A stretch of 64,000 bases of DNA. Origin: Chrysophaeum taylorii. Its lineage: Eukaryota > Sar > Pelagophyceae > Pelagomonadales > Pelagomonadaceae. Positions 1 through 64,000 of this stretch are shown piece after piece. Location: positions 1 to 64,000 of the forward strand of contig JAQMWT010000413.1 in assembly GCA_029834535.1 (NCBI GenBank), read 5' to 3'. Position 1 is the first letter of the stretch. Every line of letters begins with the position of its first letter. The notes under the pieces are model-generated. The model was not told the DNA's origin and did not search any database. It saw only the letters and a list, made by a program, of their open reading frames with translations. The position numbers were made by a program, and so were the translations under genes.

Positions 1-906
1 GCGAACATCGAACTTGAGTTCGGTGTCTAAGGCAGTGGAAGGCGGTGCGTCGTCATCCTGGTGCACAGCAGGGTCACTTGGAGGTGCATCCTCATTATCA
101 CGAGTAGCGAGAGTATCTTCGTAGGACGACGATATATAGTTTAACGACATTTCGGTCAAGCAGTTGCTGGAAATAGACATCATAAAAGATTGTGCCAAAG
201 ACAAGGTATCTGTGCTGCACGTGGTGGAGGCTTGGTCAACGGTCATGAAATTGGATACATAGGATTTCTTCGTCACGGCAGCAGTATGTTGGAAGGTAGG
301 GTCCAACATAAGGGATTTAATATCGGCGACGATGAGCGAAAGGTGCTTGTACAGAGTGCTGTACGTACCGGCAGGCAGAGCATTGCTGAGCATGTCACAG
401 CAAAGGTCATGGCGTAGAGACAAGAGGAAAGATTCCTGTTGTTTGGTGTGGTTGTTAGCACGAATCAACTCCGGTCGAGTGGGGTAGCGTAATTTCCCGT
501 TGCGAGGGTCGAGTAAAATAATATTGGCATACCCTCGGACGGTTGGCAATGGAGCAAGCATTGAGTGGATTTTAGAGCCGAGTTTGCGGTCACTTCCACG
601 AAGGTACCCTATATAGCGACTATGAGATAGGTGATGATCTTCCAGAGCAAAAAGAGAATCCTTGTAATCGAAAGAGTTGTCGGTGGCCTTGTAGGTAAGG
701 CAGCCAGGCATCACGAGAGCGCATCTGGACACGAGGTTTTGTATGGCGGTGCCATAGGTGGTAGCGGAGCCAACTTGGGGAAGGGCTTGGACTATCCACA
801 AGTAACCCATAAACGGCTCCAGATATATGGACCTGTCCCGGTCGCGGGGGATGTCGGAAGCAGTGAACGTATACGTGCTCCCAAAGGCGTAGATGGAATT
901 TTTTTT
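1..906 (-). pseudogene. C-terminal continuation of the element polyprotein (second frame)
   Basis: An open minus-strand frame runs from about 906 off the left edge, about 300 codons. It contains recognisable but unassigned segments such as KLGSKIHSMLAPLPTVRGYA and LDPRNGKLRYPTRPELIRAN, and ends in an acidic stretch near the edge. It is continuous in sense with the frame at 1901-792 if one base is added or removed in the A8 run (T8 on the plus strand, 899-906). I do not recognise the protein family. Confidence 0.4.
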
Positions 907-1901
907 GTGGTGGCGTTCTCTATGGTGAGGTTGCCGTCGGAATGGTGGCCACCAGTTAAGAAGTAGGAGTTGTGTGATGTTGATGAGGTTGTAAGTAATA
1001 ACCTGTGTGACGGTTGGTTAGTTTCGAAAACGGTTATGTAATAGGACACAGGAGTGGGTGAGTTAGTATGTAAGCTTGCAAACACGTTATAGAGGATTGT
1101 AAAAATCTTGACGTGTATAGGATGTGTTGCATTGGGTAATGGCTCCATAGAGGAGCGTTTAAAGCACAACGGATGGTAAGTACACTCGGATTGAACAGAG
1201 TGAGTACGTTGCTCGTGAGCCTGTTGTGAGTGAAGGCGAAGTAGTAACATATTGAGGGATTCAAGGTCAGCCATAGTAAGCTGAACAGAACCTGTGCGAG
1301 AGTAAGGTGCAAACGTTTTAGGAACGGGCATGTTTGGAGGATCGGGGAACACCCGGATCCAGTCTTTGGATATGTGGTTAGGTAGCCAAAGGCGCTTGGG
1401 AATAGCGTGTAGATCATCCACGATCTTTAGGAAGGGGCGTGGATGGAGGATGGGCCACGATGATAGTTTAATTGGTCCAGTAGAATATCTGCGTGCGATG
1501 CATATCCACCTTTCTCTAGATTGGTAGTCGCCACATAGGTAGGTCGGGAACCTATCAACAACATCGACACAGTAATCAAGGGTAGTATAGATAAGGTTAG
1601 CCACGGTGATGTGGTCTTGATGACAGTACTTATGCGGAGGCGTCATCTCAGCCAGTAGTACCAAGGGCTGGAGTAGCTTGATGACAGACAGCATGCTGTC
1701 GAAAAGAGAATCGTCCAGCAGGCTGTGTAAGTCTTCTGACTTTTGTTGTTTTAGTAATTTCCTGTTTGTGCAGGGAGGAGTGATCTCAATTATATCACAA
1801 TAGAATGTGCGCCTTTCCTCTGGTGAGATTAGGTGAAGATGGTTAATAAAGGCGGGGAGAGATTCAAATAATAGTACAGTAGCAAAACGGTGGCGTAACA
1901 T
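792..1901 (-). pseudogene. Element polyprotein segment, unrecognised
   Basis: This 369-codon minus-strand frame is in the same phase as 2147-1935, from which it is separated by an in-frame TAA. Its C-terminal codons after the A8 homopolymer (899-906) read poorly, while another frame continues in good protein-like composition, so the frame was probably shifted by a single-base indel. No RT, RNase H or integrase motif can be seen. It lies downstream of the protease-like segment, as expected for a pol-type region, but its function is unknown. Confidence 0.4.
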
Positions 1902-1934
1902 ACGAACAAGCGTATCATCAGACTCAACAACAAC

Positions 1935-2391
1935 TTATACATTGATATTTAAGCCTAAGTCATTAGTGGCTTGAGACAGGAACGCCGGAGTTGACAAACC
2001 AGAACAAAGTAACATGACAGAGGGTTTGCGGAGATTGGACTCTTGTGAGAGAAAACTGGCCGTGAGAGTAGTCAACTTAATGGCTGCGTATTTTGCTGAA
2101 CAAATTTGTTCTGTTTCCGAAGATTGAGAACCAAAGGGCGAATCCACGGCCGATCTGGTAAAACTCGTTGGAGTAAGTAATTGTAGTATGCCAGTAGCTC
2201 CCTGTTTTCATGGTATCGCTTGAGGGGAAATGCAAGGGAGCGAAGTTCCAGCCGCTTGTCGCGCGCGATGTTGTAAGTGATACAAGAGAGAGCGGGTAAA
2301 TTAGCTGCGACATAGTGGATGGGTATAGTACATCGTTGTCTATGCGGCTCGTGACAGCGCTGAGCTTTGGCTCAGCTCGATCGTTGAACAC
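1935..2391 (-). pseudogene. Element polyprotein segment with frame change
   Basis: Two overlapping minus-strand frames cover this interval (2391-2077 and 2147-1935). The first is in phase with the protease-like frame upstream, separated from it by one TAG. The second is in phase with the 1901-792 frame. A single frameshift within 2077-2147 would connect them. No domain is recognised. Confidence 0.35.
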
Positions 2392-2412
2392 GGTGGTAAG
2401 ATTGGTCTGGTT

Positions 2413-2859
2413 CTACTCGAGCATGGTCAGGATAGCGAGATGTCGGTCATGCACTGGTTGAAGACATAAAGCGAAGTCGATCTTAACATAGCCAACTTGT
2501 GGATGATCTGGTAGGGGAATAACGATGTTGCGTGTTAACATCATGTGTGATGCCCGTTGTTGTCCTGTTGCCGTCTGAATAACAATCGGAGCGTATTTGG
2601 AGTCCAATGGAATTATATGATTGGGTATTGCGAAATCGTAGGTGGACATCAATGAGATGGTAGCACAAGAGTCAAAATATAGAAAAGAGCAATGTGGAGG
2701 GACACTGTTTACCTTCATGTAGTTGGTGAGGAAGGCGTTTTCCGAATGTGGGCAAGTAGTGGAGAGGCTGGCTGTAAAGAAGTTCTTCAGCAATAACAGA
2801 TTCGTTGGAATAATGATCGGTTGAACAGGTGGTGATGGTTCGTCAGCCTCATCAGCCAT
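2413..2859 (-). CDS. Retropepsin-like segment (DSCA variant)
   Basis: A 148-codon frame contains FLYFDSCATISLMSTYDF, which resembles the D-S/T-G-A active-site loop of retroviral-type aspartic proteases, but with Cys where Gly is normal. It lies in the -1 frame relative to the upstream gag-like frame and stays open upstream of its first ATG through the overlap, so it could be reached by -1 frameshifting. I see no canonical slippery heptamer. It ends at a TAG, after which the same frame continues open. The assignment rests on one motif and on position. Catalytic activity is doubtful given the missing Gly. Confidence 0.4.
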   Translation of the reverse strand: MADEADEPSPPVQPIIIPTNLLLLKNFFTASLSTTCPHSENAFLTNYMKVNSVPPHCSFLYFDSCATISLMSTYDFAIPNHIIPLDSKYAPIVIQTATGQQRASHMMLTRNIVIPLPDHPQVGYVKIDFALCLQPVHDRHLAILTMLE

Positions 2860-4934
2860 GCCGTGCTTTTCGTCAAATGACGATAGAGAAGTATGATCGG
2901 CATCCCTTTGGTTTCGGCTTGTGATGGTAGGTTGAGGGCAGATTGGACCTGTGAAGATAGCGAGGACAATAATGCTGGTGGTAAAGCCGAGATGGCGGAA
3001 GCGGTAAAGAGGTTAGACACAGTATTGGAAGGATTACCCTGTGTGTTTGTAGTAGGAGGAGTTGTTGTTGGGGTGGGAGCAGTAACGACAGTATGGTGTT
3101 GTGGCTCCACGTAGTTTAACGACTTTTCGGTCGAGGATAGATGAACGTCTACATCATAAATGATGTCTTCTGCAAACATGAGCTGTTCGTTTAGACGAAG
3201 TAAACTGCTGTTGTCCTCAGTAGATGTCGTTGACAGGATATCGGCTGATTGTAGCAAAGTCTCAAACAACTTGTTGATATTGTGTTGTAGCTGAGCCGTG
3301 GTATCATTATCTGTCACATGCTTCGTGAGTTCGCTACACTGTTCTCGCAGGGTGTTTAAGGTGTGGTTTGTTCGATCTAATAATTTCATGTTAGACCGAG
3401 AGGACCTGTCAAAAGTGCGGGGGTAAATTGGACGGTCATGGGACTGTCCGGCAGTTTTCTTGGTGACGTAAGAATCACCAGGACGATAATACGATAAATC
3501 GCTGCGAGAGAAAGGCTGGCGAGCATCATTAGAGTTGCGCAAGCGTCTAGCATTAAACGTGGAAGATGTACCAGGTTGGGACGAAGTGATGAAGGCGAGT
3601 GTGTTAGCAGTTTGAGTCAGACTTTTGTCTGATGAGTCCAAAGTGTTTGTAAGTAGCAACTTTGGCTTTGGTTGAGATGATAAACCTTCGACATAGGGTT
3701 GCCAAGAAACAGGGCGTTCTAAGCGTCTTTTGTTCGACCCATTTGATACGACATTGTAAAGGTCTAATGCGTATTCTAAAATGTAGCTTGGGTTGGTAGG
3801 GTGACACAATCGTTCAGCTTCTGGCACAGGTCGAGATGAAGATCGGGTTTCGTACATATAACACCAATCTACCCAACCACGATCGTAACGGTTGTTGCTG
3901 GTATTATCGGCATAATGCCGATGTATCTCTTCATAGATTTTTCTGCAAAGAGTGCCAAAGTCGAATTGAAGGTCAGTCTCTTCCTGGTTAAGTTGGTAAG
4001 AGATTTGCCTAAATGCTAGGACAGCTTCGATAAATACATGGACATACCAGTTAGGATTATAAACAACAGAGTTAAATTGCTGTTTCAAATAAGACACATC
4101 AGTAGTCGTAACAGACTCGTAGTGACTAAAGGCGATGAGCATAATAGCTCGAGCCTTGTTGGGTAAATAGCTTTTGTTGTATATCTCATTGATGGCGGGC
4201 CAGGCCGCAAGTGCCGGTTTTCCAACACTTTCAAGATTGAAGTAAGTATGCAAGAATGTAGCGTACGTGTTCTGGTAAGTGTGCCAGTCAGCTGCAGTTA
4301 ACGAAAACATGGTAACCGGGGCACGAACACGAGTGTCGAAAGCTAGTGCCTTCGGGTGCGCGCGATTTAAGATTCGTTCCTCTTCTAAGAAACGAGCATT
4401 GATTTCAGGACGTAATGCCTTGACTTCATAGTCGTAACAGACAGTAGTTAGCTGAGCTACTTCTGCATCAGGTAAGTGGGGGAAAGCTTCGTTGGTGAAA
4501 TGCCATTCCTGATACTCAGGGGGTAATTCATCAACAGCTAAACGGAGATCAGCAGCCCTATCGGTCTTCCATTCCAGGAAAACGCGATCGAGAATTTGAT
4601 TCCGGAGGATTTCGTAGTCCTTGCATGACCGAGTATATGCTTCATACGAGTCGTACTCGAGGAAAGCATCGGCATGACTGGACCGTAGTAATTGCTTGAT
4701 ATGCTTGATTTGCAAGGATACCTTGCGGTTCTGAAGCTGAAAGCGGTTGCCCTCATTAAGAAACTCAACTACAGGAGCTTCGAGCTTCAATATATCCGCA
4801 CCTGTGATCGCCTTAGGTGCGGCTCGTGCTGCGTGTTCTGCCATAGCAGTTGACGGGGAACCTGTGGGTTCAGTCACGCAGTTGACACTGTCTAGACATT
4901 CTAAGGGGGTCTGTCTATCGGTGTCTATGTACAC
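2787..4934 (-). CDS. Gag-like protein of the left-edge element
   Basis: A 715-codon open frame on the minus strand begins with ATG near 4934; a second good start (MAEHAARAAPKAITG) lies about 30 codons in. The N-terminal half is helical and charged, with the motif LEAPVVEFLNEGNRFQLQN. The middle is Arg/Ser-rich. Near residues 500-610 there is a Leu/Glu/Asn-rich stretch that could form coiled coil. A Pro/Thr-rich linker precedes the overlap with the protease-like frame. No CCHC zinc knuckle was found. The size, the position before a protease-like frame and the lack of a cellular homologue that I recognise suggest a Gag-type structural protein. This is an inference. Confidence 0.45.
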   Translation of the reverse strand: MYIDTDRQTPLECLDSVNCVTEPTGSPSTAMAEHAARAAPKAITGADILKLEAPVVEFLNEGNRFQLQNRKVSLQIKHIKQLLRSSHADAFLEYDSYEAYTRSCKDYEILRNQILDRVFLEWKTDRAADLRLAVDELPPEYQEWHFTNEAFPHLPDAEVAQLTTVCYDYEVKALRPEINARFLEEERILNRAHPKALAFDTRVRAPVTMFSLTAADWHTYQNTYATFLHTYFNLESVGKPALAAWPAINEIYNKSYLPNKARAIMLIAFSHYESVTTTDVSYLKQQFNSVVYNPNWYVHVFIEAVLAFRQISYQLNQEETDLQFDFGTLCRKIYEEIHRHYADNTSNNRYDRGWVDWCYMYETRSSSRPVPEAERLCHPTNPSYILEYALDLYNVVSNGSNKRRLERPVSWQPYVEGLSSQPKPKLLLTNTLDSSDKSLTQTANTLAFITSSQPGTSSTFNARRLRNSNDARQPFSRSDLSYYRPGDSYVTKKTAGQSHDRPIYPRTFDRSSRSNMKLLDRTNHTLNTLREQCSELTKHVTDNDTTAQLQHNINKLFETLLQSADILSTTSTEDNSSLLRLNEQLMFAEDIIYDVDVHLSSTEKSLNYVEPQHHTVVTAPTPTTTPPTTNTQGNPSNTVSNLFTASAISALPPALLSSLSSQVQSALNLPSQAETKGMPIILLYRHLTKSTAWLMRLTNHHHLFNRSLFQRICYC

Positions 4935-5500
4935 TCATCGATTTTTTCGATGGAAAATGTGTCTATATGACGACTGTGCAAGCTGTGAGTCCAGAGTAGT
5001 GTCGCTAAGCGTAGTCACTCAGGCAGCTGGTTAGTTTTGGTGCTCTCAAGGAGCTTGTTAAGCATTGCCATGTAATGTACGAGTGGACGTACCCAAAATA
5101 TTCCATAACATGTGTGCAAGAGTACAGGTTAGCCAATTACACACACATCAACATTGACATGACAATACGATGCTATGAACAGGTGCACACAAGGTTACAC
5201 GATCACGTGTGCTTAAAAGATATTATATACAGCCCAATGGTAATAGCGATATATTGACGAGCGTGTCACATGTCGAGGCCGAGCTGGCGCGGTAACAGCC
5301 CAATACCCATAGGTTACGTGCATGTTGACACATGGTTTCTCAGGGACCCGCCTGGGCCCATAACCTGCAGAGCATTTAGCAAGCAGTGGTAAGTCACCTG
5401 GGAAACCATCCCGTCTCATCGTGAACGTCTGGAAGGTTAATTCGGGGAATGAAAGGTTATGTTCCCTATATCCTCAGAACACGACAGGCGGCATCTAGAA
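4935..5500. other. No gene recognised (possible 5' region of the left-edge element)
   Basis: About 560 bp without a supported coding frame. It lies immediately 5' of the gag-like frame, so it may contain that element's leader or LTR, but no direct partner repeat is visible in the window and I cannot set any boundary. Confidence 0.3.
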
Positions 5501-6339
5501 CTACACGAGAAAGGTTAAGTGTATAGTGCTACATACCTCGGGACGCGCTAGACCATGATGATGAGCGTAGGCACAAATCAGAGGACTATTTGATTGTGTA
5601 GAAAGGAAGAAGAAAGGCAAGGAAGAGATCACGTTCTCAACGGACGGATAAGGGTTAGAGGCAGCAGATTTCTCTGCAATAAGATTGGCACGGTGCGTAT
5701 CACACCTGTCAGTGACTTCGGTGACTCTAGCTTGCTTCGACACGACTTGCGACGGAGCCGTCCCAGTCTTCGGCAACAACGAAGGCGCGGACGATGTCGC
5801 TGTCGAGGCGCGAAGGTCGTGGACAGCGGCGGGCCGCTTATTCGTGGCCCACACACACCCCGAGATATTCTTAGCTGACGACTTGCTCGCGAGCGTGCAC
5901 TTAACGCCATCGGGTGTGTGATTGCAATCAAGGACGATGTGCTCAGCCCATTGAGTTGGCCTGAACTTCTTGCCCGTGCGTGCGTGCGTTCTACATTCGA
6001 ACGTGCCGTCGCCCTTAGGCGTTGTGATCACGTAGTCCCTCACCGAACTCCTGGGCCGCTCCCCCTTGAACATGGTCACCACAACGGTCACCAGCGTGTG
6101 CAACTTCAACAGGAGGCAGCGAGCGTGCGGCACAGGAGAGAAATGGAAGAGAAAATGCTCGCTGACCACAGACGGACGTCCTGCAACGTTTTCTAAGCGT
6201 TTCGGTGTCAACCGGACGCGAGAAGATGTTTAAACCGGTAAAATCCAAGTTAAATCCGGTTTTAAACCGGTTTAAAACATGTACTAAAGTACTAAAACTA
6301 AACCCTGACCTTTGATACCGGTATATTAGGTTCGGTAGG
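5501..6339 (-). mobile_element. hAT-type element copy 1 (N-terminal transposase fragment)
   Basis: From about 5675 to 6339 this matches the second copy at about 13218-13885, with scattered substitutions. The shared minus-strand frame starts at the ATG of MFKG and carries a BED-like zinc-finger region followed by a Ser/Ala-rich linker. Compared with copy 2, the segment holding the first two zinc-ligand cysteines is missing (FECRTHARTG instead of FEWRCAARGCMHARSG), so the finger is probably dead. Downstream of the linker the similarity to copy 2 stops, and a different ~75-bp segment (about 5600-5675) follows that recurs at 6463-6540. The copy is rearranged and non-functional. Confidence 0.6.
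5600..5675. repeat. Short dispersed repeat, copy 1
   Basis: About 75 bp here (aaggaagagatcacgttctc onward) is repeated with minor differences at 6463-6540. On the minus strand both encode a related peptide ending PSVENxISSLP. The repeat lies on both sides of the LINE tail at 6340-6383. Confidence 0.6.
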
Positions 6340-6383
6340 GCTCCCATGCTCGGGAGAGGTCTGAAGTTAGTTAGTTAGTTAGT
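6340..6383 (+). mobile_element. LINE 3' end with (TTAG)n tail, very short copy
   Basis: The sequence ggctcccatgctcgggagag followed by gtctgaag and a TTAG array matches the 3' ends of the LINE copies at 10779-11227 (reverse orientation) and 59995-60103. It directly abuts the end of hAT copy 1, so it either inserted there or was truncated at that point. Confidence 0.6.
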
Positions 6384-6462
6384 AGCACTGGTGCATGAAG
6401 TCCCACGAATCAGGGTAAGGCTCAGGTAGGCGCGCGAGCCAAACATTGATCCTCCAAGCCGT

Positions 6463-6545
6463 AAGGAAGGACAAGGGTAGGGAAGAGATCGCGTTCTCAA
6501 CGGACGGAATAAGGGTAGGAGTTAGCAGATTTCTCTGCATTACGA
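6463..6545. repeat. Short dispersed repeat, copy 2
   Basis: This segment matches 5600-5675 over about 75 bp, including the shared core gcgttctcaacggacgga and gcagatttctctgca. Origin unknown. Confidence 0.6.
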
Positions 6546-6565
6546 ACACAGTTTTCACCACCAGG

Positions 6566-6571
<6 letters not shown>

Positions 6572-6636
<65 letters not shown>
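6572..6636. repeat. (CT)n microsatellite
   Basis: About 65 bp of uninterrupted CT dinucleotides. It creates artificial Arg-Glu or Ser-Leu open frames on both strands that should not be read as genes. Confidence 0.95.
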
Positions 6637-6641
<5 letters not shown>

Positions 6642-6808
6642 TTTCTCTCGAAGGTTGTGGGATCCCAAGCGCTTCCTGGTGGAGACCACACCGAGACAGA
6701 AAAAAGACGATTGAACGTCGCGCCTCCAGGACAACGCATATCCGATACGACGTCCGAGCGGCAACTCGCCAAGCCTCTATTTCGAGATCCGGCACCTCAA
6801 TCATCAAC

Positions 6809-7667
6809 ATGCCAACGAAAACCGCCGCAAGTCAAGATGAGGACGACTACGAGTCTCCTCCGTAGAAGCGACGCACGACGGCCTCTAACGCCTCAAAGAC
6901 TAGTCGCCTCGAAACAAGCATAAACGAGGAACTCAAGACCATCAAGGAGAACATGGTCACGAAAAGTTGAACTAAAACATCAACGACAAAAAGGTCACTG
7001 AAGATGGAATCAAGATCATCAAGGATGATATTGCACCCTCATATCATCATTCACAACGGCATTCGAGGACCTGCGAGCTGACCTCGACAACAAACTCACG
7101 ATCAAGATGGATGAGCAAAACTCCAAGATGGACGAGCTCCGAGCTGATTTTAGTGAACACAACGCCAGGTAAGACGAGTTATTCGCCGGTGTATGCGAGC
7201 AAAGCTCCAAGAACGACAAGCTCCGCGCCGATGTTAGTGAGCAAAACTCAAAACTTCCAGCTAACCTCAACAAACAACTCGATGATGATAAGCTGCACCA
7301 GAAGTGTTATCAGAGCAACAAAAGTATGTGGACGAGCAATTCCGCACTCATAAATGATATGAGTGCGGACAAACACTGAAAGACGCGCAATCCATCCGCG
7401 CTGATTTATGATCGAAGCCTGCTCTGAGCAGCAATCAGTCCGTGTTCAACAACAAATAAAAGAAGCAAGTGCTGATTCTAATAACGCCAGTGTTGTCGCC
7501 ATGCTCAACAGATCGGTGACCTTACTCCTAAGGACCCGCCATTTCCAAAAAGAGGCGGTTGATTGACGCCGCTCCGTCGTCTACCAACTATGTCGCACCC
7601 GAAGAAGTCAAATACGAAGAGCGACCGATGAGGCCTCCACGAGATTTCCGACCTCTGAGAGGTTAAC
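6809..7667 (+). pseudogene. Decayed coiled-coil protein gene (gag/ORF1-like)
   Basis: A plus-strand reading begins with ATG at 6809 and can be followed to 7667 across several in-frame stops and frame breaks. The N-terminus is acidic (DEDDYESPP). Then come Lys/Glu-rich heptads (INEELKTIKENMVTK) and three related units of roughly 20-26 residues with the core EQNSKMDELRAD. A basic C-terminal part (KRRLIDAAPSSTNYVAPEE onward) ends at TAA near 7667. The heptad repeats predict a coiled coil. Such a design is common in Gag or LINE ORF1 proteins, but no diagnostic domain remains. At least four lesions are present, so it is not functional. Confidence 0.5.
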
Positions 7668-7894
7668 GCCGAGGAAGTTCAGAGTAATGGAGTCCTCGTC
7701 GGGCTCGCGCGGCGACCACGCCCCCTTTTACCCGACACGATCGACAAGGTACATAGGGCGCGTCGACGAGGATGTAGCTCGGTTGTGGCGTCTTGGGCAC
7801 GCAAGCTGCCGTGGGGCGCAAAACGCCGGCGTCGTTCAGTCGCAACATCACCCTCGACGAGATCGGAGTACAAGGCACCGAGGAGACCGGTTCA

Positions 7895-7965
7895 CTATTA
7901 TTACGAGGAGACCTGTTTATAACTATTATGGAGGAGGAGACCTGTTTATTACTATTATGGAGACG
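7895..7965. repeat. Tandem duplication of about 30 bp
   Basis: The unit gaggagacctgtttat plus a following actattatgg stretch occurs twice in direct succession. It lies just beyond the 3' end of the SDR gene and overlaps no convincing coding frame. Confidence 0.6.
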
Positions 7966-8076
7966 AAGGCCCCCACAAAAAAAAAGTTATAAAAGCCCCC
8001 CGGTGCGGCGCGATATTCGGATTGATCTCGATCTTGTTCTTTCGACCCCGGCGCACCGACTCGAAAAAAATAAGTC

Positions 8077-9105
8077 TCACAGGGGATCCGAGAGGGCTGA
8101 GCCGCAGAGGCTCTCGCACTTGCGCCAGAGTTGGGAGGCGATCGCACGCTCGTTCGAGGGGAGGCGGCAATAGGTGATGTTCGCGCCGCCCGAAAAGGGA
8201 CCGAACCACTCGAAGGCCGAGGGGAACAAGGAGGGCTGCCAGTAGGGAGCGAAGTAGAGGGCGTCGGTGGCAGGGGGGAGGGCGCAGGTGGCGGCGTGGA
8301 CCGAAGTGGCCGCACCTTGGTCGGGCGTGAGGAAGATGGAACGCGCGACGAGATCAAAAAGGGGCCTTGCGAAGGCCGGGGTGTAGCGCCAGATTTCGGT
8401 CGAGACGGCGCCTGGATTGGCGGCTACCGCGGGGATCCTGTCGTCGAAGAGACCGCCACCGCGGTCGAGGTCCCTCGCAAGCAATATCATGGCCAGCTTT
8501 GATTCCGAGTAGTCCGCGCGGTCCTCGAAGACGGCCTGGATGTCGGCGACGTGGTGCATGACGGATCCGAGGCAGACAACGCGTCGCACGACGGTGGTTC
8601 GGGCGAGGAGCTTAAGAAGTAACCATTGCGCGAGGAAGTTGACGCCAAACACGGTCGAGCAGTCGGCGTCGGGGTGTCGCAGCGTCGGGACGTTGGCGTT
8701 GGTGCCGGCGTTGAGCAGCAGCACGTCGATGGGGGACCCGCCCAGGGCGCGCGCCGCGGCTCTCACGCTCTCGAACGACAACAAGTCGACCCGAAGGATA
8801 GCAGCGGTTCCGCTGGCGGCCTCGATCTCCGCTCGCACGGCCTCGGCCTTGGAGGGGTTGCGGCACGCAAGCACAACTTCAGCGCCCTGCTTGGCGAGCC
8901 GCAGGGCGGCGTGCTTCCCAACGCCAGCGTTGGCGCCGGTGATGACGATGCGCTTCCCGCGCAGGTTCGTCGAAAGTGGCGCGCGGGGGGACGGCAACCA
9001 CGGCTCGAGCATCGCTGCCACGGCGCACGCCACCAGAATCGGCGTCATCAGCGCCGTGCGGCCCCAGTGCCCAGCGATCACTACCAAGTGTCGGATGATG
9101 AGCAT
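8077..9105 (-). CDS. Short-chain dehydrogenase/reductase, membrane-anchored
   Basis: This 342-residue protein starts at the ATG at 9103-9105. It has an N-terminal hydrophobic segment (residues ~17-35), then a classical SDR fold. The cofactor-binding TGANAGVG is at 56-63, NAG at 132-134, the catalytic Ser near 181 and YSESK at 199-203. The order and spacing match retinol-dehydrogenase/WWOX-like SDRs, which reduce or oxidise lipids or retinoid-like alcohols with NAD(P)H. The actual substrate cannot be read from sequence. The length is slightly above the ~300 typical, owing to the N-terminal anchor. It is intronless and lies among transposon debris but shows no lesion. Its upstream region holds a perfect inverted repeat around an E-box. 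Confidence 0.85.
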   Translation of the reverse strand: MLIIRHLVVIAGHWGRTALMTPILVACAVAAMLEPWLPSPRAPLSTNLRGKRIVITGANAGVGKHAALRLAKQGAEVVLACRNPSKAEAVRAEIEAASGTAAILRVDLLSFESVRAAARALGGSPIDVLLLNAGTNANVPTLRHPDADCSTVFGVNFLAQWLLLKLLARTTVVRRVVCLGSVMHHVADIQAVFEDRADYSESKLAMILLARDLDRGGGLFDDRIPAVAANPGAVSTEIWRYTPAFARPLFDLVARSIFLTPDQGAATSVHAATCALPPATDALYFAPYWQPSLFPSAFEWFGPFSGGANITYCRLPSNERAIASQLWRKCESLCGSALSDPL

Positions 9106-9144
9106 CTGCGTTTGGTGTGATGAACTCGTCTGAGTGAACACGAC

Positions 9145-9176
9145 TTCACTTCACCACGTGGCAATAGTGAAGTGAA
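9145..9176. promoter_or_regulatory. Inverted repeat TTCACTTCAC with central CACGTG
   Basis: Perfect 10-bp arms (9145-9154 and 9167-9176) are separated by 12 bp that begin with the palindrome CACGTG (9155-9160), a G-box/E-box core. It lies 40-71 bp upstream of the SDR start codon, a suitable place for a bHLH or bZIP operator. A regulatory role is inferred only from position and symmetry. Confidence 0.4.
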
Positions 9177-9369
9177 CGCTTCATTTTCATTGTAATCATT
9201 GCCCCGCGCCGCGCCCCGGTGCTCTCGGGTTCGATCGCGTTTTGAGGCGAAGGAGGTGCCAAGGGCTGTGGATGGTATTATGTTTTTCTCGCCTTATTAT
9301 TTTTTCTCGATGTGAGCGGCATCGGTATCTTCATCTTCTTCTTTCTCATCACCCTCCTTCTCCGAGGAG

Positions 9370-9920
9370 TCAGTCTTCGGGGATGGTGCACTCGGCTTTT
9401 GAGAATTCACATTTGCGGTCGCCGTTCTTGTTCCGGGCCGCCGCAATGAGATTCTTGTTCATGCGCAGTAGGGCAACCTTGTCTGTTTCGCCCTCGCCGA
9501 GAATGCCATCAGGGCAGAGTGCTTTGGCATGGCCCGGAAGTAGCTGGTAATCTGCGATACATCCTTCGAGGCTTCCACAACGCCCACGTCCGCCATTACG
9601 CCCTCCATTTCTTCGTCTGTCTTCTATTTATTGGTGAGCTGTTGGCGAACCAGCTTGTTCCCGTTATGCGCAGCCTTGGTTGTCAGCTAAATGCCTATCT
9701 TGGACTCTCTCGTAGTCTTTGCACAGGCGCTCCTAGCACAGGAGGATACGCACGCGCGTCGCCTTCCACTGGTCAGCGCGTTGGGATGATTTTCCACCAG
9801 ACGGCGCACGCTGTCCCACACCTTGGCAACATGGTCCTTGGACCTGGATGCTCGCCCAGTTTCCCCGACATGCTCCTGCGTGTTCTGTCTATTCGCCGCC
9901 TTCGACTCATGGCAAAGTGA
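9370..9920 (-). pseudogene. Decayed coding sequence, unrecognised
   Basis: On the minus strand, protein-like stretches appear in changing frames: KDHVAKVWDSVRRLVENHP, then KTDEEMEGVMADVGVVEASK, then EGETDKVALLRMNKNLIAAA and CEFSKAECTIPED followed by a stop. They are separated by stop codons and at least one frameshift. The composition is that of a real former gene, but I cannot name the family. Confidence 0.35.
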
Positions 9921-10042
9921 CCTCCTCGCGGCGACCGGCCTCGCGCAGGCTGTTGCGGCGATTGTGCCCTGAGACCAGGTGCGACGATCTCGCTCGCCCT
10001 GGTCTCGGGGCTCAATCGCCGCATCATACGGCGCCAGTTATG

Positions 10043-10078
10043 AATTACTCACTCACTCACTCTCTCTCTCTCTCTTTC
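10043..10078. repeat. (ACTC)n/(CT)n microsatellite
   Basis: A short array of ACTC then CT repeats lies directly 3' of the MYND gene stop codon. Confidence 0.85.
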
Positions 10079-10685
10079 ACGGGAGGAGGCGGATATCTTC
10101 CTCAGTGCGGGGAGTGCAGTACCGCTTGTGGAGGTGCCAGTCGGCCTTTTGGCATTTGACGCCGCAGTACCGGGCCTCCTTGCACCGCGCGCAGAGGCTG
10201 GGAAGCTTGCGAGCGCCACAGGTGCCGCAGTTCCAACACTCCTTGACCCCGCGGCCCCGCCGCACGAAGGCTTCGATCTCCGAGGGCTTGTCCATGTCCA
10301 GCAGCCGCACGGGATTGCCCGCGATCGACTCGAACTCTGGCACGTCGCGTGCCACGACATTCTCGAGCCACCACACTAACCGCGCCTTCTTCCAACCCAT
10401 CATCGAGTTGAAGATGTCGTCGATGTACGTCATGCGCCCCCCCACGCGCTCGCTCAAGCCCTTTGGCCCCTGTTGGCCGTAGAAAAACTCGTCTGCAACG
10501 CGCCGCGCGGCGTCGATTGTGCGCCCAATACGCATCATGTCCTCCGCACCCGTTAACGCCCGCACCTCACCCACGCTCAACGGAAACGGCTCCGTATCCT
10601 CCTCGTAATCCGTCGCCTCCACGAACTCTCGCGACACACCCGCGGCCTCCAACTTGGACGCGAAGAACTTGTCCACCTCGCTCAT
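10077..10685 (-). CDS. MYND-type zinc finger protein
   Basis: This 202-residue protein starts at the ATG at 10683-10685 (MSEVDKFFASKL). The C-terminal ~45 residues form a MYND finger: WNCGTC, then CARC, YCGVKC, and WHLHKRYC supply the Cys/His ligand series of two interleaved zinc sites. MYND fingers bind proline-rich peptides and serve as protein-interaction modules. The N-terminal ~140 residues are helical and unassigned. The gene is intronless, with A/T-rich sequence just upstream. The neighbouring sequence is transposon debris, with the LINE insertion starting 93 bp upstream of the start codon. The partner and pathway are unknown. The finger itself is intact. Confidence 0.8.
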   Translation of the reverse strand: MSEVDKFFASKLEAAGVSREFVEATDYEEDTEPFPLSVGEVRALTGAEDMMRIGRTIDAARRVADEFFYGQQGPKGLSERVGGRMTYIDDIFNSMMGWKKARLVWWLENVVARDVPEFESIAGNPVRLLDMDKPSEIEAFVRRGRGVKECWNCGTCGARKLPSLCARCKEARYCGVKCQKADWHLHKRYCTPRTEEDIRLLP

Positions 10686-10778
10686 GATTGCCGTACCTCT
10701 CGGCTTTTTATGGGGGTAGTTTAAATTCGAATTATACGAGTGCAGGCGCTCACATCCACTCACCCCACTCTCCTTTGA

Positions 10779-11227
10779 ACTAACTAACTAACTAACTAAC
10801 TTCGGACCTCTCCCGGGCATGGGCATGGGAGCCAGGCTGGGCCGGCAGTAGCCGGTCCAGGATCACAGAGCAAAATCACACAGTTGGGGTAGAGGCGAGG
10901 GATGAAAAGGCGTTGATGGCGGACCGCCACTGCGCGCGGTCTTGTGCGAGGTCGTGCCACGAGTTGAAGGGGATGTCGCATTTCCGGAGTGCCTTGGCGA
11001 GCGTCCTCCCGTACGTCATCTGCGGAGCCCCTGGTGGGCGCTTGGAGCGGACCCAAGACGAGAGCATCTTGCGAGGGAGTCGGGAGAAGGGTATGCGGGC
11101 GACGTGACCGGCCCAGCGGAGCTGGCGGCGCGTGACGTAGACGTCGATGGACTCGAGGCCGAGGCGCCGCAGCAGGATCTCTTTGAACTCGTCGCGCTTA
11201 CCCCCCCCAATCCGCACACGCCGCTAA
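10779..11227 (-). mobile_element. 5'-truncated LINE with (TTAG)n tail
   Basis: The minus-strand frame 11217-10876 encodes the C-terminal end of a non-LTR retrotransposon ORF2: RRQLRWAGHVARIPFSRLPR, RPPGAPQMTYGRTL and LAQDRAQWRSAI are the classical tail motifs of these polymerases. A ~75-bp 3' UTR follows, then a (CTAA)n array, which is TTAG on the element strand. CCTTTGA occurs at both flanks (10772-10778 and 11228-11234) and may be a 7-bp target-site duplication. All upstream ORF2 domains (endonuclease, RT) are missing, so this is a dead copy. Confidence 0.8.
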
Positions 11228-11249
11228 CCTTTGAGTTTACTCTAAAAAC

Positions 11250-11372
11250 CCCAGTAAGTTCGCTTGGTCCCAGTAAGTTCGCCTGGTCACTAAGTTCACC
11301 TAGTCCCAATCTCTAACCTCAGTAAGTCCACCTGGTTCCAGTAAGTTCACCTGGTCCCAGTAAGTTCACCTA
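11250..11372. repeat. Minisatellite, ~19-bp unit
   Basis: About six imperfect copies of cagtaagttcacctggtcc lie in tandem. The array overlaps the end of the PIF1-like helicase remnant, whose last codons (VGELTGTR) read into the first repeat. Confidence 0.75.
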
Positions 11373-12146
11373 CAGTGCGCGCGTAGACGCCGGGAGGGGG
11401 CTTATCGGTATTGCGCAGCACGTGTGGGGTAGGGTGGAGTCGTCGACCCAGATGAGTATATCCTCGGGGTTGCCGATCGACAGGGAGCCACGTAGAGCTG
11501 GACATGGCAGAAGACGGGTTTGGGCAAGAGGACGCCGACCTCGCGGGGCGTCTGGCCCTGGCTCTTGTTGATCGTTTGGCGTCGGCGGGCCTTAAGGGAT
11601 ACAGGTTGGAGGAGCCTCGGTGACACGACACGATCGATCGTGTATCTGTTACCGTTGCAGTGGCCGTGCGACGGGTCGAGGTTGCGAAGACCTTAAGCTC
11701 GCGCTCAAAGTCAGCATGCCGTTGGTTGTCAGGGAGTCGAAAACTCGACTGTAAAGAGCGAGGCGTCGTCTTCCGACCCAACCTAGTCTGCCTAAAAGAA
11801 CTCCGACACCTCGTCTCCGGGAAAAAAAGGCCGCGGTCATGCGCGCGTTGTCAGCATCGACAACATCGTTTTGACGGGGCGTGAGAATGGCGCGCTGAAA
11901 GAGCCGCCGCGGGTCGTGGAAATAGTCTGCGAGGTCGCCGTAGACGGCTTGGAGGATCAATGCCTGCCTGGCTCGTGGGCATACCTGATAATTAATTACC
12001 CTAAATCGAGGCCCTCTTGGTAGAGTCTTACTAGAGTCTTGGCAGTCGACATTTAAAGACAAACAACGCTCCCCACACACATCATCATCGACTCGGCGAT
12101 GACCCCGGCTAGGTCCCGCGTACTTATCTCCGCCCGTCAGGCACAT
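11347..12146 (-). pseudogene. PIF1/Helitron-type helicase, C-terminal remnant
   Basis: Three minus-strand frames in succession give the hallmark C-terminal motifs of the eukaryotic PIF1/Helitron helicase. They are DPRRLFQRAILTPRQNDVVD, then NLDPSHGHCNGNRY, then RRQTINKSQGQT and LLPKPVFCHVQLYV, in the correct order. The frames differ, so at least two frameshifts are present. A Pro-Cys replaces the usual Leu-Ser after LYVA. The closeness to RNLDP and INKSQGQT consensus is typical of Helitron Rep/Hel proteins, but no Rep domain or Helitron terminus is visible. A cellular PIF1 origin is less likely, given the transposon-rich setting. Confidence 0.75.
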
Positions 12147-12268
12147 CCCACATACCCCACAAACCCACCCACATCCTTCATGCTCCCCCCAGACACCCCC
12201 CTCTTAGCAGTCGACATTTAAAGACAAACACCCCCCTCTTAGCAGTCGACATTTAAGGACAAACAAAC
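12041..12268. repeat. Three copies of a ~25-bp repeat
   Basis: The unit gcagtcgacatttaaagaca followed by aac occurs near 12041, 12207 and 12241 with one substitution. The last copy runs into a short ACAA/ACAG array (about 12262-12297). Origin unknown. Confidence 0.7.
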
Positions 12269-12299
12269 AAACAGACAAACAGACAAACAGACAAACATC

Positions 12300-12940
12300 T
12301 GTCGATTAGTAGTTAGGACCAGGTGTTTTTGGATGTTTTTCCCTGTACCTCAAAGACACACAATTTGGGGGGTTTGTGGCGGTAACCCTCACACCGCCAT
12401 CCTTACCCCTTAGTTCTATCGAGTTTTCTGCCCCACTTCCCGTTTACTGGACTCTACTTCAACCCCCGACGCACGTATTACAACGCCACCAGGCGTTTCC
12501 CTTTTTCAAATCGGTTAATCTCAACCATAAATCATTTCACGGGTCATCGGATTGAAGCTCGTGGGCAGTTTGAAGGTTGATCGGCAGGAAGGGAGCGCTC
12601 CTCAACCCGCTCGGCACCCTCGAGACGTCGAGGGCACAGTCGAAGCAGAGTAAGAAGTCGGCGCGCATAATCCTTTCCTGCCGCAGGGTTTAGGTTTCGA
12701 ACCGCCACGTCAGCTCACACTCTTCGTGCTAACGCCCCATTCCCGTCTCGCCTGCCTGGACACGCCTGTCCGTTCGCTGGCACCTTCACAGACATTCGTC
12801 GTCTTGGGCGCCATCGTGCCGTAAGTAGCTCTCGCTTACTCGCCCACTCGCCCCGCCTTCCTTTGCTCTCGACTCGATCTCTGATTGACCACTCTGAGCT
12901 ACCCCCCTTCCACGCCCGCTCCGCCTTAACCTTTGAGTTT
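12300..12940. other. No gene recognised
   Basis: About 640 bp without a supported coding frame or RNA gene. Near 12930 the sequence taacctttgagtttactc recurs, also seen at 11225, marking another small dispersed repeat. Confidence 0.4.
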
Positions 12941-12944
12941 ACTC

Positions 12945-13733
12945 TTAAACCCCGAGTTGAGCGCCGGTCTCGGTCTTGAAGCCGTCGAACCCAAGGGTTC
13001 GAGCGTAGTTGCCACTGGCGAACCACATCTTGTTGATGTTCTCTACAGTCTCTTCAAAAAGCAGTGGCGCCCACGTGCGCCAAAAGAAGGCCTCGGACTT
13101 GTTGGGCAAGTGCTTGACGAAGGCCACGTTGAGCGCCTTGATCACATCGATGAAGAAAATGATGTTGACGATGTTGAAAGGCAGAGCGCAACCAACCACG
13201 AATTTGGTGATCTTCTCGTTGATAAGATTGGCACGGCGCGTATCACACCTGTCAGTGACTTCGGTGACTCTAGCTTGCTTCGACACGACTTGCGACGGAG
13301 CCGTCCCAGTCTCAGGCAACAACGAAGGCGCGGACGATGTCGCTGTCGAGGCGCGAAGGTCGTGGACAGCGGCGAGCCGCTTATTCGTGGCCCACACACA
13401 CCCCGAGATATTCTTAGCTGACGACTTGCTCGCGAGCGTGCACTTAACGCCATCGGGTGTGTGATTGCAATCCAGGACGATGTGCTCAGCCCATTGAGCT
13501 GGCTTGAACTTTTTGCCCGAGCGTGCGTGCATGCAGCCGCGTGCCGCACATCTCCATTCGAACGTGCCGTCGCCCTTAGGCGTTGTGATCACGTCGTCGC
13601 TCACCGAACTCCTGGGCCGCCCCCCCTTGAACATGGTCACCACAACGGTCACCAGCGTGTGCAACTTCAACAGGAGGCAGCGAGCGTGTGGCACAGAAGA
13701 GAAATGGGAGAGAAAATGCTCCCTGACCATCAT
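12945..13733 (-). pseudogene. hAT transposase, N-terminal part
   Basis: This 262-codon minus-strand frame likely begins translation at the MFKGGRPRSS methionine (about 13634). A BED-type zinc finger is visible: Cys pair in EWRCAARGCMHARSG, then WAEHIVLDC giving His and Cys. After a Ser/Ala linker comes a DUF659-type transposase segment: NEKITKFVVGCALPFNIVN, then IDVIKALN and WAPLLFEETVENINK, ending GFDGFKTETG. It stops at about one third of normal transposase length, before the RNase H-like catalytic core and the C-terminal dimerisation region. It is therefore a truncated copy. Confidence 0.7.
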
Positions 13734-13885
13734 GTATCGTTTTCTGAGCGTTTCGGTGTCAACCGGACGCGAGAAGATGTTTAAACAACAAGTTAATCCG
13801 GTTTTAAACCGGTTTCAAACATGTACTAAAGTACTAAAACTAAACCCTAAGCTTTCATACCGGTATTTTAGGTACGGTACTTGGC
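12945..13885 (-). mobile_element. hAT-type element copy 2 (BED finger + DUF659 fragment)
   Basis: Homologous to copy 1 from about 13218 to 13885, but it extends further into the transposase. The upstream flank shared by both copies includes accggtttt and catgtactaaagtactaaaa segments and ends near 13885. Beyond that point the copies diverge, so this should be close to the element's 5' terminus. No clear terminal inverted repeat could be matched at the other side. Confidence 0.65.
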
Positions 13886-13890
13886 AGCGA

Positions 13891-14111
13891 GTCATGATTA
13901 TTACCAACCAGGGTTCGCTAGACGACTCACTGGGGGTTTAGCCATTTAGTAATGCCCGCTTTCTCTTTACTTCTAACGTTGTCCTTTGCCATCTTAGAGT
14001 AAAGGCTCTTTACTTTACCCCAGTTTAGAGTGGAAAGGTTTTGCTAGAATACTTTATATTTTAAAACTCTCACCACATCAAGGAGTCGCCCTTTTAAAAC
14101 CGTGATCATTT
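13891..14111. other. Intergenic, short palindrome only
   Basis: No coding frame is supported. A perfect 7-bp stem palindrome, agtaaaggctctttact, sits at 13998-14014, downstream of the K+ channel stop codon. It might affect 3' end formation, but this is unproven. Confidence 0.35.
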
Positions 14112-15470
14112 TTACTTTTGACACTTGGAGCCGTTGGCTGGTGCTGGTCTGAGGGGGACGACACGCGAAGAGCGACGCCGGTTAGCGAGAGCCTGGGCGA
14201 CGAACCCGTCCTCGCCGTGCAAAATTGTGGTCGGGGCCTCTGCAGAGGTCGCGTCGCCGTCGATGGTGGGTCGCGGCGACGGCGGCGCGATCGAGCTGCG
14301 GGTGGACCTCGTCGTCCGCTCGACGGCGAACGGATCCACTGGCGCTGCTTCCTGTCGGCCCGCCGCCTGTGCCGCAAGCACCTTGGGGTCCCAGTACCGT
14401 CGGCGCCACTCGTCGAATGTTTCGTTATCGGGGTGCTGCGATACGTCCCAATCGAGCGACGCGGCGTCCCTGTCGTTGTCCTCTTCGGAGTTGTCTATCG
14501 ACGAGACGCGGCGCGCGAGGCTCTGGGCTCGGCGGAAGGCGCGGCGCGCGAGGGACATGGGGCGGCTCATCGACGCGTGGTGTCGCGCCTTGCACATTAG
14601 GCGGTGTTGCTCGTATAAATCAATTGCGGTGATGTCGGTGCGACAGCCGTCAGCGCTCGAGACCCAGTGGTAGCGACGTCGGACGGCGAGGAGGACGCGT
14701 CGGTCGACGAGCTTTTCCTTCAAGAGGGCCTCGACGATGTACTCCGACTCGGAGACGCTGTAGCCAAACTTGGCGTGCGGCATGGCGCGCGCCTTGCGTA
14801 GCAGCATCGTCTCGATGTCCGGCTGCGATTCGCCGCGTCTGATCCGACGGCGAACGTTAATGTGGTACATATCCGAGCCCGTCTTCGTGACGACGAGGCA
14901 GAGCACGACCAGAAATACGCTCAAAAAAGCCCGCGTCCCGCCGCTCCCGGCGTGATAGTCACCGTAGCCGACCGTCGTGCACGTGACGACGGTAAAGTAG
15001 ACGGCCTTGACGACCGAGAGTTCCATGAAGCACGCGGCGACGACAAACAAAAACGCCAAGAGAGAGAGCATTGGCAATAAGGCGAGAAAGTACTTGATCG
15101 AATACCGAGTCATCGCCTCGACCTCCTCGGGCGAGTACTTGTAGATCGGTAGCGCGTCGACGTCGACGCCACCCAATATCAGCGAAAATCTCTCCTGGTG
15201 ACTGTTGATGGCCTCGTGGAGCTCAAAGATGTACTTGCGAAACGTGGTAAACACGAGCGTCACGCCCACCACTATCATCACGCAACAGTACAGCTGGCCT
15301 CCCGCCGTCGTCGGCGTGAGGTCCCCGTATCCTACCGTTGACACCGTAGACGATATGAAGTAAATGCTCTGGAAGAAGGTCCAGTGCTCGACGCGCGCGA
15401 AGGTGAGCGCGCCGAGCGCGTAGAACCCGATCACGCACACCGCGTCCTTGACGAATTGGCGCACCCTCAT
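14112..15470 (-). CDS. Two-pore-domain potassium channel
   Basis: This 452-residue protein starts at the ATG at 15468-15470. It shows TM1 (~10-26), pore loop 1 with the selectivity filter TVGYGD at 45-50, TM2 (~58-77), a linker, TM3 (~125-148), pore loop 2 with TVGYGD at 166-171, and TM4 (~180-196). A long cytosolic tail rich in Arg, Ser and acidic residues follows. This is the P-loop topology of TPK/K2P channels, which set K+ conductance of the plasma or vacuolar membrane as dimers. Both filters are perfect. No EF-hands are seen in the tail, unlike plant TPKs. It is intronless and divergent from the four-TM gene (343 bp between starts). Confidence 0.9.
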   Translation of the reverse strand: MRVRQFVKDAVCVIGFYALGALTFARVEHWTFFQSIYFISSTVSTVGYGDLTPTTAGGQLYCCVMIVVGVTLVFTTFRKYIFELHEAINSHQERFSLILGGVDVDALPIYKYSPEEVEAMTRYSIKYFLALLPMLSLLAFLFVVAACFMELSVVKAVYFTVVTCTTVGYGDYHAGSGGTRAFLSVFLVVLCLVVTKTGSDMYHINVRRRIRRGESQPDIETMLLRKARAMPHAKFGYSVSESEYIVEALLKEKLVDRRVLLAVRRRYHWVSSADGCRTDITAIDLYEQHRLMCKARHHASMSRPMSLARRAFRRAQSLARRVSSIDNSEEDNDRDAASLDWDVSQHPDNETFDEWRRRYWDPKVLAAQAAGRQEAAPVDPFAVERTTRSTRSSIAPPSPRPTIDGDATSAEAPTTILHGEDGFVAQALANRRRSSRVVPLRPAPANGSKCQK

Positions 15471-15813
15471 CACGAGGAGGATGGACGATGAGGAGTAACG
15501 TGACCCTCCTCACAATAACAACTACAACAACATAAGAGGGTGAAGAGGATATTATTATCGAAAGAGTACTATGTACTCCGCATGCACTGTAAATCCGCAT
15601 TGTCGGTGGTGCCAGCTTGAAGTGTCCCTAAGAGACATACTCGCCGTCAACAAATCCATGACGCAATCCTCCTGTTGCAACAGAAAATTATTGCTGCCCA
15701 GTACGGTACACTCGATTACGAGAAGACGACGGAGGAGGACGTATTTTGCGGCATTATTGGCAATGCTGCCCGCCAATAATAAAAGGTGCCCACCGAACAG
15801 GAGAAGAATAACG

Positions 15814-16577
15814 ATGTCTTCAGAGTGCTGCGCGTGCCCGCCCAAGTGGCCCCGTTTCGCGGTCGGAGCGCTATCGGTGATAGCCTGCGCCGTCGCCGGG
15901 GCAGCAACAGGCTCAATTCACTGGACGACCTACGAAGCGTCGCGAGACTGGTACTACTGGGACGACGACTGGGAGGAGGAGATCGGCTTGTGGGTTTACA
16001 GGACCGACGGCGATGCGACGACCCTCAAGAAGAACACGCTCGCCGCCTCTATATTCCGAGCCGCGGTGCTCGGACGATGGGCGACACTCCTCACGCTCTC
16101 CGTCTGCCTCGTCGCCGCTGTCACGCTCACGAGCGCATCGTGCTGCTGCTGCTGCTGCAATTCCCAATGCATCGCTTTGGAATACATCTTTGGGGTTTTG
16201 ATGATACTCCTCGGCGGGCTCTGCTTCGCCGTGACTCGATTTTGGGCGGAGACGCTCGAGAACGAGATCAACAATCGCGTCGACGAGTGAGAACGTGGTA
16301 AATTTTGATGACACCCCCAACGCGCAGCTACGAAGACATCGACAACGAGCAATGGTGCGCGACGGGCTGCGCGCTCAACGCCGCGGCCGGCGTCCTCTGC
16401 ACCCTGCTCGGCATCGCCATGATCAGCATCGCCGTCTACCAGACCTGCTTCCTCCAGCACCACTTCACTCCCGCTGAAACCCGCCAACTTCCCGCCATTA
16501 TCGAGACCACCACCATCGTCGGCACCGTCATCACCACGACCGAGCCGCCCAAGTCGGCGGCGGCTCCTCAAGTCTGA
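15814..16577 (+). CDS. Four-TM (claudin/tetraspan-like) membrane protein, one 41-bp intron
   Basis: Exon 1 runs from the ATG at 15814 (MSSECCACPPKWPRF) to 16286. A GT-AG intron is inferred at 16287-16327 (gtgagaac...cgcag), which removes the TGA at 16288 and joins the frame ...NNRVD to DYEDIDNEQWCATGC. The product has about 240 residues with four hydrophobic segments: ~14-35, ~75-95, ~108-130 and one in exon 2. The first extracellular loop contains EIGLWVYR, similar to the GLW motif of the claudin/PMP22 fold. A Cys6 run follows TM2. Without splicing, exon 1 would give a three-TM, 158-residue protein and the fourth TM would be a separate ORF. Function is unknown, and the family is a suggestion based on topology. 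Confidence 0.65.
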
Positions 16578-16595
16578 CCCCCGACTTCAGGCACT

Positions 16596-16661
16596 TACCC
16601 ACTCACTCACTCACTCACTCACTCACTCCCTCACTCACTCACTCACTCACTCACTCACTCA
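16596..16661. repeat. (CACT)n microsatellite
   Basis: About 65 bp of CACT repeats with one interruption (ccctc), 3' of the four-TM gene. Confidence 0.9.
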
Positions 16662-17021
16662 GTCAGGACTCCCTCTCAAACGCACGACCACCACCAATAT
16701 TGTAGCATTCTTATTATTCGTTCGTCTTATTTCGTTGCTCCTTGGTCAATCTTCTTCGGGGGATTTTAATCTATGTGCCCGATGTGGGTCGTCGACTCGT
16801 CACGAAACTCGGACATCTTGAAAGAAAGAAAGAGGGCGCAGTCTCGCAGATGCCTCGTGAGACAATTACATACGCCTTGCGTGGCGGTCTCTGTGCGCGG
16901 ATCGCGCCTTCTCCCTCTTTTTCCAAGTCTCCGTTCGTGTTTCTTTACTATACACCCTCATGATGAGTTAGCTAGGTCGACGAAACAATCCAAAGGCCAT
17001 CATACGGCGGATATCGATGCG
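16662..17021. other. No gene recognised
   Basis: About 360 bp between the convergent four-TM gene and the NZF-finger gene, with no supported coding or RNA feature. Confidence 0.4.
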
Positions 17022-18182
17022 TCATCTCCTCCCAGCAGCACGGGGCGGTGGTCGATTCTTGGCCCATCTCAATCGAGTCCCGCACATCTCGCAGCTCCTC
17101 GCCGTAGGGGCGTTGGAGAAGGTGCACTTCGGGCAGGAGTTGGCCGGGGGCTCTTCGTCGTCTTCAGCTTGATGTGATTCCAACTTCTTGTCCCCACTAC
17201 TATCGTCTTCTTCGCTGACATCATTCACACCTTGGATCTTCTTTGGTTCGACGACAGGTACGAGACCAGTCGTGTCTTCGTCGTCGACGTCGTCGTCGTC
17301 GCTCGAAGAAAAACACAGATCGAGGACGGGGATCGAGCGTTGGCGCGGACGTCGTTCGAGCGACTCGACGGAAATAATTCCCTTTGTCCTCTTCAGCGGA
17401 GGCGGGTCGTCTTCGTCGTCGGACGGAACTTTATCTCCTTCTCCCGGCTGATCCGAATCATACTCTGGCACTTGCTTTGAATCGGTGGATCGCTCGCTTT
17501 CTGGCGGCAACACCTCAATCTCGTTCGCGACGTTTGGATTGCTATCAATCCGCGCGGCGACGCGCTTGCGGAGGCTGAGGATGTGGGAAATCGGGACATC
17601 TCTGGCCAAAGACTGGAGGAGGACGTCGGTCGCGGCGCGCGCGTTGGCGGTGTCGTAATGCGCTCGAAGGAGTCGCTCGTCTAGCGTGTTTTCGGATACG
17701 AGGACGTAGGTCGCGTCCCCGGTCGCTGGCTTTCGGGGGTCCAGCAAGACGACGCGAGGCGCGTGGAGGGGGGCGTTGGTAAGCAGGCGGCAGAACGCAT
17801 CGTGGTCGCGCGAACTAGACCATCTCTCGGCCGCGCACGCGCGCGACACCTCGTCGAGCTCCGCGAGCGAGCCGACGACGACCGCGCGTTCGTTGGGGTC
17901 GTGGGAGAGCGCTGCCAGCATCGCGTGCAGCACGCGCATCTTCGGGGATGACGACTCGGTCGCGGCCGTCGCGTCGTCAGGCTGAGCGCAGAATACGGCG
18001 AGCGTCCGTCGCTTCCGTTTAGTGCCAGCTCGGAATGCGTCGGGGTTCTCCTGGAACCGCGACCGAAGTCCGAACGACCGTAATCCCCCAAGAACCTTCT
18101 TCTCTTTCGTGGTGGTCCTTTGCCCCCTCGAGCTCTGACCGAGAGGTTGGAACTTCTTAAATCTCGCCGTCGTCGTCGCCAT
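17022..18182 (-). CDS. NZF/RanBP2-type zinc finger protein with helicase-C-like region
   Basis: This 386-residue protein starts at the ATG at 18180-18182 (MATTTARFKKF). Near the C-terminus (about 350-368) is CPKCTFSNAPTARSCEMC, a four-Cys RanBP2/NZF finger. It has the Thr-Phe pair and the hydrophobic residue before the last Cys that make NZF fingers bind ubiquitin; the usual leading Trp is absent. Residues ~75-210 (LHAMLAALSHDPNERAVVVG ... VLVSENTLDERLL) vaguely follow the C-terminal lobe of SNF2 helicases, without its Arg motifs. An acidic, Ser-rich linker lies between. A role in ubiquitin- or chromatin-linked signalling is plausible but unproven. It is intronless and divergent from the glycosyltransferase-like gene (192 bp apart). 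Confidence 0.65.
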   Translation of the reverse strand: MATTTARFKKFQPLGQSSRGQRTTTKEKKVLGGLRSFGLRSRFQENPDAFRAGTKRKRRTLAVFCAQPDDATAATESSSPKMRVLHAMLAALSHDPNERAVVVGSLAELDEVSRACAAERWSSSRDHDAFCRLLTNAPLHAPRVVLLDPRKPATGDATYVLVSENTLDERLLRAHYDTANARAATDVLLQSLARDVPISHILSLRKRVAARIDSNPNVANEIEVLPPESERSTDSKQVPEYDSDQPGEGDKVPSDDEDDPPPLKRTKGIISVESLERRPRQRSIPVLDLCFSSSDDDDVDDEDTTGLVPVVEPKKIQGVNDVSEEDDSSGDKKLESHQAEDDEEPPANSCPKCTFSNAPTARSCEMCGTRLRWAKNRPPPRAAGRR

Positions 18183-18374
18183 TAAGACCAACCGCCGGAG
18201 CAACACTACTACTTACCCTAAGAAAGAACAACGCCGCCGCAAGATTTTTTTTGAGCATAAAGTACATACAATATTGCAAGAACTTTTGAAGGGAATCGTT
18301 CTCATATCATTGCTTATATCTTCTTAGGAATTAAATTGCAAAAGGTGGCTTCGACGAAGAAGCACCGCGCAAGC

Positions 18375-19475
18375 ATGGTGCGCGTCGCCTTGGTGGTCGC
18401 GATCGTCGTGAGGTTGTCGAGGAGCCAGTCGGCGTGGTGGAACCTTCCTTTCGGCAGCGGCGTCCACCTGAGCATCGAATCGTTGTACTCGGCTACGGCC
18501 GACTGTCCCGTCTACCATAACTCGAGCTTTGTGGCCCTCACAGAAAAGGCTCGACGGCACCTCGAATCCCCCAGGAACGCTCCCGTCACGACCGAACCGC
18601 TTTCCTATTTGTACGAGCGCATATCTGACTATTCGTGCGCGTTTGACAAGCAGCTCGAGGGCCGCGAGGGCTTTTTTTCGCGCGTCGCGATGGAGGAGCG
18701 AGCCTATCCGATGCTCGCTGCCGCCGCCAAAAAACGCATTCTTGCCAAGTTCCGGATCGGCGAGGGCGACGCCGACGTCACGTTTTTCGTCCTCACGCTC
18801 CCCAAGCGCCTCTGCCTCGCGCGCAACGTCGTCAGACAACTCGAGGAAGGTGGCGCTTCCGGCCTCGTGGTCCTCGTCAAGGGACACCAAGTTAACAAGC
18901 GCGAATGCATCGGCTTCTTGGGCGAATACATCACCTGCAACCACACGGCGGTCGTCTCCCAGAGCTATGCGTTTTCCCTTCTCCCGCTCGCGTACGACGA
19001 CGAAATCGGCGGCGAGCTCAACATCTTCTTCGAGGACGACGCGGCGCTCTGCGCGACCCCCGACGACCTCATCGTCCAGGCGAGACGCGCCCCGGGAACG
19101 TGGCTGGGATACACGGGTTCCTGGCGACCCTGGTGGTCTCCCCGCGAGGCCTTCCTCTGGGGGGCCCAGACCTGGAGCATCTGGCGCCAAGCCGCCCCCT
19201 TCGTTTCGACCGCCATCAGATACGTTCTCAACGGCCACTTCGACTTGTTCGTTCTCCATAACTGCCTCCACGTCCCCACGGCGCCCTTCTCAATGGTCTC
19301 TACCTTCTCCCACCTCGAACACCAGCGAGATCAAAACCAAGCCGCGGTCATCACCGAGTTCGGTCACAACTGGGCCTGCTCAAAATGGTTGGATCCATTG
19401 CATCCCAAGGTCAATCCAAGACTCAACGGTCCCTTGGTCCACATCCACCCAGAAGAAAAAGATCATGCATCATGA
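18375..19475 (+). CDS. Secreted glycosyltransferase-like protein
   Basis: This 366-residue protein starts at the ATG at 18375. The N-terminal MVRVALVVAIVVRLSRSQS is a signal peptide or signal anchor, pointing to the secretory pathway or Golgi. The core contains DADVTFFVLTLPKRLCLARN, followed by ELNIFFEDDAAL, an EDD (DxD-like) metal and nucleotide-sugar site after a beta strand, as in GT25-type and related GT-A enzymes. WLGYTGSW and FLWGAQTW follow at the positions where such enzymes bind acceptor. I infer transfer of a sugar to a secreted glycan or protein. The family assignment is tentative because overall similarity is low. It is intronless, with low-complexity sequence after the stop. Confidence 0.55.
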   Translation: MVRVALVVAIVVRLSRSQSAWWNLPFGSGVHLSIESLYSATADCPVYHNSSFVALTEKARRHLESPRNAPVTTEPLSYLYERISDYSCAFDKQLEGREGFFSRVAMEERAYPMLAAAAKKRILAKFRIGEGDADVTFFVLTLPKRLCLARNVVRQLEEGGASGLVVLVKGHQVNKRECIGFLGEYITCNHTAVVSQSYAFSLLPLAYDDEIGGELNIFFEDDAALCATPDDLIVQARRAPGTWLGYTGSWRPWWSPREAFLWGAQTWSIWRQAAPFVSTAIRYVLNGHFDLFVLHNCLHVPTAPFSMVSTFSHLEHQRDQNQAAVITEFGHNWACSKWLDPLHPKVNPRLNGPLVHIHPEEKDHAS

Positions 19476-19940
19476 TTGATTGGGACCCTCTTGGGACTAC
19501 TACGCCCGTCTGTAGTCGCCCCTTGGCCACCTTCTTCATGTACACCAATAGCCACCTCCTCCTCCACCTCAATTCGCCCTTCCTTCTGCCGCCGCCGCCG
19601 CCGCCGCTTCTTCAAGAGTCTCCTCGACGATGATGCTCTTTTGTTAGGTTGCCGCTGCAGAAATGTGTGTCCTGCGTCTAATGTGCTTCGCCCGTCTTGC
19701 TGGCAGGACTAGAGTGAGAGAGGGCCGGTGCCTAGAGGATGACGATGTCCGGTGCGGACTCTCTCTCTCCACGGAGGAAGTCCACGGGAGTCTCTGTCAG
19801 TTGCGGGATATAAAGATCTTCTTCATTTATTTTCAATTGTTAAAGGATACACCTCTCGGTTGATTAACAGCGTTGCATTTTCATTCATTAAACCCTTGCT
19901 CGCCTCACCAAATTCACGTCACGTCACTTGACTTCACTTC
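19476..19940. other. Intergenic up to the gypsy LTR
   Basis: No gene is supported. A short (GCC)n run lies near 19580-19606 and an ACTTC-rich end (about 19922-19940) borders the LTR, matching the ACTTC array on the other side of the element at 26903. Confidence 0.5.
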
Positions 19941-20276
19941 TGTAGTGGTTTTCTCAGATACCCGCCCCTCCTGGCCGGACCAGGGGCCTCAACAGCCCTT
20001 TCTCCCAACCCGAACTGCGGGTGAAACCACCACACGCCCGATCTCAGCGTAATACCTCACGCCATCACGAAATCGGACAACCAAATGAGGGTAATGGCAA
20101 GAAGACAGCAAGAAAGCAATACAAATGCCCGGCACGTTGGGTTCAGTGGAAGCGCAGGTGAAGGTGTCAAGATGACACCACCCCCCCCCCATAATTGCAA
20201 GGTCAGTACCAGTGCAACAATCAGGGTAAGTCAGGTGGCAGGCAGGCAAGTGGGGGAAATGGGCGTTACTGCCACA
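19941..20276 (-). repeat. Gypsy 3' LTR
   Basis: A 336-bp direct repeat of 26569-26902, starting tgtagtggtt and ending ttactgccaca in plus orientation. A few substitutions and a shorter C-run distinguish the two, so the insertion is not brand new. A third relative is at 27164-27483. Confidence 0.9.
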
Positions 20277-20291
20277 GGAGCCCCCTACTTG
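20277..20291 (-). other. Candidate polypurine tract of the gypsy element
   Basis: On the minus strand, AAGTAGGGGGCTCC directly precedes the 3' LTR. It is G-rich and in the right place for plus-strand priming, though not a pure purine run. Confidence 0.4.
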
Positions 20292-20532
20292 AGATGAAGT
20301 CGTCCTCGACTTCAAGGGTGACGAAGGTCACGCTCACGAATGGTACGATAAGCTCGTTCAGCTACATCAGCAGGAACTTTGTTGCTGTGGAGACCGAAGT
20401 TAGTGACGAGGACATCGATTTCATCCGGGCGAAAATCAGTCACACAGGGTTCACAGCCCTCCATGTTTGGTCGTAGGCGTGTGAAGCTACCTCCGTCAGG
20501 ATCTTTGTATCCTGGTCTTAAGCGTCGCTCAG

Positions 20533-21405
20533 TCAGAGGCTTAGTAGGATCAAAACGCGAGGATCATCGCGCGGTCCCAAATCGGTATAGTAGTGAAGCG
20601 CAACTGTATCATTGTCGTGGTCATATTCTTTGTAGACTTCGGCAACATAGATGCGCTTCTTCCACGCGTTGGATCGTCCTTTCACCCTGAAAATCACGAA
20701 CTTACCATGTTTGAACCGGTCACGGTCCGAGGGTAAATGCAGAGGGGCTGAAGAAGTGTCGATGGTTGGCACTTTCAAAGGCACAATCTGTTGTACAGAT
20801 ACTACAACCGATTCAGCATCATCGTCGTTGACGTCTTGAATTTCATAAACGACGGGAGAGATCTTTCTAGTAACCATGTAAGGTCCGCGCCAAATGGGCC
20901 GTAGCTTGTGGCGTGTCTTAGGCACGAAACGCAGAACATAATCACCTGGGGGAAACTGGATGTCAATTTGGTGGGCATCATAGTTGAGTTTTTGACTCTC
21001 CTGTGCTTTCTGGTGAGCTCGAGTAACGAGACGACTGTAAAATTCAAACTTGTTCTTAAAGTCCACCAAAATCTGATGACGTGATTGCGATAGATCACGC
21101 TGTTCACTCAAAAGATTGTAATCAGGTGGTAACAGGGGTTGCTTGCCAGTACGCATCATGAAAGGTGAAATCTTCGTTCCCGGAATGTACATCGTATTGT
21201 ACATGAATGACACGTATGGGAGGAAATTCGACCAGTCTGGCTGACGCTGTTTGTTCAGCGATCGCAGCTCGCAAGAAGGCTTTGATGAATCGATTGACAC
21301 GCTCAGTATGATTACTCTGAGGGTGATACGGAAGGGTAGTACGATAACGTACGTTGAATTGACGAACAAACGTGCGAAATAACCTGTTCGCGAACTCATT
21401 TCCAT
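20533..21405 (-). pseudogene. Gypsy integrase C-terminal region
   Basis: A minus-strand frame continues the integrase after its catalytic core. WSNFLPYVSFMYNTMYIPGT is the end of the core, then comes a coiled linker, then a GPY-type module: PIWRGPYMVTRKISPVVYEI. The C-terminal ~70 residues (KFVIFRVKGRSNAWKKRIYV, AEVYKEY, ALHYYTDLG) may form a small chromo- or Tudor-like fold, but I cannot assign it. It is in a different frame from the core upstream, so a one-base break lies within 21122-21405. Confidence 0.75.
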
Positions 21406-21676
21406 TATCCGTGACTATGCACCGTGGGAGACATCCCTCAAGTAAAATCTTGTCCACAAACGCGTTCAAAATCGAATAGTCATGTTTTGTGTTGATCAGA
21501 GCTAATTTCAAGAAATGCGATGCTGCATCGTACATTGCGAGTATGTACGTGTACAGGTCAGCGCCTCGCAGAGGTCCAATCAAATCCATACCTAGGACAT
21601 AGCAATCTCCGACGCGATTCGGTTGACAGAGCAAGCCATGACGCCTAGGCATATGGTGGATCGAATCTTCTGGCAA
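21122..21676 (-). pseudogene. Gypsy integrase catalytic core
   Basis: The DDE triad is visible: Asp in VLGMDLIGPL, Asp in IVTDNGNEFANRLF, and Glu in YHPQSNHTERVNRFIK. The spacing between the second Asp and the Glu (about 35) is that of retroviral-type integrases, which join the cDNA to target DNA. The HHCC finger preceding it is in another frame (22638-21592), so a frameshift lies in the ~85-bp overlap. Confidence 0.85.
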
Positions 21677-22638
21677 ATAATGCAGGCATTGACGAACTCA
21701 TTAACTGATGATGAGGCGTTTGGCCACCAATACCGTTCTAAGATTTGATTCGCTGTGGAGTCTCGTCCTACATGGCCTCCGAACAATCCTCGGTGATGCA
21801 TGGCGATCACACGCTTTCGCATAGACTGAGGGACCACAATAAGACGTTGAGAATCTGAATCATCGACCTTATACAACACGTTGTCATCAACCTCATATGG
21901 TACGGATGACTGCTCGTCTTGATCTTTCTGTTCAGAGTCGAGCTTTCGTCTGATGCGCTTGCATGTTTCATCCTCAGCTTGTTCTTTCGCTATCTCATCG
22001 AGAGTGATCTCATCCTCCGCTTGATCCGCAAAAGGGAGACGTTCGACGGAGTCAACTGGCTCAGACTCGTACGAGAATTGAGGCGGTTGTACGTTCTGTC
22101 GCGTACTAACTGCTACCATAGCTGCGGTGGGTCCGCTGTCCGTCAGCATAGGCATCGTCACCGAAGAGAAGGTGAAGCAAGCTGTGCCAGGGACATCGGT
22201 GGGGATTTCTTGGAAAATCAAAAAAGCTTCATTGATCGGTTCCCCGTCTTCATCTTTCTCGATCAATTTGTCGATAGGGTTGCGCGACAGACAATCCGGA
22301 ATACGCATGCCAGGGGAGCTTCCAGGCTTGTATCCGAGCTCCCGGTCGAACGCAGCAAGCCGCATAGCCCATCGTGCTAACTGTCCAGACGTATGATTCG
22401 AATCCCGCAGAAACGTTAAATTACGATGATCCGTCTCTAACTTCGTCTGATGACCTTCGATATAAAATCGGAAATTTTCGAGAGCAGAGAGTACTGCGAG
22501 GAGTTCCAAGCGCCGAGGATCATACTTCCTCATCGACTTAGGCACGGTTCGACTCCAGTACTCGATAACTCTCTCTTCGATTCTTTCTCTTCCATCGTCG
22601 TCAGCGACTGGTACTTTTCGAAATAGGTAAGCACCCAA
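21592..22638 (-). pseudogene. Gypsy RNase H and integrase zinc finger
   Basis: The frame opens just upstream with the RNase H signature IRTDASAHGLGAYLF (catalytic Asp), followed by RRLELLAVLSALENFRFYI with the Glu, and LETDHRNLTFL. After a hydrophilic linker comes the integrase HHCC finger: MHHRGLFGGHVGRDST, then CIICQK. RNase H removes the RNA template, and the finger assists integrase multimerisation. The RT upstream is in another frame; the break lies at a T4 run around 22670. Confidence 0.85.
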
Positions 22639-23828
22639 CCCATGCGCGGAAGCATCAGTTCGAATGTAAAAGGCAGCGAGTAATCAGGATGATAGACGCC
22701 CTTCGAAGTGACAATAGCCTCGATGATGGCATCCCAAGCTTCCTGACACTCTTTCGTCCACTTGAATTTCACGTCCGGCAACGTCAGTTGTCTTAATGGC
22801 TCTGCAACTTTCGCAAAATTCCTTACATAACGCCGGCAAAAACTCCCCATTCCAAGGAAAGATCGCACTTGCTTCTTAGGGTCAGCACCCGACAAAGTGC
22901 CAGGAATTGGCATGTGTCTGATGGCTTCTAAAGACCTTGGTGATGGAAGAAGTCCGTTCGGGGTAGATAAATGACCCAAAAACTCAATGACTTCTTGCAT
23001 AAAATGAATCTTCTTGATCTTGGCGCTGTACCCCTTCAAGGCGAGATGGGGAATAACTTGCACAAGGCACTGCAAGTGATTCTTTGTATCTGCGTGACCG
23101 GCGAGAATATCGTCGATATATGCCACGAGATCACGATATAGCCATTTCGACAAGTCAGTGTTCAACTGCTTGCAAAACAAACTTCCGGCTGGTTTGACTC
23201 CCAAAGGTAGACGCATGTAGCTGTACGCTCCCAGAGGACTAGTGAAGGTGACCACATCTTGTGCATCTAGCGACAATCGTAAATTGTGATAGCCCCAACG
23301 AATATCCAAACTGGAACGACAAAACTTGTCGATGAGAAACATCAACGCGTCAGCCATGCTCACACTCGGCCAGCTATCATCCTTGAGCAATGCATTGAGG
23401 CGCCGTAGGTCGACAGCTGCTCTGTAAGCATTGGAAGTGCCAGGCTCAGCACCTTTCTTAGGCAACATCAAAATAGGGAAACCCCATCGAGAATTCGCGG
23501 GACGAATAACTCCGTCTCGGGTCCATGCTTCAATCTGCATCCGCAAACATTCAATCTTTTCTTTCGACAACCGATATGGCGAGAGTTTGACGGGAGTCGG
23601 GTTCTCTTCTTTGAACCGGAGCGTCACTTCAGGTGAATCAACAGGTCTCATCACATCATCGAAAAATGCCCACGAATACGAGATTAAATGCTTCATCATC
23701 AGCTTCTCGTCATCATCTAAAGCAGGATGCTCTGTAATACCCAACTCAGTCATCACCTCTTCGACCTGCGCGACGGTCGGAGGGATGACCTGCATGCTCT
23801 CCTGACCCGCTAAATGAGGAGGCATCAC
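22530..23828 (-). CDS. Gypsy reverse transcriptase
   Basis: This 432-codon frame overlaps the previous gene's stop (TGATG). RT motifs occur in order: SPYRLSKEKIECLRMQIEAW, then GFPILMLPKK, YRAAVDLRRLN, the first catalytic Asp in SSLDIRWGYHNLRL (about 175), FTSPLGAYSYMRLPLGVKPA, and the polymerase box YIDD at about 237-240. FLGMGSFCRRYVRNFA and KFKWTKECQEAWDAI mark the connection region. All catalytic Asp residues are present. The last ~45 codons read out of frame relative to RNase H. The enzyme copies element RNA into cDNA. Confidence 0.9.
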   Translation of the reverse strand: MMPPHLAGQESMQVIPPTVAQVEEVMTELGITEHPALDDDEKLMMKHLISYSWAFFDDVMRPVDSPEVTLRFKEENPTPVKLSPYRLSKEKIECLRMQIEAWTRDGVIRPANSRWGFPILMLPKKGAEPGTSNAYRAAVDLRRLNALLKDDSWPSVSMADALMFLIDKFCRSSLDIRWGYHNLRLSLDAQDVVTFTSPLGAYSYMRLPLGVKPAGSLFCKQLNTDLSKWLYRDLVAYIDDILAGHADTKNHLQCLVQVIPHLALKGYSAKIKKIHFMQEVIEFLGHLSTPNGLLPSPRSLEAIRHMPIPGTLSGADPKKQVRSFLGMGSFCRRYVRNFAKVAEPLRQLTLPDVKFKWTKECQEAWDAIIEAIVTSKGVYHPDYSLPFTFELMLPRMGWVLTYFEKYQSLTTMEEKESKRELSSTGVEPCLSR

Positions 23829-25546
23829 CGGTAAAGGTTAACCATGTTCGTCGTGAGGCGCGTCAGCCCACGGAACGTCGTACTTATTGAAATGCGCTGG
23901 TCGCTCTTTCGCGGTGCCTTCTTCTTCAGCAGTTGCGGAGGGCTGGTTGTCGACTTGGTTGCTCTGCATAACAGCAGTGGCGACGGTGCCCCCTGCAAAA
24001 GATGAAGCCGTCCCAGGCGATGTAACTGAAGGTGGTGGCGGGGTGGTGGGGCAGCAGCTGATGGTGCAGGACTCGCAGGAGAATAGAGTTCATCGGGCGC
24101 AATCCATGACACACTTCGAGTGGCAGGGTCGAGCGTTGGAATGCGCGACTCTACAGCAAAAGGTGAAAACCGTAGAATATGGTGATCAGGTTGGGCTAGC
24201 GTAGTCGTCGCAATATTCCGCAACTTACCCAAATTTCGAAGTGAAGGGTCAAACGAATTGTGCACTGCTAGCGCAATCCGCGTCATAGTCGCGGGTGGCA
24301 CCATACTGCCAAGCATCTTCATAGCTGCTGTCTCTGAAACTGTCGCACCCCATTGCCACGTAGCAGGAACGGTCATAATTTCCTGGTGCATCTGCAACGT
24401 GAGTGGACGGGTGTTCGAGAAATGAGGTCCTAGGTGGAGCTTATTGCGCGTCACCGTGAAGGCAGGGCCGATAGCCGGGCGCGTAGATGAGAAACTGTTC
24501 ACTATAATGAGCGGGTGACCACCTGTAAATCCCAACGCTGGCCCAAAACGGTCCCTTAAATTCGGTGGTACACGCGATAATAAAGGCAGGTTCAAGCGAA
24601 CATTGCACGCAAGTAGGCGCGTGCGCGAGCACAGCAACTCTGGTGTGATACTATAGAAATCGACAATACGCGGCACATAAAATTGGTGATGCACAAAAGG
24701 GATCACTGATGGTTCCTGCTCGAGCGTCCATCGTCCAATCACATAAGGTGCGTTGCGGAAGTGACGCAGGACCCAAGAAGTAATAGTAGCGCCCTTGCGT
24801 GCGTCCCTGTAGTGCAAATTGGCAGTCGATCCATAGATACACGGCGGACTGGCCTGAAAATAAGAATGCTTCCAAAAATCTGAGTGTAAATACGACAACA
24901 CCAAGTCGTATGTACGACGATGAGATTTCCCCAGCTCTTGCAAAACATAGGGAATCTTCGGAAAATTGAGCTCGAAGGTGGCTCGGGCTTGAGAACAAGC
25001 ATCCAAAGCCAGGGCGGTGCGAAATGAACTTCCATATAGCACATTGCATCGCCGGATACCCAACGTTGATCCTCCAGCGCCGGCAAAGTAGACGATGACA
25101 AAGGTGTAGGTGATGGGTATCCAAACCAAGGAGGCGTGCTTAGATAGCACCTCCTTAGCTGTCGCCTCCATCTCCATTTCTAGTGTTTTTTTCACTTCTT
25201 CATCTGGAGGTGGCTGAGGAGGAGGTTTGTCACTCAAGACATCCTCCTCGACTTCATCGTCGTCAACAGCAGCCGTAAGAGTGGCATGACACATGTCATC
25301 AGTGGCTTCTAGCTGCATGTTGACACATCCTTCATGCGGCATGATCTCGCCTTCGACCACCGGGACTTCGGGGTCGATACCAATGGGTTCGTCACCAATG
25401 TGCTCCACAGCCACATGAACTTCGTTGGGCTTGTCAGCGCAATACGATGAATAGGAGCCAGGTACAAGGCGGAGATCTTGGAGGAGTGACCGATGAGGTC
25501 GGAATACGTAACCCTTTTCCAGCGGCACATCGCACTCCATCTCCAA
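23825..25546 (-). CDS. DNA (cytosine-5) methyltransferase domain of the gypsy element
   Basis: This 573-codon frame has methyltransferase motifs in canonical order. They are motif I YFAGAGGSTLG (153-163), a motif-II-like Asp near 182 and the motif IV loop ASPPCIYGS with catalytic Cys at 236. Then come a motif VI equivalent, LEQEPSV (Glu ~276), motif VIII SRTRLLA (R308/R310), motif IX RPLT (380-383) and motif X KMLGSMVPPA (~410-419). PCI replaces the usual PCQ, and EQEP the usual ENV. The N-terminal ~140 residues resemble the protease-to-RT linker of gypsy elements. After about residue 475 a one-base shift (near 24040) leads to the likely native C-terminus, ending HDEHG and TAA. The protein would methylate cytosine in DNA; its target site is unknown. 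Confidence 0.8.
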   Translation of the reverse strand: MEMECDVPLEKGYVFRPHRSLLQDLRLVPGSYSSYCADKPNEVHVAVEHIGDEPIGIDPEVPVVEGEIMPHEGCVNMQLEATDDMCHATLTAAVDDDEVEEDVLSDKPPPQPPPDEEVKKTLEMEMEATAKEVLSKHASLVWIPITYTFVIVYFAGAGGSTLGIRRCNVLYGSSFRTALALDACSQARATFELNFPKIPYVLQELGKSHRRTYDLVLSYLHSDFWKHSYFQASPPCIYGSTANLHYRDARKGATITSWVLRHFRNAPYVIGRWTLEQEPSVIPFVHHQFYVPRIVDFYSITPELLCSRTRLLACNVRLNLPLLSRVPPNLRDRFGPALGFTGGHPLIIVNSFSSTRPAIGPAFTVTRNKLHLGPHFSNTRPLTLQMHQEIMTVPATWQWGATVSETAAMKMLGSMVPPATMTRIALAVHNSFDPSLRNLGKLRNIATTTLAQPDHHILRFSPFAVESRIPTLDPATRSVSWIAPDELYSPASPAPSAAAPPPRHHLQLHRLGRLHLLQGAPSPLLLCRATKSTTSPPQLLKKKAPRKSDQRISISTTFRGLTRLTTNMVNLYR

Positions 25547-25555
25547 GAAGTATGG

Positions 25556-25960
25556 TTAGCTTGGAAGAAGAAATCGAGTACTCGTCACGTACGCGAAATG
25601 AGGGATGATATCTTCCTCGTCTGCAGGGCATGTAAGTTGGTCTTCAGCTTTTTCAGCAGTCTGATCACCGGGAGGAACATGATGGTGACTCGCTCTGATA
25701 CGAATAGACCGCAATAGACTGTCATAACTCCACGGTTTACCAACTGGCGTCCAAGTTTGGATATTTCCGTATTGCACAGCAAGCTTAGCTGTCGGGAACA
25801 TCTGCACTACATGCGGAGTCGCATCGAATGCATCATTGTAAAGGACAATTCCATGCTGGTCTTGTGGCGAGGCGGAAGTCCGATTCTTGAGAACTCCAAT
25901 GGTCACTTCAGAACGCCGAAAAATAGCTGTCTCTGTCGCATAATCCAAAATCGTACCCAA
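25556..25960 (-). CDS. Gypsy upstream ORF, unrecognised
   Basis: A 134-codon frame in phase with the methyltransferase frame and separated from it by a single TAA (25556-25558). It contains HGIVLYNDAFDATPHVVQMF and KLAVQYGNIQTWTPV, which could be a small beta-barrel, and an acidic C-terminus. Neighbouring frames up to 26175 are also partly open, so the original ORF may have started further upstream. It occupies the gag/protease position, but no CCHC knuckle or D-S/T-G motif is visible. Confidence 0.4.
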   Translation of the reverse strand: MGTILDYATETAIFRRSEVTIGVLKNRTSASPQDQHGIVLYNDAFDATPHVVQMFPTAKLAVQYGNIQTWTPVGKPWSYDSLLRSIRIRASHHHVPPGDQTAEKAEDQLTCPADEEDIIPHFAYVTSTRFLLPS

Positions 25961-26549
25961 GAGTCGTAATTCTTGTGTACTGAACGGAGTTCTTCCAATA
26001 GACGTAAATGGAGTCCCTGCACTGACTGAATCGTTGCAGATGCTCCTGTGCGTCTCGAAACCACTGCGGTCGTTCTGTCATTGGCCTCTCTGCCATGACC
26101 GCGATTTGCCCGGATAATAAGATTAATCCGAACGCTCACAACTCGTTTGTTGCACTCTTTTTCGTCAGACGACAATTGCCGGCAGCCGTCTGACTGCGCG
26201 CTGTACCGGTGCGCTGGTCTTATGGAAGTATTAGCCTTGTGCGTGAAGACTATGGGCGGTCTTCCCGGTGCTGTCGCTCGCCGTCAGGGAGGTGGTCTGC
26301 CTCGCGCGAGCTAAGTTAGGGCTTACTCTTTCTTTGCCTCGTAAAAAGGTCTTACGATGTTTGCCTCAATGAGTCGTAGTGACTCCGCTCCCCGTTCGAT
26401 CCGAATCACGTAAAATGAACCCCGCGGCGGTACCCGTGATCCTCTGGATCTTCACCCACAAATGCGTCGGCTTCGCATTCACTCGACCGTTACGAACCGA
26501 CTCGCCGCCGAAAAACAGGAGATCGATAGTCCGGGAGTTGGACTATCGA

Positions 26550-26567
26550 TTCCCGTTTCTGAGACCA
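26550..26567 (-). other. Gypsy primer-binding site
   Basis: One base inside the 5' LTR the minus strand reads TGGTCTCAGAAACGGGAA. It begins with TGG, complementary to a tRNA CCA end, and the plus strand reads like a tRNA 3' half (cgattcccg...ctgagacca). The tRNA species is not identified. Confidence 0.7.
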
Positions 26568-26568
26568 C

Positions 26569-26902
26569 TGTAGTGGTTTTCTCAGATACCCGCCCCTCCT
26601 GGCCGGACCAGGGGCCTCAACAACCCTCTCTCCCAACCCGAACCGCGGGTGAAACCACCACACGCCCGATCTCAGCGTAATATCTCGCGCCATCACGAAA
26701 TCGGACAATCAAATGAGGGTAATAGCAAGAAGACAGCAAGAAAGCAATACAAATGCCCGGTACATTGGGTCAAGCGCAGGTGAAGGTGTCAAGATGACAC
26801 CACCCCCCCCCCCCATAATTGCAAGGTCAGTACCAGAGCAACAATCAGGGTAAGTCAGGTGGCAGGCAGGCGAGAGTGGGGGAAATGGGCGTTACTGCCA
26901 CA
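26569..26902 (-). repeat. Gypsy 5' LTR
   Basis: A 334-bp direct repeat of 19941-20276. It ends at 26902, where an ACTTC array begins. It contains a C11 run (about 26803-26813), where the two copies differ in length. Confidence 0.9.
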
Positions 26903-27000
26903 CTTCACTTCACTTCACTTCACTTCACTTCTTCGCTTCACTTCACTTCTTCGCATTTACTTCACTTCACATTTACCTCTTTTTACATTCACTTCGCTTT
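26903..27000. repeat. (ACTTC)n-type array
   Basis: About 90 bp of cttca/cactt pentamers with interruptions directly follows the 5' LTR. The same motif precedes the other LTR (19925-19940), so the element inserted into this array. Confidence 0.85.
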
Positions 27001-27163
27001 CATTCTGTCTCCTAGGTATTCACTTCACATTCACATTCAACTCACCGAGTTGACGAAAGAAAAAGAAAGAAAGTGCAGGCCAGAGCGCCCACTTTGTCTC
27101 AAATCTCAAACCCCGCAAAGTTTCCTGCCAGCTGCGCCGGTCTCTCGCAAACACTTATTGTTT

Positions 27164-27483
27164 TGTAGTGGTTTCCTCTCAGATACCCGCCCCTCTTGGC
27201 CGGACCAGAGGCCTCAACAACCCTTCTCCCAACCCGAACCGCGGGTGAAACCACCACACGCCCGATCTCACGCCATCTGACAATCGGACAATCATATGAG
27301 GGTAATAGCAAGAAGACAGCAAGAAAACAACACGAATGCCCGGTACATTGTGTTCAGTGGAAGCGCAGGTGATGGTGTCAAGATGACACCCCCCCCATAA
27401 TTGCAAGGTGAGTACCACAGGGCAACAATCAGGGTAAGCCAGGTGGCAGTCAGGCAAGTGGGGTGATGGGCGTTACTGCCACA
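27164..27483 (-). repeat. Solo LTR of the gypsy family
   Basis: About 320 bp, clearly homologous along its length to the two gypsy LTRs, with small indels. No internal sequence accompanies it, so it is probably a product of LTR-LTR recombination. A target duplication is not obvious. Confidence 0.85.
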
Positions 27484-27511
27484 CAGTTTTCGAACTGTTC
27501 AGCTTGAAACG

Positions 27512-27607
27512 TGTGAGGAAGCTATGACACTTACCCCTGCACCACGTATCCAGTATCCTTACGTCTTTCTCTTATCGCTAGTCTAACGCCTCATTCCATT
27601 CGTAACA
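27512..27607 (+). repeat. Copia 5' LTR (96 bp)
   Basis: Starts tgtgaggaagctatgac, ends attcgtaaca. It is followed by tggtaagcaggtgctcg, the likely primer-binding region. Very short for an autonomous LTR element. Confidence 0.95.
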
Positions 27608-27617
27608 TGGTAAGCAG

Positions 27618-28655
27618 GTGCTCGTCGACGACGACCTGGGTCATGGAGATCGTCGCTCAGTCTGCAATTGCTTCACTGCATTCCGGGTGTGCAAAAATAT
27701 CGATGAACTTGAGTCTTTCTTAACAAGTTCATCACTGGTGTTCAAGTTGCTCGGCATCATCAAGATTTCCCTGACACACATGCATTGCAATTGCTTCAGA
27801 CGAAAATCCCCGACTCGCTTGTCTAAGGATCTCATACTTGATCCTAAACTGCACATATGATGGTTTCGTTGATCGCCTCCACAGTAAGGTTTTGATTATC
27901 TTCAGACCAAGTCTGCGCGTGTCCATGCTACGTTCCGTGAATGTCCCCGTCATCGTGAACGTTCCAACTTTTACAGTCGTCATCCTTCCGATAAGGCGCC
28001 ATCAACCAGTAACTCTCAACAACGTTCTAGCCCCGCCCCCTTTTCGATCATTTCCGTAATCCTTCATCTTCACGTGGTTTCCATCGCAGCGCCCGCCGCT
28101 AGATCGTCGGTGGTATTCCTGGCCATCACCAGAAAGATGGTCATAAGCGCCAGCGCTATTTGCTCTCACAAGCTACCGCCCGCCCTCGGCATCAACACCA
28201 ATACCCACGTCGGTCAAATTCCCAATACCCACCTCGGTCCAATCCCCAATACCCACCTAGGCCCCATCCACCCTTCTACCAACACCATCTTTCCGCACCC
28301 ATTCCACCCTTGCCTCCATCTCAATCCTCTCCGCCGCTCCTTGCGTTGCCACCCTCCACCACACCCTCTGTCCCGCCTTCCACCGCTGTCACCCTTCCTG
28401 ACCCATCCCTTTCTGCACCTACCTACCCGTCTTTCAATTTCCATCTTCTTTCCATCTCCTCCATTCACCAAGTCCTTTCCTCCACAAAGCCCTTACCGCT
28501 CTGCTCACCGCCGTGAGCGCGACCTACCGCACAGCAACAACGCCTCGTTGTCTACGATACAGGTGCCAACGTCAATCTCTTCAAATTCCCCTGCTGGTTT
28601 CACTCACCTCGACAACACTCAGCAACACCATCACAGCTTCAATTGGTCCTCTTGA
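27618..28655 (+). pseudogene. Copia gag/protease region, frame-broken
   Basis: Several overlapping frames cover this interval, including a Pro/Ser/Thr-rich stretch with three units of TNTH/IPNTHLGP-like repeats (28190-28265). The retropepsin motif RLVVYDTGANVNLF, with the D-T-G triad, lies at about 28541-28582. The frame changes at least twice around it. No CCHC knuckle could be fixed. The protease would have cut the Copia polyprotein. Confidence 0.65.
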
Positions 28656-29260
28656 CAATCGTGGTCTTCCTTCTCCTGCACCCACTCTTTCCGCCCCTCA
28701 TGGTATACATGTCGCGTTCCCGCTTACCCTCATCTCTCCTGGCCTTGGTGACGACAAACGGATTCTTTCGGATCATGCCCTTGAACAAGTTGGTTACGAT
28801 TGCCACACCATTCAGGCCGTTGGCCCTGCTTATCCGCAACGTATTTTACGTCACCGCCAAAAGCATCACGTTATCCCCCTGCTTCGTCGCTGTGGTCTTC
28901 TTTTGATCGTCTGTTGGATCGGCAATACGACCGCTGCGCCCTACGCGGACTACGTTTCACCTTTTGTGGCATTTTCTTCTTGCCCCCGTGTCCATGACCC
29001 TTGTGCGTTTCCCGCTGTGTCTCAACGCACTCAACTTACCTTCGACCTTTGGCATGCTCGTCTTGGTCATTATAGTCCTCCCTATCTTCGGCGTTTGTCT
29101 TCTCTTGCTGTTGGCGCACCGTTTTTCCCGAGCTCCGCGTCGCTTTTTTTTTGTCCTGCTTGTGCTCTCGGTAAAATGCATGCTGCGCATGTTGGCCAAC
29201 GTAAAGCTCATGCTTCCGCTTCCACTTCGCCTCGCATGCTGCGCATGTTGGCCAACGTAA
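28513..29260 (+). pseudogene. Copia GAG-pre-integrase region
   Basis: The frame contains LTFDLWHARLGHYSPPYLRR and FFCPACALGKMHAAHVGQRK, that is the His-His/Cys-Cys finger preceding Copia integrase. It stays in this frame until the tandem duplication at about 29178-29289, after which the integrase core is found in the frame shifted by two. Confidence 0.8.
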
Positions 29261-29289
29261 AGCTCATGCTTCCGCGTCCACTTTGCCTC
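29178..29289 (+). repeat. 56-bp tandem duplication inside Copia pol
   Basis: The segment with gcgcatgttggccaacgtaa occurs twice, 56 bp apart (gttggcc at 29191 and 29247). As 56 is not a multiple of three, it moves the reading frame by exactly the shift seen between the pre-integrase and integrase frames. Confidence 0.9.
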
Positions 29290-30431
29290 CTTCCTCTGAG
29301 CCTTTGTCTCGTCCACGTGCCGTTGCGCCCTACCTTATTATCCACGCCGATCTCATGTTTGCCGGCGTCCCATCCTTCATATATCAAGATCGCGCGATCC
29401 TCACGTTTGTCGATGATTATACGCGCCGCCGCACGCGTTACTTTGCTCCACGACACGATGCCCTTACGAACGCTCGTCAACTCGAACTTTTTCTGTCTAC
29501 CGTGGTTCGCCCATTCGGATATCGCATTGCCCTCATCTACACCGATCGTGACCGCTCTCTTATGGGCCAATTCGAAACCTTCTGTCTGGGCAACAATATT
29601 GCGCTTAAGCGCGCTCCGGCAGCACAGTCCAAAACTTCACAGGCGCACGCTTTTTCCGGTGTTGTGGAACGCTCTCATCGCGCAACCGCTGATATTACTC
29701 GCACTCTTTTGGTACATGCGCACCGTCCACCTGATTTTTGGCGTTGGGCCATGGAAACGGCTGACTTCATCTCTGAGCGTATGCCAAATGCCTCTAATCC
29801 TGGATATATGACGCCATATTAAATGCTACATGAAACTCTACCGCGTGTCGATTTTCTTCGTGTTTGGGGCTGTCCTGCTGCAATTCTTACTGGCGACAAA
29901 TGGCCTACCAAAGCTATAACCGGTATCTTCATTGGGTTTCCCTCTGCAGGCCCTGGATATCGCATATTGCTTCAACGCCCCACAGGTCCTGTCATCCACA
30001 CCTCGATTGATGTTGTTTTTGACGAAAATTTCGCTCTGCGTAAGTCACTGTCTACTCAACCCATTCCTCCGTCTCTAGTGGATTCTCGTTTTCCTGACTT
30101 GTTTTATTGCGACCCTCGTCTATCTTCGGCCGTGGCCCCCATGTCTTCTGTTTTTGATGCTCCGGAGCCGGCCTTATCGGGACTGATCACCCCTGAAACA
30201 ACTCAACCGTCACTGAATACACTGTTACCGGACAATACGAAAGTGCACCATTACGTCGTGCCAAACGGGGCCGACCGCGCAAAGTCGACCAACGCGCGTT
30301 ACAACAACCAACAAACTTTTTTACGGGCCATTCTGTTTCCTCCTGTCACGATGTTGATTCTGTTTCCTCTGTCGCTTCTGTTTCCTCCTGTAACTCTTTG
30401 TATGTCTCTTCTGTTAGCTTTCGTTTGTTAG
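29283..30431 (+). pseudogene. Copia integrase
   Basis: The DDE core is visible: YLIIHADLMF, then FVDDYTRR, Asp in ALIYTDRDRSL, and Glu in GVVERSHRATAD. A TAA at 29820-29822 interrupts it in the conserved stretch that reads MTPY-stop-MLHETLPRVDFLRVWGC; Copia proteins usually have a Glu there (PYEML), so one base change would explain it. The same frame continues to a T6 run (30318-30323), where it leaves the RT frame. Confidence 0.85.
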
Positions 30432-32134
30432 TTCATTATGTCTTCCTTCCCCTTTGTTTAGCTAACACCCTTGTTGATCCCCATGCACACGTTTATTACT
30501 CTGCTTCCGAAGAAATGTCTCAGTATTCAGACCCTGACGAAACTACTATTACTTCAACCCATTTACGTGAAGCTTTAGCTCAGACCAATCCTGAGCGTCC
30601 TGGCTGGTTGCAAGCCATCGCCAAAGAATATCACTCCCTTGGTCAGCTTGGTTGCTGGGATGTTGTTCGGCTTCCTTCGACTTTTTCTGGCAACATCTGC
30701 ACCCTCAAGTGGATCCACCGCAAAAAGTATGACTCTGGCCGCTTCAAATCGTACAAGGCTCGCCTCGTTGTCCGCGGTTTCACCCAGATTCACGGCATTG
30801 ATTATCATGACACCTACTATCCGGTTGCCAACATCGTCACGATCCGTTTCTCTCTAACCTTTGTCGCTGTTCATGACTGGGATTTGCACAAGTTGGATGT
30901 CAGCTCCGCCTTTATTCAAGCTCCCATTGACGAAGACATCTATGTCTGGCCACCCGAAGGCTATGCTCCTCGCCAACCCACCGATGGTTCCAAAATCGTT
31001 TACAAGCTCCGTCGCTCTTGGTATGGTTGCATACAAGCTTGTCGCAATTGGTGGCTTTATTTGGAACGCTTCCTTCTCAATGATTGTGGCTTCGTCCGCG
31101 GATCTGGTGACACTTGCCATTACAAGCTCGTGCTCAATTCTACCGTGGTCCTCCGTCTTGTTTTGGTCGTCGATGATCTTCTTGTAGCGCACCCTCCTCA
31201 CTGCATTGGCCATTACCAAGCCTTTTTCCTCCGTTTCCGCGCTTTCACTGACGTCAATGAACTCGATCTCACCTCTTACGTTGGTCTTCGCATTACGCGT
31301 GATCGCCCTCGGAGAACCCTCACTCTTGACCAATCCCATGCTATCCGCGAAATCCTTACCGAACATCGCTTCATCAACAGTAAACCCGAACTCACTCCCG
31401 CTCCCAAAGGTCTTCATTTTTCTGGGGCTGATTGTCCTACTCCTGGTTCTCCAGATCACATTTTCATGGCACGCATCCCTTTTCGCCGTATTGTTGGCTG
31501 TGTCCTCTTCATCTCCATCATGACTCGCCCTGATATCACTTGGTCCGTCAATCAGTGTGCGCGTTTTTCCCACAATCCTAGTAAACCCCACTGGCACGCT
31601 TTATCCCACACTCTGCGTTATCTCAACGGTTCTCAGGATCTTGCCCTTATTCTTGGTCGCGATTCTACCCTTCATCTCTGTGGTTATTCCGACTCCAGCT
31701 GGGCCGACGACCCTGATGACCGCCACTCTACAACTGGTTTTTGTTTTCTCCTTGCTGGCTCTATGATAGCCTACTGCTCCCGCTCGCAGTACTTACTTGC
31801 TCGCTCTTCTTTTGAAGCTGAATTGCTCGCTCTTTACGCTGCTACTGCTGCGCTCTCTTGGCTTCTCAAACTTTTTGATGACTTTGATCTCCCTCGTCAC
31901 ACGGTCCCAATGTATGTTGATAATAGCACCACCGTCACCCAAGTTCGTCTTCAATGTCTCACACGGCGCACCCGCCATATAGACATTCGCTTTTACAGTA
32001 CCGCCGAATATCATCGCAACCACATCATTGATCTCAAACACATACCCCGCCTTCACAATCTTAGCGACATTTTCACCCGCAGTACGGAAGCTCCTTCCTT
32101 CCTCCGGCTTCGTGCTCTTTACCTCACTTCGTGA
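30398..32134 (+). CDS. Copia reverse transcriptase-RNase H
   Basis: This 578-codon frame has the Copia RT order: GWLQAIAKEYHSLGQLGCWD, KWIHRKKYDSGRFKSYKARL, GIDYHDTYYPVANI, KLDVSSAFIQAPIDEDIYV, and the polymerase box VLVVDDLLVA, where Val replaces the usual Tyr of YVDD. RNase H follows: GYSDSSWADDPDDRHSTTGF, SFEAELLAL and KHIPRLHNLSDIFTR. The frame likely starts further upstream, since it stays open to the T6 run near 30320. It is the longest intact part of the element. Confidence 0.9.
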   Translation: MYVSSVSFRLLVHYVFLPLCLANTLVDPHAHVYYSASEEMSQYSDPDETTITSTHLREALAQTNPERPGWLQAIAKEYHSLGQLGCWDVVRLPSTFSGNICTLKWIHRKKYDSGRFKSYKARLVVRGFTQIHGIDYHDTYYPVANIVTIRFSLTFVAVHDWDLHKLDVSSAFIQAPIDEDIYVWPPEGYAPRQPTDGSKIVYKLRRSWYGCIQACRNWWLYLERFLLNDCGFVRGSGDTCHYKLVLNSTVVLRLVLVVDDLLVAHPPHCIGHYQAFFLRFRAFTDVNELDLTSYVGLRITRDRPRRTLTLDQSHAIREILTEHRFINSKPELTPAPKGLHFSGADCPTPGSPDHIFMARIPFRRIVGCVLFISIMTRPDITWSVNQCARFSHNPSKPHWHALSHTLRYLNGSQDLALILGRDSTLHLCGYSDSSWADDPDDRHSTTGFCFLLAGSMIAYCSRSQYLLARSSFEAELLALYAATAALSWLLKLFDDFDLPRHTVPMYVDNSTTVTQVRLQCLTRRTRHIDIRFYSTAEYHRNHIIDLKHIPRLHNLSDIFTRSTEAPSFLRLRALYLTS

Positions 32135-32219
32135 TCTTCGCCCTGATCTCTGCTGTATTTCTTTCTTGCCACAATGCCTCTGTGACGTCTTCCTCAAAGC
32201 TTCTCCTCTGTGAGCGTCT

Positions 32220-32312
32220 CACTTACCCCTTTTTCCTTTTCTTTCTTTTTTCCAGCACCTGTGTAAGGACCTCGCTTACCCCTTTTTCCTTTTCTTTCTT
32301 TTCCAGCACCTG
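32220..32312 (+). repeat. Duplicated pyrimidine-rich segment before the Copia 3' LTR
   Basis: The stretch cttaccccttttt, cttttctttc and ccagcacctgtgt appears twice in tandem before the LTR. A similar stretch precedes the LTR of the second Copia copy (51720-51760), so it is a family feature. Confidence 0.7.
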
Positions 32313-32408
32313 TGTGAGGAAGCTATGACACTTACCCCTGCACCACGTATCCAGTATCCTTACGTCTTTCTCTTATCGCTAGTCTAACGCCTCATTCCAT
32401 TCGTAACA
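32313..32408 (+). repeat. Copia 3' LTR (96 bp)
   Basis: Identical by eye to 27512-27607 and followed by the target duplication AAACG. Confidence 0.95.
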
Positions 32409-32625
32409 AAACGAGTTTCGCGTTTTTTTTTTTTACTTTTCCGGTTCCAAAAAAAAAAAACCGTGATGTGTGGCACTTCTACAAATAGAATAATGAGAGG
32501 AATGCTAAGATTAAAATCCAATAATAAATACGTGTACCTCCTCAGTGATAAAGAAGATAGAATGTATACTATCCGAGAAATTGTTCCGCAGGATAATTAA
32601 TTATCAAATAATAGGGAAGATCAAG

Positions 32626-34044
32626 ATGATCGCGTGGGTTGTAGTTGGCTTGGCCGTCGCCGACCTCCATCTCGCGTTGAACGAGTCAATCCCGAGTGCC
32701 AAGGCGATCGCCTGCGTGCAACGACACCAGGCGCGGCACGCGGAGTTGTGTGACGCGAAGAGCATTGGGGAGTGGTTCGCGCGCGCGAATAGGGTCTTGG
32801 ACGCGAGCGAAGCGCATCCGCTCGGCGCGTACCTCGCGACAATTTACGAGCCGCGGGCGTTGATGTTATTTGTGTTGGACGTGATCAAGGGCGTGCGCAA
32901 GGTCGGGGGCGCGAAGAAGGAGAAGAAGGCAGCCGACTGGGCATCGGTCGCGCACGGGGCCGTCTGGCACGCCGTCGGTGGGTTTTCAGCGCAAGCGTCG
33001 GACGAGCAGGTAATGCAAGAGGCCATGGAACTGTGCGGCGGGGAGTACGCGGTAAAATCGGACGCGGTGGTCGCCGAGGTGTGCATGCACGGCATTGGCC
33101 ACGGGGTGATGCTGCGAAAGATGTGCGTTATGGACGGGCATTGTCTGGATTGGATGGTCGAGTACGGGCGCGGCATAACCCCCCTCGCCGTCAAGAGCGC
33201 CGAGATCGGGTGCGACGAAGCGCCGAGCCGCGACCTCGCCTACGAGTGCCAGTCTGGCGTCTGGATGACCTACGTGGATCACGCGCGAATCGACTACGTT
33301 GCTGCGTTCTCGGGTGCCGAGACGCTCGTCGACGTATCGAACGCCGCCTACGAAATTTGCCAGATGGCGCTCTACCCGCACCTTTGCTTGAGTTTTGTCG
33401 CCCGCCGCGGGATGACGTTGACCGGACGGAACGCGTCGCGCCTCGTCGAAGACGTCGCGTGCGGGTCGCGCGCGGCGTACCGCCGTGGTATCGCGGCCGG
33501 CCTCTGCGAACGGGGGTTCGACCATTCCGAGCACTTTGGTCGCGGCTGCGTCCACGCCTGGGCGGGTTTGGTCGAATCTTGGTCGCCGCGGGAGTGCAAG
33601 ATCGACAAGTTCGACCCCGAGTCGGCCGGAGTCGTCTGCAGGTGGCTCGGAGACCAGAGATATTTTACCGGTGATGGGGTGTTGCGCACCCTCGCTTGCT
33701 TTGCCGGAATGCAAAAGCACGAACTCCAGATTACCGCCGAGTCGTACGCCATTGTCTATGCCGAAGACCCCGCGGCACCCGCCCGGGCGTGCCACCGCTT
33801 CTGCGACGCCGCGAGCCAAGACGTGGACCCAAACTTCCGGGGGGTCCTCGACATGTGCAAAAACAGGGCGACTTGCTATCCTCTCGACCAATGGAACCCC
33901 CTTCCCCGCGGCGTCTGGCTCGGCGCATCTCCTGCGGACGTCCTCGACGCGGCGCTCGACTACGACGACATCGCGCGCAGCATTCCCCGAGCGCGGCCAC
34001 CCATCCCGCCGCCGCCGCCCCAAGAAACGCGGCGCCCCCTATAA
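32626..34044 (+). CDS. Secreted Cys/His-rich protein with HGxGHG motif, unknown function
   Basis: This 472-residue protein starts at the ATG at 32626, where MIAWVVVGLAVADLHLALN forms a signal peptide. An upstream in-frame extension lacks signal character and is A/T-rich leader. The mature part contains about 20 Cys and several His-Gly motifs: AHGAVWHAVGGF, CMHGIGHGVMLRKMC and FGRGCVHAWAG. This suggests a disulfide-rich extracellular or luminal protein with possible metal binding. It ends with a Pro-rich tail. I recognise no named family. It is intronless and convergent with NTAQ1, with 19 bp between the stop codons. Confidence 0.6.
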   Translation: MIAWVVVGLAVADLHLALNESIPSAKAIACVQRHQARHAELCDAKSIGEWFARANRVLDASEAHPLGAYLATIYEPRALMLFVLDVIKGVRKVGGAKKEKKAADWASVAHGAVWHAVGGFSAQASDEQVMQEAMELCGGEYAVKSDAVVAEVCMHGIGHGVMLRKMCVMDGHCLDWMVEYGRGITPLAVKSAEIGCDEAPSRDLAYECQSGVWMTYVDHARIDYVAAFSGAETLVDVSNAAYEICQMALYPHLCLSFVARRGMTLTGRNASRLVEDVACGSRAAYRRGIAAGLCERGFDHSEHFGRGCVHAWAGLVESWSPRECKIDKFDPESAGVVCRWLGDQRYFTGDGVLRTLACFAGMQKHELQITAESYAIVYAEDPAAPARACHRFCDAASQDVDPNFRGVLDMCKNRATCYPLDQWNPLPRGVWLGASPADVLDAALDYDDIARSIPRARPPIPPPPPQETRRPL

Positions 34045-34063
34045 TAATAGCGATACGCCATAG

Positions 34064-35188
34064 TCAGGTCTCGACGTCGTCGTCGTCGTCGTCGTCGTCG
34101 TCTTGGTCCTCGTTTTGAGGGGGGTGTGTATTTTCTTCATCTTCTTCTTTCTCGTCGCCGCCGCCGCCGCGAGAAGCATAATTATTATTATTTCCGTCGT
34201 CGTCATCATCATTGGTTACTATCTCAGGGTCGGCGGCACCGCGATGGACGAGATCGTCGGCGAAATGGAGGTGGCGGCGTTGGTCGACGATGGAGAGGCT
34301 CGCGGGAACTCGGGGGGGGACGGTAGCAGTAGCGTTCGGCTCGTCGCGGTTGGTCGCGTCGATCCACGTCCAGAAGGCATGAACGTCCATGACCACCCCG
34401 CGAGGCGACAAGTCGTCGGACGGGTGGTCGTCCTCCATGGACTTGAATTCGTCGAGGTTAAAGGCCTTAGTCGCGAGGGCGCCGCAGATGCAGCCGTAAG
34501 ACGGTTCGGGCGTCGCGACTCCGCGCATGTGTCTCCGATCGCTCGCGAAATGGCGGACGTAGATGTCGCCGGGAACGACGCGGAGGCGGGGGTGGAGCTC
34601 CTCGGGGAGCTTGAGAGAGGGCGCGATCGCGAGGGCGACGTAGCGCGCCGCGTCGCAGACTACGGGCAACGTCGAGTCCATGTCGACGACGACTGATCTC
34701 CCGAGAATATCCGAGACGCAGTAGCAGACGACGTGGTAGTCCCAGACGCACGGGGCATCGTCGTCGGCCGCGGCGCGCTGGCGCCACACGGGGCACCGCT
34801 CGAGCTGGTTGGACACGAAGACCGCGAAGCATTTCCAGTCGAAGACCGAGTCTTGTCGCTCCGCGGCGACGCGCGACACGCGTTGGCACAGCAGCAAAAC
34901 GTTCTCCTCGCAGTAACACCTCGTGTAGGTCGCCTTTTCCACCACCTTCTTCAGCATCTCCACGCCCAACGGCTCTTCCTCCTCCTCCTCCTCCTCCGCG
35001 GTCGAGCTCTGGAACCGCAGGCGCCGACCCGACGCTCCCCCCTGGGGCGGGCAGCACGAGCTCCGCCGCGGGGGCCGAACCCACCGCGCCATCACCGACG
35101 ACAGCGAGGCGGTCGACGCCACGCCGCCGGACGACCCGCTGCGAACGCTCTCCGTCGTCTGGGGCGGTGACGCAGCTGCCGACATCAT
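34064..35188 (-). CDS. NTAQ1: Protein N-terminal glutamine amidohydrolase
   Basis: This 374-residue protein starts at the ATG at 35186-35188. Residues ~85-285 carry the NTAQ1 (WDYHV) signature: YTRCYCEENVLLLCQ with catalytic Cys 93, FAVFVSNQ, CVWDYHVV with His 152, VVVDMDSTLPV with the catalytic Asp, YVRHFASDRRHM, and FNLDEFKSM near the end. The enzyme deamidates N-terminal Gln to Glu, feeding the Arg/N-degron pathway in cytosol and nucleus. The core equals the ~200-residue animal protein. Here it has an added low-complexity N-terminus (~75 residues) and a long acidic Asp-rich tail. It is intronless and shares a 108-bp bidirectional intergenic region with the next gene. Confidence 0.9.
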   Translation of the reverse strand: MMSAAASPPQTTESVRSGSSGGVASTASLSSVMARWVRPPRRSSCCPPQGGASGRRLRFQSSTAEEEEEEEEPLGVEMLKKVVEKATYTRCYCEENVLLLCQRVSRVAAERQDSVFDWKCFAVFVSNQLERCPVWRQRAAADDDAPCVWDYHVVCYCVSDILGRSVVVDMDSTLPVVCDAARYVALAIAPSLKLPEELHPRLRVVPGDIYVRHFASDRRHMRGVATPEPSYGCICGALATKAFNLDEFKSMEDDHPSDDLSPRGVVMDVHAFWTWIDATNRDEPNATATVPPRVPASLSIVDQRRHLHFADDLVHRGAADPEIVTNDDDDDGNNNNYASRGGGGDEKEEDEENTHPPQNEDQDDDDDDDDDVET

Positions 35189-35296
35189 CAATATTAATTA
35201 AACCCTATAATAACTTCGCGAAACGACGTTGAAAAATAAAATAAATAAACCCTATTAGAAGAAGGAATTCGTTGCAACGCCTTGCCGCTTCGCGCA
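35189..35296. promoter_or_regulatory. Bidirectional promoter region with two TAAACCCTAT motifs
   Basis: The 108 bp between the divergent starts of NTAQ1 and the propeller gene is A/T-rich in a GC-rich setting. It contains taaaccctat twice, around 35199-35208 and 35246-35255, resembling the telo-box (AAACCCTA) of plant promoters. A regulatory role is inferred. Confidence 0.45.
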
Positions 35297-36225
35297 ATGG
35301 TTGTGGTGACGCGGCGCGGCGGCGCGACGCGGCGGCGGCAGGCGGCGAGCTCGTCGGTGAGAGCGCTCATCAGCAACAATGGTGTGGGACTTGTGGGCTC
35401 GCTGGTTGCCGAATGCATCAGCGACGAACGGACGCTCTCGGCATTTGGGATCGCGTTCGGGCTGCCGCCCTTCGAAGAAGCAGCAGCGCGGCTGCGGGCC
35501 CCGAAGAAGCTCTGGACCTGGGGCGAAGCGATGGTCCTGGCGGTACGCATCTCGGGCGACGGCGGCGTCGTGGTGGCGCTCGTCGCGACGGCCTTGGACG
35601 AGCGTTTGGTTCTCTGGAACGTGCCCGCGGGCGCGTGCGCCAACCCTTCCCGCGAGATTCACGTCCGCCGCGGCCCGCTCCACGACGTCAGCGAGACGGC
35701 GGTCTCGGAGACGGAATTTGCTGCGAGCCACGACGCCGCGCTGGTGGCCGCGCTCAGAGGCAAGCGAGACCTCCGCTGCGTGACGATCTGGCGCGTGGGA
35801 ACGACGACATCCTGCGACTGGTCGCGCCGGATGTCCCGCGAATCCTTCCAGCCGGCCTCCCTAAGCTTTTCCCGCTGCGGTACCTTCCTCGCCGTTTCGC
35901 TCGCGGGACGTCTCTACGTCATCCTATCGGCCTCGGCCCTCCCCGTTCACGAGATTTCCCGATGTGCGGGCATGGTCTTTTCCCCCACCGACGCGCCCCT
36001 CGCTGTCCTCGACGACGACAACACCCTCACTTTGTGGAGGTGCGCTCCCCTCAAGCGAGAGGCGGAGTGGGACCTCTGCCGACGCCGGGCGACCCGGATC
36101 GAGGCACCCGGCGACGTACGGCCCTCCCTCGGCGACGCCAACATCACGATCCTCCAGTTCTCGGCCGACGGGGCTTTTCTTCTCGCCAAGCTCCCCTCCA
36201 TGCGCTCGGGCATCTTTCTCGTCGA

Positions 36226-36261
<36 letters not shown>

Positions 36262-36676
36262 AAAGAAGAAGAAGAAGAAGAAGGAGTCGACCGCCGCGGC
36301 GCGCGTCCTCCTCGTCCAGTTCCCCTTTTACTTCGACCCCTTTCACTCCGTCTCGTGCCGCCGGTGCGCCCAAGACCCCAGCACCCTCCGAATCGACATC
36401 GCCTCCTTCAACAAGGTGCGGGCCTACGAAATTACCCTCGACAAGTTCGCCGTCTCTATTCTGCGCCGGGACGATCTCTCCTACACCGCGTGGACCGATT
36501 TCGACGGCCGCGAGATCTTCGTGGTCACCTCCTCCTTCTACGTCGCCGGCATGGTCTCCGACTGGAACGGCACGACCCCGGCCCTCGTCCTCTACCGGAA
36601 GCACCGCCGCCCCCCCTCCGTCCCCGCCGGGGACGAGCTCCAGAAGCTCAGCGCCCTCCCCTGCCCCATCATGTGA
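35297..36676 (+). CDS. Beta-propeller (WD40-like) protein
   Basis: This 459-residue protein starts at the ATG at 35297 (MVVVTRRGG). Repeated short strands ending in W-R/N patterns (LDERLVLWNVPAG, LRCVTIWRVGT, DNTLTLWRCAPL) and SFSRCGTFLAVSLAGRLYVI, LQFSADGAFLLAKL indicate a degenerate WD40 propeller of about 6-7 blades. An Ala12-Lys7 run (36229-36284, GCC and AAG codons) interrupts one loop. Such propellers act as protein-interaction scaffolds; no partner is evident. It is intronless, with the stop 80 bp before the CFAP54-like start. Confidence 0.6.
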
Positions 36677-36756
36677 TGACCGACCAACGGATCCATCGTC
36701 TTCTTCCGGCCGCGGCGTTAATGTTGGTGCAGCGCTTCTAGAAGAAGATTGATGAG

Positions 36757-39700
36757 ATGATCACGCCGCGCACTGCGAGCGGCACCTTGAGCCGAACGAG
36801 CCATGCCGGCGGTGACCCCAAACTCCCGCGGGACTTCCAGGAGCGAATCATCGCTCCCCTCCTCGACCGCCGCCGGCGCCTCGCCGAGATGGGCTGCCTC
36901 GCGCCGGGCGTCGAGGTCGCGCCACGGGCGGCGGCGGCGGCGGCGGCGGCGAAACCAGCGCTCGTCGCGTGCGCGTCGCGGCTGCTCGGGATCGGAGAGT
37001 ACGCGACGGCCGCCGCCGTGTTCCAGGAGGCGATCGACGCGGCCGACTTTGACGTAGCGCGTCGCGTCGACGCAATCTACGGACTAATCGAGTGCGAGGT
37101 GCTCAGGATCCGCAGGTGGGACCCCGCGACGCGCTACCCGCGGACCGCGCAGCGCCTCTTCGACTGCCTGCGACGAGCGCAGCGCGCGATGGCCGACCTC
37201 CTGACGAAACTCCCGCCCGAGCAGCACGAACGCGCCTCGTGGCTCTTTCTCAACGGCGCGGGACTCGTTCACTGCGTCGCCGAACCCCTCGCGAGATTCG
37301 GCGGCAACTTTGCGCGCCACGCGGCCGAGTTTTTGTTCTGGGGCGCGCGGGTCCTGGACGCCGTCGTCTCGCTGGCCACGACCAAGTACCTTCCTCTTCG
37401 CTGCCGCTTGTACGCGCTCGCCGCGACCGCCTGCGATGCGGCCGGCCGCCCGACGGCCGTCGACGCCGTCATAAGTGCCCTCAAGGCATCCGTTGCCTCG
37501 CTCCGCGGGGCCGAGGAAATGCAGCTCCCGCTCCCCGAGCCGATCAGAGCCCGCCTCGAGGCCGCCGAGACGGACGTCGCCCTCCTCGAGTTTCGGAACA
37601 AAGCGCGCCGCTCGGACTCCGGGAGGGGCGACCGACCGGTCGACGACCTCTTCACCGACGACGACCTTTTTTCGAAGAATCAGGATGCTGCTCGTGCGCG
37701 GAGGTTCCGCGCGCTCGCGTTGTACGAGGCGCTTGGCGACCGGCGCGCGCGGGTTGCCCTCGAGGAGGAGGACGACGACGAGAAGCCCGTCGACGAGCTC
37801 GCAACGAGCCGCGAGCGCGCGATCGCCGTCGCGTGCGCCGAGGCCGCGATCGTCGACGGCGACCCCTCCGCCGTGCTGCTCCCGCTGCCGCACCTCGTCG
37901 CCCTCGCGAGGCAACTTTTTGTCTTGCGCGAGGGCCAGAAGTTCCGCGCGGTCGCCGCCGCCGCGCGTCGTCTGCTGAGTCGGAAGCGCGCGTCGCCTCC
38001 TCCTCCTCCTCCTCCTCCTCCGGGGGCATCGGCGCGGACGACCGAGGCCGGGGAGGATACCAACAACGAGGCGGAGGAGGAGGAGGAGGAGGACTTGGTC
38101 GAGGGCGCGGCGGTCGTGTTTGCGCGCGAGCTGGACCTTTTGTGCGCGCTCGACGACCTCCTTTCCTGGAACGAGGGAGAGGCGCGCGCCGAGGCCGTCG
38201 AAGCGGCCGTCGCCGCCGAGGAGGCCAAGGCCGAGGCGAAGAGCGCGAAGAAGGAGTACCACCACCACCACCACGACGCGCGCGAAGAGGAGGACGACGG
38301 CGCCGGCGCGGTCCCGCCGGCGGCAGAACACGTCGAACTCGCGCGACGGGCCGAGCAGCTCGTCGCCGTCGCGGCCGACGCGGCCGCCGACGCGCTCCGC
38401 GTGCCGACGGCGCCCGCCGTGCCAGTGCGGCGCGCGCAGCGCGTCGTCGACATCCTCAAGGCGTGCTCGCGCGGCGCGATCGGCGAGCACGTGGTCGAGT
38501 GGCGACCCGACCTGCTCGCGGACGCGGCCGTTTTCTTTTGGAAGCGCGCGTGCGAGCCGCTATTCGCGCTCCTCGAGCGGTGGGCCGCGGGCCAGCCGCC
38601 CAAGGAGGAACAGGCCAAGGGCGTGACGCTCGCGGTCGAGGTTTCGACGTCGCCGAGTCGTCCGAAGAACGACGACGACGACTTGTGGGGCTTCTTCGCC
38701 GAGGCTGCCGCGGCCGTGCACGCGACGCTCGAGCGGATCGACTTGGACGACGCGTTCCTGCGCGGCCGCGTCGGCCTCGCGTTGGCCCACGCGCTTCGCG
38801 AGAGCGCGATCAAGCACGACCGCCGGAGCGACTCGCGACGGGCCCTGCAGGCCCTCGACGCGGCGGCGACGGCCGTCGGCGTCGCGCGTTGTCGCGCCGT
38901 GCAGCCCGAGCTCCACGCGCCCGTCGAGGAGGCAGACCACGTGCAGCTCGCGCGCCAGTCCATCACCACAGAAATCGACGAGGCGTCGGTCGAAGCCGCC
39001 GAACGCGGGAACCGCCTCGGCGCGCACGGCTACGGCGGCTCGGGGATTTTCGGCGCTGCGAGCGGCCTCGATTCGCTCCACCAGGCGCTCGCGGCGCTCG
39101 ACCTCGACCTCGTCGCCGCCAAGGCGCGAATCGAGCTCGAGCTCTCCCCGCAGCACGCCGAGCCCCGGCTCCTCGCCGAGCACCGGAAGCACGGCGCGGC
39201 CAAGGCGGTCGTCAAGGCGCTCGCGGCGACGGAGACGGCGGACCTCGGCGAGGCGCTCGACCTCCTACGAGCGGCGGCCGAACGCGAGACCCGCCTCCTC
39301 GGCCAGGTCGCGCCCTGGGCCGACTGTCCAAGTCGCCTCGGCACCGACGGCGACGTCGTCGTCGCGAAAGAAAACGACGACGACGCGCCGCCCGCGCCCG
39401 CGCTGTCGAGCCGGTCGCGGACGAGCATCACGCTCCAGCCGCGGACGTGGCGGCGGGCGGGCGTCGACCACCTGCGGCTCTTCGGCAAGCCCGCGGGCGC
39501 GGGCATCGACGTGTCGCTGACGAGCGTCGAGGTTCCGGGGACGGGCGCGCCGATTCGGTACGCCGGCGGTGGTGGCAAGGCGGCCCGCGTGACGGCGTTC
39601 GACTTGTGCCCCGGAGAGCACTACGTATTCGCGGTCGCCGCCTTCGACGCCAAAGGCGAGCCCGTTTCTTCCATCGGCGCCACCTGCGCTCCCATAGAGG

Positions 39701-42700
39701 CCATCAACCCGCTGCCGTTGCCGCTGTGCTACGGGCTGGTCGCCGCGCGCGCCGACGAGCTCGGCGCGGCGGTCGTCTCTGCGGCGGCCGCGAGACGCGT
39801 CTACCAGCGCCTCGTCGACGTCGACGCTAAACACGGCTACGCGCTCCGGCCACACGTTTGGCGCCGTGCCTCGCTCGCCGAACTCTACGTCTTTGTCGAG
39901 TGCGCCCTGCTCCTCGCGGCCCGGCCCGACAACGGCGGTCTCCCGACGGCCTACGTGCCAGGAGTCGTCGAGCCCGACGACGACGACGACGACGGCGGGG
40001 TCGCCGTCGTTCGCAAGAAAAAAGGCCGCCCGCCTATGCCGCCGCCTATGCCACCGCGCCTCGAGCTCGCGGCCGACGGGGCGGCCGCGGGGACGCCGCT
40101 CGGCGGGACGGCGCAGGTCGTGCAGCTCACTAAGGTACAGATCCTGGTGTGCGCGGTCGAGGTCGCCGTCTCGCTCGACCACGACCCCGAGCTCGTGCTC
40201 GACGTCTCGCGGCGCGCCTACGACGCCGCCTCGCCGCTCCTCAATCTCCGCGCCGGACCGACGGCAAGCCTCGTCTTCAAACCGCTCGCGACGCTGCACC
40301 AGGCCCTCTGGCTCGTCAAGCACGCCTGGGATGCGCCGATCAAGCGCGTCTTCGCGAGCCTCGCGCTTCGCCTCGCCGAGGCCGCCGATCACCTCGCCGA
40401 GCCCGAGGCCGCTCGCGCCGCGCTCCTCGGAGAATTAGAAGAAGAAGAAGAAGGAGAATGGGATTACGACGCGATTCTTAAGGACGAGCCCGTCGTCGCC
40501 GAGCAGCAAGCGCTCGTCGACGCGCTCGCGCTGCGCGACACCTACAAGCTCGTGCCCTCGGAGCGGCTGCGGCGAGCCGCCGCGCTCGCGCGCGCCGACG
40601 AGACGATCGCCAAGGCGCGCGACGACGCTGCCGCCGCCTGGACCGAGCTCGTCGTCGGTCCAGTCGTCGCGAAAAAAAATACCGCGCCGGAGGAGGAGGC
40701 GGCTCCTCCTCTTCCTCTTCCTTCGTCGTCGTCGGAGCCGCCGCCGCGCGTCGTGCTTCGCCGGGCGTGCCTCGTAGCGCGGCTCGGACGCCCCGTCGAC
40801 GTGATCCAGTGGTTCGAGGCTGCGTTATGCGGCGTCGGCCAGCTCGGCGCCGGCGTCCGGCGCGTGCTGAGCGCAGAGGCCGTGGCCGAGGTGGCGGCGG
40901 CGGCCGAGCGCGCAGCGGGTGCAGTCGAAAACGAGGACGACCCCAGAACGGCCGCGGAAGCAAGCGCGCGTCGCGCGTGCCGCGACAGAGTCTCGTACCT
41001 ATCGCGAACGGCCGAGGACCCGCTCTTGGAGCCGGAGGAGGCTGAGACGGACGCCGCGACTAGTACCACCACCCTGGGTCCCGACGAGATCGAGGAGATG
41101 CTGTGGCTCGCGGAGATCGAGGCCATCCTGGGGAAGGCACTTCTTCTCGAGGGCGGGGTCGTCCAGAAAGCGGTGGAGGGCGACGGGCCCCTTGCGCCGG
41201 TCGAGGCGTCGCTCGTGGCGCGCGACAGCGACGCGCTCGCGGAGGCGAGCGAAGAGCTGGCGAGGGAAGCACTCTGCGCAGCTGAGGAACCTTTCTTGCA
41301 TTCCCAGCAGCAGCAGCAGCAGGAGGGAGACGCCGCGAGGTCGAGAGATCAGCGTTTCCTCCTCGAGGCGGCGATCCGGCACCTCGCTCGCGCCGCGGGA
41401 CGAGCCAAGGCGGCGCGCCACTGGCGGCAGCTTTGCGGCGCAGCGACGACGCTCTGGAACGAGGTGGTGGTCGCGCGGTGGGTGTCGCCGCTCGCGTTCG
41501 AGCCACCAGCAGGGCTCGACCCGGCGCCGTTCGCGAGCGTCGCGCGCGCGCTCCTCGACGCGATCGAGGCTCCGCAGGGGGATAACGATAACAACAACAA
41601 CGCCGCCGAGACGACGACGACTCCCAAGGAGGGCTCGGTCGGCGTCGAGAGCGAAGAGGAGACGGCCGCGGTGTCGTCGGAGCGAGGCGTCTCCGAAGCG
41701 CTCGCAGATCTCGGACCGAGTCGCGAGTTCGTGGTGGAATTCGTATCGTTCGCGTCGAGAGCTCTCGCGAGCGCGGGAAAATGGGCCGCCGTGGTGCGGC
41801 TCGCGCGGAGACTGACGCGGACCGAGGCGCTGACGAGGGCGGCGCAGGCCGACCTCTCGGGCGGACGGCTCGGCGCGCACGTGCGCGACGCCCACGAGCT
41901 CGCGGGCTTCGCGCAGCGCCAGATGGTCGCGCGAGCGGCGGGACGCGCGGACGTCGCCGAGCGCGAGCTCGCCGAGGCGCGTTGTCGCGTCGACGAGGCG
42001 ACGGCGGCGCGGATCGCCAAGCGACGCGGTCGGCGGCGCGGCGACGAACGGTCGGCGGACGAGGTGCGGCTCGAGGCGCGCGCGACGGAGGCGGCGGGAC
42101 GAGTCGCCGAGGCGCGGGCGGCGGTTAAAGTCGCCGAGCGCTACCAGACGGTTCTCAAGAAGGAGGCGGCGGACTTTTTGAAATCTCGATCGGCGGCGGC
42201 CGAGGCCCTCGACGCGTGCCGCAGGGCTCTCTTCTCGGAGGCAGCGGCGAGTCGCGGCAGCGCGTCGACGGTCGTCGCGTCGTACCGGCGCGCCGAGCGG
42301 CTCTGCCGCCGGGAGCCGCTGCTCGTGGCGCAGGCGCTCCAGGACCGCGGCGACCTGCACGCCGCCGAGGGCGCGTTGCAGGACGCGACGGCCTGCTGGC
42401 ACGAGGCGCTCGACGCGCTCTTCTCGACGCTGGACGTCGCCGAGCGGTGGCGCGACGAGCTCCCAAAGCTACTACGACGACGAGTCGGAATTCTGGCCAG
42501 CCTCGTGGGCGCGACGCTCGCCGGCAAGCTCGCGCTTTGGGCGCGGGGGGACGCGGATAAGCGTCTCGATCGCGCGAGATTCTGCGCGGCCCTCGCGAAA
42601 GCCGCGTTTTCGACGACGCTCCCGCACCCGGGCGCGGCGTGCCCCGGAGCACGCGGTCGCGCCCCGCCGGGAGACGCGCTCTTCGCCAACTACAGACCCT

Positions 42701-44940
42701 TCCAACTCGCGCCTCGAGGAGACGCGCTCTTCGCGTGCCCGCGACGTCTCTCGCTCGCGGGCTTCGAGGCGGCTCTCCGCTCGAGCGCCCTGGCGCTCCT
42801 CGCGCGCGACCGCGCCCTCGAGGCGCTCCCCGCGTGCTGCCTGCTCGAGCACGCCGCGGAAACCTCGCGCAAGGGCCCGCGGCGCGCGCGCGTCCTCCGC
42901 CTCCGCGCGCTTTCGGCCGCGGGCCTCGTCGACCGCGCCGTCGACCTCCTCGCCGATCTCGCGCCGCCGCGAAGAGGGCCGTCTTCTTCTTCTTCTTCGT
43001 CGTCGTGCTGGAACGCCTCCCTTCCGCCCTCGGACGCACCCCGCTGGCTCGTCGCAGAAGAAGAAGACTCGGAAGAGGAGGACCCAGAGCTCGGGCTCGC
43101 GCGGTGCGAGCTTTTGGGGGCGCTCGGGCTTGGGCGCGAGGCCGAGGCCGCGGCTTTGTCGCTGCGCGACGACCCCGCCGCCCTCGACCTCCGCGCGCGC
43201 CTGGCCCTCCGAGCCGGCTTGGTCTCGCGAGCGAGACATCTCTCGAGCGCAGCGATGGCGCAGTTGGCGCACCTCGTCGGAGGCGACGACGCCGACGGCT
43301 GTTGCGCGTGGTTGGCGTGCCGCGCGCGGCTCGCCGAGTGCGCGCTCCTGCGCGACCGCCTCGACGAAGCGCTGGAGCACTGCGAGGTCGGAGCCTCCGA
43401 GGCGCGGGCCGCGCGAGCCTCCGAGGCCTCGCGGCGCCTCGAGGGAGTGCGATGCGCCGCGCTCGCGCGACGCGGCGAAGCGCGAGAGGCCCTCGACCGC
43501 CTCGACGCGCTCGTCGAAAACCACCGCGCCGACGACAGAAAGGACGACGCCTTCGCGCGGTCCTCGTGCTTGGCCGCCTCGCTGCGGCGCGAGCGGGCCT
43601 TGGCGACGGCGAGCCCGGGCCAAGCCGCGCGATTACTAATGGAGGCGCACCGTCTCTTGGAGGGTGCCGAGGCGGCGTGCCTCGACCGCGCCGTCGCCGC
43701 CTCCTGGCGCGAGGACGAGAGCAATCCTACGAACCTCTACCTCCCGGCAGTGAGAACCCTCGCGACCGTCAGGTGCGCTCTCGCCGAAAACGCCCTCGAC
43801 CTCGAGGCCGCGCAAACGGCCGGGATCCGAGTCGGCTCGACGACCGACGTCGCCGCTTCGAAGCTCGCCGAGGCCGCGCTCGGGACGATGCGCCACTGCG
43901 CCGAGATCCCGCCGCACTACCGCGCGACGGCCCTCTATGTCGCGGGCCGCGCGGGAGGCTCCGAACGCCACCTCCTCGAAGCAATTCGCGTCTCGGCCAA
44001 TTACGACCACGACCACGGCCTCGCGCGAGACGCGGCGATGGAGCTCGTTTCCCTCTACTACGCCGCCGCCGCCGCCGCCGCCGCGACAAAGAAGAAGGAC
44101 CGCCTACACCGCGCGACCCACTTCCTCGACCTGGCCGCGACGCTCCGAGAGAAGCGGGATGCTCTCGAAACCCTCGAGCTGCGGCGCCAAGACCTCCCCT
44201 TCGAGCTCCCGATCGAGGTCGACGAGGACCTAGGGGGGGACGACGACGACGTGGCGAGGTACTTGCGCTCCTTGAAAGCGCATGCCCGGGGGCCGCTGTC
44301 CGATGTCCCGCGCCGCCTCGCGGCCTGCCTTCACGCCTCGCTCCGAGGCAACGTCGCGGCCTACGACGCGTGCTGCTTGGACGCGGCGACCCTCGACCCC
44401 CGCCCGACGGGGGACGACTCAATTCCGCGGGACCTCGTCTGCGTCCAGTGGCTTTCGCTCCCCCACAACGAGGAGGACGAGGGCTTGTACCCGATGGTCG
44501 AAGCCTACGTCCTCCTCGGGGTGACCGCGCGGTTTAGCGCGGCGCCCCACCTCCTCAAGGTGCGCGCCTCGCGCGCTTCTGACGTCTTGGAGATGCGACG
44601 CCGCGTCGGCGAGCTCAGGTACGAGCTCCAGTGCGGCGAGACCCCATCTGATCATTTCGCCGACAAACTCCTCTGTGATATCCACTTGTTTTTGAACCCT
44701 CATACAACCAACGCCGCAATTCCCGAGGGTAACGCCCTCGACGCCGACGGCCGACCCGTCGACCTCGCCTGCGACCTCGAGACCCTTTCGCTCCTCGAGA
44801 ACTTCCTCCACACCGACCGTGGCACGCACGCCACCCATTCCCGCCTCTGCTATTACCTGCGCGACCTCTGGTCCTCCTCGCCTGTCGATGATAATAATGC
44901 GGGCCTTTCTTTGGCCTTCTCGAACCCTAGTAGCCTCTAA
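36757..44940 (+). CDS. CFAP54: Cilia- and flagella-associated protein 54-like
   Basis: This 2,727-residue intronless protein starts at the ATG at 36757. The N-terminal ~350 residues are helical repeats including AEFLFWGARVLDAVVSLATT and KYLPLRCRLYALAATACDAA, a segment with close parallels in CFAP54/FAP54 of the central-pair C1d projection. Around residues 890-985 is an FN3-like region ending HYVFAVAAFDAKGEPVSSIG, also a CFAP54 feature. The remainder is Ala/Arg/Glu-rich helical repeat, with acidic, poly-His and poly-Ala low-complexity inserts. Known CFAP54 proteins are ~2,900-3,100 residues, so the length agrees. It would act in the axoneme to control ciliary beating. The opposite strand also shows long open frames, which are composition artefacts. 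Confidence 0.7.
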   Translation: MITPRTASGTLSRTSHAGGDPKLPRDFQERIIAPLLDRRRRLAEMGCLAPGVEVAPRAAAAAAAAKPALVACASRLLGIGEYATAAAVFQEAIDAADFDVARRVDAIYGLIECEVLRIRRWDPATRYPRTAQRLFDCLRRAQRAMADLLTKLPPEQHERASWLFLNGAGLVHCVAEPLARFGGNFARHAAEFLFWGARVLDAVVSLATTKYLPLRCRLYALAATACDAAGRPTAVDAVISALKASVASLRGAEEMQLPLPEPIRARLEAAETDVALLEFRNKARRSDSGRGDRPVDDLFTDDDLFSKNQDAARARRFRALALYEALGDRRARVALEEEDDDEKPVDELATSRERAIAVACAEAAIVDGDPSAVLLPLPHLVALARQLFVLREGQKFRAVAAAARRLLSRKRASPPPPPPPPPGASARTTEAGEDTNNEAEEEEEEDLVEGAAVVFARELDLLCALDDLLSWNEGEARAEAVEAAVAAEEAKAEAKSAKKEYHHHHHDAREEEDDGAGAVPPAAEHVELARRAEQLVAVAADAAADALRVPTAPAVPVRRAQRVVDILKACSRGAIGEHVVEWRPDLLADAAVFFWKRACEPLFALLERWAAGQPPKEEQAKGVTLAVEVSTSPSRPKNDDDDLWGFFAEAAAAVHATLERIDLDDAFLRGRVGLALAHALRESAIKHDRRSDSRRALQALDAAATAVGVARCRAVQPELHAPVEEADHVQLARQSITTEIDEASVEAAERGNRLGAHGYGGSGIFGAASGLDSLHQALAALDLDLVAAKARIELELSPQHAEPRLLAEHRKHGAAKAVVKALAATETADLGEALDLLRAAAERETRLLGQVAPWADCPSRLGTDGDVVVAKENDDDAPPAPALSSRSRTSITLQPRTWRRAGVDHLRLFGKPAGAGIDVSLTSVEVPGTGAPIRYAGGGGKAARVTAFDLCPGEHYVFAVAAFDAKGEPVSSIGATCAPIEAINPLPLPLCYGLVAARADELGAAVVSAAAARRVYQRLVDVDAKHGYALRPHVWRRASLAELYVFVECALLLAARPDNGGLPTAYVPGVVEPDDDDDDGGVAVVRKKKGRPPMPPPMPPRLELAADGAAAGTPLGGTAQVVQLTKVQILVCAVEVAVSLDHDPELVLDVSRRAYDAASPLLNLRAGPTASLVFKPLATLHQALWLVKHAWDAPIKRVFASLALRLAEAADHLAEPEAARAALLGELEEEEEGEWDYDAILKDEPVVAEQQALVDALALRDTYKLVPSERLRRAAALARADETIAKARDDAAAAWTELVVGPVVAKKNTAPEEEAAPPLPLPSSSSEPPPRVVLRRACLVARLGRPVDVIQWFEAALCGVGQLGAGVRRVLSAEAVAEVAAAAERAAGAVENEDDPRTAAEASARRACRDRVSYLSRTAEDPLLEPEEAETDAATSTTTLGPDEIEEMLWLAEIEAILGKALLLEGGVVQKAVEGDGPLAPVEASLVARDSDALAEASEELAREALCAAEEPFLHSQQQQQQEGDAARSRDQRFLLEAAIRHLARAAGRAKAARHWRQLCGAATTLWNEVVVARWVSPLAFEPPAGLDPAPFASVARALLDAIEAPQGDNDNNNNAAETTTTPKEGSVGVESEEETAAVSSERGVSEALADLGPSREFVVEFVSFASRALASAGKWAAVVRLARRLTRTEALTRAAQADLSGGRLGAHVRDAHELAGFAQRQMVARAAGRADVAERELAEARCRVDEATAARIAKRRGRRRGDERSADEVRLEARATEAAGRVAEARAAVKVAERYQTVLKKEAADFLKSRSAAAEALDACRRALFSEAAASRGSASTVVASYRRAERLCRREPLLVAQALQDRGDLHAAEGALQDATACWHEALDALFSTLDVAERWRDELPKLLRRRVGILASLVGATLAGKLALWARGDADKRLDRARFCAALAKAAFSTTLPHPGAACPGARGRAPPGDALFANYRPFQLAPRGDALFACPRRLSLAGFEAALRSSALALLARDRALEALPACCLLEHAAETSRKGPRRARVLRLRALSAAGLVDRAVDLLADLAPPRRGPSSSSSSSSCWNASLPPSDAPRWLVAEEEDSEEEDPELGLARCELLGALGLGREAEAAALSLRDDPAALDLRARLALRAGLVSRARHLSSAAMAQLAHLVGGDDADGCCAWLACRARLAECALLRDRLDEALEHCEVGASEARAARASEASRRLEGVRCAALARRGEAREALDRLDALVENHRADDRKDDAFARSSCLAASLRRERALATASPGQAARLLMEAHRLLEGAEAACLDRAVAASWREDESNPTNLYLPAVRTLATVRCALAENALDLEAAQTAGIRVGSTTDVAASKLAEAALGTMRHCAEIPPHYRATALYVAGRAGGSERHLLEAIRVSANYDHDHGLARDAAMELVSLYYAAAAAAAATKKKDRLHRATHFLDLAATLREKRDALETLELRRQDLPFELPIEVDEDLGGDDDDVARYLRSLKAHARGPLSDVPRRLAACLHASLRGNVAAYDACCLDAATLDPRPTGDDSIPRDLVCVQWLSLPHNEEDEGLYPMVEAYVLLGVTARFSAAPHLLKVRASRASDVLEMRRRVGELRYELQCGETPSDHFADKLLCDIHLFLNPHTTNAAIPEGNALDADGRPVDLACDLETLSLLENFLHTDRGTHATHSRLCYYLRDLWSSSPVDDNNAGLSLAFSNPSSL

Positions 44941-45011
44941 GAAGAAGTCAACACGGTATAGGATCGACACTTTAGCCCACCCGCCCCCATTAATAGAGTT
45001 GGTGACCACCT

Positions 45012-46880
45012 ATGATCTTGATCCTATTATTGATCACAGAAGCCTTCGGGTGTCGGTTGCTGCCGACGTTTGAATGTAACGCAGGGGTCGTCAGCAAGAA
45101 GGTCAACGGGACGAGCGCCGACGCGTGCTGCCTCGCGTGCACCGGCAAGTGCCACGCGTACAACTACCGCGAGTCCGGCGCATTGTGCGAGCTCTTCGAG
45201 GGGGAGACGCAGCGCGAGAACGTGTACGAGGGGTGCGTGGGCGGCACGACGAAGGCGCCAGCGCACGTGGAAGGCCCGAGCATCGTGCTGTTAGTAGTGG
45301 AATCGACCGACGGACGGTCGTGGACTCCCGGTTACCAAAACGACGTCGTTCCGATCCCAAACATCAGGAAGCTCCAAGCGCGCGGGACCACGTTTTTAAG
45401 GCACTACGCGAACACGCCCGTGTGCTGTCCTTCCCGGGCGACGCTGTGGAGCGGGAGACACGCGCACAGAATCCCACACGAGTCAGCGCTCGGGGGATTC
45501 CTAGTCGAGGGCGTTTGGAACAACTTCGAGGGACTCCCTCGGAATTACTCGCGTCGACTGGACCAAGTGCTGTTCGATTATGGGTACGGCGTCTACGGCA
45601 CGGGCAAAACAGACTGGGTGACGGGCGGCCACTCGACAACCGTAAGGCTCGACGCGTTCACGAAGTATGTCGACTTCGATTTCGACGTCAACGCGACGGG
45701 CGGTTTCTACACCGAAACGACGTGTGCCGATAACGCCACCGTCTCGTCGGGATCAGCATCGGTGCACCAAAAAGACTGGGACGCGACCGACCAAGCAGTC
45801 TCCTGGGCCAAGAACCAGACGTCGCCCTTCTTCCTCTACACGGGACACGAAATAGTGCACCCGCCCTACGCCACGAACCAATATTGGAGCTCGCTGATCG
45901 ACCGTTCGAAGATTCGCGTGCCGTCCTGGCGTCCCCTCATGGAGCTGCACCCCTGCGACTTTGAGACGACGATGCGAAAGGGCTGCGCGCCGAGCGACGA
46001 TGCTGCCGGAGCGTTCTACTCCGTCGATCGCCGTCGCGAAATTCGCGCCGTCTACTACGCGATGATCGCCGAGTTCGACGCGATGGTCGGCCACTACGTC
46101 GACGAATTACTCCTAGAAGAGGACACGATATTTATCGTCACATCGGACCACGGCGATCTCCAAATGGAGCACCAGCAATTTTATAAGATGTCTCCCTACG
46201 ACGCCTCGGCGCGCGTTCCCATGGTCGTCTGCTGCTCGGCGGGCCGAAACGTCGTCGTGGCGCCCACGCAACTTATCGATCTCTTTCCGACCGTTTTGGA
46301 GCTCGCCGGCCTTCCGCCGATGCCTGACCTTGATGGCGACTCCCTCGTGCCCTTGCTCCGGGGGCGTCGCTGGACGCGAGACGCGGTGTTGACTCAGTTC
46401 CACGGCGACGACAACGGCATGAGCTGGGTCGCGATCGTGGTTAATGTCTCCAATACGACCTACAAGCTCGTCCAGTGGGGTACGGGGGACCAACACCCGC
46501 CTATGCTCTTCGATCTCGACGCCGATCCTGAAGAAACAACAAACCTCGCGTCTGTTCGCGCTGCTAACGATCTTCTCGTCGCCGAACTGGACGCAAAGCT
46601 CCGCTCCATGATCGACTACAAAAAGGTCGCGCGAAACGTCGCGACCTACGGTCGCCAAAGCCTCGAGCGCTGGATCGACCTCCAGGACGATTGGCAAACC
46701 GCCATCCATGCCGAGGGTATCCGCTGGGACGTCCCGTTCGAAGTCGACCTCAACGCCTCCTTCCGCGCGATCGCCGCCTTCCGCAACACCTCCGACTTGG
46801 CCCACATCCGCCCCTGCCGCCGCGCCCTGAACTGGCAGCCCTTCTCGTCGACGGCGTCGACGACGACGACCCAGGGGTAG
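45012..46880 (+). CDS. Sulfatase, arylsulfatase K-like, with N-terminal PAN/Apple-like domain
   Basis: This 622-residue protein starts at the ATG at 45012. A signal peptide (1-13) leads to a Cys-rich PAN/Apple-like module (~21-77: ADACCLACTGKCHAYNYRES, CELFEG). The sulfatase domain starts at IVLLVVESTDGRSWTPGYQN. The formylglycine motif is CCPSRATLWSGRH, with the modified residue likely Cys138; GTGKTDWVTGGH, IVTSDHGDLQMEHQ and YDASARVPMVV supply metal and substrate residues. The match to ARSK (CCPSR, WNNF, DHG order) suggests hydrolysis of sulfate from a uronic-acid polysaccharide in the secretory or lysosomal space. Fusion to a PAN-like domain may aid carbohydrate binding. It is intronless, 71 bp after CFAP54, and convergent with the methyltransferase. 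Confidence 0.85.
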   Translation: MILILLLITEAFGCRLLPTFECNAGVVSKKVNGTSADACCLACTGKCHAYNYRESGALCELFEGETQRENVYEGCVGGTTKAPAHVEGPSIVLLVVESTDGRSWTPGYQNDVVPIPNIRKLQARGTTFLRHYANTPVCCPSRATLWSGRHAHRIPHESALGGFLVEGVWNNFEGLPRNYSRRLDQVLFDYGYGVYGTGKTDWVTGGHSTTVRLDAFTKYVDFDFDVNATGGFYTETTCADNATVSSGSASVHQKDWDATDQAVSWAKNQTSPFFLYTGHEIVHPPYATNQYWSSLIDRSKIRVPSWRPLMELHPCDFETTMRKGCAPSDDAAGAFYSVDRRREIRAVYYAMIAEFDAMVGHYVDELLLEEDTIFIVTSDHGDLQMEHQQFYKMSPYDASARVPMVVCCSAGRNVVVAPTQLIDLFPTVLELAGLPPMPDLDGDSLVPLLRGRRWTRDAVLTQFHGDDNGMSWVAIVVNVSNTTYKLVQWGTGDQHPPMLFDLDADPEETTNLASVRAANDLLVAELDAKLRSMIDYKKVARNVATYGRQSLERWIDLQDDWQTAIHAEGIRWDVPFEVDLNASFRAIAAFRNTSDLAHIRPCRRALNWQPFSSTASTTTTQG

Positions 46881-46891
46881 CCTGCCGAGTC

Positions 46892-47749
46892 CTAGCTCGT
46901 GCCCCGCCCAACAACAGCGCAGTCGACGACGAACATGGGGTCTTTGAAGCGGCCGCGGCTCTGGGCGGTGATGTCGAAGGCCTTGGGGGTGCCCTCGAAG
47001 CCCGCGTAATAGAGGTACTGGCCGATGAGCTCGAGGTGGTCGTAGTCGCCCTTCCCGAGCCACGTCCTCACGGCCTTGGTGAAAAAGAGGCGATTCGACT
47101 GCGATATAATAACTCGCCCGTTCTGCGGTCTCAAAACCCGCTTCACCTCCTCGAGGACCTCAATCGGCTTCGTCAAGTAGTCGATGCTCACAACGCACGT
47201 CACGACGTCGAACGAGCCGTCGGGGAACGGAAGTCGCGGGTCGTCGTTGAGATCTCTTACCCTGTAATCTACCAGCTGTTGATTGTTCGCGAGCTCGACG
47301 CCGTTGATCCCGACCCCGACGGCGCGCCCGCGAAAATCTGTCGGGTAGTGCGACACCCAAGACGAACAGATGTCGAGGACGTCAGCTCCTTCTTCCGGAA
47401 TAGACGACTTGTAGTAGTTGGTCAGCGCCGCCGCCGCTCCTTCGTCGATGTGATATACGAATTTCGGCTGCGCATCCGGGTAAAAAAGCTTGTCGTCGGA
47501 CTCATCGATCCGCCGGAAATCGTCCGCCGTAAACGGCGGCGTCTCCGGCCACTCGCGAGCCTCGCCAAAAACCGACTCGCTTATATCCTTTACTGGAAAC
47601 CCAAGCCCCGTACTCTCGCCGGTGTACCTTCGCACGCGCCCCACGGCCTGTCCCTGCGCGTCGACCGTCACCTGATCAACGTACCTCTCACCCTTCGCGA
47701 GGAGGAGGGTGCCCACGACTTGCCGCCGTCCAAGTGACGGAATCCGCAT
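46892..47749 (-). CDS. SAM-dependent methyltransferase (class I)
   Basis: This 285-residue protein starts at the ATG at 47747-47749. EGADVLDICSSWVSHYP corresponds to the SAM-binding motif I (post-beta1 loop, with Cys/Ser instead of the usual Gly residues), and LPFPDGSFDVVTCVVSIDYL to the motif of Methyltransf_11 enzymes that follows the acidic residue. VLEEVKRVLRPQNGRVIISQ completes the fold. The substrate is unknown; a small-molecule methylase is likeliest. No targeting signal is obvious. It is convergent with the sulfatase, with 11 bp between the stops. Confidence 0.75.
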   Translation of the reverse strand: MRIPSLGRRQVVGTLLLAKGERYVDQVTVDAQGQAVGRVRRYTGESTGLGFPVKDISESVFGEAREWPETPPFTADDFRRIDESDDKLFYPDAQPKFVYHIDEGAAAALTNYYKSSIPEEGADVLDICSSWVSHYPTDFRGRAVGVGINGVELANNQQLVDYRVRDLNDDPRLPFPDGSFDVVTCVVSIDYLTKPIEVLEEVKRVLRPQNGRVIISQSNRLFFTKAVRTWLGKGDYDHLELIGQYLYYAGFEGTPKAFDITAQSRGRFKDPMFVVDCAVVGRGTS

Positions 47750-48278
47750 CTGCTTTCGAGCGCGACCAGCTTACCCTTTCTTTCATCCGTATGTATGTAT
47801 GGTAGGTAGTACCCGCAGCAGCCAAAGGGTAGGTAGGTATTATTCTCAAGAATAAGATCAAAGTCGAGGAAGACGTACCCGGTATGCACAAGCATCGAAC
47901 ACAAATGAGCAGCAGCAGCGAAAGAAAGTTTTACCAAGCAGAGAACTCAGCATCATCGTGTCATAAGCCACACACACATCCTGTTGATGCTGTAAACATT
48001 CGTCGAAACACGGATCGAGGAGAGAACTAAAGAAGCAATATGAAGGAAGTAAGTCTCCGCCAACACCACGACGATCACGTCGGTCGCACTCGCAACAAGT
48101 TACCGACGAAGTGCCGTGGTGTAATAAGCACACAAACACGTCAGTCCTATTTAGTCATCGCCAACTTTGCGCACACTATTTAGTCGAAATAAATAAATCC
48201 CTATGGAACCAAGTCGAGCTAGACATCATCACCAACACCACCGCTGGTAGCCCGCGATCCGGCTTACCACACGGGCTT
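47750..48278. other. No gene recognised
   Basis: About 530 bp of lower GC sequence without a supported coding frame. It contains only a short run of gtatgtatgg/gtaggtag-type repeats near 47790-47840. Confidence 0.4.
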
Positions 48279-48758
48279 TCACAGGCGGCCGCATACCAAG
48301 GCTCCGACCTCTTGCATAGTCCAAAGACGCCACTCACCTTTACACAGAAAATAATCTGGCGCGCTCGAGTCCACGAGATAGAAAGACCCGCGACCGCTGA
48401 CGAAAAGAAATACAAACACACCGTCATCATTGCCCTCCAGCTGTACCTTCCGTAAACGACCCGCAATCATCCACGGTCTCTGCATCGAATACAGCCAAAA
48501 AAAATCCGCGCGACTGCTTCGGCGCAAAATGCCGTCGTCTGCTCGTGAAACAACCACGGAGTACGCGTCGTGTGCGTGCAGGACGGGAGCGTCGCTCCAC
48601 GAGTCCGCGTCATCGTTATGACGCTCGTACGCAGCTGCAACGTCCACCCCGTAGAGCAACATCTGCGCATCCGTGGTGTTAAAGAGTTGTCGCTCGTCAT
48701 ACGTCTTCTGCCAAACGCGAAGATAATATTCTTGCCGAGGTCGCCGAGCCTGAAACAC
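48279..48758 (-). CDS. Hypothetical protein fragment or exon
   Basis: A 159-codon open frame with protein-like composition (LFNTTDAQMLLYGVDVAAAY, FVFLFVSGRGSFYLVDSSAP) and no ATG near its 5' end. tttcag precedes GCTCGG at the 5' side and aaaggtgagtgg lies near the 3' side, so it may be an internal exon between a 3' splice site near 48750 and a 5' splice site near 48315. The flanking exons could not be identified. Family not recognised. Confidence 0.35.
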   Translation of the reverse strand: MFQARRPRQEYYLRVWQKTYDERQLFNTTDAQMLLYGVDVAAAYERHNDDADSWSDAPVLHAHDAYSVVVSRADDGILRRSSRADFFWLYSMQRPWMIAGRLRKVQLEGNDDGVFVFLFVSGRGSFYLVDSSAPDYFLCKGEWRLWTMQEVGALVCGRL

Positions 48759-49275
48759 CCGGCGCGCGCAAGGCCATCACTCGAGTGCTGAAAGTGTTGT
48801 CGAAACGTGAGGAGGCATTAAGCGTTGCTTGGTCCGCTCAAGATGACCCGGAGCCTGCGCAGTGGGTAGCCGCCGAATGATAAGACCGACCGACGAGAGC
48901 GTCCCTGGTCCTCCGTGCGATTAAAAATCTGTCGCGTGTCGTCCCATCATCAAAAATCGCAACCGACCAGCGCCACTCGTCCAAAATTCTCGTGGCCAAC
49001 CACGCAATGAAACGCAAAACCCGCAACCGCGAGCCCAATCCCCCTCCTCCTCCTCCGAAGCGTCTGGAACTCGCTGGCCTTTCGTTCACGAACGGTAAAG
49101 CGTCGCAAACCGGTGGTGAGTGCACGGTCCACGCGGTCCCCTAGAGAAGGCGTCTACACTCTACAGAACTATATGACGACCATACTAAAGTTCGTTCCTC
49201 GCCGTGACAGTCGCAAACACAGACCCTCCTCTTCATAACAAGACTGACTAGCTCTACCATGGGGATGAGATGGAA
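48759..49275. other. No gene recognised
   Basis: Short minus-strand frames (for example ending in WLATRILDEWRWSVAIFDDG) could be an exon of the neighbouring hypothetical gene, but no start or splice pair is convincing. Confidence 0.3.
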
Positions 49276-49791
49276 TTACACAGTCGGCTCGGACGAAGTG
49301 GTGGGCTCCCCGCTCTCTCTCTCTTTGGCCATCTTGGCACGGTCCTCTTCGATCCCTTTGCGGATGGCCTCGAGCTTGGTTTGGAAGGAGTCCTTGACTG
49401 GCTCGAGCTTCTCGACGTTCTCGACCGTGGTGACCTGGGCCTCGCGCGCAGCCTTGAAGGCCTTCCAGCCGAGCTTGCCGATGCCGCGGGCGACATCGCC
49501 GACGCCGTACTCCTTCTCGTTCTCGGCGGCCCACGCGAGCGCGGCACCCACGAGCAGCGAAGACCCCATAACGCCAGCGTCGAGGACTTCGATTCCAGCT
49601 GCCGCGGCGAGGCCCGTGCCCACGGCTGCGGCGGCGAGCGTTTCCGGGGGGGTCGACAGCCGGGGCTCGGTCGCCAACGGATCGAATCCCTCGTTCTCCT
49701 CGCTACCGCGCCGTCTGGGGACTAGCGTTGGTCGTTCGAGATGCGGCACGAAGGCCGTCCCAAGGACCGCCAGCAGTAGCTGTGACCTCAT
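49276..49791 (-). CDS. Putative plastid-targeted small protein
   Basis: This 171-residue protein starts at the ATG at 49789-49791. MRSQLLLAVLGTAFVPHLER is a signal peptide whose predicted end, TA-FVP, fits the A/F cleavage motif of bipartite plastid pre-sequences in algae with complex red plastids. An Arg/Ser-rich segment follows, as for a transit peptide. The mature part has an Ala/Gly-rich hydrophobic segment (~50-85) that may be one or two TM helices, then a charged helix (KLEPVKDSFQTKLEAIRKGI). A thylakoid or plastid membrane location is plausible. I do not recognise the family. Confidence 0.55.
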   Translation of the reverse strand: MRSQLLLAVLGTAFVPHLERPTLVPRRRGSEENEGFDPLATEPRLSTPPETLAAAAVGTGLAAAAGIEVLDAGVMGSSLLVGAALAWAAENEKEYGVGDVARGIGKLGWKAFKAAREAQVTTVENVEKLEPVKDSFQTKLEAIRKGIEEDRAKMAKERESGEPTTSSEPTV

Positions 49792-50149
49792 CACACGATC
49801 TTCTTGCGTGCCACGTGGTCGGCTCGACGCTTACCCTTAGAGATTCTCGACGACGATACGACTTGGAGATTCTAATAACGAGGGTGTCAAGACAGAAGAG
49901 ATAGCAACAAGAAGAGGAGATATTCTTCTCACGTTGTTACGAGCGATGTGGTGTCTGTCCACCACCGTGAGTGAGATAGATAGTTAGTTGGAGCGGTTTT
50001 CCGCGTTGGTTCGCCGCCAAAGTCCAAAGTCTTAGTCGTCGTCGTCGAACCAGGCCTCGTGGACCGCAATATTATTATTGCTGGAGCATGATGTGTCGCG
50101 CAATGATGAGAATGCGGAGGGCGCGAACGCCTTGGTCTCGCAGCATGAG

Positions 50150-51594
50150 TCGCCGCCGTCGTCGTCGTCGGGGAGTACGTTGCGGTCGCGCCGGGCAGCC
50201 CTCATCTCGACGGTGGCGCGCGTCGCGAGCTGTGGCAGAACACGGTCGTCCTCGCGAGCCTGTGGTGCTTCCAGGCCCGCTGGATTTTCCGCGCGGCGCG
50301 CGCTTTGCGCCAGAATTCGTGTTTGCGGCGCACGGCGGGGTTCGCGGCGATGACGTCGCCCGCGAAGGTTCGGAGCATATTTACGTCCGAGGCTGGGGTG
50401 AACAACGAAAAGAAGAGGACGCTCGAACAGTCTCGATCTCTTCGATGATGAGCGAGGCGGTGAGAAAGGCCTTTTTCCCGAGGTGGCGACGATCGCGAAT
50501 TTCCTTCTGGAGTCTGGAAAAAACGAGAGGGTTCTGTCGCCGCGCCGACGCGAGTATCGAATCCGAGCCGTCCAAGCTCTCGCGCGGCGCGTGCGCGTAT
50601 CGAGAAAACAAGTACTGCGGCGCGTACGGCAGGCTCGTCACGAGGATATCCGGGTAGATCCCGGCCTCGTCGATCTCCCAGATACTCCCGTTATTTATTC
50701 GGGAGCCCCAACACGTCGTACCGCAGCCCGCGTCCGTACGGATCGACGCCTTGGATCGTAAACTCGAGCGTCGCGTCTTCCGCGACCTCGTAGGTCTGCC
50801 GCACGATAAAGGGCGGCGCCCCTGATCCGGTGGTAGTCTTGAACAAAGTAGGCCTCGTCAACAAAGCCGCCGCGTCGCATCCCCCCTCCTCCCCCAAGAA
50901 ACAAGAGGTCGTCGCGTCGACGTCGTTCGCCTAAGCCCCCAAAACCGCGACGTACCGCGACGATCCTCCGGCGGGGCCGTAGTTCCGCAGGTCCCCCGTC
51001 TCGAGGGGGTAGTGCAAGCACAAGTCCGTCTCGTTTCCAGTCATATTCGACGACGCGTTTAACAGGGGTCTCTTCCACGCCGAAATCTCCCCCCGAGAAC
51101 GTTGTTCTCGACCAAGCTTCGCGTAAACACGCCGTCCTCCAACGCCCCGTACTGCCCAAACATCAGCGCGTCGACACCCTTCCCAGGCCCAAACACCCCC
51201 GCCGAAGGCAACGACTTCTTCCCCGCAGGCTGGACCTCGTGCGCTAAAACGCCGTTCGCCGCCAACCGCGTACCCGTGCCACTCGCCCAGCCTAAAATTG
51301 TCCCACCGAATCGTCGACCCAAAGTAACTCGTATAATCCAGGTCCACGCGCGCCCACAGCTTCCCTTACCAGACAGGACTCAGGACGAGATGAACCGCGT
51401 AATCCGTAAGTATCATGAAACTCTTCGTCTTGTAGAAGTTGTTCGCCTTGGCCATCATCGACACCGTAACATTTCCCTGAGGCAACACCGCGGCGGCGAA
51501 CATGCTCCGGAGACCCAGCATGTCGTTCGTCCTCGGGAACGTCACGCCCGCGCCCATCACCACCACCCCAAAATAAACCAACATCTTTCATCAA
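50150..51594 (-). pseudogene. Broken LamG/cadherin-like extracellular protein gene
   Basis: Minus-strand frames give, in order, a signal-like start (MLVYFGVVVMGAGVTF) and LGLRSMFAAAVLPQGNVTVS. A LamG-type core follows with VDLDYTSYFGSTIRWDNFRL, EVQPAGKKSLPSAGVFGPGK and HYPLETGDLRNYGPAGGSSR, then a cadherin-like strand set (PFIVRQTYEVAEDATLEFTI, GVDPYGRGLRYDVLGLP) and NNGSIWEIDEAGIYPDILV. They are interrupted by in-frame TAA near 51367, TAG near 50931, and at least three frame changes (51150-51290, 51060-51110, 50691). A downstream frame (50405-50202) carries an IQ-like motif, RKIQRAWKHHRLAR, and may belong to it or to another gene. Multiple lesions argue for a pseudogene, though unpolished indels could mimic this. 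Confidence 0.45.
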
Positions 51595-51605
51595 TAATAA
51601 ACGCG

Positions 51606-51645
51606 TATAAATAAATAAATAAATAAATTAATTAATTAATAAACC
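51606..51645. repeat. (TAAA)n/(TTAA)n microsatellite
   Basis: About 40 bp of ataaataaat and aattaatt repeats just outside the second Copia LTR. Confidence 0.9.
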
Positions 51646-51657
51646 CTTCACCACACG

Positions 51658-51712
51658 TGTGAGAACTATAATGGGGACGTCGTGCAGGGGTAAGTGTCAT
51701 AGCTTCCTCACA
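51658..51712 (-). repeat. Copia-2 3' LTR (55 bp)
   Basis: A 55-bp repeat partner of 56138-56192, about 80 percent identical by eye, with palindromic TGTGAG/CTCACA ends. Confidence 0.75.
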
Positions 51713-51841
51713 CAGGAGCTGGAAAAGAAAGAAAAGGAAGAAGGAAAAAGGGGTAAGTGAGACGCTCACAGAGGAGAAGCTTGAAGGAAGACGTCAGGAG
51801 AGGCAGTGTGGCAGAAAGAGACAGGAGATATCAGGGTGAAG

Positions 51842-53206
51842 TCACGAGGTGAGGTAACGAGCACGAAGCCGGAGGAAGGGAGGAGCTTCCGTACTACGGG
51901 TGAAGATATCGCTAAGGTGTGTTGTCAAGGCGGGGATTGTGTTGGAGATCAATGATGTGGGTGCGATGATATTCAGCGGTGCTGTAAAAGCGAGTGGCAA
52001 TATGGTGGGTGCGCCGCATGAGACATTGGAGACGGACTTGGGTGACGGTGGTGCTGTTATCGACATACATTGGTAGTACCGCGTGACGAGGGAGATCAAA
52101 GCCATCACAAAAGTTTGAGAAGCCAAGAGAGCTCAGCAGTAGCGGCGTAAAGAGCGAGCAATTCAGCTTCAAAAGAGGAGCGGGCGAGCAGGTACTGCGA
52201 GCGTGAGCAGTAGGATATCATAGAGCCAGCAAGGAGAAAACAAAAGTCAGTAGTGGAGTGGCGGTCATCAGGATCGTCGGTCCAGCTAGAGTCGGAATAA
52301 CCACAGAGACGAAGGGTAGAATCGCGACCAAGAACAAGGGCAAGATCTTGAGGACCATTGCAGTGGGGTTTACCAGGAGTGTCAGTAAAAGGCGCACACG
52401 GATTGACGGTCCAAGTGATATCAGGGCGAGGCATAACAGAAAGAAAAAAATACACAAAAATACGACGAAAAGGGATGCGTGAATTGAAGACGTGAGCAGG
52501 GGAGCCAGGTGCACAAGAAGCAGCCGCAGAAAGAGGAAGAACTTTGGGAGCGGGAGTCAAGTCTGGTTGTGCGCGATCACGCGTAATGCGGAGACCAACG
52601 TAAGTGGTCAGATCAAGCTCGTTAACATCAGTGAAGGTTCGGAAACGGAGGAAGAAGGCTTGATAATGAGCAAGGCAAGGACGAGGGTGCGCCACAAGAA
52701 GGTCATCAACGACAAGAACGAGACGTAGGACAACGGTAGAATTAAGCACGAGCTTGTAACGGCAAGTGTCACCAGATCCGCGGACGAAGCCACAGTCATT
52801 GACGAGAAAGCGTGCCAAATAAAGCTACCAATTACGACAAGCTTGTTTGCAACCATACCAAGAGCGACGGAGCGTGTAAATGATTTTGAAACCATCGGTG
52901 GGTTGGCGAGGAGCATAACCTTCGGGTGGCCAGACATAGATGTCTTCGTCTTCGGGTGGCCAAACATAGATGTCTTCGTCAATGGGAGCTTGGATAAAAG
53001 CGGAGTTGACATCCAACTTATGCAAATCCCAGTCGTGAACAGCAACGCCAGACAGGGGCTTGTATGAAAGCAGAGATGACATCTACAGGACGGCACGTGT
53101 CGTGGTAAGCAATGCCGTGAACCTGAGTGTAACCGCGGACAACGAGATGAGAAGTGTACGATTTGAAGCGGCCAGATTCATACTTCGTGCGGTGGACCCA
53201 CTTCAA
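51842..53206 (-). pseudogene. Copia-2 reverse transcriptase-RNase H remnant
   Basis: Frames at 53206-53018, 53082-52825, 52818-52105, 52172-51912 and 52126-51842 together carry Copia RT-RH motifs: WVHRTKYESGRFKSYTSHLV, KLDVNSAFIQAPIDEDIYV, VLVVDDLLVAHPR, GYSDSSWTDDPDDRHSTTDF and LSDIFTRSTEAPPFLR. A segment present in Copia-1 after ITRDR is missing. DEDIYVWPPE is duplicated in tandem (about 52930-52990). Several stops and frame changes make it dead. Confidence 0.85.
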
Positions 53207-54494
53207 AGGGTCATCAAGTAAGCTTCGACATATGGGGGATCAACAAGGGTGTGGGCGAGACAGAGGGGAAGGAAGACATAATGAACTAACAAACGAAAGC
53301 TAGAATAATTAACGTACAGGGAAGGACAAGATGACACAGAATCGAAGGGAATGACAAGATGACACAGAATCGACAGTGCGTGGTAAAACGCCAGTATTGT
53401 GGGTTTGAGTTGGTTCTCCATTTGTTTCTGAATAATGTGCGCTTTTTTTGTCGACTTTGCGCGGTCGGCTCCGTTTGGCTCGACTTTGTTTTGCATGCTT
53501 TTCGTTTTGCATGCTTGTTGTTTTGTCGGCTCGGGTTGGCTCGACTTTGTTGTGCACCTTTTGTTGTTTTCTCTCTTTGGTTCGTCGGAGTTCATGAGCT
53601 CGTAGAATGGTCGGTTCACGCGATGGGGTGATCAGTCCCAGTGAAACCGGCGCATTCTCATCAAACACAGGGGACAAGGGGGCAACAGCGGAAGAACAGG
53701 TGACAATCGGGCAACAGCAGGAACAGGGGACAATGGGGCAACAGTAGACGAGAGCTGGGAAGCGTGATTCGAGTCAGAACAACGTTGAAGTTCCGGTGGT
53801 TGACATTGCAGGAAAAATATGATAAGCGAAACTGTCAGCAAAATCGAGGTCTGAAGAACAATAGCGACAAAAGTGCCTGGGAAGACTTGCGTTAAGCGAT
53901 TGTTGCCACTGAGGATCGCAGCGGGGTAAAGATAGCGGGAACACAGGCTGGTATATATGATGGCAGTGTACCAGACGTCTGATGAGAACGTGGCCTTTGG
54001 GCAGATATGTTGCATGGTGCATAGTGACCAGGTTATGACGATGGTCGGAGTCGACAGAAGCGAAAACAGGCGTAAACAGGTTTGATGCGAACGTTGGTGT
54101 TTGGTTGTTGTGGTGCGAGCAAGTTGCCATGGGCACGACCGCGTCCTGTATGCGAAAATGGAAGACTTCGGAAGCGCCAGCGGTGTAAGGAACGAACAAG
54201 GGTAGACCAGGCTGCTGTATGCCAGCCTGCTGTGGCAGCTAAGGAAGTGGCCCGTTGTCGCATTCGCAAGAACGAAGTTGCCATATGGGCCAACGTTGGA
54301 GGAGCAAGCGGCGAGCTTCGCTCGTCATACTCGAATAGACTGCGGTAGAAGTTGGCGACAGTGGCAAAACAGTTGTGGCACGTAAGAACGTTGCAGATAG
54401 CGTCGCAGTGGCACGTAAGAACATTGCAGATAGCGTCGCAGTGGCACGTAAGAACATTGCAGATAGCGTCGCGGGTGCTGAGCACGGAATTCAC
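53203..54494 (-). pseudogene. Copia-2 upstream region, highly decayed
   Basis: The minus-strand frames are short and broken. A few phrases parallel Copia-1 (SSFRLLVHYVFLPLCLAHTL matches its pre-RT segment). Three 33-bp tandem units (about 54375-54475) encode CDAICNVLTCH three times. No integrase triad could be found. Confidence 0.55.
54375..54475. repeat. 33-bp tandem repeat, three copies
   Basis: The unit tggcacgtaagaacattgca followed by gatagcgtcgcag is present three times with one substitution. Confidence 0.9.
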
Positions 54495-54734
54495 GTCGAT
54501 AGCAAAAAAGGATTTTAATGGTCAGAAAAACGGCGAAAAGGCGAGAGTGCGCGAAGGAGAACCACAAATTACACAGCAAAGAAGCGTCTGTCCAGGATCC
54601 CGAAGATGAGCGATCCAACCACGTAGGAAGCACGAAAGCTGCGCGCGCGAAAAATTGACAGGCACAGCTAAGTTGTGGCAGGTGAAATGCGCGATGGAAC
54701 GTGATTCGCTGGTTTTACCCAAACCGACAAGCAC

Positions 54735-54885
54735 AACGAGGAGTGGATCAACGAATAGGTGAAAATGCACAACGGGGAGTGGATCAACGAATAGGCGAAG
54801 TACAGAACGAGGAGGGGAGCAACGACGAGGTGAAAAGACAGAACGAGGAGAGGAGCAACGACGAGGGGAAAATACAGAACGGAGG
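54735..54885. repeat. Minisatellite, ~37-39-bp unit, about four copies
   Basis: Imperfect units built on gagtggatcaacgaatagg / gaggggagcaacgacgagg plus gaaaatacagaacg. Confidence 0.8.
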
Positions 54886-56137
54886 GCGCCTGTGCAATGG
54901 GAGCTAAAAAAAAAAAAAAAATCGACAACGAGGGGCTTCCGTGGGATGGGGTTGTTGATGTGCTTGCATCAGACATTCGGCGGTACACACGCTGACTTGG
55001 AATTATCTTGATTGGCATGAGACAGAGTATCGGGAGGGGTATGTGAGACGCTGGGTGTGGCCGTTTAAGGCGGTGAAGGGGGTGGAATAGATGGTGGTGT
55101 TAAGAAAAGCGGCGGAGTGGAACTAGAATCAGTCAAGGTTGGAGTAGGCATAGAAGCAGGAAAGGTAGTGTTACTGGTGTTGGTTTTGGTGGGTTGGTGT
55201 TGTTGGGTGTTGTTGGAGTCATTTGGAGTGTTGCGCTGTTGAGAAGAACGGCGATGGTGGGTAGCGCGTTGTCGTGGAATAGCTAGGAACTGTGAAACTT
55301 GCGGCAGTCCCTCTTAAAGTGATCCTTGCAGCCGACAAAGTGACATTGGGTAGTGCGTCGGAATCGAGTAGAGCCAGGTTGTTGGGAAAGGGGAGCGTCT
55401 AGGGTAGGTCGGTTGGAAGAGTCTGAAGTCGTGGCTGACGACGCGGCGGATAGCGCAACGGTAGCGGTTGTGCATGCCATCGAAATTGTTTATTGTTGAA
55501 CTTCTCAAGGGTACAACCACAGTCGTCGGTACGAAACGCGAGACGATAAAATAAAGCCAGTAAGGCTTGAAGCACGATGCACGTAGTCAAATGCGAGGAC
55601 ACTCTCGAGGGTACGTCGGATCAGGTACAATGCCGAGCAACTTGAACTCCGGTGATTGGTACAATGTCGAGCAACTTGTATACTCCGATGATGAACTTGT
55701 TGAGGAAGTTCGCTACGCGATCCCCACGGCCCATGTAAACATCGGTGATGCGCTTGGAAAGTCGCGTGAAGTTCATGTCGCGGTTTTCATGGATATCAAC
55801 GTTGTTGCTTGGCGCAAAATTCGCCTTCAGAGCAGCGAGATGCTGAGAAATTCTTCTTCAGAGCAGCGAGATGCTGAGATGCTAGTCCAATGATCGTTGG
55901 TCGAGATAATGTGATCGCCGGTAGATATGATCATGTTCGCGAGACGACGTGGCCATGGGTGAAAAAAAAAAATGTCGCTCACCGCTGAAGGCATCGAGTT
56001 TGTGCGAAAGCTTGCTAGCTTGAATTTCGATCGAGGACATGATAGACGACAACGAACCGAACACGTAGCAATGAACTGAAGCCGAGGAGGAGTCGCCACG
56101 AAGTCAAGCACAGGCTCGATCGTGAACGAGCACCTCG

Positions 56138-56192
56138 TGTGAGAACTGAAAAGAGGGTGAGGTGCAGGGGTAAGTGACATAGCCTCCTCACA
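56138..56192 (-). repeat. Copia-2 5' LTR (55 bp)
   Basis: Repeat partner of 51658-51712. The adjacent internal sequence cgaggtgctcgttcacga resembles the Copia-1 sequence just inside its 5' LTR (aggtgctcgtcgacga), supporting this as the element boundary. Confidence 0.75.
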
Positions 56193-56305
56193 GCACGCCT
56201 TGTGGCAAGTTTTGCCGCTGCTGCACTACACTGCACTGCACGGCACGACACTGCACTTACTTACTTACCCTTTGGAGGTCTTTGGCGCGTTGTGTTGTGG
56301 GGGCA

Positions 56306-56338
56306 TTTATTTATTTATTTATTTATTTATTTATTTCA
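56306..56338. repeat. (ATTT)n microsatellite
   Basis: About eight ATTT units. Confidence 0.95.
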
Positions 56339-56339
56339 T

Positions 56340-57161
56340 GTGGCGGGAGTGCGGAAATGGGTATGTGGGGCCATCGCCGAGAGAGACCGACCGACCGCGG
56401 GGCAGGCGAAGCGGGGACGGGCCGCGCCCGTAGGTCGTACGCGTGCTGCCGCCGGGCGTATGTGCGACGAAGTGTGACACCCTGCTGAGCGCAACAGGGT
56501 GGCCTGGGTGGGGCTGCCCGAGGCGGCGACATGGCGGAGGGCGGTTCGCGAGGGCACAGCGCGCACGCCGGGGTTTCGAGGCGTTGGCGATCCTGGTAAA
56601 TGCGGCGAGCTTGGGCCGCCTCGGCCTCAGTGAAGTTGGCACAGCCACTCGCTCCGCGCTGCGATGCGCTCTGCGCATGCTCTGGCGAGGGCGTGGCAAA
56701 CCGAACTGGCCTCGCCGAAGGCACCAAAGACGAGGCCGGCGACCCGTAGCTGCTGCGCAGACGCTGCTCGACAGGACCCGAGAAGCCCTGGGTGATGATG
56801 GCGTCGCACGAGCGAGGTTGCTACTCGGAGTGGACTCAATCCCCATAGCCATCGAAAGTGTAAAGGGCTCTTTTGAAAATTCCGTCTCTCTTCGGCGCCG
56901 CAAACACGAACGTTTCGACCGATGCTCGGGTTCTTATCGAGGCCGGAAGCGAAGTGGTGCTCCAGGACTCGCTCCTTCCGAAAGGGTCCAGCGTATTGAG
57001 TCTACTCTTGCGGGTCAAACTCGGTGCCGACCACTCTGCTCGGGCCTCGCGCGCGGCAATTTGCATCTCTTAGAAGAAGGCTGAGTTCTTGTGAAGAATC
57101 TCAACGGAGTTCTTAGGAAGACGGTCGCGGCTAAACCCTTGGTGGTTCGAGGAAGAACAAA
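56340..57161. other. No gene recognised
   Basis: GC-rich sequence with overlapping open frames on both strands, none with a recognisable domain or start context. The frame LIEAGSEVVLQDSLLPKGSS (plus, about 56930) looks the most protein-like but cannot be placed. The last ~60 bp are the peroxiredoxin upstream region. Confidence 0.35.
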
Positions 57162-57806
57162 ATGAACGCGTGGTTGCTCTTTATCACCATCGGCGTGGCC
57201 AGTGGCGTCAAGGTGCGCACTCCGGCCCCAGAGTGGGAGGGGAGCGCCGTGCTCCCCGATGGATCGTTCTCGACCCTCAAGTCCTCCGACTACCTAGGGA
57301 AGTGGCTCGTGTTATTTTTTTACCCCGCCGACTTCACGTTCGTGTGCCCGACGGAGATCCGCGCGTACAGCGAGTCGTACGCGTCCGGGGCGATGAATGC
57401 GGAAGTTGTGGGAGTCTCGACCGACGGCAAGTTCACGCATCTAGCGTGGACCGAAACAAAGCGCGAAGACGGAGGGGTCGGCAAGTTGGATATACCCCTC
57501 GTCGCCGACGTCACCAAGTCCATTTCCATCGCCTACGACGTCCTCGCCGAGTCAGATGACCCCGAGCACCCCGGAGAAGCGATGCGCGGCACGTACATCA
57601 TCGACCCCGCGGGCGTCCTGCGCGCCTACACGGTTCACGACGAACCTCTCGGCCGCTCCGTCGAGGAGACCGTTCGCGCCGTCAATGCGCTCCAGTATGC
57701 CGACGAACACGCGGGCGAGGGCTGCCCTGCCAACTGGGCACCCGGCAAGGACACCATCAAGGCCAACCCCGCTGACTCCAAGGAGTTCTTCAAAGCCTGG
57801 GCCTAA
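57162..57806 (+). CDS. Typical 2-Cys peroxiredoxin with signal peptide
   Basis: This 214-residue protein starts at the ATG at 57162. The N-terminal MNAWLLFITIGVASGVKV is a signal peptide, so the enzyme enters the secretory pathway (ER, extracellular or via it the plastid). FFYPADFTFVCPTEIRAYS contains the peroxidatic Cys62 in the F-x-x-V-C-P motif. The resolving Cys188 lies in EGCPANWAPGKDTI, which equals VCPAGW in Prx1/AhpC-type enzymes. YIIDPAGVLRAY is the usual family segment. It reduces H2O2 and organic peroxides with thioredoxin-type donors as a homodimer or decamer. Length is normal for the family plus the signal. It is intronless and convergent with the Cys-rich module gene. Confidence 0.92.
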   Translation: MNAWLLFITIGVASGVKVRTPAPEWEGSAVLPDGSFSTLKSSDYLGKWLVLFFYPADFTFVCPTEIRAYSESYASGAMNAEVVGVSTDGKFTHLAWTETKREDGGVGKLDIPLVADVTKSISIAYDVLAESDDPEHPGEAMRGTYIIDPAGVLRAYTVHDEPLGRSVEETVRAVNALQYADEHAGEGCPANWAPGKDTIKANPADSKEFFKAWA

Positions 57807-57942
57807 CTGAGCGGAAACCACCACCATCTTTACCACAGACCGGACTTTTTTCTCTTACCGTGTGTGGAGCATGTAGCTCGCACTCGTAGCCGCGAGGTGG
57901 AGGGAGGGAGGCGGGCACTTCGTTTTTCTTGGGAATCTTCTT

Positions 57943-57974
57943 TTTCTTCTTCTTCTTCTTCTTCTTCTTCTTCA
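57943..57974. repeat. (TTC)n microsatellite
   Basis: About eleven TTC units in the 3' flank between the two convergent genes. Read on the other strand it gives a spurious poly-Lys. Confidence 0.95.
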
Positions 57975-58010
57975 GGAGCGCGAGGATGTGTCTTATTAGG
58001 CGCCATCGTC

Positions 58011-59590
58011 TTAATAGTAATAAGAATAATCGGGTTCCGAGGAAACTTCGCCCGCGGCGGGACTGATTGGGCCTTGGCCATCTTCTTCGGGCACTGGGTC
58101 GTCGTGATACAAAGTGTAGTAAGGGAGGTCCGGGCAATCGCCTCGTTCGTTGGACCAGACGTGCAACTGCGGACAACAACAACAACGTGTAAAAATAAAT
58201 CCGAAAAATCCGACTCACGAAGTCGTATCTGCAGCCGGTCCCGCTGGCCTTCCCGGAGCTTATCTCGTCGACGGTGCACAATCGCGCGCCGTGTTCTTCG
58301 CACCGAGTCTTGGCCGTCGCAAAGTCGACGAGGTCGCACACCTGATCGCAGATGCTGAAGGTGGTAAACGCGCCCCCGACGTCGTCGCAGCAGCGCGTCC
58401 CCGCCACGGCGTGGTATGGGTTCGTGTAGATGATGTCGGCGTCGTACCTGATGTGGAACGGGGAGTTTTTGCACCGGCGGCGTTCGTTCCCGGGAGAACC
58501 GTCGACGACCGCCACACATTCCGAGGTAGGCATTGATGTCGGCGAGGAACTCGGAAGCACGGTTGGTGATGGGTTCGGCAGCGTGGTCGGAAAATCGCTG
58601 GGAAGCGAAGTGGGCTGGGGATTCGGAAGCGTCGACGGCGAAGGACTGGGGCGCGGGGTGGGCGCGGGATGTGGAAGCGACGAAGGTGCTGGACTCGGAA
58701 ACGGGGTGGGCCCGGGTGTCGGCGAGACGGTGGGCGCCGCGCTCATCGTTGGGGAGGCAGTTGGCACGCACGGCACGTCAGCCCTGGGCGCCCAGACGAA
58801 CGTCTTGTCGTAGTAACAACCCTGTGATCAGTAGGGTTGAGCACGATAATGCGTCAAACCTGCTTACCATTCCGACGGTGTGGCCGAAGCGGACCTCGTC
58901 GTACGAGCACACGCGCATGCCAGCGTTGGCGCACCGTTGGTATGCCTCGCCAAAAGTCACGAGCTCGCAGTCGAAGTAGCACATCGAGACGACGGTGCCG
59001 TCGTCGCCGCAGCACCGAACGCCGCCTACTGGCTCGTGGGCCGAAGCCACCTGGACGTCGTCCTGCTCCCAGTCGGAGACGTAGTTCTTGCACGATATCT
59101 CGCTGTCGTCGTACGGCGAACCATCGACGAGGGTCACCTCGCAAGTTTCGGGCAATTCGGGCTCCCCGAACGTCGGGGATGCCGTCGGGAGGTCGACGCA
59201 GGGCTGCTCGTCGGGCATCGGTGCCCAAACGAAGGTCTTGTCGTAGTAGCACCCGGTGCCAGCGGTCGAGCCCGAGATGACCTCCTCGTACCCGCACACG
59301 CGCATCCCCGCGTTGGCGCACCTGCGCTCGGCCTCGGCAAACGTCACGAGCTCGCAATCGTAGTGGCACATCGACTGGACATCCCCCGCGTCGTTGCAGC
59401 ATCGGACGCCCGCCGCCTCGTCGAGCGCGTTGGCCGCGAGGTTGTCGCCCGCGCCCCAGTCCGGAAGAAACGATTTGCACGACTCTTCGCTGTCATCTTC
59501 CGGCGCGCCATCGACAATCGGGACGTTGCAGACGGCCGCCGCAAGTCTGCAGCTCAGGACGACCACCACGGCCATCATCATCATCATCAT
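58011..59590 (-). CDS. Secreted protein with three Cys-rich modules, three exons
   Basis: The signal peptide starts at the six-Met run (59590; AVVVVLSCRLAAAVC). Exon 1 (59590-58868) encodes two ~100-residue modules with shared anchors: VDGxPxDDSE-SCK, GVRCCxDxG, DCELVTFxEAxxRCANAGMR, VCxYxEV and CYYDKTFVWAP. Introns are inferred at 58867-58822 (46 bp) and 58218-58167 (52 bp), both GT-AG and both preserving frame. Exon 2 finishes module 2, adds a Pro/Ser/Thr linker of ~80 residues, then starts module 3; exon 3 (58166-58011) ends it with LHVWSNERGDCPDLP. The total is about 493 residues. Unspliced reading would give a spurious Arg- and Lys-rich tail. Likely a cell-surface or wall protein; I cannot name the module. 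Confidence 0.75.
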
Positions 59591-59868
59591 CGCTTGATGC
59601 TTGCAGTTTTTTGTTGCCTTCAGCTTCGGAAGCCTCGGATGATATTGAGAAGCCAGGAATTTCTGGTGAAGGAGTCTAGTATCGTCCATTGGTTGTATGC
59701 AGGAATTTTCGGGGATTGGATATCGCTGGATACGTAACGACCGAAAATTAATCCAAATTTTGCGAACGAGCGAGCGCTGAATCGAGCGTTCTCGAACGGA
59801 CTTTAGATCCGACATTATTATTAGAGCCACGATGTACTGCGGAAAAAAAATGAAAGAGCTTTTCGGAA

Positions 59869-59896
59869 CGACGACGACGACGACGACGACGACGAC
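59869..59896. repeat. (GAC)n microsatellite
   Basis: About nine GAC/ACG units in the upstream region of the Cys-rich module gene. Confidence 0.9.
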
Positions 59897-59994
59897 AGAC
59901 CGCTATTGTTGGAGTTTGACGGGATGGCCGATGTTGCGTAGTACGTTTGTCGAGACTCGGCCGCCGCGCATTTCCTGAAAGGAACATGGGATGA

Positions 59995-60103
59995 CCTTTC
60001 GGCGCTCCTCGTCTACAGGCCCGTGATTCCGGACTGGCTCCTGTCGGTCCGGCCTGGCTCCCATGCTCGGGAGAGGTCTGAAGTAAGTTAGTTAGTTAGT
60101 TAG
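59995..60103 (+). mobile_element. LINE 3'-end insertion with 10-bp target duplication
   Basis: A 109-bp insert ends with ctcccatgctcgggagaggt, ctgaagtaag and a TTAG array, matching the 3' end of the LINE at 10779-11227. It is flanked by perfect direct repeats CATGGGATGA (59985-59994 and 60104-60113), the target-site duplication. It is extreme 5' truncation, typical of target-primed reverse transcription. Confidence 0.9.
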
Positions 60104-60171
60104 CATGGGATGATCGTGGATCGAGGCACCCTACCGTGTTTGATCGAACAGTCTTTGGATCTAGACTCAAC

Positions 60172-60480
60172 ATGACAGTAATTGATGACGAATGGATTGT
60201 AGTACGCCCCGCGATTTCGGACGACGAACTCGCAATAATACCCTTGATCGGCGGCGTCAGTCGTTTGCGGAACTATCGAGGTAGAATTGTTTCTGCGCCG
60301 ACGACGGTGATGGCTCTCAGTTTGAACGAGAACCAGATGTGGTGCCCATTTAGAGGAGTGCCGTCGACCAAAAAGTATGATCGACGGCACGAAGCGAGTG
60401 CTGCAGCCGAAATGGAAGATTTGCGATCTGAAGCAGCCTCCGCCCGTTCGTGCTTCAAAGGCGTCGTTGCCGATCAGTAG
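60172..60480 (+). CDS. Hypothetical short ORF
   Basis: A 102-codon frame begins at ATG 60172 (MTVIDDEWIVVRPAI) and ends at TAG 60478-60480. The C-terminal half is Ala/Glu-rich and could be helical. No domain is recognised, and it is short enough to be chance or an exon. Confidence 0.25.
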   Translation: MTVIDDEWIVVRPAISDDELAIIPLIGGVSRLRNYRGRIVSAPTTVMALSLNENQMWCPFRGVPSTKKYDRRHEASAAAEMEDLRSEAASARSCFKGVVADQ

Positions 60481-62998
60481 ACCGCAATCGCCACTACCGG
60501 AGCGAGTGAAGCGTTAATTTACAACGCCTGCTAGCGCTCATGCCGCTTGCACTCAAAGGATCGAACCTAAACGGACGTACTACATTCCGGCATATCTTTC
60601 TTTCTTTCTCACCCGTTGAATAATGGTCAAGCCTTCGTCGCGGCTACGTCTTCGTGCATCGAGCAACTGGGAGTTCAACTGTGAGTAGGACGTGGGGACC
60701 ACGCGCGAAAAGAGTGCACCGTCGTCGGCAATAGTTGCAGTCTCTTCGCTGGAAGATACCCCGACGACTGCGTTTCAGGAACGCCTAATAATGGAATGAG
60801 ATGGCGTGCGATGCCAAGAAGAATTTTTTGAGGTTTTTCCAACGATCGCCGACGAGGATCACGATCATTAAACCCCGACGTCGGTGGTGAATCCGCTTAG
60901 TTTGTGATTTCGGTCAGGTGCCATCTCGCTCGCTCGCTCAATTGAAAGATGTGCCCAGTCATGTTCTTATCAAAGCCTCGGAGCCTTTTCGCGACGATTG
61001 GAAAAGAGGCGACACCTTTTTCAGGAACGACTGAAACTGTTGAAAAAGTACTTTCAGTGCCGCCGTACTCAGAAGAATATTCTCTACGCCCGCAAGAAAT
61101 AATTTATGCCTCCTGTTACGTATTACTCGCCATGTTCTTTAATGGAGTTTGTGGCGGAACTCTCGGACTACAGCGGTATTAGGAGCTTTATGGCATTTGT
61201 TTCTTTTCGGCGCTATCGACGCTTCAGAGACCGCCAGCAAGCTCCAGTTTTTTTTCTTCGGACGTCCCAGTTGTGCAGCACACTCTCTGCGGACGCTATG
61301 ATGCAGCTCTTCGCTTGGTGAACAACTATCTTATTCGCGAGGAGTGGGCGCCTGCTATGTTCGTAGTACTGCCGTGTTCGTTGGGAGGCCACCAACCGCG
61401 AGTTAATTCAGCGCTGTGCAATTTGACCGCACGAGACGTCTGTAAAGGAGTCACCTCGACCAAGCGTACAATCGAGATGCTCCGCAAGTCAGGGGTTGGT
61501 CGCGGGTTGATTGAACAAGAACCATCTATTTGCGCGCATCGCTCCACATTATCCTTTTGTATACGTGATATTTTACGCGATAACGCCTGATCTGATGCGT
61601 CGTCGTCGTCGCAAACGCTCGTTGATAGCGAGCCATTCTCGCAACATCCAGGAGCGCGCGGAAAAAACTGTCTCAACATTCGACAGGCTCTTGCTGCGTG
61701 ATTGATATATCCCGACGAACCGCATCTCATACAGGTCAATAATTTTGGCTCTTCGCGTGCTGCAACCGATGCCTGGTACACACAGTAACGAGAACTGCGC
61801 CCGTGCGCGTCGGAAAGCACCGTCCAGACGTCAAACCTTTGTATTCGAATGGAAAAAACAACGGCGACTACGCGTACAACGTCTGGGGACTACGCGTGGC
61901 TTGATGACAACACTACTGAACAATACGCGCATTTGACTTCTGTCATCCCGCCGTCTTCCGTGGCCATTTTTGCAAGGGAATTCCACAAAATTCTTCCGCC
62001 CGCCCTATCAAGAGCATAAAGAGGCTCTACACCCAAGCCTTTATTTGACGCGAACAATCGCGTATGATCGCGTGGGTTCCACTGGTGGACGACTCGCAGG
62101 ATACGACCAAGTTGCTTTCTCCCGAACTACCATTCATATCGCCCAACATGAGTGCGCAGGGGACGTCGCATGCTTCTGTTTTGCAATCACCCCCACCAAA
62201 CCGCACAATGCGAAGAACTCGAATCTTCGAGCGCTATGACTCCTACATTTCCGGCAATGCCAACAGAGGGGGTGGTAATTACCATTACCGGAAATTAATG
62301 GTAAACTCCATTAGCCTAGTAATTACCAGTAACCAGAGGGTGGAGATTTTTGAGATGCGTGGCGGGTGCGGTCAAAAGTGTTCGAAATGATGTCTCGTGA
62401 GGGTCCGTGGGCGCGGCCCACACAAGGAGGCCCCGTTGGTGTCGGTATTTACGTCCATGCGCCTGGTGTCGGTGTTGGAGCCAGTGTTGGTGCGGGGTTG
62501 GGATCGACAGCGCAATGCACGTGCGGTCGAACCTAGATGTCATCGACCTCGTCGAGGTCATCGTCGGTGCGGCGTCGAGAATTCAAGAAAGGCGGTCGTT
62601 TTCGTCATCAGTAGAAGGGCAGCCTCGCTGTGGATGAGCGACACTCCTCTTCAGATAACATCAGCGTCCGGCCGCGACCGTCGGGCATTGAGGGTCGTCG
62701 ACGTAGTCGTCGAGTTTGAGTCCTTGTTGCCGAGGCGCGGTGTTGTCCCATTGAACGAAGTAATTGTAAACTCGCGCTCTTGGCTTGTGCTTATGAATTT
62801 TGCCGAACAACAATCACTGCTCTCTCCTGAAGCTCACGGAGGAGGTATCTTCGAAGCACGGCAGCACGTAGAGAGGCTCGCGTTCGTCTTCGTTCTAGGA
62901 AGGTAGCCGGTTTCTCGACAAACGTGAAAAAAAACGGCGGCGGGATTTCAAACTCTTCGAAGTACAGGAGACCGTCTCTGCCGTCTTCATCTTCGCCG
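60481..62998. other. Long stretch without a recognised gene
   Basis: About 2.5 kb with only short frames on either strand. A plus-strand frame at 61273-61590 (ALRLVNNYLIREEWAPAMFV) is the most protein-like but cannot be assigned. Near 62270-62335 there are direct repeats of taattaccattacc / taattaccagtaacc with an inverted ccattaccggaaattaatgg core. The region may be intergenic or decayed. Confidence 0.35.
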
Positions 62999-63954
62999 TC
63001 ATCTTCGTCTTCGCCGTCCATGGTATTCTCGATCGCCTGGTTCTCGGCCGGTAGATAGATAGTCCTTGATGTCCATACGCTGAAGATCGCCCAGAATCTC
63101 GTCGGCATGCTGCTCGCTCATGGTAGCTATGACGAAGCTTTCGAACGAGGCGACGACCGGACTCTCCGAGTTATGGAGCAAGATCTCATTCGTGAAGACG
63201 TAAAGGGCGCGTCTCGCGTTGACGTTGCCCATGCTTGCTCGCGCCTTTGAATGGAACATGCCGTGATTCTTGTTGATGCGCTCGACGCCAGCCGCGTGGG
63301 GGACGATGGAAAGAATGTCGACGACCATCTCTTCTGTCAGGTTCCTCTGGTTTCCCAGGCCTTTGAAGATGACGCGCCCAGTGCCGATTGAATGGTAGTC
63401 TTCTTCCAGGCAGGCGACGAGCAAGAACGTCGGATCTCTCTTCACTTCGCCGTCGAGTCTTTCGATGATGCGAGCAACCTTTGGCCTGGTGGCGGAGCTG
63501 ATGGCCTCCCATTTTGGGCCGTAGATCGACTCCTTGGCTTCGAATTCTTTGCGAGCTCAGAGAGAAGCATGCCGTATTTGCCGTTATGCTCTCCGCCGCA
63601 GTAGCTGAGGAGGGCCGATTGCACATCCAGTTCGGTGAACGACTCGTCGGCAGCCTCGAGCATCCATTCCCCCAGAGCGTACGGCACGATGAACCGGACA
63701 GTGAGGTCGAGCTTGAAGGCGAGGCAGTGCGCGACGTGGTGGACGCCAACGCGTTTGCCGGTGCAGAGCCAGCGTTCACGGGTGGCGCGGCTGTTGTCGA
63801 CGACTGTCGACCCTACGTCGAGCTTGTCGGTGACGTCTTCGGGCAGGACTTGGACTTGTTGTGGTGTAGGACGACGAAGACGGGGAGTACATGCGACATC
63901 CCGGACCTCGTCGCCTTCGAGATAGTAGAGCCCGCTTGCTCGAGAGGGGTTTGA
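62999..63954 (-). pseudogene. hAT-like transposase, C-terminal part
   Basis: Two minus-strand frames join with a one-base shift around 63555. Upstream: FIVPYALGEWMLEAADESF, LDVQSALLSYCGGEHNGKYG and MLLSELAK. Downstream: EFEAKESIYGPKWEAISSAT, then DPTFLLVACLEEDYHSIGTG, ILSIVPHAAGVERINKNHGM and FHSKARASMGN with ALYVFTNEILL. The phrase AAGVER...HGMFHSKAR resembles the C-terminal dimerisation region of hAT transposases (S/A-AxxER-F-S...R). It may run off the right edge upstream. The match is short, so the assignment is moderate. The frame break shows decay or an indel. Confidence 0.45.
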
Positions 63955-64000
63955 AGAGGCAGGCGACAGCGTCGCCGCGGCGTTTGGTTGAAGCCGCCGA

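Follow-up and report, generated by a model that had tools for sequence, protein, structure and literature searches.

Does a Ty3/gypsy retrotransposon of the stramenopile alga Chrysophaeum taylorii regularly include a cytosine methyltransferase in its polyprotein and, if so, what would the enzyme modify? The question is raised by a 573-codon frame that the original prediction placed at 23825..25546, between two gypsy LTRs and upstream of a reverse transcriptase (RT), in the window, i.e., the whole stretch of 64,000 nt analyzed here. The frame exists at this position, but it is read from the minus strand (25546→23825), the plus strand of the interval being full of stops. The analyses revealed that the window holds one defective Ty3/gypsy-type LTR retrotransposon copy on the minus strand, and that LTRs and RT, as predicted, and also RNase H and integrase surround the frame. 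The features identified were:

26569..26902, minus strand: 5' LTR (TG...CA, 334 bp; direct repeat with 19941-20276)
26546..26567, minus strand: putative primer-binding site (TGGTCTCAGAAACGGGAATCGA; TGG start, one base past the LTR)
25547..25977, minus strand: protease-region remnant (aligned with the pre-methyltransferase region of copies L061, from base 2475 on, and L062)
23825..25546, minus strand: 573-aa open frame with the methyltransferase domain (final ~70 residues out of register)
24158..25132, minus strand: C5-methyltransferase-type domain, 325 aa (PF00145, phrog_116, weak TIGR00675 dcm; alignments A1 and A2)
22530..23828, minus strand: reverse transcriptase (RVT_1 7.1e-14)
21592..22638, minus strand: RNase H and integrase zinc-binding domain (RT_RNaseH 2.1e-19, Integrase_H2C2 2.8e-18)
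20533..21676, minus strand: integrase core and C-terminal domain, split over two frames that overlap (rve 3.1e-8, Integrase_p58_C 9e-7)
20277..20290, minus strand: polypurine-type tract adjoining the 3' LTR (AAGTAGGGGGCTCC; sequence inspection)
19941..20276, minus strand: 3' LTR (336 bp; direct repeat with the 5' LTR)
60419..62192, plus strand: decayed second relative, its protease-methyltransferase stretch nearest the type of the sister family, family C (tblastn against the polyprotein of L072)

The two LTRs share the termini TGTGG (start) and CCACTACA (end) and are 93.5% identical including gaps (K2P 0.031, 331 aligned sites). The complement of the putative primer-binding site resembles a tRNA 3' end, a tRNA-type assignment made by inspection, and its 21-mer occurred 123 times in the genome at ≤1 mismatch, against 0 for the reversed control. 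The motif GAAGTGAAG flanks the element on both outer sides, but it lies within a GAAGT repeat tract, so that the length of the target-site duplication is not readable from it. The paired TG..CA LTRs, the putative primer-binding site, the polypurine tract and the Pol order RT-RNase H-integrase, the last also present in L072, place the element in Ty3/gypsy. In this copy, the frames are shifted, and a deletion has removed gag and the protease start, leaving 12 bp where copy C421 has 2.8 kb. The Pfam search of the protease remnant gave no match, and its retropepsin-like assignment comes from its position and a DGMAD motif read by eye. The second relative in the window showed, in tblastn against the L072 polyprotein, 33% identity at 60589-62022 (E 4e-49), 40% at 62007-62192 and 29% at 60419-60826 (E 5e-4).

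Profile searches agreed with the C5-methyltransferase identity proposed in the original prediction, and the first outcome named there as refuting it, the lack of a significant PF00145 match, was not seen. The window frame matched PF00145 (E 2e-7, 31.2 bits, cut-off 22) at residues 365-427, and family C reached 26.2 bits against the same cut-off, each match spanning just part of the profile. The domain alone matched PHROG family 116 (DNA methyltransferase; E 4.9e-9) and, far under the curated cut-off of 100.65, the NCBIfam dcm profile (TIGR00675; E 0.0014, 18.3 bits). Up to about residue 500, the window frame and most other copies share one register; because these copies read another frame beyond that point, the last ~70 residues and the stop of the window frame represent a frameshift product. 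A single-sequence AlphaFold2 model had a mean pLDDT of 33.6, too low to be of use. At the level of sequence, the data support the prediction that a Ty3/gypsy element encodes a cytosine-C5-methyltransferase-type domain.

The domain lists motifs I, II, IV, VI, VIII, IX and X, including all those initially reported (I, IV, the Glu of VI, VIII, IX, and X). Conservation was assessed in two alignments. A1 comprises 16 copies picked for a stop-free, full-length domain, a choice that biases it toward conserved residues; it leaves out copies with stops or shifted frames, the stop-free L020, and L001 and L061, which are duplicates of the window copy and of L002, respectively. A2 comprises seven stop-free copies from three subfamilies (L066 is in A1 and absent from A2), and all seven were invariant at FxGxGGS, SPPC, EQE, RxR, and VPP, which we take to be motifs I, IV, VI, VIII, and X. 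The catalytic Cys of PPC, the motif VI Glu and the motif VIII Arg were kept in 16/16 rows of A1 and 7/7 of A2, the deviants in A1 being L022 in motif I and L066 in motif X. Canonical motif VI is ENV and canonical motif X is GNxVPP, whereas the gypsy enzymes carry EQE and GSMVPP or ASVVPP (in the window copy GSMVPP, not GNAVPP), and these unusual residues, EQE in motif VI and Ser in motif X, mean that activity is not assured. Motifs I, IX, and X are presumably of the Dcm type.

The same architecture recurs in the genome. Family A/B, to which the window copy belongs, has 76 loci among the matches listed, and the sister family C has 127 matches among those listed, of which 104 lack an internal stop. 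The methyltransferase domains of the two share 41% identity, and SPPC, E, RxR, and VPP are kept in both. Other copies carry the order in open frames: in L072 (family C) a single open frame, 3041 aa or longer, runs through N-terminal (gag-position) region-protease-methyltransferase-RT-RNase H-integrase, and the frame of L062 (2070 aa) reaches the start of RNase H. Gag and protease were placed by position in these copies; the gag profile gave just 0.078 in L061, below the cut-off, and no match in L072, and no protease profile matched the elements. In A/B, where the methyltransferase list scored just 76 of 1098 candidates, 41 of 93 RT matches had a listed methyltransferase upstream (40 at 114-462 nt, one at 3884) and 52 had none listed. 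In family C, 15 of 30 showed a methyltransferase-RT spacing of 501-507 nt, with 33 of the 127 enzyme places used. Between subfamilies, dN/dS was 0.08-0.13 for the methyltransferase domain, 0.10 for RT and, where computable, 0.16-0.31 for gag/PR windows; the methyltransferase domain is under purifying selection, like RT.

A Copia family of the same genome carries a second methyltransferase, dissimilar to the gypsy one and likewise located after the protease. Comparison of the two profiles, both shallow, found no similarity, which favours separate captures, and the shared architecture suggests repeated selection for a cytosine-modifying enzyme alongside RT.

Searches of the protein database found no relative outside the genome for the window frame (E up to 0.001) or for A1 and the family C domain (E up to 0.1), and there was none in viral contigs searched with A1, A2, and A3 or in prokaryote genome contigs searched with A2. 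Phage records gave no match at 1e-5; at E up to 1, one record matched L072 and 14 matched L062 (best 1e-3), none of these covering more than 30% of the query, and the 12 listed for L062 comprise eight annotated as methyltransferase or methylase and four as hypothetical protein. Solved structures yielded no match for the window frame (E up to 1) or A1 (E up to 10), and for the A2 profile (E up to 10) two chains, 8yf3 (0.0066) and 3g7u (0.5), both named cytosine-specific methyltransferase, with no DNMT3 among them. The former, CmoX, is a phage cytosine C5-carboxymethyltransferase (PMC12783734) and the top, though weak, structure match of both retroelement enzymes (E 0.0066 for A2, 0.044 for A3); it shares SPPC with the gypsy enzymes and has a similar motif X (GRMVPP versus GSMVPP). 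Carboxymethylation by the retroelement enzymes is not supported, since Arg350 of CmoX, described as contacting the carboxyl group of Cx-SAM (PMC12783734), aligns with Ser276 in 7/7 rows of A2 and, on visual comparison, with Asn in the Copia enzyme.

On the host side, a DNMT5-like gene (3e-143 to 7r76) and a DNMT2-like gene were the sole host-type methyltransferases detected. DNMT5 is a maintenance enzyme in fungi. Profile comparison of the element enzyme gave no match to the DNMT5-like protein and a weak one to the DNMT2-like protein (E 0.0047, probability 7.5%). Transition decay between A copies affected 12.4% of CG sites, compared to 10.1% of GC, 9.8% of CC, and 10.8% of GG (27 of 30 loci, with L026, L027, and L030 out; 318 of 351 pairs long enough, the pairs not being independent), and CpG observed/expected within elements was 1.03-1.34. 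This slight excess and these ratios give no strong sign that CG sites were densely and heritably methylated.

The reading that we favour, at somewhat better than even probability, is that the polyprotein of this lineage regularly encodes a cytosine-C5-methyltransferase-type domain between protease and RT, which methylates the element's own cDNA. The domain order, the repeated copies, the conserved catalytic residues and the purifying selection establish its structural part, and the enzyme likely modifies the cDNA of the element. The element's protease would cut the methyltransferase domain free, and the freed domain would ride with the RT in the virus-like particle and methylate cytosines of the fresh cDNA, so that a new copy would reach the nucleus already marked. 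Host DNMT5 could copy these marks on, as a result of which the element might be tolerated, escape foreign-DNA sensing, or stay heritably silent from one burst to the next.

Methylation of RNA instead of DNA, namely of the element's genomic RNA or tRNA primer as an aid to packaging or priming, is unlikely though well worth weighing. The same superfamily includes the RNA-associated enzymes DNMT2 and DNMT6 (PMC12344493), RNA methylation has been discussed for SymbioLINE (PMC5890265), the element has a tRNA-type putative primer site, and the sole host-enzyme profile match was DNMT2-like; this match, however, is weak and reflects general motifs, and the top solved-structure match (8yf3) is a phage DNA enzyme. 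The changes from N to Q in motif VI and from N to S in motif X, relative to the canonical forms, would suit a folded but no longer catalytic methyltransferase retained as a nucleic-acid-binding or structural Pol module, which we consider quite improbable given that 16/16 stop-free copies and the 41%-identical sister family retain PPC, RxR and the Glu of motif VI.

The probability is smaller still that the enzyme acts on the host, disturbing or flooding its methylation and thereby diluting silencing marks or blocking their readers, instead of marking its own cDNA. The large number of element copies, compared with the two host-type genes detected, and the host-epigenome effects discussed for Symbiodinium (PMC5890265) are consistent with such an action, but, from its place in the polyprotein, the enzyme would seem to be packaged together with the cDNA, and no strong CpG decay was seen between copies. 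That a host or bacterial methyltransferase gene inserted by chance between the LTRs of one copy can practically be dismissed: the degraded window copy with its broken frames would fit, but an unrelated insertion is refuted by the 76 listed family loci and 127 listed sister matches, in which order and spacing to RT recur at many loci, with single open frames and purifying selection.

Such an enzyme may enable the elements to set, or to interfere with, the chemical marks by which cells silence them; the roles considered in the original prediction were that the element may silence or protect its own copies, or mimic host marks. A wider and doubtful proposal is that Gypsy and Copia, two unrelated LTR superfamilies, each built a different methyltransferase into the post-protease slot, and that these elements, not the DNMT5-bearing host, supply de novo methylation that DNMT5 maintains; were it true, the methylation system of this genome would be in part parasite-encoded. 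With DNMT5 and DNMT2 alone detected, a supply of de novo methylation by transposons, in a host that may have none of its own, becomes testable, a test made feasible by near-identical copies and by the nanopore reads already available for culture NIES-1699 (PMC10366177).

Retrotransposon-borne methyltransferases were known before, in KnitGypsy-Dnmt3 of Klebsormidium nitens and in DIRS and LINE elements of Symbiodinium (de Mendoza et al., 2018; PMC5890265), and the charophyte and dinoflagellate precedents named in the original prediction therefore exist. According to that account, KnitGypsy-Dnmt3 is a Gypsy-type element that, like the present one, has the methyltransferase in its Pol polyprotein, with key residues kept and under purifying selection (Ka/Ks < 0.2; dN/dS about 0.1 here). 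It differs in its DNMT3-related enzyme, its charophyte host and a DIRS-element repeat arrangement, whereas the element here, compared by description only, has two ordinary direct LTRs and a stramenopile host. When tested in yeast, KnitGypsy-Dnmt3 gave no methylation, a result called inconclusive, and SymbioDIRS-Dnmt3 enzymes produced de novo CG methylation (PMC5890265). As here, the Symbiodinium retrotransposon methyltransferases are many, outnumbering host genes, and the SymbioLINE-Dnmt enzymes form an orphan lineage, but they reside in DIRS and LINE elements of a dinoflagellate (PMC5890265) and not in LTR elements of the Gypsy and Copia types.

The different host, an enzyme without a DNMT3-like match and the involvement of two LTR superfamilies at once are new here, and to the groups detailed in 2018 (charophytes and dinoflagellates) a stramenopile alga can now be added, whose enzyme is of another type. 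Stramenopiles are mentioned in passing in an opinion paper of 2019 (PMC6338049). In orchids, Ty3/gypsy elements have likewise gained a nucleic-acid-modification enzyme, in that case an m6A RNA demethylase domain, of opposite chemistry and acting on RNA adenine (PMC9289625).

Profile searches of the 573-aa frame matched PF00145 at residues 365-427, the motif IX-X part (2e-7). On the isolated domain (24158-25132), NCBIfam dcm matched the motif I-II part at 0.0014, under the model's curated cut-off, and PHROG family 116 (annotated as DNA methyltransferase) scored 4.9e-9 (3.3e-12 on L062, a related copy). The PF00145 and PHROG matches support the original prediction of a C5-methyltransferase domain in a gypsy element, and its predicted position between the LTRs and upstream of the reverse transcriptase (RT) was also confirmed by the following features:

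25546 to 23825, minus strand: methyltransferase frame
26569-26902: 5' LTR, 334 bp, TG..CA
19941-20276: 3' LTR, 336 bp, TG..CA

Profile search located RT, RNase H, integrase zinc-binding and integrase core domains 3' of the methyltransferase on the same strand, which is the Ty3/gypsy order. The LTRs are 93.5% identical with gaps (K2P 0.031), a primer-binding site beginning TGG follows the 5' LTR after a single base, and the 3' LTR is preceded by a purine tract. The 21-base primer-site string occurred 123 times in the genome at up to one mismatch, and its reversed control 0 times.

In the genome that contains the window (G000; 70.8 Mb, 697 contigs), the frame had at least 90 matches, with 76 of 1098 candidates scored, and these merged into 76 loci; 53 of the 90 listed matches were stop-free inside the match. 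The RT search returned 123 matches, 93 of the window element's own family (A/B) and 30 at 59-61% identity, and a sister gypsy family, C, was therefore recognised. The family C enzyme had at least 127 matches (127 of 1022 candidates scored), 104 of these 127 being stop-free inside. A listed enzyme lay upstream of 41 of the 93 A/B RT matches, in 40 cases at 114-462 nt and in one at 3884, and the other 52 had none among the matches listed (76 of 1098 candidates scored); in family C, 15 of 30 RT matches had the enzyme at 501-507 nt when 33 of the 127 enzyme places were compared. In L062, a single 2070-aa frame comprises gag, protease, methyltransferase, RT and the RNase H start, and in L061 a 1660-aa frame runs from gag through the methyltransferase into the RT start; gag and protease were assigned from their position and by inspection, and a gag profile reached 0.078 at best in L061 and gave no match in L072. 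In this family C member a single frame is at least 3041 aa long and matches profiles for methyltransferase (6.7e-6), RT (4.1e-13), RNase H (1e-25), integrase zinc-binding (2.3e-18) and integrase core (8.1e-12). An unrelated insertion between the LTRs is contradicted by the many loci with the same order and by the single frames of L062 and L072; chance insertion was rejected on the 76 A/B loci, the at least 127 family C matches and the RT spacings of 114-462 and 501-507 nt.

The methyltransferase domain is among the most constrained of the parts compared (gag/protease, the domain itself, the stretch directly 3' of it, and RT). The 16 stop-free A and B copies that were aligned all keep PPC, RxR and the Glu of motif VI, but motif I deviates in L022 and motif X in L066. 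The family C enzyme shares 41% identity over 299 aa with that of A/B and keeps FxGxGGS, SPPC, EQE, RxR and VPP. Domain dN/dS was 0.08-0.12 between A copies or L024 and B copies, 0.11-0.13 between A copies and L024, and 0.15 (0.03-0.33) between L002 and L005, both A. For RT, L061 against L062 came to 0.10. Of seven gag/protease windows one was saturated, and the computable ones spanned 0.16-0.31; the value directly 3' of the domain was 0.37. Less informative domain pairs were L062 and L065 (1.0; 0.36-4.74; few changes) and L062 and L072 (0.24, near saturation), while L002 and L072, and the RT of L062 and L072, were saturated.

The window copy itself is defective. Its positions 25977 and 25990 correspond to bases 164974 and 162177 of contig C421, and thus about 2.8 kb, comprising gag and the protease start, is gone; around residue 500 the methyltransferase frame falls out of register with most other copies, and pol is broken up over several frames. 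Short gag-less forms seem to recur: among 40 primer-site regions, 14 lay 3.2-3.7 kb and seven, the window among them, 0.4-1.0 kb from the start of a listed enzyme match, and for the remaining 19 the first 7 kb downstream contained no listed enzyme, these distances varying with where each enzyme match begins. The six further short-distance copies (0.8-1.0 kb from primer site to methyltransferase), on contigs C116, C356, C359, C373, C506 and C692, are perhaps non-autonomous derivatives.

A genome-wide PF00145 search, which could miss genes split by introns, gave at least 57 matches above the cut-off (123 of 474 candidates scored), including two host-type genes. One encodes a DNMT2-like protein of 360 aa (best structure match DNMT2, 3.9e-39) and the other a DNMT5-like protein matching 7r76 (3e-143), whose chain is named Rad8 and which we take to be fungal DNMT5. 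Among the other 55, the 28 that were read (L033-L060) all carried the LPCQ and VEN of one other enzyme type, as did L069. This second type lies in L063 (G000:C96:61500-69500, 1597-7455) within a 1952-aa frame, in the order protease-like SLIDGGAS stretch (by eye), methyltransferase, integrase (rve 0.006, below the cut-off; 0.0015 for the piece alone) and Copia-type RT (RVT_2 1.6e-38). Its dN/dS was 0.11-0.15 (six pairs, four copies), and profile comparison with the gypsy enzyme found no similarity. The Copia-type family is probably a second methyltransferase capture, of a dissimilar enzyme. About 300 residues separate motifs VIII and IX in the Copia-borne enzyme (L063; L033-L060), a stretch with no Pfam match. 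The window also holds a Copia-type element (27511-32408) with 97-bp terminal repeats 100% identical, which matched L063 in RT alone (31%) and not in the methyltransferase.

Since the gypsy enzyme is encoded inside the polyprotein, it would be made with RT and probably packaged next to it, and its nearest substrate would then be cDNA (or RNA). In support, SymbioDIRS-Dnmt3 enzymes are described as active in yeast in PMC5890265. Transition decay at CpG between copies was weak (CG 12.4%, GC 10.1%, CC 9.8%, GG 10.8%) and, together with oddities in motifs VI and X, leaves both the predicted activity and a CG target tentative. The best solved-structure match of both retroelement enzymes was CmoX, a phage cytosine C5-carboxymethyltransferase (0.0066 gypsy, 0.044 Copia), in which an Arg contacts the cofactor Cx-SAM, whereas the gypsy enzyme has Ser at the aligned place.

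De Mendoza et al. (2018; PMC5890265) described Gypsy-Dnmt3 from a charophyte, and from Symbiodinium enzymes carried by DIRS and LINE elements. PMC12344493 repeats the 2018 cases, assigns DNMT3 members to LTR Copia and DIRS and lists orphan DNMTs, and PMC6338049 names stramenopiles in passing among hosts of methylase-encoding Ty3/Gypsy and DIRS elements. Neither pelagophyte elements nor the gypsy enzyme turned up in a literature search whose scope took in few subscription-only articles and nothing from bioRxiv, and a text search of the C. taylorii NIES-1699 genome paper (PMC10366177) found no word beginning "transpos". In the window's genome, a 103.6-kb contig bears a red-type rubisco large-subunit gene, for which the best solved-structure matches carry the name rubisco.

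Elsewhere in the window, a decayed family C relative retains the protease-methyltransferase part (60419-62192, plus strand), and a third LTR-like copy (27161-27483; 84-86% identical), about 260 bp past the 5' LTR, is probably the leftover of an older insertion. The window further contains a direct repeat of about 660 bp (5679-6337 and 13222-13879; 90% identical) and a peroxiredoxin-type gene (57135-57806, plus strand; AhpC-TSA 3e-30).
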